This document shows positions 1-37,222 of a DNA stretch of 37,222 nucleotides, in pieces. The stretch is from Terriglobia bacterium (GTDB taxonomy: Bacteria; Acidobacteriota; Terriglobia; 20CM-2-55-15). The notes under the pieces are model-generated. The model was given only the letters and a program-made list of their open reading frames with translations, searched no databases and was not told where the DNA came from. The translations under genes were made by a program, and so were the position numbers. The first letter of the stretch is position 1. The number at the start of each line of letters is the position of its first letter. The stretch is taken from contig DASXLG010000007.1 of the NCBI GenBank assembly GCA_036496425.1, forward strand, positions 1 through 37,222. The letters run 5' to 3'.

Positions 1-1481
1 GCAATCTGGGCAACAACCAGCGTCTTGCGCATACGCGACGAGCCCGCCCCTACACTTCCGCGCGAGCCGGACCGGTTTATCGCATCGCGGATTCCCAGCC
101 GCGATATTTCCTGCAAAGGAACAAGGCCAAAAACGATCGCGGTGATGACGGAAATCGCCGCGGCGAACAACAGCACTCGCCAGTCGACTTGTATTTCTTG
201 AATCCGGGGTACAGGAACGTAATGTGTGCCGATCGAGAGCAACGCGGAAGTGCCGATCCGAGCAATGACCAGCCCGAGCGCTCCGGCCGCGGAAGCAAGC
301 AAGAGGCTTTCCGCAAGCAACTGGCCGATCAAATGACGCCGCCGGGCGCCGAGTGCGGCCCGGATAGCGATCTCGTGAGCCCGGCCCGACGAACGCGCCA
401 GCATGAGATTCGCGACATTCGCACAAGCGATCAGCAGCACGAAGGCGACAGCACCCATCATGACAAATAAGGTCGCTCGAACTCCGCTGACCAGGTTCTC
501 CTTTAGCGGCGCCGCCACGAATGTCCTCCGGTCATTGGAGTCGGGATAGGTATATGCAAGTTGCAAAGCCAGGGCCGCCAGCTTACTGTTCGCCGCTTGC
601 AGTGAAACTCCCGGCGCCAGCCGGGCTACAAGACGATAATTGAAACCCGACCGGTTTTTATTTTCCGGCTCCGCGAAATCCGCCGACCAGACGTCCGTGT
701 TCGCCGGATAGCGCATCTGACCCGGCATCACACCGACGATTTTGTACGACAGGTTCTCGATGAAAACGGAACGCCCCAGAGCTCCGGCTGCGCTGCCGAA
801 ATTCCGTTGCGCAAATGCGAGACTGACAATAGCGGATTGCCGGGAGTCGGCAGCCGTGAACAGCCGGCCCGCGATGGGAGGCACACCGAATACGCTGAAG
901 AAATCCGGGTGCACACGCTGCGCGCCGACGAATTCCGCGTGATCGCCAAGCTGAACGCCCATTTCGCCGCCGGAGTAAAAAGCAATCTTTTGAAAGGCGC
1001 CGTCAAGTCTGCGGATATCGATTTCATCGCCGCCGGGAATCGAGTTTGGCATGACGCCCGTGTCCGTCCAGCGGATCTGTATTCTCACGATCCGCCCGGC
1101 GTCGGGATACGTCAATGGCTTCAAAACAACGCCGTTCAATACACTGAACATCGCCGTGTTGGCGCCGATACCGATCGCTAGAATCGCGATCACGGCTGCC
1201 GTAAACCCCGGCGAATTCGCGAGCGTGCGCAGCGCGTATCGAACGTCGCGCTTTAAATCAACGATCCAGCCCATGGCGCGCGCCTCGCGATGGAGCTCCT
1301 TCGCCTGTTCCGGACCGCCGAGCGCCAGCCTGGCCGCCCGCCGGGCCGCTTCCTGCGATAATCCGCGGCTTCGAAACTCGTCCTCCATCAAGGCAAGATG
1401 GGAAGCGATTTCACGGTTCAGCTCGGACTCTTGCCGTTTCGAACGGAAGGCATTCAGGAATCGGAGGAAGAAACGCCGCAC
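1..1481 (-). CDS. ADOP-type MacB/FtsX ABC permease, 3' end outside window
   Basis: I translated this by hand because the frame stays open through the left edge: about 493 codons are visible and the C-terminus is missing. The first ~80 residues form a charged soluble segment (ESELNREIASHL, then an arginine/alanine-rich stretch) typical of acidobacterial duplicated orphan permeases. A first membrane segment follows at about residues 95-115 (AVIAILAIGIGANTAMFSVL), then a MacB-like extracytoplasmic core with the motifs HPDFFSVFGVPPIAGRLF and VGVMPGQMRYP. An FtsX block begins near residue 330 (FVLLIACANVANLMLARSS, then EIAIRAALGARRRHLIGQLL), with two more membrane segments before the edge. The start is GTG, one base after the padR stop, so the two genes are very likely co-transcribed. 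Family members are usually ~800 residues with a second FtsX block and no adjacent ATPase gene. The transported substrate is unknown. Confidence 0.88.
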   Translation of the reverse strand, partial: MRRFFLRFLNAFRSKRQESELNREIASHLALMEDEFRSRGLSQEAARRAARLALGGPEQAKELHREARAMGWIVDLKRDVRYALRTLANSPGFTAAVIAILAIGIGANTAMFSVLNGVVLKPLTYPDAGRIVRIQIRWTDTGVMPNSIPGGDEIDIRRLDGAFQKIAFYSGGEMGVQLGDHAEFVGAQRVHPDFFSVFGVPPIAGRLFTAADSRQSAIVSLAFAQRNFGSAAGALGRSVFIENLSYKIVGVMPGQMRYPANTDVWSADFAEPENKNRSGFNYRLVARLAPGVSLQAANSKLAALALQLAYTYPDSNDRRTFVAAPLKENLVSGVRATLFVMMGAVAFVLLIACANVANLMLARSSGRAHEIAIRAALGARRRHLIGQLLAESLLLASAAGALGLVIARIGTSALLSIGTHYVPVPRIQEIQVDWRVLLFAAAISVITAIVFGLVPLQEISRLGIRDAINRSGSRGSVGAGSSRMRKTLVVAQI

Positions 1482-1482
1482 C

Positions 1483-1827
1483 TCAGGCCTCGTCGGTCAG
1501 CAGCCTGTCGACAAGACCCGAGAGCCGCCGCCATTTTTCGGTTTCGTTGTGCAGCGCCCGGACTCCCGATTTCGTGATCGCGTAGTACTTCGCTTCGCGA
1601 TTGTTCTCCGTCCGCTGCCAGGAGCTCTTGATCCAGCCGCGTTGCTCGAGCCTGACAAGCGCCGGATAGAGCGTGCCCTGATTGAGGACAAACCGGTGTT
1701 CCGCCAGTTGCTCCAGCCGCGAAGCGATCGCATAGGCATGCATCGGCCCCATGGTCTGAAGCGATCTCAGAACGATCAAATCCAGCGTCCCCTGCAGAAG
1801 CTCGACGGATTTGTCTTTACTTGGCAT
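1483..1827 (-). CDS. PadR-family transcriptional regulator
   Basis: A 114-residue protein with the PadR winged-helix fold: LLQGTLDLIVLRSLQ forms helix 1, GPMHAYAIASRLEQL leads to the recognition region, NQGTLYPALVRLEQRGWI is the helix plus wing entry, and EAKYYAITKSGVRAL is the wing. The C-terminal helix (KWRRLSGLVDRLL) would make the dimer. Length and motif order match the small PadR proteins that sit in front of ADOP permeases in Acidobacteria. The permease starts one base after this stop, so this is probably a local repressor of the pair, and probably autoregulatory. The effector is unknown. Confidence 0.93.
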   Translation of the reverse strand: MPSKDKSVELLQGTLDLIVLRSLQTMGPMHAYAIASRLEQLAEHRFVLNQGTLYPALVRLEQRGWIKSSWQRTENNREAKYYAITKSGVRALHNETEKWRRLSGLVDRLLTDEA

Positions 1828-1842
1828 TCAAGTGATGAGCCC

Positions 1843-1870
1843 ACTTTACCCTACTTCACTTTATTGTCAA
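1843..1870 (-). promoter_or_regulatory. Probable padR promoter with overlapping direct repeat
   Basis: On the minus strand TTGACA (1870-1865) is followed after 16 bases by TAAAGT (1848-1843), a perfect -35 and a 4/6 -10 of the sigma-70 type. Transcription would begin near 1836, about nine bases before the padR ATG at 1827. The spacer and -10 carry a direct repeat, AAAGTG-N9-AAAGTG, which would be a natural site for PadR autoregulation. The operator role is inference. Confidence 0.5.
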
Positions 1871-1897
1871 GTGGAATCCTGCCTGCGCGGCCCGCGA

Positions 1898-3082
1898 TCA
1901 ATGTGGAGCGCCCATCCAGGCGCGGACGACGCTTCCGTATGTACCTGGAGCGGCAGGTTCCGGAACCCTTGCGCGCACACCGCTGATCCCGGTCCAGGGT
2001 TTATGGATGCGGTCGTAATCACTGATCGCGGCGGGTTCATCGGGCTCACGGTAGTCCATCCAGGTATCGTGAGCGGAGTGAAAAAGTTTCAGCAGATAGC
2101 GGGTTCCATCCCGCACCTGCAGGTCATTTTTTTCGGTACAGCCGTACTGACGGAACAGATCGACAAACTCGGCGGTCAGATCGAGTTCTCCCATCTCGAG
2201 CACGGGATAAAAGTTTTCGCGCAGAAAGCGGTACAGATACGGAGCATCATCCAGATAAATGCTGTAGCGTCCGTAGCCGGTCGGTATATACGCAAGGTGC
2301 GTCACGAGATAAGCGGTCTGCCGGAACGTTTGGTTTCTGGCGCCGTCCGGATAGGCCCTTGCGCCGGTCAGTGGATAGTGCGATAGAAAGCGCCACAGTT
2401 CGGATGGCAGGGCGGCCGCGCCAGCCGGCAGATTCAAACCAGGCACTGCTTGCGCATCGGTGAACTCGATGCTCCACATGACCATTCCCCAAAGGTCATC
2501 GTTGGTAACCGGCGCAGCATTCAGCTTCTGATGGTAGTCGTATCCCATCGCGCCGGCCAGAGAGCCGCAGGCGCGAAGAGCGGAGTTGGTGAATGCGGCC
2601 ATCTTTGCAGTCCGGCTCGTTGAGGGGCCGAGTTGCTGCGCGAATGCCGAAAACTTCAGAAGACGTTCGGCATCGTCACAGCTTGCCGTCGCAGGCTCGC
2701 CGGCGAGGTAAGGCGCTGCAACGGAGTTTAGAGCTTTGGTTGCGGCTGCTCGCGCTTCTGCACGCAACTCCGGCATGTTGCCCGCCGCGTAAGCCGGATC
2801 GATCAACGATTCCACTGTATCGGTGTCGAGAGTGGCGGCAATATCCGGATGTGCGTCGAAAAATTGCGCGAGTTCGTCGAGGCCGCGCCGAACAGCGTGT
2901 TCCGCATCCGCGGCCTCGGCGGGAGACCATGCGGCCTGGCTCAGCGTCTGGTGGATGCGGCCGGGGGGACCCCATGTTTCCGGCAATTGGTCCGGTTGGA
3001 ACATACACAACGGGCCTTCGCTTTGGAAACCCATCATGAAGAGAAGTGGGAAAAGAAGGATGACGCCGTAACGACCGGCCAT
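1898..3082 (-). CDS. Secreted protein of unknown function
   Basis: I do not recognise this family. The start chosen is the ATG at 3082, which shares one base with the stop of the upstream YqgE-like gene (TGATG), giving 394 residues. The longer frame would start inside that gene. The N-terminus MAGRYGVILLFPLLFMMGF looks like a signal peptide or membrane anchor. The middle is alanine-rich and helical; the C-terminal half is richer in aromatic residues, with segments such as HLAYIPTGYGRYSIYLDD, FLRENFYPVLEMGELDL and VRDGTRYLLKLFHSAHD, which read like a conserved structured domain. No catalytic motif is evident. The overlap suggests translational coupling to the YqgE-like protein and a shared extracytoplasmic role, which is inference. 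Confidence 0.75.
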   Translation of the reverse strand: MAGRYGVILLFPLLFMMGFQSEGPLCMFQPDQLPETWGPPGRIHQTLSQAAWSPAEAADAEHAVRRGLDELAQFFDAHPDIAATLDTDTVESLIDPAYAAGNMPELRAEARAAATKALNSVAAPYLAGEPATASCDDAERLLKFSAFAQQLGPSTSRTAKMAAFTNSALRACGSLAGAMGYDYHQKLNAAPVTNDDLWGMVMWSIEFTDAQAVPGLNLPAGAAALPSELWRFLSHYPLTGARAYPDGARNQTFRQTAYLVTHLAYIPTGYGRYSIYLDDAPYLYRFLRENFYPVLEMGELDLTAEFVDLFRQYGCTEKNDLQVRDGTRYLLKLFHSAHDTWMDYREPDEPAAISDYDRIHKPWTGISGVRARVPEPAAPGTYGSVVRAWMGAPH

Positions 3083-3699
3083 CAAGGTATCGGCGCAAAC
3101 GCGATCTTGAGTCCGACCCGATCGACGAGCCGCTTCCAGAGTGTGGACGGCGTCGAGTCGAAAGCGAAGCTCTCTCCGCGATCGAAGATGTACCAACTGC
3201 CGAGCTTCACCTCATTCTGCAACTGCGCAAAGCTCCAACCGCAGTAGCCGAGGTAGATGCGCAGATCTTCAGGCCCTTTTGACGTCTTGATCGCGGCTTC
3301 AAGACCGCGTTTGGTCTGGACGGCGTAGATATCCGCAGCGACCTGCATGCCGCCTGGTGGAGCAGTCGATGTTCGAACCAGAGCGGTGACGGAATCCAGT
3401 TCGACGGGTCCGCCCACATACAACGGATCGGAGCGGTTGCCCGTACCATCGAACTCATTCAGACGGGATAGCGGTACGCTCGCCGCATGATTCAGCATCA
3501 GCCCCACGACGCCGTCCGGGCCGTAGTGAAGCAGCAGAATCACGGATTCGGCAAAGTTGGGATCGGGCGCATCGCGCTCCATCACGAGCAATTTTCCCGC
3601 TGCAAGATCTTCCGTCTTCGTACTCTGGGCGAAAAGCGCGCCGCACAGCGCCATCGTGCAGAAGACCGCTTTCAGGAAAAGCCGGGATGTCCGTGACAT
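3082..3699 (-). CDS. YqgE/AlgH-family protein (DUF179) with a signal peptide
   Basis: A 205-residue DUF179 protein. Family hallmarks are present in order: GKLLVMERDAPDPNFAESVI, LLLHYGPDGVVGLMLN, the YVGGPV motif, and the C-terminal RIYLGYCGWSFAQLQNEV followed by GSWY. The family has no settled biochemical function and is normally cytoplasmic, beginning almost directly at the 'G.LL.A.P...DP.F..SV' motif. Here about 30 extra residues precede it, and they read as a signal peptide: basic MSRTSR, hydrophobic LFLKAVFCTMALCGALFA, then AQS. The protein is therefore predicted to be exported, which is unusual. A -10-like TATAGT lies close to the ATG and no Shine-Dalgarno site is visible, so the mRNA may be nearly leaderless. 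The gene overlaps the next one by one base. Confidence 0.88.
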   Translation of the reverse strand: MSRTSRLFLKAVFCTMALCGALFAQSTKTEDLAAGKLLVMERDAPDPNFAESVILLLHYGPDGVVGLMLNHAASVPLSRLNEFDGTGNRSDPLYVGGPVELDSVTALVRTSTAPPGGMQVAADIYAVQTKRGLEAAIKTSKGPEDLRIYLGYCGWSFAQLQNEVKLGSWYIFDRGESFAFDSTPSTLWKRLVDRVGLKIAFAPIP

Positions 3700-3707
3700 A
3701 TGTCAGG

Positions 3708-3736
3708 ACTATATGAGAGAAGGGAAGGAACCACAA
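3708..3736 (-). promoter_or_regulatory. Putative promoter of the YqgE-like gene
   Basis: TTGTGG (3736-3731) and TATAGT (3713-3708) are 17 bases apart on the minus strand. The -10 matches consensus at 5/6 positions, the -35 at only 3/6. Transcription would start within a few bases of the ATG at 3699. The -35 half lies inside the palindromic repeat at 3720-3882, so the repeat may contribute to this promoter. Confidence 0.35.
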
Positions 3737-3882
3737 GAAGCACAAGAGGCACAAGAAGGGAAAGTATTGCAACATTGCATCATTGGAGGTTTATGCATTT
3801 CTAAATTTGAAATGCAGAAACTTCCAATGATGCAATGTTGCGATAGTCCCCTTTCCTTGCGCTTCTTGGGGTTCCTTCCCTT
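3720..3882. repeat. Large nested palindrome of the cacaag/cacaaaa type
   Basis: The outer arms are purine-rich on the left (aagggaaggaaccacaagaa onward) and pyrimidine-rich on the right (ending in ggttccttccctt). They pair imperfectly because the left arm has one extra caca-unit. Inside lies a second, nearly perfect inverted repeat: 3769-3801 against 3809-3841, a 33-base stem with two mismatches and a seven-base loop (taaattt). The cacaagaagcacaagaggcacaag unit resembles the cacaaaaagcacaaaa units of the elements at 8565 and 32128. It lies between divergent genes. A short frame across it (minus strand, 3455-3775) is out of frame with the YqgE-like protein and is not a gene. Confidence 0.85.
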
Positions 3883-3894
3883 TTTTCGTCCAGT

Positions 3895-3900
3895 TATACT
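3895..3900 (+). promoter_or_regulatory. -10-like element close to the tas start
   Basis: TATACT lies nine bases before the tas ATG, with no Shine-Dalgarno sequence between them. If it is the -10 box, transcription starts within a few bases of the start codon and the transcript is nearly leaderless. No good -35 is visible at 16-18 bases upstream. Confidence 0.35.
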
Positions 3901-3909
3901 CCGCTGACT

Positions 3910-4956
3910 ATGGAATATCGAAAACTGGGTCACACGGATATCAAAGTCAGCGTCATCGGGCTCGGTACGATGACCTTCGGCGAGCAGAATACCGAAGCCG
4001 AAGGCCACGAACAGATCGACTATGCGCTGGACCAGGGCGTGAATCTGCTCGACACCGCGGAGATGTACTCGGTGCCGCCGCACGAGGAAACCTACGGTTC
4101 AACCGAGCGCATCATCGGCACATGGTTCAAGAAAACCGGCAAGCGCGACAAGGTTGTGTTGTGCACGAAGGTGGCGGGTCCCACGCAGGTCCTGGGGTTG
4201 GATTACGTTCGCGGCGCTAACAATGTCCTCGATCGCAAGAATATTACGGCCGCGGTCGAAGCGAGTCTGCAGCGGCTGCAGACCGATTACATCGACCTCT
4301 ATCAGCTGCATTGGCCGGACCGCAGCACGAATTTCTTCGGCCAGATGGGCTATCAGCATTTGGAAAACGAAAAGACGGTTCCCATCGAAGAAACTTTGGA
4401 AGTGATGACCGGCCTTGTGCGCTCGGGCAAAGTCCGTCATGTCGGTTTGTCGAACGAAACGCCGTGGGGCGTGCATCGCTTTCTGCAGGCTGCGGAACAG
4501 CGCGGCCTGGCGCGCGTGGCGAGCATTCAGAATCCATACAACCTGTTAAATCGCACTTTCGAGATTGGTTTGTCCGAAATGGCGATTCGCGAAAACGTGG
4601 GACTTCTGGCCTACTCGCCTCTCGCCTTCGGCATGCTGTCGGGCAAGTTTTTGAATGGCGCGCGGCCGCCCGAAGCGCGAGTGGTGCGCTGGAGCCGCTT
4701 TGCGCGCTACAACGGCGAGATTGCGGACCGGACATCGGCGGCTTACGTGGATATCGCGCGCCGGCATGAACTCGATCCCGCACAGATGGCGCTGGCTTTT
4801 GTGAATCGGCAGCGCTTCGTCTCCAGCAATCTGATCGGCGCCACCACGATGGCACAACTCAAAACCAATCTGGGAAGCGCTGCGGTCAAGCTGCGGCCGG
4901 AAGTGTTGGATGAAATCGAAGCGGTGCATCGGGCTCAGCCCAATCCCTGTCCGTGA
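3910..4956 (+). CDS. tas: Aldo/keto reductase, Tas family
   Basis: A 348-residue NADP(H)-dependent aldo/keto reductase. Length and sequence follow E. coli Tas closely: an N-terminal GLGTMTFGEQNTEAEGH block, DTAEMYSVPP with the catalytic Asp and Tyr, LCTKV with the Lys, and LYQLHWPDR with the His, then LSNETPWGV, IQNPYNLLNR and DPAQMALAFVNRQ. These complete the (beta/alpha)8 barrel. The physiological substrate of Tas is not well established; in E. coli it was found as a suppressor of tyrosine auxotrophy, so the activity may be broad carbonyl reduction. It appears to be monocistronic, with a palindrome upstream and a DUF481-like gene 178 bases downstream. Confidence 0.95.
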   Translation: MEYRKLGHTDIKVSVIGLGTMTFGEQNTEAEGHEQIDYALDQGVNLLDTAEMYSVPPHEETYGSTERIIGTWFKKTGKRDKVVLCTKVAGPTQVLGLDYVRGANNVLDRKNITAAVEASLQRLQTDYIDLYQLHWPDRSTNFFGQMGYQHLENEKTVPIEETLEVMTGLVRSGKVRHVGLSNETPWGVHRFLQAAEQRGLARVASIQNPYNLLNRTFEIGLSEMAIRENVGLLAYSPLAFGMLSGKFLNGARPPEARVVRWSRFARYNGEIADRTSAAYVDIARRHELDPAQMALAFVNRQRFVSSNLIGATTMAQLKTNLGSAAVKLRPEVLDEIEAVHRAQPNPCP

Positions 4957-4978
4957 TCCGCCAGAGCGAGAACGAAAA

Positions 4979-5011
4979 GTAGCCGCAGATGACGCGGATG
5001 GCACAGATGGG
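4979..5011. repeat. Degenerate 'agccgcagatgacgcggatg' repeat arm
   Basis: The stretch agccgcagatgacgcggatg followed by gcacagatggg contains staggered copies of a (g)cagatg/gcggatg unit. Similar agccgcagatgacgcagatg-like sequences are dispersed intergenic repeats in several GC-rich bacterial phyla. No convincing right arm follows, so this is probably a decayed half element. Confidence 0.4.
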
Positions 5012-5134
5012 CGCAATCACGTTCTGGCGCCCGCCAAATCGTCAGGAGCATATTGACTCCAGGAAGAATTTCAGTAAGTCTGAGGTGGGGAATTCCGTTG
5101 TGCTCCCTAATTGTGCGGAAGGATTCTCTCTCAT

Positions 5135-6268
5135 TTGTTCCGGCTTGAGAAAACACGGACAGTATCGCGATGGGTTCCGGCGCTAGTGGTCCTGCTTGCC
5201 TCCCTCTTCATGGGTATGGCGGCTGGAGCGGACATGCCGGACACACTGACCCTCACCAACGGCGAGATCCTTATCGGAAAACTGGTGCGATCGGCCGGCG
5301 ACTCGGTGACGTTTCACAGCGATGGAGCTGGAGACGTGACCATATCGTGGGCGAAGGTCAAAGACTTCACTTCCACACGCACATTCGCGGTAGTCCCCAA
5401 GGGTGTTCAGCTCCAGGGGAAACAGGTGGACGGCAAGATCCCGCGCGGTGCCATTCATGTAGCGGAGCAGCAGATTCAGATCACGTCCGGAGGCCAACCG
5501 CTCCAAACTGTTCCAACGACCGGTGCCGCATTTGTGGTGGATGACGACTCCTACCAGCGAGCGCTGCGTCCCCGCGGATTCAAGGAAGACTGGAAAGGCG
5601 CCGTCACCGGCGGCGTGGCGCTGGTGATCGCGACGCAAAAAAGCGAGACATACACGGCAGCTGCGCATCTGGTCCGGGCGATTCCCGCGGAGGACTGGCT
5701 GGAGGCGCGCAACCGCACGCTGATTAATTTCCTCGAGTCCTACGGCAAGATTCACCAACCCGACACGCCCGAAATCAAAACCGACATCTTTCGTTTCGAC
5801 GCGGAGCGCGATGAGTACTTTTCATCGCGGCTCTATGGGCTGGGCCAGGCGGCATTCGATCACAACTTTTCAGAGGGTTTGACGCTGCAGCAGACGTACA
5901 GCGGTGGCGTCGGCTGGACCGCCGTTAAATCCGCCAGGGAGACGCTCGATTTCAAAGCATCCGGCAGTTACATCTCGCAAAACTTCACCGACGGGACGAC
6001 CACGAACCTGGTCGGTTCGGTGTTCGGTGAAACGTTTCATCGGGACATCTCGCCGGGAGTCAAGTTTGACGAACAGATCACGGCGATTCCCGCGTGGAAC
6101 AAGACCAGCGCTGTTTCGGCCAACGGCGGCGCCGGAATCACCGTTGCCCTGCATAAGAGCCTGAATCTGAATGTGAGCGCCCTGGACACGTTCCTGAATG
6201 ACCCTCCGCCCGGATTCAAAAAGAACTCGTTCCAGTTCATTACCGGCGTCACGTACTCGCTGCCGTAG
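5135..6268 (+). CDS. DUF481-like outer-membrane protein with N-terminal small beta domain
   Basis: The protein has a signal peptide (about residues 10-32: VSRWVPALVVLLASLFMG ending GAD), then a small beta-rich segment (DTLTLTNGEILIGKLVRSAG, DVTISWAKVKDF), then a region that should form a DUF481/YdiY-like beta-barrel: WKGAVTGGVALVIATQKSET, DEYFSSRLYGLGQAAFDHNF, LQQTYSGGVGWTAV, and a final VTYSLP. DUF481 proteins are outer-membrane proteins of unknown role, some salt-induced. I chose the TTG at 5135 because GGAAGGA at 5117-5123 gives it a ribosome binding site; a TTG at 5111 in the same frame would add eight residues and lacks one. No ATG lies before the signal peptide. It stands alone, convergent with the VOC gene. 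Confidence 0.83.
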   Translation: MFRLEKTRTVSRWVPALVVLLASLFMGMAAGADMPDTLTLTNGEILIGKLVRSAGDSVTFHSDGAGDVTISWAKVKDFTSTRTFAVVPKGVQLQGKQVDGKIPRGAIHVAEQQIQITSGGQPLQTVPTTGAAFVVDDDSYQRALRPRGFKEDWKGAVTGGVALVIATQKSETYTAAAHLVRAIPAEDWLEARNRTLINFLESYGKIHQPDTPEIKTDIFRFDAERDEYFSSRLYGLGQAAFDHNFSEGLTLQQTYSGGVGWTAVKSARETLDFKASGSYISQNFTDGTTTNLVGSVFGETFHRDISPGVKFDEQITAIPAWNKTSAVSANGGAGITVALHKSLNLNVSALDTFLNDPPPGFKKNSFQFITGVTYSLP

Positions 6269-6320
6269 AGCGGTCTACCAAACTCTGATCGTTTCCCTTG
6301 TCGAGGCGGTTGCTTACGGG

Positions 6321-7286
6321 CTACTGCGGCGTGGCCATGTACCACATGTTGCCCCACGCATCGGTGACGCCGGCGCTGCGGTCACCGTAAGACTGGTTGG
6401 TGGGAGCGGAAAGCGACGTCGCGCCGGCGCGCAGCGCCTGCTGGTAGAGGGCGTCGCAATCCGGAACATACAGGTAGATCATCGACGGCGTCGCCTGCAT
6501 CCACTCGTGATTGCCGGCTTCGCTCACTCCGATGACCGAATCGCCGATTCTCATCGACGCATACAAACCGTTCTCCGGCCATTCATACCGTTGAACTTCT
6601 TTTGCATCGAATGCCTGCTTCATGAATTCGATCAGCCGTGCCGCTCCCGCCGCGGCGAGACTTGCCGATAAGGCATGGCGGCCTTCCGGGATGTAGCTGT
6701 TTCCGCGGTGCGTTGAGATCACCCAGTCGTTGCCCGCCGGATCCTGCACGCAACCGAAGCGGACAGGTTCCCAGTGGGCATCGACCATCGGCTCCAGTTC
6801 CCTGCAGCCGGCTTCGATGGCTCGCTTGAACACTTCATCGGCATCCGGCACGTACAGCTGGAGCCCTCCCGGCATCGTGCGGCCGGAACCGACTCCAATC
6901 ATCAACATTGAATCGCCGATCCGGAATTCGGCATGGAAGCGGTCCGGACCCATCGTCGTGCGTTCTGTCTCGACGGCTCCGAACACGTTCTTCAGGAAAT
7001 CCGGATACCCCGGGTCCGCAAGAACCAGATACGGCGTAACGGTACGAAATCCCTCGCGAAACACGACTGTTTTTGTGCTCATCTGCGCTTTCCTTTCAAG
7101 ATCTGCCCGGAGACCCGCCTTGAAAGCCGGCGACGGCAGCTCCCGCAAGTCTCGGGCCATCATCAGGAGTTCCATCAGTTCAGCGTCCGCCAGTTCAGCG
7201 TCAGCGGGCTCGGGCCTGGCATCAGGACTCGTAAGAATCCGGCTGATGGCCTGATCCAATCGATCGATGGACGGCTGTTTACTCAT
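6321..7286 (-). CDS. Anti-sigma-like N-terminus fused to tandem VOC (glyoxalase-fold) domains
   Basis: A 321-residue protein with three parts. Residues 1-68 are helical and charged (SIDRLDQAISRILTS, ELMELLMMARDLRELPSPAF, KAGLRADLERKAQ); the 'LPSPAFKAGLRADL' pattern resembles the N-termini of proteins encoded beside ECF sigma factors. Residue 69 is a methionine where an ordinary VOC protein would start. VOC domain 1 runs to about 200 (VTPYLVLADPGYPDFLKNVF, GLQLYVPDADEVFKRAIEAG, FGCVQDPAGNDWVIST). VOC domain 2 fills the rest (MIYLYVPDCDALYQQALRAG, AGVTDAWGNMWYMATP). VOC pairs of this PhnB-like type bind small ligands or metals. The ATG overlaps the sigma-factor stop by eight bases (ATGAGTAA), so the two are translationally coupled. 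I infer a ligand-sensing anti-sigma factor; an ordinary VOC enzyme with an odd leader is the alternative. Confidence 0.87.
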   Translation of the reverse strand: MSKQPSIDRLDQAISRILTSPDARPEPADAELADAELMELLMMARDLRELPSPAFKAGLRADLERKAQMSTKTVVFREGFRTVTPYLVLADPGYPDFLKNVFGAVETERTTMGPDRFHAEFRIGDSMLMIGVGSGRTMPGGLQLYVPDADEVFKRAIEAGCRELEPMVDAHWEPVRFGCVQDPAGNDWVISTHRGNSYIPEGRHALSASLAAAGAARLIEFMKQAFDAKEVQRYEWPENGLYASMRIGDSVIGVSEAGNHEWMQATPSMIYLYVPDCDALYQQALRAGATSLSAPTNQSYGDRSAGVTDAWGNMWYMATPQ

Positions 7287-7797
7287 GGCTCACACCTACG
7301 CGCGCCCTCAGGCTTTCGAGCGCCCTGAACTGCAGCTGCTTGACCGCGCCTTCGGAGCGGCCGATCTCTGCGGCAATCTCTTTGATGCTTTTCTGCTCCA
7401 CGAATCGTTTGAGAACAACGGACCGCTGGTCTTCGGGAAGACGCTCTACCAGTTGAAATAAGGTTGCGCGGCGCTCGATCTCCTGCCATCTGGAGCGATC
7501 GAGGTCGTCGGCAGCTTCGACATCGACGGTGGGCTTCAGTCTCCGTCCCCGGTCGGCGATCACATTTGCAGCAATCCGGTACAGCCACACCGCAAACGGC
7601 ACCCCGCGCCACTCGAAGCGCGAGAGGTTTGCCAATGCGTGATGGAACACCTCCGAGGTGAGGTCCTCGGCCTCATGGCGGTCCTGTACGCGGCGAACGA
7701 CGAATGCGTAAACGCGCTCGAAGTGGGTTTCGTACAAGTCGGCGAAGCGGCTCGGATCTTTCTGAGCGGCCTCGATCAGCAGCCGTTCTTGCTCCAT
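7279..7797 (-). CDS. ECF-type RNA polymerase sigma factor
   Basis: A 172-residue group IV sigma factor. Region 2 covers about residues 17-85: FADLYETHFERVYAFVVRRV, then DRHEAEDLTSEVFHHALANL (core binding and -10 recognition). Region 4 covers about 113-168: VERLPEDQRSVVLKRFVEQ, then the helix-turn-helix SIKEIAAEIGRSEGAVKQL. It has no region 1 or 3 and no C-terminal extension. The downstream VOC-fusion gene overlaps it by eight bases, the usual arrangement for a sigma/anti-sigma pair. A TTATAT hexamer at 7808-7803 lies five bases before the ATG with no clear Shine-Dalgarno site, so the transcript could be leaderless. Its regulon cannot be read from this window. Confidence 0.94.
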   Translation of the reverse strand: MEQERLLIEAAQKDPSRFADLYETHFERVYAFVVRRVQDRHEAEDLTSEVFHHALANLSRFEWRGVPFAVWLYRIAANVIADRGRRLKPTVDVEAADDLDRSRWQEIERRATLFQLVERLPEDQRSVVLKRFVEQKSIKEIAAEIGRSEGAVKQLQFRALESLRARVGVSHE

Positions 7798-7843
7798 CTT
7801 CTATATAAACGGGCGAGGCGGGCGGAAAGTCACGGACGGAAAA

Positions 7844-8653
7844 TTATTCACATTCCGGAGCGATGTCGGTCACCGATGTAACGCTGATGCGTTCAAACTC
7901 GCTCTGCCGGATGATGTAACCCTTTACCAGAATCCGATGCCCCTCCAGGTCGTCCGGCGCGAATCCCCTTCCGAGGTATCCGAAGTCGGCGAGCCGGTAC
8001 TCGCGCAGGCCGAGCAACTTGGTTTTTGCGGCGTCGATCTCATCTTTGGTTGAAATGTCCGGCATGGTTGCGCGCACCAGTTCGGCTGCGCTGGTTATCG
8101 TCCACGAGACCCGCCGGTAGGTCATACAGCCCACCGTCTGGACCAGGGCATATTGCGGAGGCGGCTGAATACCATTGCGGCCGAGAATCTGAACCTTGTC
8201 CAGATTGGCGAGCGTCAACTCGGTGTTGCCGGCCGGAAATCCGTTGGTCTTGAAGATATAACTAATGATGTCGACGTAAGTATTGTCGGGAAGCGGTTTC
8301 GTTTCCGGGGTTCGAAAACGGAGCGGCGGCATCTCGGTCTTGATCAGGTCGAACAGCGGCTTGACGCTGTAGTCATGCCAACGCTCCATGAAGTTGTCGC
8401 CCTTGAGCGCCGGCATCTCGCCCTTTCCGCCCAGATCCGCCTGGTGGCAGCCCCCGCAGTTGGCGGCATACAGTTTCTGGCCGCGCTCCGCCTGTTCGGC
8501 GGTGTATGCGCCTTGCCAGACGCTGGTTTTCTTTTGGGACTGCGCGGCGAGAGCCGAGGGGGAAATTAGCCACAAAAAGCACAAAAAGCACAAAAAGCCG
8601 GATGGCCCTTTGTACTTTTTGTGCCTTTTGTGGCTAATCTCTTTTACATCCAT
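7844..8653 (-). CDS. Exported monohaem cytochrome c with repeat-derived signal peptide
   Basis: A 269-residue protein with one haem site, CGGCH at residues 66-70 within a class I-like segment (GQKLYAANCGGCHQADLGGK, then ALKGDNFMERW). A methionine in TEMPPLRF (~104) is a candidate distal ligand. The remaining ~150 residues (NGIQPPPQYALVQTVGCMTY to the C-terminus) form a domain I do not recognise. The N-terminus is a plausible signal peptide: basic KEISHKRHKKYK, hydrophobic FLCFLCFLWLI, then SPSALAAQ as cleavage region. That N-terminus is encoded by the palindromic repeat at 8565-8638. There is no strong Shine-Dalgarno site before the ATG at 8653; a TTG inside the repeat is a possible alternative start. 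It may act as a soluble electron carrier or dehydrogenase partner. Confidence 0.85.
   Translation of the reverse strand: MDVKEISHKRHKKYKGPSGFLCFLCFLWLISPSALAAQSQKKTSVWQGAYTAEQAERGQKLYAANCGGCHQADLGGKGEMPALKGDNFMERWHDYSVKPLFDLIKTEMPPLRFRTPETKPLPDNTYVDIISYIFKTNGFPAGNTELTLANLDKVQILGRNGIQPPPQYALVQTVGCMTYRRVSWTITSAAELVRATMPDISTKDEIDAAKTKLLGLREYRLADFGYLGRGFAPDDLEGHRILVKGYIIRQSEFERISVTSVTDIAPECE
8565..8638. repeat. Palindromic cacaaaaagcacaaaa repeat inside a cytochrome c gene
   Basis: attagccacaaaa (8565-8577) is perfectly complementary to ttttgtggctaat (8626-8638). The arms continue imperfectly as repeated gcacaaaaa units against the matching tttttgtgc side, around a central ccggatggcc. It is the same family as the element at 32128-32220, whose tips are nearly identical. 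Unlike that copy, this one lies within a reading frame and supplies about 25 codons of the cytochrome c N-terminus. Confidence 0.9.
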
Positions 8654-8801
8654 TAGGTCAGTAATGCAGTGATCTCCGCTTCGGGATTATATGACGACAG
8701 AGCGGATTCTGGCCGCCCTGTATTAACAATATTTAATGTTGGCGTCGTAGGGTGGCGCATAAAGTCCGTGTTAGGATGCACCTTTCAGGGCGGAATACTT
8801 G

Positions 8802-8807
8802 TACAAT
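8802..8807 (+). promoter_or_regulatory. Possible -10 box for the ispH-hopanoid operon
   Basis: TACAAT lies 26 bases before the ispH ATG, a plausible distance for a short leader carrying the Shine-Dalgarno site at 8823-8828. No good -35 is visible at the normal spacing. The whole 8654-8833 gap holds no other feature I can name. Confidence 0.3.
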
Positions 8808-8833
8808 CAATCGACTGCGGCTGAGGAGCCTGA

Positions 8834-9790
8834 ATGCAACAGGATACGAAAACGGTCTTACTGCCCAAGCCGAGGGGGTTCTGCGCCGGGGTTATTCGAG
8901 CCATCGATATTGTGGAAATCGCCCTGGAGCGGCTGGGCGCGCCGGTATATGTAAGAAAAGAAATCGTTCATAACCGGTTCGTCGTGGAAGATCTGGCCTC
9001 CCGCGGAGCCATTTTTGTGGATTCGCTTACCGAAGTGCCGGACGGCGCCGTAACGATCTTCAGCGCCCACGGTGTGGCGCCCGACGTTCGCGAGGACGCA
9101 GTCCGCAGAAAACTGCGCGTGATCGACGCCACCTGTCCCCTGGTCACGAAAGTCCATATCGAAGTGGTGCGGTATGCGCAGGAGGGTTACAGCATCGTTC
9201 TGATCGGTCACCACAATCACGACGAAGTCGTTGGAACATACGGCGAGGCTCCGGATCACATCCACATCGTATCGACGGTTGAAGATGTGGATGCCCTCCA
9301 GGTCGTCGACCGGAATCGCATTATCTATGCGACTCAGACCACGCTCAGCCTCGATGACACGCAATCCATCGTCGATCGTCTAAAAGAAAGATTCCCTTCG
9401 ATCATTTCTCCAGCAAGCTCCGATATCTGTTATGCAACGCAGAATCGGCAAATCGCCGTAAAAACACTGGCCGCAGAAGCCGATCTCATTCTCGTCGTCG
9501 GTTCCGAAAACAGCTCCAATTCGAACAGACTTGTCGAGGTTGCCCGCGGTAAAGACGCGGTCGCGCACCTCATCGGGAGTGCCCGTGATATCCGCCTCGA
9601 GTGGCTCGAGCGCTGTACTACCGTTGGTGTGACTGCCGGAGCGTCTACACCGGAAATCCTGGTTCAGGAAGTCGTCCAGGAACTGCGCGAACTGGGTTTC
9701 ACAAATACGCGAGAGCTGGATCTCATCGAAGAAAACGTGCATTTTCCTCTACCAGCTCCGTTGGAAAAATTCGAACGGGTCAATTTTTAG
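8834..9790 (+). CDS. ispH: 4-hydroxy-3-methylbut-2-enyl diphosphate reductase IspH
   Basis: IspH is the last enzyme of the MEP pathway, reducing HMBPP to IPP and DMAPP with a [4Fe-4S] cluster. The three cluster cysteines are visible: C17 in RGFCAGV, C101 in DATCPLV and C199 in SDICYATQ. Substrate-binding motifs are intact: SAHGV, GHHNHDEVVGTYGEAP, the TQTT signature and SENSSNSNRL. Length (318) is normal. The start is supported by GAGGAG at 8823-8828, five bases upstream. The gene ends eight bases before shc, so isoprenoid supply and hopene synthesis appear to be transcribed together; this is probably the first gene of the hopanoid operon. Confidence 0.97.
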   Translation: MQQDTKTVLLPKPRGFCAGVIRAIDIVEIALERLGAPVYVRKEIVHNRFVVEDLASRGAIFVDSLTEVPDGAVTIFSAHGVAPDVREDAVRRKLRVIDATCPLVTKVHIEVVRYAQEGYSIVLIGHHNHDEVVGTYGEAPDHIHIVSTVEDVDALQVVDRNRIIYATQTTLSLDDTQSIVDRLKERFPSIISPASSDICYATQNRQIAVKTLAAEADLILVVGSENSSNSNRLVEVARGKDAVAHLIGSARDIRLEWLERCTTVGVTAGASTPEILVQEVVQELRELGFTNTRELDLIEENVHFPLPAPLEKFERVNF

Positions 9791-9798
9791 CAAACTAA

Positions 9799-11703
9799 AT
9801 GTCACAGAATCTCGAACTCGAGACACAATCTCTGTTTGATGAATCGCTCGACCGGGCGGCTTCGTTTCTCCTTGATCTGCAACACGAAGACGGCTACTGG
9901 CTGGGCGAACTCGAAGCTGACACGACGCTCGAATCGGACTACATCTTCTACCTGCACGTTATCGGAAAATTCGATGCCGGCCGCGTCCGGAAGCTGGCGG
10001 AGTACATCCGGCGGCGGCAATTAAGCGACGGCGGCTGGAATATCTTCAGCGGCGGCCCGTCCGAGGTGAACGCCACCGTCAAGGCGTATTTCGCTCTCAA
10101 ACTTGCAGGGGACTCCCCCGACGCATCCCACATGGTTCACGCGCGCCGGCGCGTCCGCGAACTCGGGGGGCTCGAACACACCAATTCGTTTACACGGCTT
10201 TATCTCGCTCTCGGCGGTGTGGTCGGCTGGGAGATGGTTCCGGCGATACCGCCCGAGTTGATGTTTCTTCCGAACTGGGCCTACATCAACATCTATGAGA
10301 TGTCCTCATGGACCCGCGCGATTGTGGTCCCGCTGACGATCCTGTACGCGCGCAAACCCTGCTGGCCGGTGCCGCAGAGCGCGCACCTGGACGAGTTATT
10401 CAAAGACAAGTCCAAAGCCGCGGCAGCATTCGCGATGCGGCCGGAAATCAGCTGGCGCAATGCGTTCCTGGGACTCGACCGCGCCTTGAAGGTTTACGAA
10501 CACAGCCCGTGGAAGCCCGGACGCGAACGCGCCGTGAAACGGGCGGCGGACTGGATGCTCGAGCATCTGGAGCGCTCGGAAGGACTGGCGGCGATCTATC
10601 CGGCGATGATGAATTCCATCTTCGCGCTGATGGCTCTCGGCCGTTCGCCGTCACACCCCGCGACGGCGGAACAGATTCGCGAATTCAGCCGTTTTGAAAT
10701 CGACGAAGCCGGAACCATCCGGCTGCAACCGTGCCTCTCGCCCGTCTGGGATACCGCCATCGCGGCATTCACGCTGATGGAATCCGGAACGCAGTGCAAC
10801 AACGCGCTGACGAAAGCGGCGGACTGGCTCCTGGAAAAACAGATCCTCGGCGCGGGCGACTGGCAGATCAAGAATCGCGACGCGGCTCCCGGGGGATGGG
10901 CCTTCGAATTCCGCAATGACTTCTATCCCGACGTGGACGATACCGCATTCGTCCTGATGGCGCTGCAACACATTCCCTACCCCGACCGGAAGAGGATGGA
11001 CCAGTCGATTGAACTGGGAACCAAGTGGCTCGTCAGCATGCAGAATCGCGACGGCGGCTGGGGAGCGTTCGACCGTGACAACGATCGATCGATCCTGAAT
11101 CACATACCGTTCGCCGACCACAACGCCATGCTCGATCCGTCTTCTCCCGACGTCACCGCGCGAGCGGTTGAATGTCTGGGCCGCTTCGGCTGGACGATGT
11201 CGGATGACAGAATTCAGCGGGCGGTCGACTATCTGTTGCGCGAGCAATATCCCGGCGGGCCCTGGTATGGCCGCTGGGGCGTCAATTATGTTTACGGTAC
11301 CAGCGGCGTATTGCGCGCGCTCGCGGAAGTCGGATTGAAAGATCATCCGGCCATGGTCAAAGCGGCGGAGTGGCTGAAATCCGTGCAGAATACGGACGGC
11401 GGTTTCGGAGAATCGTGCAGTTCGTACGACGATCCATCGTTGATGGCGCGCGGTGAAAGCACGGCATCGCAAACCGCATGGGGGCTGCTGGGACTACTGA
11501 CTGTCTATGGAGCAAATGATCCGGCCGTGCAGTCTGCGGCCGCTTACCTGACGGAGCATCAGAACCGCCAGGGTTCATGGGATGAACAGCCGTTCACGGG
11601 GACAGGATTCCCGAAAGTGTTCTATTTGAAGTATCACTTGTATCGGCATTACTTTCCGATGTTCGCTCTGGCCCGATACAATCAATCCTCGAGGGTGGTG
11701 TAG
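9799..11703 (+). CDS. shc: Squalene-hopene cyclase
   Basis: A 634-residue class II triterpene cyclase that folds squalene into hopene/hopanol at the cytoplasmic membrane. The catalytic acid motif DVDD is at residues 378-381, followed by TAF as in bacterial cyclases. Several QW repeats are visible, including QHEDGYWLGEL near the start, QNRDGGWGAFD at about 415, QNTDGGFGES, and QNRQGSWDEQPFTGTGFP near the end, followed by the typical FYLKYHLYRHYFPMFALARY. The length matches functional Shc. The stop TAG shares its G with the GTG start of hpnH. Confidence 0.97.
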   Translation: MSQNLELETQSLFDESLDRAASFLLDLQHEDGYWLGELEADTTLESDYIFYLHVIGKFDAGRVRKLAEYIRRRQLSDGGWNIFSGGPSEVNATVKAYFALKLAGDSPDASHMVHARRRVRELGGLEHTNSFTRLYLALGGVVGWEMVPAIPPELMFLPNWAYINIYEMSSWTRAIVVPLTILYARKPCWPVPQSAHLDELFKDKSKAAAAFAMRPEISWRNAFLGLDRALKVYEHSPWKPGRERAVKRAADWMLEHLERSEGLAAIYPAMMNSIFALMALGRSPSHPATAEQIREFSRFEIDEAGTIRLQPCLSPVWDTAIAAFTLMESGTQCNNALTKAADWLLEKQILGAGDWQIKNRDAAPGGWAFEFRNDFYPDVDDTAFVLMALQHIPYPDRKRMDQSIELGTKWLVSMQNRDGGWGAFDRDNDRSILNHIPFADHNAMLDPSSPDVTARAVECLGRFGWTMSDDRIQRAVDYLLREQYPGGPWYGRWGVNYVYGTSGVLRALAEVGLKDHPAMVKAAEWLKSVQNTDGGFGESCSSYDDPSLMARGESTASQTAWGLLGLLTVYGANDPAVQSAAAYLTEHQNRQGSWDEQPFTGTGFPKVFYLKYHLYRHYFPMFALARYNQSSRVV

Positions 11704-12740
11704 TGAGATTTCCATTAAGCATGACTGCAAGCATGTCGAAGTACATCGCGGGTAAACGCCTGCGCGGTGCGGACAAATTTCCCCTGGTGATGATGCTCGA
11801 GCCGCTGCACGCGTGTAACCTGACGTGCACGGGCTGCGGACGCATCCGGGAGTACGCGGACACAATCAAAGAAAAGTTGTCCGTTCAACAATGCCTCGAC
11901 GCGGCCGAAGAATGCGGGGCGCCCATCGTCTCGATCTGCGGCGGCGAGCCCATGATCTATCCCGAACTGGGAACGCTGGTCGACGAACTACTGGACCGCA
12001 AGAAGCACATCTATCTCTGCACGCACGGCATGTTCCTGCGCAAGCGCCTGCATGAATTCAAGCCATCGTCGCGGCTTTTTTTCAATGTGCATCTGGATGG
12101 GCTCGAAAAAACTCACGATCTCTGCGTCGAACGCGACGGCGTGTTCAAGCAGGCCATCGAGGGGATCAAAGCAGCGAAAGACGCCGGCTTTCTGGTTTGC
12201 ACGAATACGACAATCTTCAAAGAAACCGACCTGAACGAAATCCGCCAGCTTTTCGAATACCTCAGCGAACTCCGGGTGGACGGATTCATGGTTTCGCCCG
12301 CTTACTCATACGCCGCGGTGCAGTCCAAAGATATCTTCATGTCACGCCAGGACATCCGCGAGAAATTCCGGCTGGTGCGCGAGCTTCTGGGAGAGTTTCA
12401 GCTGATGACCTCGCCGATCTACCTGGAGTTCCTCTCCGGCGAAAGAGACATGATGTGCACAGCATGGGGCAATCCGACCTACAACCCTCGCGGTTGGAAG
12501 GGCCCCTGCTATTTGATGACGGACGCCCATCACAAGACGTTCAAGGACCTGATCGAAAAAACCCCCTGGGAAAATTACGGACATGGACGTGATCCCCGGT
12601 GCGCTGATTGCATGGTGCATGCCGGCTACGAGCCCTCCGCGGTGCTGGGAGCGAATCGTAAGCTCGGAGACAGCTGGAAGCTGTTGAAGTGGCAGCTGTC
12701 GAGTCCTGCAAAACCGCGGCCGCGGAGCGTCACTGCCTGA
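11703..12740 (+). CDS. hpnH: Hopanoid radical SAM protein HpnH (adenosylhopane synthase)
   Basis: A radical SAM enzyme that joins the 5'-deoxyadenosyl group to hopene, starting the extended side chain of bacteriohopanepolyols. The [4Fe-4S] cysteines follow the CxxxCxxC pattern at C38, C42 and C45 (ACNLTCTGCGRI). ICGGEPMIYPELG is the SAM-binding GGE region, and FFNVHLDGLEKTHD and the conserved C-terminal CMVHAGYEPSAV match HpnH. I use the GTG at 11703, overlapping the shc stop by one base; a downstream ATG at 11721 would lose a conserved N-terminal stretch. The stop overlaps the hpnA ATG (TGATG). Confidence 0.96.
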   Translation: MRFPLSMTASMSKYIAGKRLRGADKFPLVMMLEPLHACNLTCTGCGRIREYADTIKEKLSVQQCLDAAEECGAPIVSICGGEPMIYPELGTLVDELLDRKKHIYLCTHGMFLRKRLHEFKPSSRLFFNVHLDGLEKTHDLCVERDGVFKQAIEGIKAAKDAGFLVCTNTTIFKETDLNEIRQLFEYLSELRVDGFMVSPAYSYAAVQSKDIFMSRQDIREKFRLVRELLGEFQLMTSPIYLEFLSGERDMMCTAWGNPTYNPRGWKGPCYLMTDAHHKTFKDLIEKTPWENYGHGRDPRCADCMVHAGYEPSAVLGANRKLGDSWKLLKWQLSSPAKPRPRSVTA

Positions 12741-13741
12741 TGACGACACTCGTCACCGGTGCGACTGGATTTGTCGGATTGCACCTGACGCGCCTTCTCA
12801 CCGGGAAGACGACGGGCATTCGTGTGCTTGTGCGGCCCTCGAGCCAGCGCCGTTTTATCCAGGAACTTCCGGTCGAGTTCGTTGAAGGAGATCTGCGCGA
12901 CCGGGCGTCGCTCGAAAACGCTCTTAAAGGTGTGAAGCGCGTCTTTCACGTGGCTGCCGATTACCGGCTGTGGTCCAGGAATCCGGACGAGCTATACGAG
13001 AGCAACGTTCAAGGCACACGGAACCTGGTCGAAGCCTCCCGCGGCGCAGGAGTTGAACGTTTTGTTTATACCAGCACGGTGGGCACGATCGCGGTTCCCC
13101 ATTGGCACGGGTTACCCGATGAAAGGACCATGGCAACGCTGAGCGACATGATCGGCCATTACAAGAAGTCCAAACTGCTGGCCGAACTGGAAGTGCTCGA
13201 AGCTTCAGCCCGGGGATTTCCGGCTGTGATCGTCAATCCCACCACTCCGGTCGGGCCATGCGACTGGAAACCGACGCCCAGCGGCCGCATCGTTCTGGAT
13301 TTTTTAAACGGACAGATGCCGGCATATGTCGACACCGGTATGAATTTTGTCGCCGTCGAAGACGTCGCCGCCGGACATTGGCTGGCCGCCGAACGGGGAC
13401 GCATCGGGCAAAGATATATCCTCGGCTGCCGCAACCTGACGTTGAAACAGGTTCTGGATTCGCTGGCTGCCGCCACGCAGCGAAGCGCGCCCCGAATCCG
13501 GATGCCCCATGCCGTGGCGCTCGCGGCGGGATACGCGGAAAGCATTTTCTGTTCGATCACCGGGCGCGAACCGCGGATCCCGCTCGAGGGTGTGCGGATG
13601 GCCCGTCACAAGATGTTCGTGGATAGCTCGCTGGCTGTCCGCGAACTCGGTTTTGCGCCGGGCAGCGTCGATGCCGCCCTCGAACGGGCTGCACGCTGGT
13701 ACATGGAGAATAACTATATCGCCAGGGCGAAGTCCGCATGA
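12740..13741 (+). CDS. hpnA: Hopanoid-associated sugar epimerase-like protein HpnA
   Basis: A 333-residue extended short-chain dehydrogenase. The NAD(P)-binding glycine motif is at the N-terminus (LVTGATGFVGLHL). The catalytic serine/threonine region is FVYTSTVGTIAV, and the Tyr-x-x-x-Lys is YKKSK. The C-terminal region (VDSSLAVRELGFAP, then ALERAARWY) matches HpnA and dihydroflavonol reductase-like proteins. HpnA is a common hopanoid-cluster gene with an unproven reaction. The ATG at 12740 is chosen because it overlaps the hpnH stop by one base and begins directly at the Rossmann strand; a longer upstream frame exists only inside hpnH. Confidence 0.93.
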   Translation: MTTLVTGATGFVGLHLTRLLTGKTTGIRVLVRPSSQRRFIQELPVEFVEGDLRDRASLENALKGVKRVFHVAADYRLWSRNPDELYESNVQGTRNLVEASRGAGVERFVYTSTVGTIAVPHWHGLPDERTMATLSDMIGHYKKSKLLAELEVLEASARGFPAVIVNPTTPVGPCDWKPTPSGRIVLDFLNGQMPAYVDTGMNFVAVEDVAAGHWLAAERGRIGQRYILGCRNLTLKQVLDSLAAATQRSAPRIRMPHAVALAAGYAESIFCSITGREPRIPLEGVRMARHKMFVDSSLAVRELGFAPGSVDAALERAARWYMENNYIARAKSA

Positions 13742-14448
13742 GAGCCGTAATCACCTTTGCGGTTCAATCGGAGACGGGAAATTGGAGAGTGGCTCCCCGC
13801 TATCGCGAAAATATTCACATCATAAGGACCGGAATTGGGATGCGCGGGCCGCAGGATGAACTGCAGCAGGCATTGTCCGGTCCAATCGATTTTTGTATCG
13901 CTTCAGGTCTGGCGGGCAGCTTGAAACTTCAATACCCGGTAGGTTCGGTCCTGGTGGCAAGAGGAATTAAATCTGAGGGCAGTCCCACGATCGTGCCATG
14001 CGATGGAGGTCTTGTGGATGCCGCTGTGCGCAGTGGCGCGACGGCCGTCAATTTTTTTTACACGTCTTCGGCGATTGCGAACGCTGAAGCCGAACGCACG
14101 AAGCTGGCAGGCGTGGCGGACGCTGTGGATATGGAAAGTTACCATGTCCTGTCGGCGGCCCGGCATGCCGGTGTGGCGGCTGTCGCGGTACGCGTCGTTT
14201 CCGACTCTCCGGATCGAAAACTTCCACTGGATTTTTCACGGACCGTCACGCGTGACGGTCAAATCGCCTGGCGTCGAATGATCGGCGAAATCATAAGACA
14301 CCCCGGCCGGCTGCCTGCTTTTGTACGATTCGGTATTGACAGTTCGGAAGCAATCCGTAACCTATCGACGTTCCTTGATCGATACATAAATTTCCTGATG
14401 ATGAACAAAATCAGCGTCCCTGCCCGCGTGGAACACTCCACCAGATGA
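13738..14448 (+). CDS. hpnG: Hopanoid nucleosidase/phosphorylase HpnG
   Basis: A 236-residue nucleoside phosphorylase-fold protein. HpnG removes adenine from adenosylhopane, giving (phospho)ribosylhopane. Visible family features are the glycine-rich FCIASGLAGSLK, the GSVLVARG strand, and the DMESYHVLSAARHAGV signature that carries the nucleoside-binding Met-Glu and continues into VAAVAVRVVSD. The N-terminus is compact. The C-terminal ~60 residues after FSRTVTRDG are helical and may include the membrane-facing part. ATG overlaps the hpnA stop (ATGA), and the stop overlaps the next gene in the same way, showing coupling on both sides. Confidence 0.93.
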   Translation: MRAVITFAVQSETGNWRVAPRYRENIHIIRTGIGMRGPQDELQQALSGPIDFCIASGLAGSLKLQYPVGSVLVARGIKSEGSPTIVPCDGGLVDAAVRSGATAVNFFYTSSAIANAEAERTKLAGVADAVDMESYHVLSAARHAGVAAVAVRVVSDSPDRKLPLDFSRTVTRDGQIAWRRMIGEIIRHPGRLPAFVRFGIDSSEAIRNLSTFLDRYINFLMMNKISVPARVEHSTR

Positions 14449-15545
14449 ACACTGAAGTTCAAACACATACGCGCTCGAATCCATCCGGTATTCCGGCCGA
14501 AATGCGCGCGGGCGTGTATCGCGGGAACCAGCGTGTCGGCATGGAACGCGTTCCGGTGCCGGAGATTCAGGCCGGTGAAATCCTGATCCGTGTGGCGGCA
14601 TGTGGAATATGCGGCACGGACGTCAAGAAAGTGCGGCACGATCTGGTAAAGCCCCCGCAGATTCTGGGCCATGAGATCGCAGGAACCGTCGTCGAAGCCG
14701 GCGCCGGCGTGGATCGCTGGTCGGCAGGCGATCGGGTCGTCAGCTTCCACCACATCCCTTGCGGCCATTGCTTCTACTGCGAGCGCCAATTGTTCTCGCA
14801 ATGCGCTCAGTACAAGAACACCGGCGTCACGGCGGGATTCACGCCCAATGGAGGCGGCTTCGCCGAGTACGTTCGGGTCATGCCTCACATCGTCAATGGC
14901 GGAGTGGTTGCGATCCCGGACGACGTCACTTTCGAACAGGCGACCTTCGTCGAGCCTGTGAATACCTGTCTCAAGGCCGTTCGCAAAGCCCGGATTGCAG
15001 CGGGCGAAGTGGTGTTCGTGATCGGTCAGGGGCCGGTTGGCTTACTGCTGGCATTCCTGGCCCGCGCGGCGGGAGCAACCGTATTCACTAGTGATCCGCT
15101 CGGGTTTCGCCGGACAATGAGCATGCATTTCGGTGCAGAGGCTGCATTGGATCCGGCAGCCGGCGATGCCGCGGAGGAAATCCGAAGCCGCCGGCACGGG
15201 ATCGGCGCCGATGCCGTACTTCTGGCGGTCCCTGACGCCAGGCTCGTTCCCGTGGCCTTGAATATCGCCCGGCCCGGCGGGCGCGTGCTGCTGTTTGCGC
15301 AGAACGACCCCGTAACACAGATTCAGTTTCCCGCGGCCGCCGTGGGTGTGGAAGAAAAGGAAATCCTTGGCAGCTACAGCGCGGCGGTCGATTGCCAGGA
15401 GGAGTCGGCTCGAATCGTTTTCGAGAATCGAACCCGGCTTCATGAACTTATTTCCCATCGGTTTGCGCTGGACGACATCGATAAGGCATTTGCGATGGCT
15501 TCTCATCCTGCGGACAATTCTCTAAAGTTGGTGATTTTGCCGTGA
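14445..15545 (+). CDS. Zinc-dependent medium-chain alcohol dehydrogenase, hopanoid operon (first copy)
   Basis: A 366-residue MDR-family dehydrogenase. Catalytic-zinc ligands are C56 (GICGTD) and H76-E77 (GHE). All four structural-zinc cysteines are present (C106, C109, C112, C120). The Rossmann glycine motif is VIGQGPVGLLLA. This is the layout of sorbitol, threonine and other polyol dehydrogenases acting on sugar-like alcohols. It overlaps hpnG by four bases and the next dehydrogenase by four, so it sits between hopanoid genes in one translationally coupled chain. I infer a step on the ribose-derived side chain, for example ribosylhopane to bacteriohopanetetrol or its reverse; no substrate can be read from sequence. 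About 20 residues before the first MDR strand are unusual and may be disordered. Confidence 0.88.
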   Translation: MNTEVQTHTRSNPSGIPAEMRAGVYRGNQRVGMERVPVPEIQAGEILIRVAACGICGTDVKKVRHDLVKPPQILGHEIAGTVVEAGAGVDRWSAGDRVVSFHHIPCGHCFYCERQLFSQCAQYKNTGVTAGFTPNGGGFAEYVRVMPHIVNGGVVAIPDDVTFEQATFVEPVNTCLKAVRKARIAAGEVVFVIGQGPVGLLLAFLARAAGATVFTSDPLGFRRTMSMHFGAEAALDPAAGDAAEEIRSRRHGIGADAVLLAVPDARLVPVALNIARPGGRVLLFAQNDPVTQIQFPAAAVGVEEKEILGSYSAAVDCQEESARIVFENRTRLHELISHRFALDDIDKAFAMASHPADNSLKLVILP

Positions 15546-16600
15546 ACCCACAGCGCAACGGGCACATGATGGCAGCCGTCCTGCATGGCCCAGAAGATCT
15601 TAAAGTTCAGCAGGTCGAGATTCCCAAAGTCGGCGCCGGGGACCTGCTGGTCCAGGTGAAGGTGGCTTTAACCTGCGGAACCGACTTCAAAGTCTGGAAG
15701 CAGGGATACCACCCCCGGATGATTGTGCCGCCCGCGATCTTCGGCCACGAATTGGCCGGTGTCGTGGCGGAGGCCGGCGAAGCCGTCCGTTACAAGTACC
15801 CGTTGGGAATGCGCGTGGTCGCCGGAAATTCCGCGCCCTGCAATGAGTGCTTTTTCTGCAAGAAGGACAAGGCCAATCTCTGTGAAGATCTGGTTTTCAA
15901 CAATGGCGCTTATGCGGAATACGCCCTGATCCCCGCGCGCATCGTCCGCGAAAACCTGGTCGAGATACCGGCGCACCTGGGTTTCATTGCCGCAGCCCTG
16001 GTTGAGCCGCTCGCTTGCGTGCTCCGCGCCGTGGAGGAAACCGGAGTTCAGCCGGGCGATACCACCGCCGTGATCGGTTGCGGTCCGATCGGATTGCAGT
16101 TCATCCGCGTGCTTAGCAGCCGCGGCGCACGCGTCATTGCGATCGGCAAGCGCGGCAGCCAGCTCCGGGTTGCGGAACGGCTGGGCGCAGCGGCCACCTG
16201 CGATGTCTCGCAGACCGCGGACGTTGTGGCTGCAGTGCGTGACCTGACTCACGGCCGCTACGGCGCCGATTCCGTCATCGAAGCGGTCGGTTCGCCGCTG
16301 ACCTGGCAATGGGCCGTACAGCTGGCGCGATGCGGCGGTACGGTCAACCTGTTCGGCGGATGTCCGCGCGGTACCAGGGTCGAATTTGAATCTTCGGCCA
16401 TCCACTATTCCGAGATCACGATCAAATCCAGCTTCCACCATACGCCGCGCTTCATCCGCGAAGCTCTCGATCTGATCGCGCGCGGGGATGTCGACGCAAA
16501 GGATTTCGTGACGGGCGAGGTTCCTCTAACCGAACTGCCGCAGGTATTCGAACACATGAAAAACCGCAACGGGCAGCTCAAGGTTGCCGTCATGCCCTGA
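15542..16600 (+). CDS. Zinc-dependent medium-chain alcohol dehydrogenase, hopanoid operon (second copy)
   Basis: A 352-residue MDR dehydrogenase, clearly related to but diverged from its upstream neighbour. Catalytic-zinc ligands are C45 (TCGTD) and H69-E70 (GHE); structural-zinc cysteines are C100, C103, C106 and C114. The Rossmann motif is VIGCGPIGLQFI, followed by VIAIGKR, whose basic residue after the second strand hints at NADP preference. The start is GTG, overlapping the previous stop by four bases (GTGA); the hpnC ATG follows one base after this stop. Both zinc sites are intact in both copies, so neither looks like a decaying duplicate. They may form a heteromer or act in sequence on the hopanoid side chain, which is inference. 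Confidence 0.88.
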   Translation: MNPQRNGHMMAAVLHGPEDLKVQQVEIPKVGAGDLLVQVKVALTCGTDFKVWKQGYHPRMIVPPAIFGHELAGVVAEAGEAVRYKYPLGMRVVAGNSAPCNECFFCKKDKANLCEDLVFNNGAYAEYALIPARIVRENLVEIPAHLGFIAAALVEPLACVLRAVEETGVQPGDTTAVIGCGPIGLQFIRVLSSRGARVIAIGKRGSQLRVAERLGAAATCDVSQTADVVAAVRDLTHGRYGADSVIEAVGSPLTWQWAVQLARCGGTVNLFGGCPRGTRVEFESSAIHYSEITIKSSFHHTPRFIREALDLIARGDVDAKDFVTGEVPLTELPQVFEHMKNRNGQLKVAVMP

Positions 16601-16601
16601 C

Positions 16602-17552
16602 ATGCAACTACCACCGGATTTTGAAATCGCCCGCAACCTGCCCCCTCCCGGCTCATCGCTCGAACGCTCACAGGAATACACCCGCCGGCTCGCGAAAAAT
16701 CACTATGAAAATTTCACCGTCGCCAGCGGACTGCTGCCGCGCCAGCTCCGGCAGCACTTCTACAACGTCTACGCTTATTGCCGCTGGTCCGACGATCTGG
16801 CCGATGAAGTTTCAAATCCGCAGCTGGCGCTGGAATTGCTGGACTGGTGGGATAGCGAGCTGCGGCAATGTTATGCGGGTTCGCCTGGGCACGCGGTTTT
16901 CGTGGCGCTTCGTCACACGATCCAGTCGTTCGATATCCCGATGCAGCCGTTCTCGCATCTGCTCGCGGCCTTTCGGCAGGATCAACGCGTGCACCGGTAT
17001 CCCACCTGGGAAGCCGTCATGGGTTATTGCCGCTACTCGGCGAATCCGGTCGGCCGGCTCGTCCTTTACCTGGGCGGCTATCGCGATCAGGACCGCCAGA
17101 CCCTGTCCGATTTCACCTGCACAGCTCTGCAGCTGGCGAATTTCTGGCAGGACGTCTCGCGTGATCTGGATAAGGACCGGATCTACATTCCGCTCGACGT
17201 CCTGGCAAAGTACGGCTGGAGTGAGGCTGATTTATTCAAGCGACAGTTCGACGATCGCTACGCGGCTCTCATGCATGAACTGGTTGCCCGTACCCGCGCT
17301 CTGTTCGAACAAGGGCTTCCTCTGATCGAAAAGGTCGAACCGGCGCTTCGCGTGGATATCGAATTATTCAGCCGCGGAGGACTCTCCGTGCTTGACGCGA
17401 TCGAAGCGATTGGCTACAACACTCTGCAAAACCGGCCGTCGCTGAGCGGCATGGCCAAGCTTCGGTTATTGAGTCAAACCTATGCCAAACGATACAGAAT
17501 TGGCAGCCTCATACGAGCACTGTCGCAACCTCGCATGGGCCGCAGCGCGTAA
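16602..17552 (+). CDS. hpnC: Hydroxysqualene synthase HpnC
   Basis: A 316-residue trans-isoprenyl synthase-fold protein. HpnC converts presqualene diphosphate to hydroxysqualene in the three-enzyme bacterial squalene route. The family N-terminus is visible (HYENFTVASGLLPRQLRQHF), followed by the first aspartate-rich motif in CRWSDDLADE and the second in NFWQDVSRDLDKDRIYIP. The ATG at 16602 lies one base after the preceding stop; an in-frame start at 16584 would fall inside the previous gene. The last ~23 codons overlap the start of hpnD by 71 bases in another frame, an unusually long overlap. Confidence 0.94.
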   Translation: MQLPPDFEIARNLPPPGSSLERSQEYTRRLAKNHYENFTVASGLLPRQLRQHFYNVYAYCRWSDDLADEVSNPQLALELLDWWDSELRQCYAGSPGHAVFVALRHTIQSFDIPMQPFSHLLAAFRQDQRVHRYPTWEAVMGYCRYSANPVGRLVLYLGGYRDQDRQTLSDFTCTALQLANFWQDVSRDLDKDRIYIPLDVLAKYGWSEADLFKRQFDDRYAALMHELVARTRALFEQGLPLIEKVEPALRVDIELFSRGGLSVLDAIEAIGYNTLQNRPSLSGMAKLRLLSQTYAKRYRIGSLIRALSQPRMGRSA

Positions 17553-18372
17553 CTTCTATTACGGCTTCGCCCTGCTTCCTCCAGCCAAGCGTGACGCGTT
17601 GTGCGCTCTTTATTCATTCATGCGGCGGGCGGACGACATCTCCGATTCCGAAGGCAACACCCAGGAAAAAGGCCAGGGCCTGAAAGCCTGGCGATACGCG
17701 CTCGACGAAGCCCTGCGCGGCAATTACAACGGCAGCAAACTGCTGCCGGCCTTTCATCACACCGTCGAGCGCTACAGGATTCCCGCGGACTATTTTCACG
17801 ATCTGATGTCGGGCGCGGAAATGGACCTCTCGGTCCGCAGCTACGAGACATTCGAGGATCTCAGCCGTTACTGCTACTGCGTCGCCGGTACCGTCGGTTT
17901 GTGCTGCATCCACGTTTTTGAATTTCAGGATCCGAAGGCACTTCAACTTGCTCCCAAACTGGGCATTGCCTTTCAGCTGACGAATATCCTGCGCGATGTT
18001 GCCGAAGACTACACGATGGGCCGCATCTATCTTCCGCAGGAAGATCTGCGCCGGTTTGCCTGCAGCGACCGGGATTTGTCGGACAAGGTGGCGAGCCCTG
18101 CGTTCGTCCAGTTGATGCGCTTTCAGGCGGACCGCGCCTGGCGTCTGTACGACGAGGGCTCCGAGTTGCTGGGTCTCGTCAACAGCGACAGCCGCGCCGC
18201 CCTCTGGACGCTGATGCGGATCTACAGCGGCATCCTCGCGAAGATCGAAGCGATCCATTATGACGTGCTCGCGAAGCCGCATCCGGGGCTGTCCCGTTTC
18301 GAGAAAGCCTGGATCATGCTCCGCGCCGGCGCGGGTCTCTGGAAACCCGGACTGTGCCCGAGACAAACGTAG
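17482..18372 (+). CDS. hpnD: Presqualene diphosphate synthase HpnD
   Basis: A 296-residue squalene/phytoene synthase-family enzyme. HpnD condenses two farnesyl diphosphates to presqualene diphosphate. Motifs are SFMRRADDISD (first aspartate-rich region), YCYCVAGTVGLCCIHVF, and NILRDVAEDYTMGRIYLP (second aspartate-rich region). The ATG at 17482 is needed to include the conserved YEHCRNLAWAAARNFYYGF helix, so the 71-base overlap with hpnC is real. Its end overlaps the hpnE GTG start by 19 bases. Gene order hpnC-hpnD-hpnE is the usual one. Confidence 0.95.
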   Translation: MPNDTELAASYEHCRNLAWAAARNFYYGFALLPPAKRDALCALYSFMRRADDISDSEGNTQEKGQGLKAWRYALDEALRGNYNGSKLLPAFHHTVERYRIPADYFHDLMSGAEMDLSVRSYETFEDLSRYCYCVAGTVGLCCIHVFEFQDPKALQLAPKLGIAFQLTNILRDVAEDYTMGRIYLPQEDLRRFACSDRDLSDKVASPAFVQLMRFQADRAWRLYDEGSELLGLVNSDSRAALWTLMRIYSGILAKIEAIHYDVLAKPHPGLSRFEKAWIMLRAGAGLWKPGLCPRQT

Positions 18373-19733
18373 CCGTCATCGGCGGGGGACTCTCCGGTCT
18401 TGCAGCCTCGATCACCCTGGCCGAAGCCGACTGCCGCGTTTCCCTGATCGAACGATCGCCGCGATTGGGCGGGCGCGCCACTTCATACGTTCTTCCAGAC
18501 GACACCCCCATCGATAACTGCCAGCACGTCACGCTGCGCTGCTGCACCAATCTCGAAGACTTCTACCGGCGGGCCGGCGTTGCCGGCAAAATCCGGTTCC
18601 ACGATACGTTAATTTTTGCCGACTCCAGCGGCCGCCGCGCCCGGATGCGTCCCGCAAACCTTCCGGCGCCGTTCCACTTATTGTGGTCCTTCGCGGCGTT
18701 CCCTCTTCTGACATGGCGTGACAAACACGCCATCGGTCACGCGATGCTTCGCATCACCTTGAGCGGAGGCAGGCCAAAACTGCCTTCATCGATCAGCATG
18801 CTGGACTGGCTCAAGAGCCAGAGACAGACCCGCGGAGCGATCGACCGGTTCTGGCGCACGGTGCTGGTCAGCGCACTGAACGAAGAACTTGATCAAACGG
18901 ATGCTCAGTTCGGCATTGATGTTTTCTGGAAAGCATTTCTATCGAACAGCGTTGGATTCATGATGGGGGTGCCGTCCGTGCCGCTCGCCGAACTCTATTC
19001 CATATGCGGGAAACGCATCCGCCAGGCCGGAGGAGAAGTTCGAACCCGCTGCGGGGCCACAGACATCCGCGTTGCGGGAGGCCGTGTGACCGGCGTCCAA
19101 CTGGACAACGGCGAGATGCTTCGGGCGGACTATTACCTGTCGTGCGTGACATTCGACCGGCTGCTGAAACTCATCCCGGAGGACCTGCGCGCGGATCCCA
19201 CGTTCTCGAATTTGCGTCACCTTGACGTGTCCCCCATAACCGGCGTACATTTGTGGTTCGACCGCCAGGTGATGACGGAGCCTTTCCTGACATCCGTAGA
19301 CCAGACCATCCAATGGATCTTCAACAAGCAGGCGGGTGAGTATCTTCAGATCGTGATCAGCGCTTCGCGGAATCTCTCCGGGATGCCGCAGGCGGAGATC
19401 GCGGAACTATGCATCAGGGAGACGGCGGCATTACTACCGCGCATTCGCGAGGCAAAACTCGTGCGCTCCGTCGTCGTACGGGAGAACGCCGCGACATTTT
19501 CGCCGCAGCCCGGCTGCGATGAGTGGCGGCCATCGACGCAAACATCAATTCCGAATTTATTTCTGGCCGGCGACTGGACACGCACCGGCTGGCCCGCGAC
19601 GATGGAAGGCGCCGTCCGCAGCGGATATCTCGCGGCGGAGGCAGTGCTGAAGAGCGAAGGGAGGACCGTAACACTAGTCAAACCGGACCTGCCCGTGACA
19701 GGTTTCTCGCGCTGGTTCGCGCGCCGTGAATGA
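18354..19733 (+). CDS. hpnE: Hydroxysqualene dehydroxylase HpnE
   Basis: A 459-residue FAD-dependent amine oxidase/desaturase-type protein. HpnE reduces hydroxysqualene to squalene. The dinucleotide motif is VIGGGLSGLAAS followed by LIERSPRLGGRA. The middle holds the family segment NEELDQTDAQFGIDVFW, and the FAD-binding C-terminal motif is NLFLAGDWTRTGWPATMEGA. The start is GTG at 18354, inside the end of hpnD. This is the last gene of the coupled chain; the next 398 bases contain only hairpins. The tail KPDLPVTGFSRWFARRE after the FAD motif is extra compared with the core fold. Confidence 0.95.
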   Translation: MPETNVAVIGGGLSGLAASITLAEADCRVSLIERSPRLGGRATSYVLPDDTPIDNCQHVTLRCCTNLEDFYRRAGVAGKIRFHDTLIFADSSGRRARMRPANLPAPFHLLWSFAAFPLLTWRDKHAIGHAMLRITLSGGRPKLPSSISMLDWLKSQRQTRGAIDRFWRTVLVSALNEELDQTDAQFGIDVFWKAFLSNSVGFMMGVPSVPLAELYSICGKRIRQAGGEVRTRCGATDIRVAGGRVTGVQLDNGEMLRADYYLSCVTFDRLLKLIPEDLRADPTFSNLRHLDVSPITGVHLWFDRQVMTEPFLTSVDQTIQWIFNKQAGEYLQIVISASRNLSGMPQAEIAELCIRETAALLPRIREAKLVRSVVVRENAATFSPQPGCDEWRPSTQTSIPNLFLAGDWTRTGWPATMEGAVRSGYLAAEAVLKSEGRTVTLVKPDLPVTGFSRWFARRE

Positions 19734-19753
19734 GTTGGCGAGGCTGACATTCT

Positions 19754-20067
19754 CCGCCTTTGCAAGGCGGGGTGCCCGAGCGATTAAAGGTTAGAACGCT
19801 CGGGCAGGCGCGAAGCGGGAGCCCGATAGGGCGAAGCAGTAATAGCGGTTATCAAGGAACCGGCCAGCGCACCTGATTTGTTGATCGAAGTTACTAACCG
19901 CCCCGTCTGCGCCGCTAAGGAACGGGAGCATTTTTTTGATGGCGCAGCCACCCCGCCTTGAAAAGGCGGGGTGTGTTGCTCTTTTGAGCTCCCCGCCTGA
20001 GTTAGGCGGGGATGCCCTCGCGTAGCGAGGGCTGGGGCGGTCTGTTCTAAGTCCGCGCGTAGCGCGC
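19754..20067. repeat. Cluster of REP-like hairpins in a gene-free stretch
   Basis: The 19734-20131 gap has no credible gene but at least six inverted repeats: ccgcctt/aaggcgg (19754-19770); tgcccgagcg with cgctcgggca (19773-19806, 10-base stem, 14-base loop); accccgcctt with aaggcggggt (19950-19972, 3-base loop); ccccgcct with aggcgggg (19991-20011); gccctcgc with gcgagggc around gta (20014-20032); gcgcg with cgcgc around tag (20055-20067). Several share the ccccgcctt core or a gcgtagcg loop, as REP elements do. Positioned directly after hpnE they may end or stabilise the hopanoid transcript, but none is followed by a clean T-run. Confidence 0.75.
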
Positions 20068-20119
20068 TCCTTATAGATTTCCGCGCAGCGCATCGATTTC
20101 CGGATTTATTACTCCTTGC

Positions 20120-20125
20120 TACAAT
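20120..20125 (+). promoter_or_regulatory. -10-like TACAAT six bases before the deacetylase start
   Basis: TACAAT is followed after six bases by the GTG start at 20132, so transcription would begin at or next to the start codon. No Shine-Dalgarno site fits in between. A weak TTTCCG lies 17 bases upstream (20097-20102). This points to a leaderless mRNA. Confidence 0.4.
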
Positions 20126-20131
20126 ACCCCC

Positions 20132-20839
20132 GTGACCGCCTTCGACATCCTGGCTCCCGCGATTGCCGTCGGCGGGACCGCCGCCTGGGGAGCCTTCCAT
20201 CCCCGATCGCAGCTATTCGGGCCAGTCATTCGAAGCGCGGGAGACGCTTGCGCCCTGACGTTCGACGATGGCCCTAACCCTCGCGTAACACCCCGGCTCC
20301 TGGCCCTGCTCGAAAAATATCGCGTACCGGCGACATTTTTTGTACTGGGGAAATATGCCAGTGAGCATCATGGCATCATGGCGGAAATCGCGGCCCGCAA
20401 TCACCTCATCGGAAACCACACCTATACGCACCCGAGCCTTGTATTCTTCAGCCGCCGGCGTATCGTCGAGGAGCTTAAACGCTGCGATGACGCCGTCATA
20501 CGGGCGACGGGGAAAACTACGGTCTGCGTCCGGCCTCCCTTCGGGTTCCGTGGCCCGCAATTCTTCGGGGCCGCCCGTGCTGCAGGCTTTTCGCAGATTG
20601 TGATGTGGTCGGTCAACGGCCACGATTGGAATCCCCAGGCCGCTTCCAGTACGCGGCGGAGGCTCGAAAAAGTCGGCTCGGGCGATATTGTTCTGCTTCA
20701 CGATGGCGACCACCGCACGTCTAACCCAGATCGGGCCCATATGCTCGACGCTCTGGAATTCTGGATCCCGCGCTGGAAAGACGCCGGCATCCGGTTCACA
20801 ACAGGGGCCCCCGTTACCGGGCATGTTAAAATGCCGTGA
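20132..20839 (+). CDS. Polysaccharide deacetylase (NodB homology domain)
   Basis: A 235-residue CE4-type deacetylase. Motif 1 is LTFDDGPNPR (catalytic base and metal Asp), motif 2 is GNHTYTHPSL (the metal-binding HxxxH), motif 3 is RPPFGFRGP, and the later ones are NGHDWNP and DIVLLHDGD. All metal and catalytic residues seem present. The N-terminus (DILAPAIAVGGTAAWGAF) is a short hydrophobic stretch, perhaps a membrane anchor, with no clear cleavage site. Enzymes of this fold remove acetyl groups from N-acetylglucosamine polymers or lipid-linked sugars. Hopanoid clusters often carry a different (YdjC-type) deacetylase, HpnK; a stand-in role here is possible but unsupported. The start is GTG. 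Confidence 0.9.
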   Translation: MTAFDILAPAIAVGGTAAWGAFHPRSQLFGPVIRSAGDACALTFDDGPNPRVTPRLLALLEKYRVPATFFVLGKYASEHHGIMAEIAARNHLIGNHTYTHPSLVFFSRRRIVEELKRCDDAVIRATGKTTVCVRPPFGFRGPQFFGAARAAGFSQIVMWSVNGHDWNPQAASSTRRRLEKVGSGDIVLLHDGDHRTSNPDRAHMLDALEFWIPRWKDAGIRFTTGAPVTGHVKMP

Positions 20840-20864
20840 GTGTAATGGCATCTGATGGCATCCA

Positions 20865-22103
20865 ATGGCTGCTAGGACTTCCAAGACAATCTGGCTACTC
20901 CTGTTGATCGCGGTAATCGCCGTGCTGGTGTTCGTTGCGGCAGCCAGACCGGGAAGGGACCGGCCGGTCCGCGTCGCCGTGACTCACGCGGTCCGGCGGG
21001 ATCTGAATTCCTGGACGGCCGGCAACGGAAAAATCGAGCCGGTCGATCCACACGTCATTCAGTCAGAACTCACGACGAGAATCGACCGTATGGACATCAC
21101 CGAGGGCCGCAGCGTGACGGCCGGCGAGACGCTGCTCGTGCTGGACGCGACAGATGCTAAAAGCGAGCTGGCTCGTACGAAGGAACAACTCCTTACCGCC
21201 CAGGAAGAACAGAAAACAGCTCTGCAGGGCGGATCCAGCGATGAACTCGCGCAGATCGACAACGATCTTCTGAAAACAAATTCCGATGTCGCGCGGCTCT
21301 CCCACGAGCAGGATACTCTTCAGCGCCTGTACGCAAACAAGGCGGCCACACGCCAGGAGATCGATCAGAACCGGATCGCCATGGACAAGGCCAAGGCCGA
21401 TAACCAGCTGTTGGAGGAAAAGAAAAGAGCCATCGCCGAGCGCTCGAAAACGCAGGCGCAACGGGCGGCGCTCAAAATCGACGAGGCCCGGGAATCGATC
21501 CAGTCGCTCGAACAGAAAATCAATTCCGCGCGGGTGGCCGCCCCGGTATCAGGCACGATTTATACCTTATCTGCGAAAGCCGGGACTTTCGTCCATACCG
21601 GCGATACGCTGGCCGAAATGGCCGATCTCCGGCGCCTCCGGGCCCGTGCTTTCATCGATGAACCGGAACTCGGCTCACTCAAGGAAGGTCAGACCGTCGA
21701 AATTACTTGGGATGCTTTACCGGCCCGCATCTGGACCGGCGCTGTCGAACAGTTGCCGAAAACCATTGTTTCCCGTGGTTCCAGAAATGTGGGAGAAGTT
21801 CTCTGTTCGATCAATAACGACGAGGCTCCGCTGTTGCCGAACACCAACATCAACGTGCGAATCCGCACCGCGAAACGCGACAACGTCCTGACGCTTCCGC
21901 GGGCAGCCATTCGAAGCGACGGAAACCGACGTTTTGTGTTCGTTATCGCCGATGGGCATCTGCAAAAGCGTGAAGTAACGGTCGGTATCTCCGACCCGGC
22001 TATTTATGAAATTTTAAGCGGAATTGCCGAAGAAGACGCCGTCGCGCTACAGTCTGATACGGACTTAAGAGAAGGAGAGCCCGTTACGGGATACGAAAAA
22101 TGA
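20865..22103 (+). CDS. HlyD/RND-type periplasmic adaptor (membrane fusion) protein
   Basis: A 412-residue adaptor. One N-terminal membrane anchor covers about residues 8-27 (IWLLLLIAVIAVLVFVAAA). The first lipoyl half and barrel follow (GKIEPVDPHVIQSELTTRI, EGRSVTAGETLLVLD), then a long heptad-rich coiled coil from about 95 to 225 containing LLEEKKRAIAERSKTQAQR. The second lipoyl half is RVAAPVSGTIYTLSAKAGTF, and the beta-barrel and membrane-proximal domains follow (LRRLRARAFIDEPELGSLKEGQ, LPRAAIRSDG). Such proteins bridge an inner-membrane pump to TolC. Starts are ambiguous because atggcatc-like copies precede it (20846, 20854); 20865 is the first ATG in this frame. It overlaps the TPR gene by four bases. 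No pump gene is present. Confidence 0.9.
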   Translation: MAARTSKTIWLLLLIAVIAVLVFVAAARPGRDRPVRVAVTHAVRRDLNSWTAGNGKIEPVDPHVIQSELTTRIDRMDITEGRSVTAGETLLVLDATDAKSELARTKEQLLTAQEEQKTALQGGSSDELAQIDNDLLKTNSDVARLSHEQDTLQRLYANKAATRQEIDQNRIAMDKAKADNQLLEEKKRAIAERSKTQAQRAALKIDEARESIQSLEQKINSARVAAPVSGTIYTLSAKAGTFVHTGDTLAEMADLRRLRARAFIDEPELGSLKEGQTVEITWDALPARIWTGAVEQLPKTIVSRGSRNVGEVLCSINNDEAPLLPNTNINVRIRTAKRDNVLTLPRAAIRSDGNRRFVFVIADGHLQKREVTVGISDPAIYEILSGIAEEDAVALQSDTDLREGEPVTGYEK

Positions 22104-22942
22104 CGATGCTGGCCGCCTTGCTCCTTTCCTTAACGCTGTCGCAGGAGCCTATTCCTGCCGCGCGGGCAGACTTCGATGCCGGTAACTATAAGGCCGCGCT
22201 AACCACATTGACTGCTTCTCTGGGACACGCTCCAAACGATCCCATCCTGCACTACTGGATCGCCCGGACCGATTACGAGATGCGCAACTATGACGAAGCC
22301 GTCAACCACGCTGAAACAGCGGTAAGGCTTGCACCACAAAACGCGGAATACAACCGCTGGCTGGGACGCGCATACGGCGCCAAGGCGGAAGAGAGCCACA
22401 GTTTTTTCCTGGCCCGCAAGGTCAAGCAGGCATTCGAAGCCGCCGTCAGACTGGCGCCCCTCAACATCGCAGCCCGGCGGGATTTGATGCAGTATTGCGT
22501 GGAAGCCCCATGGATTGTCGGCGGGGATAAAGACAAAGCCAAGCAGCAGATCGAGGCCATAACTGCGATTGACCCCGTTGAAGGCCGGCTAGCGCGCGCG
22601 GCCTATCTGACGGCGGAAAAGCAGTGGAAAACGGCGGAAAACGAGTACGTCGCGATGCTGGACCAGCATCCCGCTCACATCGACCCTTATATGGAAGCGG
22701 CCGGATTCTTTGCCGATCGCAAGAACACGACCGCGCTGGAACGAACCGTCGAAGCGGCTTCGCGTGTGGATGCGCGGGATCCGCGGGTCGGCTACTATCG
22801 CGCAGTGACCTTTATTTTGAAAGGAACGGACCGGCCCGCCGCCGAAAAGCTGCTGCAATCCTACATTGCATCCGTGCCCGAAAAGAGCGACTATCCGTCA
22901 CACAAATCAGCCACTGAATGGCTGGCCCGTATCAGCCATTAA
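22100..22942 (+). CDS. TPR-repeat protein, probably periplasmic
   Basis: A 280-residue protein with an apparent short signal peptide (MTMLAALLLSLTLSQ) and several tetratricopeptide repeats: ARADFDAGNYKAALTTLTAS, ARTDYEMRNYDEAVNHAETA, a third beginning NRWLGRAYG, and later helical pairs such as AAYLTAEKQWKTAENEYVAM and AGFFADRKNTTALERTV. TPR folds hold protein partners. The ATG overlaps the stop of the adaptor (ATGA) and tolC-like gene follows 18 bases later, so this is the middle gene of an adaptor-TPR-TolC operon. It may scaffold that export complex, which is inference; no enzyme motif is seen. Confidence 0.87.
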   Translation: MTMLAALLLSLTLSQEPIPAARADFDAGNYKAALTTLTASLGHAPNDPILHYWIARTDYEMRNYDEAVNHAETAVRLAPQNAEYNRWLGRAYGAKAEESHSFFLARKVKQAFEAAVRLAPLNIAARRDLMQYCVEAPWIVGGDKDKAKQQIEAITAIDPVEGRLARAAYLTAEKQWKTAENEYVAMLDQHPAHIDPYMEAAGFFADRKNTTALERTVEAASRVDARDPRVGYYRAVTFILKGTDRPAAEKLLQSYIASVPEKSDYPSHKSATEWLARISH

Positions 22943-22960
22943 CGGACCCAAGCTTCTGTT

Positions 22961-24265
22961 ATGAAAAACATTCGATGCCTGATACTGGTTGCGGCCTGCA
23001 TTGCAGGTCTGCTTCTGCCGTCGATGCCTGCCCTGAGCCAGGACCTTCAACCGATCGCGCTGAAAGACGCCGTGAACACCGCCCTGCGAAACAGCCGCGA
23101 AGTGGCGCTCGCGCAAGCCAGATACAATCAGTCGGCGAGGGCCGTCGATGTCAACCGTTCCGCATTTCAGCCGAATCTGTTCACCGGCTCCGGCGCGGCA
23201 TTCAACTACGGCTTTCCGCAGACCCCCGGCGGCGCCCCTCCAACGATCCTCAATCTCTCTTACATCCAGAGCCTGTTCAATCCCCCGCAGCGCGCGCAGG
23301 TTCGCGCTTCGCAGGAACGTCAGGAAGTCCAGCGCCTGGAACTGGAAAAGACGCAGAACTCTGTCGCCCTGCAGACCAGTTCCGCCTATCTGGAATTGGC
23401 CAAGGTCCGTCACTCTCTGGAGCTGATGCGCAACGAGCGGGAAAGCAATACTCGGATCATCGGCTATACGCAGCAGCGCGTTACTGAAGGTTACGAACTT
23501 CCTATCGAAGGCAAAAAGGCGGAGCGGGCGGCCGCCGTGACAGAGCAGCGGATCCGTCAACTCGAAAGCCGCGAAAGCGAACTCCAGGAACAGCTCGCGG
23601 CCGCGATGGGACTTCCGCCGGCGCGGCACATCGAAGTCATGACCGAGCCTCTGGCTTTACAAACTTCGGATCGCAAGAGCGACGTGGTGGATCGTGCAGT
23701 CGAAAGCAGCCTCGACCTGCGGGAGAGCGAATACGAGCGCCGCGCCCGGGAACACATCGTCAACGGGCAGAACGGCGCCAAATGGCCTACGGTGGATATC
23801 ATCGGCGAATATGGGCGGTTCGCCCCTTACAACAATCTTCAGGACTATTACCGCCAGTTTCAGGAGAATAACGTTACCGTCGGCATTCAAATCAAAATCC
23901 CTCTGATCAGTGCCCAGCGTTCGTCGAATGTCGCGATGGCGAAAAGCGAACTCAACACGGCTGAAATGGAGTTAAGGAACCGCCGTCAGAATGTTGAACT
24001 CGAAGCCGCCCGCCAGTTTAACCGTGTGCGCGTGCTCGAGTCCGCGCGTGAAGTGGCGCGTCTGGATCATGAAATCGCGCAGGACAACTTACAGGTGATT
24101 CAGGCCAATTTCCAGGAAGGCCGCGCCAATCTTCGGGATGTCGAGCGGGCCAGGAACGAGGAAAGCGAGAAATGGGTGACATTTCTCGATGGCGACTTCG
24201 ACTGGCAGAAAGCCCAGCTGGAACTGCTGAACATCACGGGTGAACTGGGCAGGATCTACCAATAA
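22961..24265 (+). CDS. TolC-family outer-membrane efflux protein
   Basis: A 434-residue outer-membrane factor. It has a signal peptide (CLILVAACIAGLLLPSMPALS), then the two internal halves expected of TolC proteins: half one starts with PIALKDAVNTALRNSREVALAQARYN and half two near VDRAVESSLDLRESEYERRA. Long alpha-helical stretches (RQLESRESELQEQLAAAMGL, MAKSELNTAEMELRNRRQNV) form the periplasmic tunnel, with short strands such as WPTVDIIGEYGRFAPYNN and NVTVGIQIKIPLI for the barrel. No lipobox is visible. It completes an export route with the upstream adaptor; the inner-membrane pump must be encoded elsewhere. It ends two bases before the convergent cytochrome gene. Confidence 0.93.
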   Translation: MKNIRCLILVAACIAGLLLPSMPALSQDLQPIALKDAVNTALRNSREVALAQARYNQSARAVDVNRSAFQPNLFTGSGAAFNYGFPQTPGGAPPTILNLSYIQSLFNPPQRAQVRASQERQEVQRLELEKTQNSVALQTSSAYLELAKVRHSLELMRNERESNTRIIGYTQQRVTEGYELPIEGKKAERAAAVTEQRIRQLESRESELQEQLAAAMGLPPARHIEVMTEPLALQTSDRKSDVVDRAVESSLDLRESEYERRAREHIVNGQNGAKWPTVDIIGEYGRFAPYNNLQDYYRQFQENNVTVGIQIKIPLISAQRSSNVAMAKSELNTAEMELRNRRQNVELEAARQFNRVRVLESAREVARLDHEIAQDNLQVIQANFQEGRANLRDVERARNEESEKWVTFLDGDFDWQKAQLELLNITGELGRIYQ

Positions 24266-24267
24266 AG

Positions 24268-25683
24268 TCAGCTCCTGGCGCGCGGCAGCGTCGCTCTCGC
24301 CATGGCCGCTTCCGGCTCCTTCATTCTCATCCGGTTCATAGCGATCTTATTGATATGGCATTCCGAACACGTGTTCTCGAAGGTATGGCAGGTAAAGCAA
24401 CCCCGCAGGTCAAGTTTCGCCGGTGTGGCGTGTGAACCGCCCTTCCACAACGCCAGCGGATTATGGCTGCGCGGCAGTTCGTTGTGACAATCACTGCAGT
24501 ATGAGGCCCTGTGGCACACCGTGCAGGTGGTCCGGTCCATAGCGGCGTACTGGCCGTGCAGGTCGTCTTTCCAGCGCGACGTATGGCTCGCCGGCTTCAT
24601 CGCCTGATGACAGGAATCGCATTGCACGGCTCCCATGGCTGAACTCTGCACGTGCTGATGGCACACAAAGCACGTCGCCCCTGGAGCTGCAGCCTCCTCT
24701 TCATGATGCAGCCGGAACGCTTCGGTGTGGAAGTCCGGCTTCACATTCCTCGTATGGCTGTTCGGCACGGCGGCATTGAGCGAAGCAGTGTCCTGATGGC
24801 ACGTCTTGCAGTTGGACATCCTGGACTCGCTCGGCACCCGGGCGGTGTCGTGGCACTGCACGCAGTCGATCATTTTAGGCAGGGTCAGATTCGCAATACT
24901 GGTGCTGTTGGGGATCGCGTAATGACACGTCGTGCAATTCAGGTTGAACTGGTCTTTGACCCTGAAGTGAGTGACGTGGGCGAAATTGATATCCACATAT
25001 TTGCCTGTCGTGGTCTGATGCGGGCCGGCGAAGCGCCTCGCTTCGGTAAAGCTTGGATTCTCGATTTCTTCGGGCGTATGGCAACCGCGGCAACCTTCGG
25101 CCGAAAGCGCGGACGTAAGCTGTGGTTTGATGCCGGGCTTGGAGTGGCATGCCGCGCACTGGTCGTGGTTGGGGAACATCGCGAACTTACCCTCGGCATC
25201 GAATTTATGACAAAACGTGCAGTCGGCGCGGAAGCCGGTTTTAGTGTCGATTCTCGCCTGGGAATCCACATGCTGGTTGTGCGAAAACTCGAACAGAATC
25301 GTACGTGAACCTTTATAACGAGGGAACGGGAGAAGATCGTCCGATCCCGTGGGCGGAAACGCGGTATGACACTGGGCACAGATCTTCGGGTTCAGATCCT
25401 TGTCGAAGGCCTCGCTGTGGCAGGTCATGCATTGATCGTGTCCCGGCCGCTGCAGCACCAGCGATCCCTCTTTTTCCGCGACGTGACAGAAACTGCATTC
25501 CAGGTTCCCGTCAAATTGCTTCTTGTGGAAGGCGTGAATGAAGAAGCCGGCGCCATCGGCCGGCGCGGCCAGAGCAGGAGAAGGAGCAGCGGGGTTTTGC
25601 GCACCGCGCACAAACACCGCACCCGCCGCAAGCGGCAGCATAAGAAGGAAGCATGACAGGATTCGGATTATTCTGATTTTCAT
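24268..25683 (-). CDS. Periplasmic 15-haem c-type cytochrome
   Basis: A 471-residue exported protein with 15 CxxCH haem-binding motifs: CSFCH, CMTCH, CAQCH, CTFCH, CAACH, CRGCH, CTTCH, CVQCH, CKTCH, CFVCH, CDSCH, CTVCH, CSDCH, CFTCH and CSECH. Extra histidines between motifs (such as FSHNQHVD, NFAHVTHFR, HLHGQ-like segments) can serve as distal ligands, giving low-spin bis-histidine haems and a molecular wire. The signal peptide is MKIRIIRILSCFLLMLPLAAG; there is no lipobox. Haem density (about one per 31 residues) and position next to an outer-membrane barrel resemble MtrA/OmaB-type electron conduits, though I cannot assign orthology. The ATG is one base after the barrel gene stop. The tail (LPRARS) is short and basic. 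Confidence 0.93.
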   Translation of the reverse strand: MKIRIIRILSCFLLMLPLAAGAVFVRGAQNPAAPSPALAAPADGAGFFIHAFHKKQFDGNLECSFCHVAEKEGSLVLQRPGHDQCMTCHSEAFDKDLNPKICAQCHTAFPPTGSDDLLPFPRYKGSRTILFEFSHNQHVDSQARIDTKTGFRADCTFCHKFDAEGKFAMFPNHDQCAACHSKPGIKPQLTSALSAEGCRGCHTPEEIENPSFTEARRFAGPHQTTTGKYVDINFAHVTHFRVKDQFNLNCTTCHYAIPNSTSIANLTLPKMIDCVQCHDTARVPSESRMSNCKTCHQDTASLNAAVPNSHTRNVKPDFHTEAFRLHHEEEAAAPGATCFVCHQHVQSSAMGAVQCDSCHQAMKPASHTSRWKDDLHGQYAAMDRTTCTVCHRASYCSDCHNELPRSHNPLALWKGGSHATPAKLDLRGCFTCHTFENTCSECHINKIAMNRMRMKEPEAAMARATLPRARS

Positions 25684-25684
25684 G

Positions 25685-27319
25685 TCAGTACTTCCAGTTG
25701 ATTCCGACGCGGAAGACTTGTGAATTCTTCACATCGGGCGTGAAAAGGAAAAAGTCATTGTCGAGGCTGTAATCGAAATAGGCGCGCGTGCGGCGGTCGA
25801 GCCGGACCCATGCGCTTCCGAGAAGGCCGCTCTGATGGAGATTATCCTCATAGAAGAACGTATCTTGCATGCTGATCCGCCGGTAATATAAGCCGCCGCT
25901 CAAACTGAAGCGCCCTTCACCGAAGCTTCTGCTGACATCGGCGCTGAGATCTTTCACAGCCGTTTCACCTGTCCCGGTAAGAGCATCGAGCGTCGTGGTT
26001 CCGAGTGGGCTCAGCCGGTCGGAGCTACGCTGATGATATTCGAAAGACATCGAGATCTTGTTCCAGGGAAAGTATTGTCCATTGAAGCGATAGTCGCGGA
26101 AGGATGTCTCGTAAGGAGTCTGATCGTTATTGTCGTCGAGCGCGCGAACCACGATGACGCCGCCGGCCCGCAGATTCGAGAAAAACTGGTGGTGGGCTTC
26201 GACATTGAACTGTGTATAGCGGTTGATGGGTCCCAGATAAACCCGGTAGAGCGGGTTCTTTGCGGCCAGATCACGCGCGTCGCTCGTGTAGTCATAGGAA
26301 TAATCGTTGTCCGTCAGCTTCTGGAAGAAGCCGCCTCGAATCGAGTCGCGGCCGCTGCGGGAGCTGTACAGAAATGACAGATCGAAATCCACCGGCGAGC
26401 CGCCGTAGGCGCGCAGGTACGAGCTGAGGAGCCAGCGGTCGCTGAGCCGTTTACGAAGTATGACCTTGTTCGAACCTTTGATGTACCAGAGCGTCTCGAA
26501 CTCGAGCGACGTATTGGCATCGAGTTTGAGGTTGAGATTGGCGCCGCCGATGCGGCGTTGCGCAGGATCGGAAAAAAACGAGAAACGGCGGCCGCCATAG
26601 AGCGTGAAGGTGAATTTCCTGTGATCGATCGAACCCAAGGCGCCGTCGAAGGATGCCAGCTCCGCTCCGTATACGTTGAGGCGGCCGAACTGGAAGGCGG
26701 TACCGGCGAAAACTCCATCACTCGGCTTGCCGTTGATCCCGACATTGGCATCGAGCAGCTCGTACAGATGGTTTCCCGTAAACGTTTCAATGACGTTTTC
26801 GGCAGGCGAACCCAGCTGCACCGCATTGAGGTCCTGCCGGTACCGCATGGCAACGTGGGTTCGTACCCGGTCCGAGCCGTAGCCGGTTGTTCCGAAATCG
26901 ATGAACTCCTCCATCCGGTCGGCGCCCGGCTGAAAGGCGGTCGGAGATGGAATTCCCGCCGGGTTGAACGTGCCGGTCAGCGGCGCATCGATTACACCCG
27001 CCGTGGTGGGGTTACCCGTAAAATCCGTCTGGTAGCGCTCGTAGTTGGTATTGCTCTCGAAATGGAAACGTTCGAGAAACTCATCGACGCCGCTCCTCTT
27101 TTGTGACGCGCGAGGCTGCGCAAAGGCCGGATCGGGAACGGCTTGAGGGATCGCCGTAGAGATGAGCTGGTCCCATTCGGCTTTCATTTGCCCGGAGGAG
27201 ACGGAACCCTCCGTGGGAGCCTGGGCCGCATAGACCGCGGGCGTCCAGACCAGTGGCACCGCTAACAGGAACCGCAGGACGAACAACAGCGTCTTTTGAC
27301 TTGGACCTCGAAACGGCAT
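25685..27319 (-). CDS. Outer-membrane beta-barrel of the cytochrome cluster
   Basis: A 544-residue protein with an N-terminal signal peptide (QKTLLFVLRFLLAVPLVW, cleavage near VYAAQA), a linker with a plug-like segment, then many alternating amphipathic strands rich in Tyr, Arg and Asp: FTFTLYGGRRFSFFSD, TSLEFETLWYIKGSNKVI, GRFSLSGGLYYRRISMQD, RAYFDYSLDNDFFLF. The end, VFRVGINWKY, has the terminal aromatic of outer-membrane barrels. It reads like an MtrB/OmbB-type porin surrounding a multihaem cytochrome, but I cannot show homology by eye. I start at the ATG at 27319, four bases after the TPR stop; the upstream in-frame start (27382) lies in that gene. No CxxCH motif is present. Confidence 0.85.
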   Translation of the reverse strand: MPFRGPSQKTLLFVLRFLLAVPLVWTPAVYAAQAPTEGSVSSGQMKAEWDQLISTAIPQAVPDPAFAQPRASQKRSGVDEFLERFHFESNTNYERYQTDFTGNPTTAGVIDAPLTGTFNPAGIPSPTAFQPGADRMEEFIDFGTTGYGSDRVRTHVAMRYRQDLNAVQLGSPAENVIETFTGNHLYELLDANVGINGKPSDGVFAGTAFQFGRLNVYGAELASFDGALGSIDHRKFTFTLYGGRRFSFFSDPAQRRIGGANLNLKLDANTSLEFETLWYIKGSNKVILRKRLSDRWLLSSYLRAYGGSPVDFDLSFLYSSRSGRDSIRGGFFQKLTDNDYSYDYTSDARDLAAKNPLYRVYLGPINRYTQFNVEAHHQFFSNLRAGGVIVVRALDDNNDQTPYETSFRDYRFNGQYFPWNKISMSFEYHQRSSDRLSPLGTTTLDALTGTGETAVKDLSADVSRSFGEGRFSLSGGLYYRRISMQDTFFYEDNLHQSGLLGSAWVRLDRRTRAYFDYSLDNDFFLFTPDVKNSQVFRVGINWKY

Positions 27320-27323
27320 GGAT

Positions 27324-28202
27324 TTACTTTTTTTGCTCGGTCGCCCGCGGTTTATCCCGGAATCCGGTACTGAGTTTAGCAAGCCGGCTCTTTGCGAGTT
27401 GGATCCGCCAGGCGTATGTGTCGGAGTGCCACTGCGTGGCGGCCAGGTAAAGATTCAGCTCCGAAACCTGGTCTGCCGTATCTCCGAGTTGACTGTAAAT
27501 CTCCGAGAGAGCCCAGTGCGCATGGGCATTGTTCGCCGTATCTCCCGTCAATGCCGTGTAAGTTGGAGTGACGGGCGACAGCGCCAGTTCCGCTTGATAG
27601 GCAGCGATGGCGCTTTGCAGCAGAGCCGTCTCCGACTGGCTGTCCGCAGCTTCCGCAGCTTCCTTCTCATAGGCCTCACCAATGAATTCATTAACGCCAA
27701 GGCGCAACGGATCGATCTTAAGAACTTCCTGGTACAGGCCGATCGCCACGGCAGGTTGAGTTTCCGCCAACAGGTGCGCCAACCGCAGCCGTGGAGTGAA
27801 CATGCAAGGCGCAGGAGTCAGATTCGCATTCGGCACGACCAACGCCGCACTGGTAATAATCTGGCACGTACCGTTGTTCAAACTGTTCATGGAGATCGCT
27901 GCCTGATAATCGGTAATGGCGTCGGTGTTATCCACAAGGTCGTCCTGATAGTGGATGCCGCGCTGTGTGTATTCCCAAGGCGTAGACGGAGTCGTGATTT
28001 TCAAAAGGTTCCAGTCGACCCGGCCCTCGAAATAAAACGGATTGCGATTCAGATAGTTCGGATTGTCGGCCTGATAGGTAACACCCGGGACATACGGCCC
28101 ATTGCCTGTCGTAAGATTGGCTGTCGGCGCGTTCTGCGCCATCAGCTGAACCGCCAGGGCGGACACTGCGAACAAAACCGAAACCCAAGGTGCAACTTTC
28201 AT
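27324..28202 (-). CDS. TPR-like exported protein of the cytochrome cluster
   Basis: A 292-residue protein with a signal peptide (MKVAPWVSVLFAVSALAVQL, cleavage near LMAQNA). The first ~90 residues are Asn/Tyr/Pro-rich (GVTYQADNPNYLNRNPFYF). The rest forms tetratricopeptide-like helices: FTPRLRLAHLLAETQPAVAI, GLYQEVLKIDPLRLGV, AIAAYQAELALSP and AHWALSEIYSQLGDTADQVSE. It has no CxxCH motif. Its ATG overlaps the stop of the pentahaem cytochrome by four bases and the barrel start follows by four, so it is coupled on both sides. It is probably a scaffold or assembly factor for the complex. The function itself is not known to me. Confidence 0.82.
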   Translation of the reverse strand: MKVAPWVSVLFAVSALAVQLMAQNAPTANLTTGNGPYVPGVTYQADNPNYLNRNPFYFEGRVDWNLLKITTPSTPWEYTQRGIHYQDDLVDNTDAITDYQAAISMNSLNNGTCQIITSAALVVPNANLTPAPCMFTPRLRLAHLLAETQPAVAIGLYQEVLKIDPLRLGVNEFIGEAYEKEAAEAADSQSETALLQSAIAAYQAELALSPVTPTYTALTGDTANNAHAHWALSEIYSQLGDTADQVSELNLYLAATQWHSDTYAWRIQLAKSRLAKLSTGFRDKPRATEQKK

Positions 28203-30361
28203 TGCTGACCTCCGATTGTGGCCGTCGTGTCCGACGACGCCAGATTCATGTTGGTTTTCAGTAACGTGTCCATGGTCTGTTCGGTCAACAATTGTTTATC
28301 CCCCCCAGGCCCGTTCGGACCCGTGGTTTTGGCAAGATATCTCATGAAAACGGGGGGGAAGTGCTCGTCGTTAATCTGTGCGTGAATGTGAAGGGGCGCC
28401 TTCAGCGTCACTCCCAGCTCGTTCAACTCCTCTTGCGTCGGCATGACGATCTGGTAACGGAATTGGCGCGGAACGAGCGGCTGCAGCGAACGATAGTTGT
28501 CTACGGTATTGGCGGTCGCCGCATTGAAAGTCTCCTCATAATGTGGAGTGGTCGGCACGATCGGGTTGCCGTTGGCGTCATTTCTCCCGAGCGGCGTCCC
28601 TGGAGCATAAATGACCGTCAATTCGTTACGGAACAGAACCAGGCCGTTTTCCGCGCCCGCATATACCCGATCATCCGGGCCATTATCCGGGCCGAGTTCA
28701 AAGACCAGGTTGTTCGAACCGTTGGTAGCGGCGCCGGTGACATAACTCCCGGCCGGAACCTGCTGGCCGCCATCCACCACCACATGGAGGTGCTCGTTGT
28801 CTTCGTCGTCGAGATTGCCATCGGGTTTCGCTTCGCCCGTATCGGGATGCGGTTTATCGATCCGATATCCCGATTGGTAAAGGACAAAGCCATTATCATC
28901 CGTCACCGACATCTGAATGTACGCCGTGCGTTCCTGTGAGAAGCCCGACGGGAAACGGTGGCCGGAAAGACCGACGGCATCCAGGCGAACGGTGAACACC
29001 TGGCCAAGGACAGCCTGCGCGTCGGATTGTCCGGCATCGATGCGCGCGGCGTTTTCGAGAAGGGTTTGACGCCTGTCGGCTAAGGCCTTGGGAATACCGT
29101 ATCCGTCCACACCGGTCACGTAAGGATCGGGGTAATCCGGACCGAGCCGGGTCTGCAGGTCGTGGGCGCTGAGGAGTGGAACATCGGTGCCCGCGAAATA
29201 ATGCGTGACCACCTGGCGTTGGGGCAGCGGGTAGTTTCCATCGGTCGAGACGCCCGGGACGGCAGCATAGTTTTGCGGATAGACGGCAGGGGTTGCGCTT
29301 GTAATCAAAAGGGGATGGCCGAGGTCCGCATTGTTAACGGTATAGGTGGAATTGCCGCCAAAAGGAAACAAGGACATATGGCAGTCCTGGCATTGCGTGA
29401 CTTTGCCAAACGGGTTGTTGATGCTATTGTAGGCGCCCGTTTGCCATTCGGTGCTGAGGTTCTCGAGGCGCAGATACGGCACGCTTGCCGCATGGACGTT
29501 GACTTCATTGTTCGCCAGATCGCCCGGACCGCCCCCCGGGAGCCGGACATCGTGGCAGGTATTGCAGAACGCACCGCTCTTCAGATAGGAGATCTTGTTC
29601 GGATCGTTACTGACAGTGTGGAAATTGCCTTTCGGGGCTACCGGGAACAAGAAAGGGCCAACCTTCTCTTCCGACTGATTAAGGATCAGGCTGGTGTTGG
29701 CGAAACCGTCGCCTTTGAAACTGCGGGTGAGATCCGGACCGCCTTCGTTGTGGCAGAAGTCGCAGCTGATGCCTGCTGCGCCGGGCGAAGGCAAGGAATT
29801 GGCCGGCGGAAGTCCGCCGATTGTATCCGGGAGAACCTGGTGGCCCGATGAATCGACGAGATGGTAATCGCGCAAGGGCCGCAGAAGATCAGGACGGAAC
29901 GCGTTGCCCGTTTGCTGCAATTCAGGAACTTCGCGCAAAGCCGGATTGTCCGCTCGCCTTTCGAAATTGGCGTTGTGGCATGTGTAGCAAAACCCCGCCC
30001 GCATCTGCTGCAGGTTGGCAATCGGGGACGACGTAAACATGTTCGTGTTGAATGGCTGGCCATTCGGCAGCGTCTTGTTGCTATCGGCATAGACAGGCCG
30101 CAATACCCCGCCCGTGATGAGGTTTCCCGCCGTTTCAAGAGCGTTGAACAGTGGGCTTACATTTCTATAGCCCGACTTGACCGAACTCCGAAGCTCGTCG
30201 TACTGCCGCTGATGGCACGGCAGACAGTTCTCCGCAGGCTGGATGTCCTGGGACTTGAAAGGGACAGTGGTCGGGTTTCCGGTAGGCGTCTGCGCGAGCA
30301 ACCCTCCGACGGCAAAGAACTGGATGGCAAGAATTCCAATTAACGTTCTCACCAGTGACAT
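28199..30361 (-). CDS. Large exported pentahaem c-type cytochrome
   Basis: With the ATG at 30361 this is a 720-residue protein. A signal peptide covers about residues 5-24 (RTLIGILAIQFFAVGGLLAQ). Five CxxCH motifs are widely spaced: C46 (CLPCH), C125 (CYTCH), C200 (CDFCH), C266 (CNTCH), C324 (CQDCH). Residues ~460 onward hold no haems but a beta-rich region: FTVRLDAVGLSGHRFPSGFS, ERTAYIQMSVTDDNGFVLYQ and acidic Asp/Glu-rich loops (GNLDDEDNEH). Wide spacing and a large haem-free domain suggest a terminal or surface-exposed cytochrome. The start is uncertain: GGGAGG stands only two bases before the ATG, so GTG at 30352 is a good alternative, and TTG at 30376 a poorer one. First gene of the minus-strand operon. 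Confidence 0.9.
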   Translation of the reverse strand: MSLVRTLIGILAIQFFAVGGLLAQTPTGNPTTVPFKSQDIQPAENCLPCHQRQYDELRSSVKSGYRNVSPLFNALETAGNLITGGVLRPVYADSNKTLPNGQPFNTNMFTSSPIANLQQMRAGFCYTCHNANFERRADNPALREVPELQQTGNAFRPDLLRPLRDYHLVDSSGHQVLPDTIGGLPPANSLPSPGAAGISCDFCHNEGGPDLTRSFKGDGFANTSLILNQSEEKVGPFLFPVAPKGNFHTVSNDPNKISYLKSGAFCNTCHDVRLPGGGPGDLANNEVNVHAASVPYLRLENLSTEWQTGAYNSINNPFGKVTQCQDCHMSLFPFGGNSTYTVNNADLGHPLLITSATPAVYPQNYAAVPGVSTDGNYPLPQRQVVTHYFAGTDVPLLSAHDLQTRLGPDYPDPYVTGVDGYGIPKALADRRQTLLENAARIDAGQSDAQAVLGQVFTVRLDAVGLSGHRFPSGFSQERTAYIQMSVTDDNGFVLYQSGYRIDKPHPDTGEAKPDGNLDDEDNEHLHVVVDGGQQVPAGSYVTGAATNGSNNLVFELGPDNGPDDRVYAGAENGLVLFRNELTVIYAPGTPLGRNDANGNPIVPTTPHYEETFNAATANTVDNYRSLQPLVPRQFRYQIVMPTQEELNELGVTLKAPLHIHAQINDEHFPPVFMRYLAKTTGPNGPGGDKQLLTEQTMDTLLKTNMNLASSDTTATIGGQQ

Positions 30362-30501
30362 TACCTCCCAAAGCAACAGTTACCAGGCAGCGTCATGCTT
30401 TTCTGCATCTGGGTCGGCGAATTCTACCAGATAGGCATCAACACTTTGAACAGTGAAACTGAGCTTGACAGCATCAGCAGCAATGTCGAAGACTGTGGCG
30501 C

Positions 30502-31197
30502 ATGCGCCTACGAGTGTTGTCGATTCTTGGACTGCTGACGGCGATCCCAGCATATGCGCAAGATACGCAGTTTCAGCAAGACCCCGTTGAACACCTGACC
30601 TCCACCATCCTGACCATTCTGATTGCCACCGGAATAGCGTTGATCCTCTACAGCCTGATCCGCTACCGCGGGCGCGTCGCGGGTCCCCTCTCCCTGGGTC
30701 TTCTGATCCTTGGCCTTGGAGTGTTCCCTGTAGTGACGGGCATGGTCGGGACCGTACTGGTGTTTGAAAGGGCGGAACATGTCGAGTTTTGCGCCTCATG
30801 CCATTTGACAATGCAGCCCTATGTCGATGACCTGCGGAATCCCCAGAGCACGAGCCTCGCGGCCCTCCACTATAAGAATCAATACATATCGACGAATCAG
30901 TGCTATCAGTGTCATACGTCTTACGGAATGCACGGGACAGTCGAAGCAAAAATGTCCGGAATGATTGACACATTCAAGTACTACACGCGAACCTACAAGT
31001 TGCCTGTGAAAATGCGTGAGCCGTATAAGAATGATGATTGTTTGAAATGCCACGCAACATCGCAGAAGTGGCTCGCGCTTCACGGCGACTTCAAGGAGGT
31101 TCTTTTTAAAGGCGACATGAAGTGCATGGAGTGTCACGGAGACGAACATCCTGCACATACATTTGAAAGGCAGCAGGCCAAGCTTGAAAAAAAGTAA
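30502..31197 (+). CDS. NapC/NirT-like membrane-anchored tetrahaem cytochrome
   Basis: A 231-residue protein with a signal-like N-terminus (MRLRVLSILGLLTAIPAYAQ), two hydrophobic segments (residues 33-54 and 62-88), and four haem motifs: C97 (CASCH), C134 (CYQCH), C180 (CLKCH), C208 (CMECH). The EFCASCHLTMQPY surroundings and the single-anchor tetrahaem architecture match NapC/NirT/NrfH/CymA-type quinol dehydrogenases, which move electrons from menaquinol or ubiquinol into the periplasm; the extra N-terminal segment makes it longer than usual at that end. It is divergent from the pentahaem gene, so it could feed the conduit encoded there. It overlaps the next gene by 14 bases. ATG is internally consistent but without clear Shine-Dalgarno site. 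Confidence 0.92.
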   Translation: MRLRVLSILGLLTAIPAYAQDTQFQQDPVEHLTSTILTILIATGIALILYSLIRYRGRVAGPLSLGLLILGLGVFPVVTGMVGTVLVFERAEHVEFCASCHLTMQPYVDDLRNPQSTSLAALHYKNQYISTNQCYQCHTSYGMHGTVEAKMSGMIDTFKYYTRTYKLPVKMREPYKNDDCLKCHATSQKWLALHGDFKEVLFKGDMKCMECHGDEHPAHTFERQQAKLEKK

Positions 31198-31744
31198 TTT
31201 ACTCAAAAGGACAGCGGAAGGGTCCACCGGCCTCCTGATTTTCGTTCAATTGCTGGTGTTGGCGGCTCTGTGTCTGGGTCTGCAGTTCATCGTGCGCACA
31301 ACGGGCGGCAGTCTGTTTCTCGCGGCGTCTCTGGCGCCGGTGCTGAGCACGGTGGCGATAGTCCTCGGCGGCGGGATTCTGCTGTACAGGTTTACGCGGA
31401 GCCACAGCCTGTTCAATACTGAAGAGTTTGAACCGGGGGAAATCGTTTTTCGGATGGGCGACAGTTCAGAATGCGCGTATTTTATCAAGTCCGGCGAGGT
31501 CGAGATTGTTCGTGAAGAGGGCCGCGGCGAAGTCGTGCTTGCAACCTTGTCCGAGGGTGAATATTTTGGTGAAATGGCCCTCTTATCGGATGCGCCGCGC
31601 AACGCCACCGTCCGGGCTCGTACGCGAACCGTCGCCGAAGTGATTGGAAAACAGAATTTTCTTGCAATGGTAGGCGCCGTCCGCGGCGCGCGCGATGAAG
31701 TGATGAAGACCGTGGAAACTCGAAAGGGCCGCGGCGCTTCATGA
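31184..31744 (+). CDS. Membrane protein with cyclic nucleotide-binding domain
   Basis: A ~186-residue protein with two predicted membrane segments (TGLLIFVQLLVLAALCLGLQ and APVLSTVAIVLGGGILLY) followed by a cNMP-binding domain from about residue 80: FEPGEIVFRMGDSS, AYFIKSGEVEIVRE, and the phosphate-binding cassette GEYFGEMALLSDAPRNATVRA with its Glu and Arg. No helix-turn-helix or kinase is attached, so it is a membrane-bound sensor rather than a CRP-type regulator. I chose the TTG at 31184 with GCAGG upstream; a TTG at 31163 would add seven residues. It overlaps the tetrahaem gene by 14 bases, and a cytochrome c follows, suggesting cyclic-nucleotide control of the quinol oxidation module. 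This is inference. Confidence 0.88.
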   Translation: MKKSNLLKRTAEGSTGLLIFVQLLVLAALCLGLQFIVRTTGGSLFLAASLAPVLSTVAIVLGGGILLYRFTRSHSLFNTEEFEPGEIVFRMGDSSECAYFIKSGEVEIVREEGRGEVVLATLSEGEYFGEMALLSDAPRNATVRARTRTVAEVIGKQNFLAMVGAVRGARDEVMKTVETRKGRGAS

Positions 31745-31788
31745 GAATTCAGAAAGACCGTTTAACAGCATCTTCCGAAAGGAGTTTC

Positions 31789-32124
31789 ATGAGAACACTG
31801 GGTTTTGCATTTTTGCTTTCGCTCCTCGTAGTCATCGTTATCTCCGCTCCTGTCTTCGCGCAGGACGCGGCCGCGGGAAAAGCGGTTTATGCGAAAAAAT
31901 GCCAAGCGTGCCACGCCGCCGACGGTAACGGCAACCCGGCGATGGCGACGGCGCTGAAGGTCGAATTCAAGCCGCTTTCGTCCGACGAAGTCCAGAAGAT
32001 GAGTGATGCCGATTTGAAAAAAGTCGTGATGAACGGCATGGGGAAAATGAAACCCGTGACCGGGCTCATGCCTGCGGATGTCGACAGTATTGTCGCTTAT
32101 CTCCGCACGTTGAAGAAAAAATAG
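31789..32124 (+). CDS. Small class I cytochrome c
   Basis: A 111-residue exported cytochrome c. The signal peptide is MRTLGFAFLLSLLVVIVISA (cleavage near VFAQDA); the haem site is CQACH at about residues 40-44 with the typical GKAVYAKKCQACHAADGNGN context; the likely distal ligand is Met in MGKMKPVTG, and the C-terminal helix is VDSIVAYLRTLKKK. A good Shine-Dalgarno site (AAAGGAG, 31778-31784) fixes the ATG at 31789; an in-frame ATG at 31741 lacks one. It is last in the plus-strand electron-transfer group and is probably a mobile electron carrier in the periplasm. Confidence 0.94.
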   Translation: MRTLGFAFLLSLLVVIVISAPVFAQDAAAGKAVYAKKCQACHAADGNGNPAMATALKVEFKPLSSDEVQKMSDADLKKVVMNGMGKMKPVTGLMPADVDSIVAYLRTLKKK

Positions 32125-32127
32125 CTT

Positions 32128-32220
32128 GTTCAACTGAGGAGGATTAGCCACAAAAAGCACAAAAGGGTGGATCGCCTTTTGTGCTTTTTGTGCCTTTTGT
32201 GGCTAACCTCTTTGTTGAAC
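32128..32220. repeat. Palindromic cacaaaaagcacaaaa repeat, intergenic copy
   Basis: ttagccacaaaa (32144-32155) pairs with ttttgtggctaa (32195-32206), and the pairing continues outward through gttcaac (32128-32134) with gttgaac (32214-32220). The centre holds agcacaaaagg/ccttttgtgct. It matches the element at 8565-8638 almost letter for letter in its outer arms. It lies between the cytochrome c stop and the transketolase Shine-Dalgarno site and may act as a bidirectional stem or terminator-like structure. Confidence 0.88.
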
Positions 32221-32250
32221 CTGGGACTTTGACACGGAGGTGTTGTACCC

Positions 32251-34308
32251 ATGGCCGGCAAAATCGATCAGGTTTGCATCAATACGATTCGTACATTGTC
32301 GATGGACGCCGTACAACAGGCGAATTCGGGCCATCCCGGAACGGCTATGGCGATGGCGCCCGTCGTCTATTCGCTATGGAACGAGTTCCTCCGATTTGAC
32401 CCCGGCGATCCGATCTGGCCCAACCGGGACAGATTTGTTCTTTCGATTGGCCACGCATCGATGTTGTTGTATTCGATCCTGCACCTGACAGGGGTAAAAG
32501 CCGTCAATCCCGAGTATGAAAGCCTGGGACAATTGTCCGTTCCCCTCGACGACATCAAGCGATTTCGCCAGCTCGACAGCAAGTGCCCCGGGCATCCGGA
32601 GTACCGCTGGACCTCGGGAGTCGAGACAACCGCCGGACCACTCGGCCAGGGCGTGGCGACGAGCGCCGGTATGGCCATCGCCGGACGTTGGATGGCCACC
32701 TACTTCAATCGCCCCGGGTTCGAAATGATCGACTACAACGTTTATGCCCTGTGTGGCGATGGCTGCATGATGGAAGGCGTCAGCCAGGAGGCGGCATCGC
32801 TGGCGGGCCACCTCAAACTCTCAAACCTCTGCTGGATATACGACAACAACAAGATCACCATCGAAGGCCATACCGATTGGGCGTTCAGTGACGATGTCGC
32901 CACAAGGTTTATCAGCTATGGATGGAATGTTCTTCGCGTCGGCGACGCCAATGATCTGGAAATGCTGGCTCGCGCCTTCAATACGTTCCACGCGACGAAG
33001 GACCGGCCCACCCTCATTATCGTCGACAGTCATATTGCTTACGGCGCGCCCAATAAACAGGACACCAGCGCGGCGCACGGTGAACCCCTGGGCGAAGAAG
33101 AGATCCGGCTCACCAAGCGTAATTACGGCTGGCCTGAAGATGCAAAGTTTCTGGTTCCGGACGGCGTCTACGATCACTTTCAGGAAAGGATCGGTCGGCG
33201 CGGGCGCGAGTTGCGTAACGCCTGGATGGCAAAATTCGACGAGTACAAAAAAGAATATCCTCAGCTTGCGGAACACCTTTTCAAGATGCAACACAGGCAA
33301 CTGCCGGAAGGTTGGGACAAGGACCTCCCGGTCTTTCCCGCGGATGCCAAGGGTCTTGCGGGCCGTGATGCATCCAACAAAGTGCAAAATGCGCTCGCAA
33401 AGAACCTGCCGTGGCTGATCGGAGGCTCGGCAGATCTCACGCCATCCACCAAAACACGTTTGAATTTCGACGGCGCCGGCGATTTTACTTCTTCAGGTTC
33501 GGCCGGCCGTAACCTTCATTTCGGAATCCGTGAGCACGCGATGGCATCCATCCTGAACGGTTTGTCGCTTTCGAAAGTACGTCCTTTCGGCTCCGGGTTT
33601 CTCATCTTCAGTGATTACGCGCGGCCGGCGATCCGCCTGAGCGCCTTAATGGAGCTTCCGGTCATCCATATTTTCACGCATGATTCCATCGGAGTCGGAG
33701 AGGATGGCCCGACGCATCAGCCTGTGGAACAACTCGCATCGCTGAGAGCCATTCCCGGCCTCATCACGTTGCGGCCGGCGGATGCCAACGAAGTCGTTGA
33801 AGCGTGGCGGCTGATTACCAGGCTGCGGCATAAGCCCGTCGCTCTCATTCTGTCGAGACAGGCCTTGCCGACAATGGATCGCACCCGCTTTGCTGCCGCA
33901 TCGGGCCTTGCCAGAGGCGCCTACGTGCTTGCTGACGCCGACGATGGAAAGCCGGTGGCCATCATGATGGCCACCGGCAGCGAAGTCTCTTTATGTGTGG
34001 CGGCATATGAAAAACTGAGGGCAGAGGGCATCAAGACTCGAGTGGTCAGTATGCCTTCGTGGGAACTGTTTGACGAACAGGATCAGAAATATCAGGACAG
34101 CGTCCTGCCGCCCGGAATCAAAGCGCGTGTGGCTGTCGAGCAGGCCAGCACCTTCGGATGGACGAGGTTCGTAGGCGCTTCAGGAACGATCATCGGAATG
34201 AATACATTTGGCGCTTCTGCGCCGCTGAAAGAATTACAGCAGAAGTTTGGCTTCACACCTGAGAAAGTTGTCGGCGTGGTACGGGAACAGCTTACGAAAG
34301 AGAGTTGA
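32251..34308 (+). CDS. tkt: Transketolase
   Basis: A 685-residue ThDP-dependent transketolase of the pentose phosphate pathway. Signatures: the N-terminal SGHPGTAMAMAP, ThDP-Mg motif CGDGCMMEG with NNKITIEG further on, the loop GAPNKQDTSAAHGEPLG carrying catalytic histidine, and the pyrimidine-domain FGIREHAM with its essential glutamate. VGEDGPTHQPVEQL and the C-terminal domain (MMATGSEVSLCVAAYEKLRA, MNTFGASAPLKELQQKFG) are complete. ATG at 32251 has CGGAGG at 32235-32240, ten bases upstream. The Tal-Pgi gene starts four bases after this stop, so both are co-transcribed. Confidence 0.96.
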   Translation: MAGKIDQVCINTIRTLSMDAVQQANSGHPGTAMAMAPVVYSLWNEFLRFDPGDPIWPNRDRFVLSIGHASMLLYSILHLTGVKAVNPEYESLGQLSVPLDDIKRFRQLDSKCPGHPEYRWTSGVETTAGPLGQGVATSAGMAIAGRWMATYFNRPGFEMIDYNVYALCGDGCMMEGVSQEAASLAGHLKLSNLCWIYDNNKITIEGHTDWAFSDDVATRFISYGWNVLRVGDANDLEMLARAFNTFHATKDRPTLIIVDSHIAYGAPNKQDTSAAHGEPLGEEEIRLTKRNYGWPEDAKFLVPDGVYDHFQERIGRRGRELRNAWMAKFDEYKKEYPQLAEHLFKMQHRQLPEGWDKDLPVFPADAKGLAGRDASNKVQNALAKNLPWLIGGSADLTPSTKTRLNFDGAGDFTSSGSAGRNLHFGIREHAMASILNGLSLSKVRPFGSGFLIFSDYARPAIRLSALMELPVIHIFTHDSIGVGEDGPTHQPVEQLASLRAIPGLITLRPADANEVVEAWRLITRLRHKPVALILSRQALPTMDRTRFAAASGLARGAYVLADADDGKPVAIMMATGSEVSLCVAAYEKLRAEGIKTRVVSMPSWELFDEQDQKYQDSVLPPGIKARVAVEQASTFGWTRFVGASGTIIGMNTFGASAPLKELQQKFGFTPEKVVGVVREQLTKES

Positions 34309-34312
34309 GAAC

Positions 34313-37189
34313 ATGGCAAAATCGGAAATCTCCGTAGTCAATTCGCTCAAGGAATTGAAGAAGTATGGCCAGTCAATCTGGTTCGATTATATTCGGCGCA
34401 GTCTGATCACAAGCGGTGAGCTGCAGCGCATGATCGATGAAGACGGGTTGGCAGGCGTCACTTCGAATCCGGCCATTTTTGAAAAAGCCATCACCGGAAG
34501 CACGGACTACACCGAAGCGCTCCGCGAACTCGAAAAACGTCCCGACATGGATGCGATGGCGCTGTACGAGGCAATTGCGATTCGCGACATCCAGGACGCC
34601 ACCGATGTCTTGCGGACGGTCTATCAGAGCAGCAACGCCCGGGACGGATATGTCAGTCTCGAAGTGTCGCCGTATCTTGCCCACGACACTCAAGGCACGA
34701 TCGAAGAGGCGCGCCGGCTGTGGAAAACGGTCGGCCGGGAAAACCTGATGGTTAAAGTGCCGGCGACGGATGAGGGTATCCCGGCGATCGAGCAGCTCAT
34801 CAGCGAAGGAATCAATGTCAACGTGACACTCCTGTTTGCCCAGGAGATGTATGAGCGCGTGGCGTGGGCTTACGTCTCAGGAATCGAGAAATTTGTGGCT
34901 CGGGGCGGCAACCCCGGCAAAATCGCAAGCGTCGCCAGCTTTTTCATCAGCCGCATCGACTCCGCCGTGGATGCCATCGCGACAGCCCGGCTCAAGACCG
35001 CGGAATCGGGTGTCGAGCGCGCCCTGCTGCGTAGCATCATGGGAAAAGTGGCGATTGCCAACGCCAAGCTCACCTACCAGCGCTACAAGGAAATTTTTTC
35101 CGGCCCGCGCTGGCAGAAGCTCGCTGCCGCAGGCGCACAGACCCAACGCGTTTTGTGGGCGAGCACGGGAACGAAGAATCCGAATTATTCCGATGTTCTG
35201 TATGTGGAAGAACTGGTCGGCGCCGACACCGTAAACACCGTTCCGCCGTCGACCTTCGATGCGTTTCGTGACCACGGCCGCCCGCGCGCCAGCCTGACCG
35301 AAGATATCGAAGCGGCTCACGACACGATGGAGACACTGGAGAAGCTCGGAATCTCCATGAAACAGGTAACCGGCGATCTCGTCGTCCAGGCGGTCAAACT
35401 GTTCGTCGAACCTTTCGACAAACTGCTCAGCACGGTCGACCGCAAATGCAAATTCGTGCCGGCCGGCGAGTTGGCCCCGCAAACCTATAATGTCTCGGCC
35501 GACGCCGCCAAAGCGATCGAAACATCGCTGGAGGAATGGAAACTCAGCGGCAAGGTGCGCCGCATGTGGGCACGCGACGCCTCGGTCTGGACCCGGTCGG
35601 ACGAAGGAAAATGGCTCGGCTGGCTTGGCATCACAGAGGATCAGATCGCACATGCCGATCATCTCCGTGATCTTTCGAAGGAAATCCAGGCCGGGCAATT
35701 CACTTCCATATTGTTGCTGGGTATGGGTGGCTCCAGCCTGTGCCCGGAAGTTCTCAAAATGACCTTCGGAAAAATCGACGGTTTTCCGGAGTTGCACGTC
35801 CTGGATTCGACCGATCCGGCACAAATCCGCGCCATTGAAAAGAAAGTCGATCTTTCGAAAACCCTGTTCATCGTTTCGAGCAAGTCGGGATCGACGCTCG
35901 AGCCGAACATCTTCAAGCAGTACTTTTTCGAACGGGCACAGCAAGTGCTCGGCCGTCATCCCGGAGATCGATTCATCGCGGTGACCGATCCCGGATCGAA
36001 GATGCAGGAAGTCGCGGAGGGCGATTCGTTCCGGCACGTGTTTTTCGGTGTGCCCAGCATCGGTGGCCGCTATTCCGCATTGTCGGATTTCGGCATGGTG
36101 CCTGCTGCCGCAGCCGGCATCGATGCAGCTCGATTTCTGGATCTCGCGGATGAGATGGCGATCGCGTGCTCATCCTGCCCTCCGATCGAAAAAAATCCGG
36201 GCGTTGTGCTCGGCACGGTTCTGGGCGCGCTTGCCAAACAAGGCCGCGACAAGGTCACTTTCATTGCATCCCCCGGAATCTCCGACCTGGGCGCGTGGCT
36301 GGAACAACTGCTGGCGGAATCGACAGGCAAGGACGGCAAAGGATTGATTCCAGTTGATCGCGAGCCGATCGGACCGCCTGAAGTTTATGGCAACGACCGG
36401 GTGTTTGTTTACATACGGCTGTCCTCGGCGCCGGATGCGGAACAGGATCGGGCAGTTGACGTTCTGTCAGCAGCCGGACATCCTCTGGTGCGAATCCAGG
36501 TTTCGGATCCCTACCGGCTCGGGCAGGAATTCTTCCGTTGGGAAATTGCGACCGCGGTTGCAGGCTCGATCCTGGGTATCAACGCGTTCAACCAGCCGGA
36601 CGTCGAGGCCAGTAAGATCGCGACCAAAAAACTGACCTCCGAATTTGAAAAAACCGGATCGCTGCCTGCCGAGCAACCCTTCCTTGAAGAGGACGGCATC
36701 AAGCTGTTCGCAGACGAAGCAAATGCTTCATCGTTGCAGTCGGCCGCCGGATCGGATAAATCCCTGACCGCCTGTCTTCGCGCTCACCTGAATACACTCA
36801 AAGCCGGGGATTATCTGGCATTGCTGGCTTATGTCGAGATGAACAAAACCCATGAAGACCAGCTTCAAACGATGCGCAAAGCCGTTCGCGACACTCGGCA
36901 TGTCGCGACGTGTCTGGGTTTTGGCCCGCGTTTTCTGCACTCGACAGGACAGGCGTACAAAGGCGGCCCCAACACCGGCGTTTTTCTTCAGATCACTGCG
37001 GATGACGCGGCGGATCTGCCGGTTCCCGGACAAAAATATACCTTCGGAGTGGTCAAATCGGCGCAGGCACGAGGCGATTTCCAGGTGTTGGCGGACAGGA
37101 AACGCCGGGCGCTTCGAGTCCATCTGGGCGCGGACGTTGCGGCCGGCCTGGCGAAACTGGCGGGTGCGATCCAGAAAGCTCTGGCGTAA
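34313..37189 (+). CDS. tal-pgi: Bifunctional transaldolase / glucose-6-phosphate isomerase
   Basis: A 958-residue fusion. Residues 1-~370 are transaldolase: GVTSNPAIFEKAI, Schiff-base lysine K148 in LMVKVPATDEG, and INVNVTLLFAQEMYERV. Residues ~400-958 are glucose-6-phosphate isomerase: WLGWLGITEDQ, ILLLGMGGSSLCPEVLKMTF, the sugar-phosphate loop SSKSGSTLEPN near 522-532, and VPSIGGRYSALSDFGMVPA near 580. Such Tal-Pgi fusions are known in several bacterial groups. They join the non-oxidative pentose phosphate branch to glycolysis in one chain. I start at the ATG at 34313, four bases after the tkt stop. The last ~150 residues (SLTACLRAHLNTLKAGDYL to the end) belong to the extended isomerase module. 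Confidence 0.95.
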   Translation: MAKSEISVVNSLKELKKYGQSIWFDYIRRSLITSGELQRMIDEDGLAGVTSNPAIFEKAITGSTDYTEALRELEKRPDMDAMALYEAIAIRDIQDATDVLRTVYQSSNARDGYVSLEVSPYLAHDTQGTIEEARRLWKTVGRENLMVKVPATDEGIPAIEQLISEGINVNVTLLFAQEMYERVAWAYVSGIEKFVARGGNPGKIASVASFFISRIDSAVDAIATARLKTAESGVERALLRSIMGKVAIANAKLTYQRYKEIFSGPRWQKLAAAGAQTQRVLWASTGTKNPNYSDVLYVEELVGADTVNTVPPSTFDAFRDHGRPRASLTEDIEAAHDTMETLEKLGISMKQVTGDLVVQAVKLFVEPFDKLLSTVDRKCKFVPAGELAPQTYNVSADAAKAIETSLEEWKLSGKVRRMWARDASVWTRSDEGKWLGWLGITEDQIAHADHLRDLSKEIQAGQFTSILLLGMGGSSLCPEVLKMTFGKIDGFPELHVLDSTDPAQIRAIEKKVDLSKTLFIVSSKSGSTLEPNIFKQYFFERAQQVLGRHPGDRFIAVTDPGSKMQEVAEGDSFRHVFFGVPSIGGRYSALSDFGMVPAAAAGIDAARFLDLADEMAIACSSCPPIEKNPGVVLGTVLGALAKQGRDKVTFIASPGISDLGAWLEQLLAESTGKDGKGLIPVDREPIGPPEVYGNDRVFVYIRLSSAPDAEQDRAVDVLSAAGHPLVRIQVSDPYRLGQEFFRWEIATAVAGSILGINAFNQPDVEASKIATKKLTSEFEKTGSLPAEQPFLEEDGIKLFADEANASSLQSAAGSDKSLTACLRAHLNTLKAGDYLALLAYVEMNKTHEDQLQTMRKAVRDTRHVATCLGFGPRFLHSTGQAYKGGPNTGVFLQITADDAADLPVPGQKYTFGVVKSAQARGDFQVLADRKRRALRVHLGADVAAGLAKLAGAIQKALA

Positions 37190-37214
37190 CCAACAAGATA
37201 AAGGAGCAATTGTC

Positions 37215-37222
37215 ATGCAACT
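37215..37222 (+). CDS. Start of a further gene, cut by the window edge
   Basis: AAGGAG at 37201-37206 lies eight bases before an ATG at 37215, and the first codons read Met-Gln-then Leu-like (CT-). Only eight bases are visible. Coming after transketolase and Tal-Pgi, it could be a 6-phosphogluconate dehydrogenase, many of which start MQLG, but the identity is a guess from context. Confidence 0.5.

Follow-up and report, generated by a model that had tools for sequence, protein, structure and literature searches.

The window analysed here is a stretch of 37,222 nt on contig C7 of an assembly of 6.16 Mb. Within it, positions 24268-32124 hold seven open reading frames (ORFs) in two divergent operons that meet at 30362-30501 (Table 1), an arrangement proposed in an initial annotation of the locus and borne out by our ORF check. 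The minus-strand operon encodes, in this order, a pentahaem cytochrome, a TPR-like protein, a beta-barrel-like protein and a 15-haem cytochrome, and the plus-strand operon a NapC-like tetrahaem protein, a membrane protein with a cyclic-nucleotide-binding domain (hereafter the cNMP protein) and a single-haem cytochrome. The four genes of the minus-strand operon are packed as tightly as initially described, with a 4-base overlap between the pentahaem and TPR-like genes, a 4-base gap before the barrel gene (if its start is the ATG at 27319) and a 1-base gap before the 15-haem gene; for the pentahaem gene, the probable start codon is the ATG at 30361. The cNMP and small cytochrome genes also overlap by 4 bases, and the overlap of the NapC and cNMP ORFs amounts to 35 bases with the first TTG start or 14 with the next in-frame TTG. 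In and around the intergenic region, no convincing CRP-type site was found; the best one has three mismatches and lies inside the NapC gene.

Table 1 Features of the locus, with positions in the window and the evidence for each assignment.
Feature	Position	Strand	Evidence
15-haem cytochrome c, signal peptide	24268..25683	-	15 CXXCH; local profile matches
Beta-barrel-like protein, 544 aa, signal peptide, cysteine-free	25685..27319	-	Low-confidence model and Foldseek
TPR-like protein, exported	27324..28202	-	Sub-threshold TPR matches; syntenic homologues
Pentahaem cytochrome, C-terminal beta-rich domain	28199..30361	-	5 CXXCH; NF040886 matches in family
Divergent intergenic region	30362..30501	.	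Between both operons
NapC/NirT-type tetrahaem quinol dehydrogenase (predicted), signal peptide, two membrane helices	30502..31197	+	PF03264, 4 CXXCH, hydropathy
Two-helix membrane protein with cyclic-nucleotide-binding domain	31163..31744	+	PF00027 4.7e-24
Single-haem cytochrome c, exported	31741..32124	+	PF13442 1.9e-13, 1 CXXCH

The 25 haem sites originally claimed were recovered as CXXCH motifs (15 + 5 + 4 + 1, none in the other proteins). Shuffled proteins of the same composition contained on average 0.14, 0.003, 0.009 and 0.0002 motifs for the 15-haem, pentahaem, NapC-like and small cytochrome proteins, respectively, so the observed counts are not due to chance, and the motifs were retained in every full-length homologue aligned. 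Elsewhere in the window, an apparent hopanoid cluster (8834-18372, plus strand) encodes IspH/LytB, a squalene-hopene cyclase, an HpnH-like radical SAM protein (DUF3463), an epimerase, a nucleoside phosphorylase, alcohol dehydrogenases and two squalene/phytoene synthases.

Components and conservation of the minus-strand operon

In an alignment of full-length homologues, the 15-haem protein showed all 15 motifs together with about 16 further conserved histidines, enough for bis-His ligation of each haem. It gave local matches to Cytochrome_C7, MtrC/F domain and MtrA/DmsE-type profiles, the match to the MtrA/DmsE decahaem family TIGR03508 being local and reaching 25.1 bits vs a cut-off of 192.2, and it is likely a trans-barrel or periplasmic haem wire. 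The initial annotation had regarded the 15-haem length as unlike known systems, a view that needs softening because, according to PMC6148476, Geobacter conduits have periplasmic cytochromes with anything from 5 to 15 haems. The same text describes pentahaem partners, among them ExtKL, which is encoded with the barrel ExtI in the extHIJKL conduit; on this account neither the haem number nor the pentahaem partner is novel.

The barrel assignment stood as far as the strand-rich model and its structural matches go, and found no backing from families: the protein matched none in Pfam (E up to 0.1) or NCBIfam, nor the MtrB/PioB family PF11854. Its AlphaFold model has about 20-22 strands at low confidence (pLDDT 51), and the best Foldseek matches were all outer-membrane barrels, which we take as a lead only, the model being weak. 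No similarity was seen by hhalign between the barrel profile and two Acidobacteriota MtrB-like barrels, a test of limited reach because those two also have no Pfam match. The barrel profile matched nothing useful among PDB sequences. Relatives were not recovered when contigs were searched with the barrel sequence alone, but they were with the pentahaem alignment as the query. Subject to this low-confidence call, a porin-like barrel gene is clustered here with multihaem cytochrome genes.

The proposed TPR gene was retained as an exported TPR-like ORF; the TPR call itself is weak, since all its Pfam matches fell below the curated cut-off. Its syntenic homologues (48-66% identity) share two invariant cysteines (C113 and C133), and the protein is a probable assembly or docking factor. 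The ExtKL family NF040886 was matched by 13 of 15 members of the pentahaem family (best E 1.4e-12), all below the curated cut-off, and by the locus protein alone with E 0.005 and 15.4 bits vs a cut-off of 250, which places it, by sequence, as a distant relative of Geobacter ExtKL and not as a family member. The pentahaem profile also matched MccSep and T. tepidum c552; c552 was found as well by a fold search with the AlphaFold model (pLDDT 46), as a lead only. The locus pentahaem protein has a signal peptide and no lipobox, and some distant relatives resemble lipoproteins by eye. Only four non-motif histidines are conserved across the whole family in a distant alignment, so that one haem could be open. 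Stand-alone pentahaem relatives occur in Phycisphaerae/Planctomycetota and Marinagarivorans (L019-L026), with no barrel, TPR-like or 15-haem homologue in their surroundings, and two adjacent pieces in G011 (contig C26, L126 6777-7217) match the pentahaem protein in its C-terminal part and may be what is left of a decayed second copy.

The four-gene set is syntenic in other Acidobacteriota at 37-71% identity, with named relatives of the locus in an Acidobacteriia bacterium, a Bryobacteraceae bacterium, Candidatus Versatilivorator and an Acidobacteriaceae bacterium; these names are our basis for placing the locus in Acidobacteriota. Genes in the other genomes were called with a simple script, not a trained gene finder. 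Among 61 relatives, strong barrel, pentahaem and 15-haem matches coincided in six genomes, with identical gene order wherever it could be read; since a single genus accounts for four of them, the six cannot be counted as independent events. The same four genes were present in L013, L014, L017 and L018 (the 15-haem gene of L014 and the pentahaem gene of L017 being cut by the sequence end), all seven genes recurred in G011, which belongs to another family, and barrel, NapC and cNMP genes were also found in the distant lineage G193, where the pentahaem and TPR-like genes lie on another contig than the barrel. Co-occurrence of the four genes in other genomes, on which the initial annotation had staked its reading, was thus found, and the four genes are a real unit as judged from gene order and joint presence. 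The distribution of the barrel is patchy, via transfer or loss: it occurred in three genomes of an even sample of 396 Acidobacteriota, and in none of five other searched genomes of the genus to which the locus belongs, some of which are incomplete assemblies. In L013 (3808-9882, minus strand), genes divergent from the operon encode a NuoE/F-like protein, a cytochrome with 10 haems and an Fe-S protein of 721 aa that carries cNMP domains. Downstream of the operon in L009-L012 and L017 (genomes of genus g10 and of the sponge-associated Versatilivorator) lie genes for an 8-haem c552-like protein (seven haems in the truncated call of L017) and a TPR protein.

The NapC-like protein and its cyclic-nucleotide-binding partner

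The NapC-like protein matched the NapC/NirT family PF03264 (2.5e-8, 34.3 bits vs a cut-off of 24.1), in agreement with its four haem sites and two helices, and fell below the cut-offs of the CymA/NapC equivalogs (TIGR02161, 24.0 vs 310.6 bits; NF007906, 16.6 vs 349 bits). The cNMP protein reached 84.6 bits vs a cut-off of 27.5 for PF00027, and its closest relatives of solved structure are cyclic-nucleotide-binding proteins. Its phosphate-binding cassette is canonical (FGEMALLSDAPRNA) and kept in the partner proteins of other loci; the protein is predicted to be a binder of cyclic AMP or cyclic GMP. The NapC homologues of 21 loci fell into two groups, a split supported at 100/100. A cNMP protein is encoded next in all eight members of the locus-type group with a readable downstream neighbour, a ninth lying at a contig end, while in the other group, several members of which adjoin MtrA/MtrB-like genes, a protein of 63-93 aa comes next in 9 of 12 and something else in 3 of 12. 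These loci were partly picked from alignments seeded with NapC/cNMP pairs, and the pairing is therefore clearest in G430 and G209, which were found afterwards. Comparison of the membrane part of the cNMP protein with the small partner of the other clade by hhalign gave 69-71%, which is suggestive only of homology.

The surroundings of the pair vary. It adjoins the barrel at this locus, in G011 and in G193, and an OmcE-like nanowire cluster in G051; in G001, of the same genus as the locus and with the barrel absent, it is followed by a HAMP-linked adenylate/guanylate cyclase (L118 6921-9959). A type of NDH-2 fused to a cNMP domain adjoins the pair in G051 and G193 and lies beside a truncated NapC in G365, and homologues of the small single-haem cytochrome occur near the module in G011, G051, L013 and L018. 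The genome of the locus itself holds nine class III cyclase matches and, on another contig, an NDH-2/cNMP fusion. One further neighbour (L148) had a weak BLAST match to the cyclase; it was identified by Pfam as an FHA protein and not counted. As these neighbourhoods show, the NapC/cNMP pair is a module separate from the conduit and of wider occurrence, which the initial annotation had overlooked. The unusual part of the locus is its entry module, a NapC paired with a cNMP protein.

In the G051 cluster (L119 724-8268), the OmcE-like protein carries four haems (PDB 7tfs 1.8e-11, 9yuq 3.2e-15) and is encoded with NHL, AMIN and 11-haem proteins, divergent from the NapC-cNMP-cytochrome c genes; we regard it as a candidate nanowire cluster in Acidobacteriota. 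No match to the OmcE-like protein was found in the genome of the locus. Downstream of the NapC operon (32251-37189, plus strand), our window encodes a transketolase and then a transaldolase-PGI fusion, and the order in G051 is NapC, cNMP protein, cytochrome c, NDH-2/cNMP fusion, transketolase, a small gene and a transaldolase/PGI-like gene. The position of the module may therefore be old.

From the pairing, the neighbours, the canonical cassette and the cyclases of the genome together we infer that the quinol step may be tuned by a cyclic nucleotide. We tentatively propose that NapC and the cNMP protein could form a cyclic-nucleotide-gated quinol dehydrogenase, in which cyclic AMP or cyclic GMP from the cyclases of the cell would directly set the electron flow into outer-membrane conduits or cytochrome nanowires, a plausible possibility to which we give well below even credence. 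It is a concrete, testable candidate for a second messenger acting directly on extracellular electron transfer and, if true, would mean that extracellular respiration has a post-translational switch, by which the cell might turn its electron wire on and off via a cyclic nucleotide. In a literature search of incomplete coverage, no paper was found that joined cyclic nucleotide-binding, multiheme and quinol.

A putative electron conduit and its alternatives

We consider it likely that the locus encodes an electron conduit of the porin-cytochrome kind, equipped with an entry enzyme of its own that is probably regulated. The haem sites, family calls, synteny and cNMP pairing are read from the sequence. 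For localisation, barrel threading, outward direction, acceptor and gating, we infer the following scheme. The NapC-like tetrahaem protein would oxidise inner-membrane quinol, and electrons would cross the periplasm via the small cytochrome c, the 15-haem protein or both. The latter would thread the barrel as a bis-His haem wire, and the ExtKL-like pentahaem protein would serve as its redox partner at the exit or terminus. Assembly or docking of the complex may be the task of the TPR-like protein, and the cNMP protein would be a quinol dehydrogenase subunit sensing cytoplasmic cyclic nucleotide. This reading is supported by the 25 conserved haem sites and the additional conserved histidines of the 15-haem protein, by the synteny and co-occurrence of the four genes with all seven together in G011, by the barrel-like model and the signal peptides, and by the kinship of the pentahaem protein with ExtKL, itself part of a Geobacter conduit. 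It also gains from the NapC homologues of the phylum that adjoin MtrA/MtrB-like genes and from the OmcE-like cluster beside the pair in G051. It is weakened by the low pLDDT of the barrel, with no model placing the 15-haem protein inside it, by the dissimilarity of this barrel to the two MtrB-like ones, by the missing lipobox of the pentahaem protein, and because the conduit and the NapC/cNMP pair are also found apart.

The main rival is a respiratory reductase of oxyanions such as selenite or tellurite, in which the pentahaem protein would be catalytic, the barrel would mainly pass substrate or product and few electrons would be exported to solids. The relation of the pentahaem family to ExtKL and MccSep points this way, as does the impaired selenite and tellurite reduction described for a Geobacter ExtI barrel deletion in PMC5877670 and PMC6148476. 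The possibly open haem would also fit; however, it is deduced from a distant alignment, and the conserved 15-haem cytochrome beside the barrel would be left unexplained. We find this reading unlikely. The separate occurrence of the two gene sets (conduit genes lacking NapC/cNMP in the g10 genomes, L013 and L018; NapC/cNMP lacking the conduit in G001, G051, G430, G209 and G056) indicates that each can work with other partners. It would suit two adjacent but independent systems, with the conduit operon on one side and, on the other, a NapC/cNMP/cytochrome module serving another respiratory chain, as would the module of G051 beside transketolase and transaldolase/PGI genes, if its position is old and the conduit a later arrival. 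Against such independence, the module is linked to the barrel in G011 and G193, two more lineages whose arrangements differ, and in G051 it is linked to another cytochrome cluster; we regard independence as distinctly improbable. Least probable to us is a conduit working inwards, in which an extracellular donor, for example Fe(II), would feed the quinone pool by way of the barrel and the 15-haem protein. Such conduits are used in both directions (PMC6295460), and the NDH-2/cNMP fusion that accompanies the NapC module in several genomes fits either, but no feature of the locus fixes the direction of flow.

Comparison with known systems

The outward conduit that we favour is known by principle and mostly new by family, its families being largely unnamed before in electron conduits. 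With it, the known electron conduits of Acidobacteriota gain a distinct set of proteins. In this major soil phylum, no CymA-type quinol dehydrogenase turned up in a 2018 survey, whose CymA homologues were confined to Proteobacteria (PMC6295460). Like Geobacter extHIJKL, the locus encodes a barrel together with a pentahaem protein, the two pentahaem proteins being distant members of one family; it differs in that no rhodanese ExtH was seen at this locus and in the added 15-haem cytochrome, TPR-like protein and NapC/cNMP module. With Geobacter OmbB-OmaB-OmcB, ExtABCD and ExtEFG, compared by description, it shares a clustered porin, periplasmic and other multihaem partners and similar haem counts, whereas no cNMP or TPR gene is described for them in the available part of the source. 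Shewanella MtrCAB likewise combines a barrel, a multihaem wire on the periplasmic side, an outer redox partner and a NapC-type quinol dehydrogenase, but its wire has 10 haems vs 15 here, its partner is the decahaem MtrC vs a pentahaem protein, and the barrel described here has no PF11854 match and is unrelated by profile to the two MtrB-like barrels of the phylum. The Acidobacteriota NapC proteins beside MtrA/MtrB-like genes (L124, L125, L152-L158) are similar to ours, and a barrel and a single-haem cytochrome often accompany them, yet they form the separate clade described above, and their partner, where found, is the 63-93 aa protein without a cNMP domain. With CymA and other NapC/NirT quinol dehydrogenases, the locus protein has in common a tetrahaem NapC/NirT domain on membrane helices, and it is set apart from them by a signal peptide plus two helices and by its dedicated cNMP partner.
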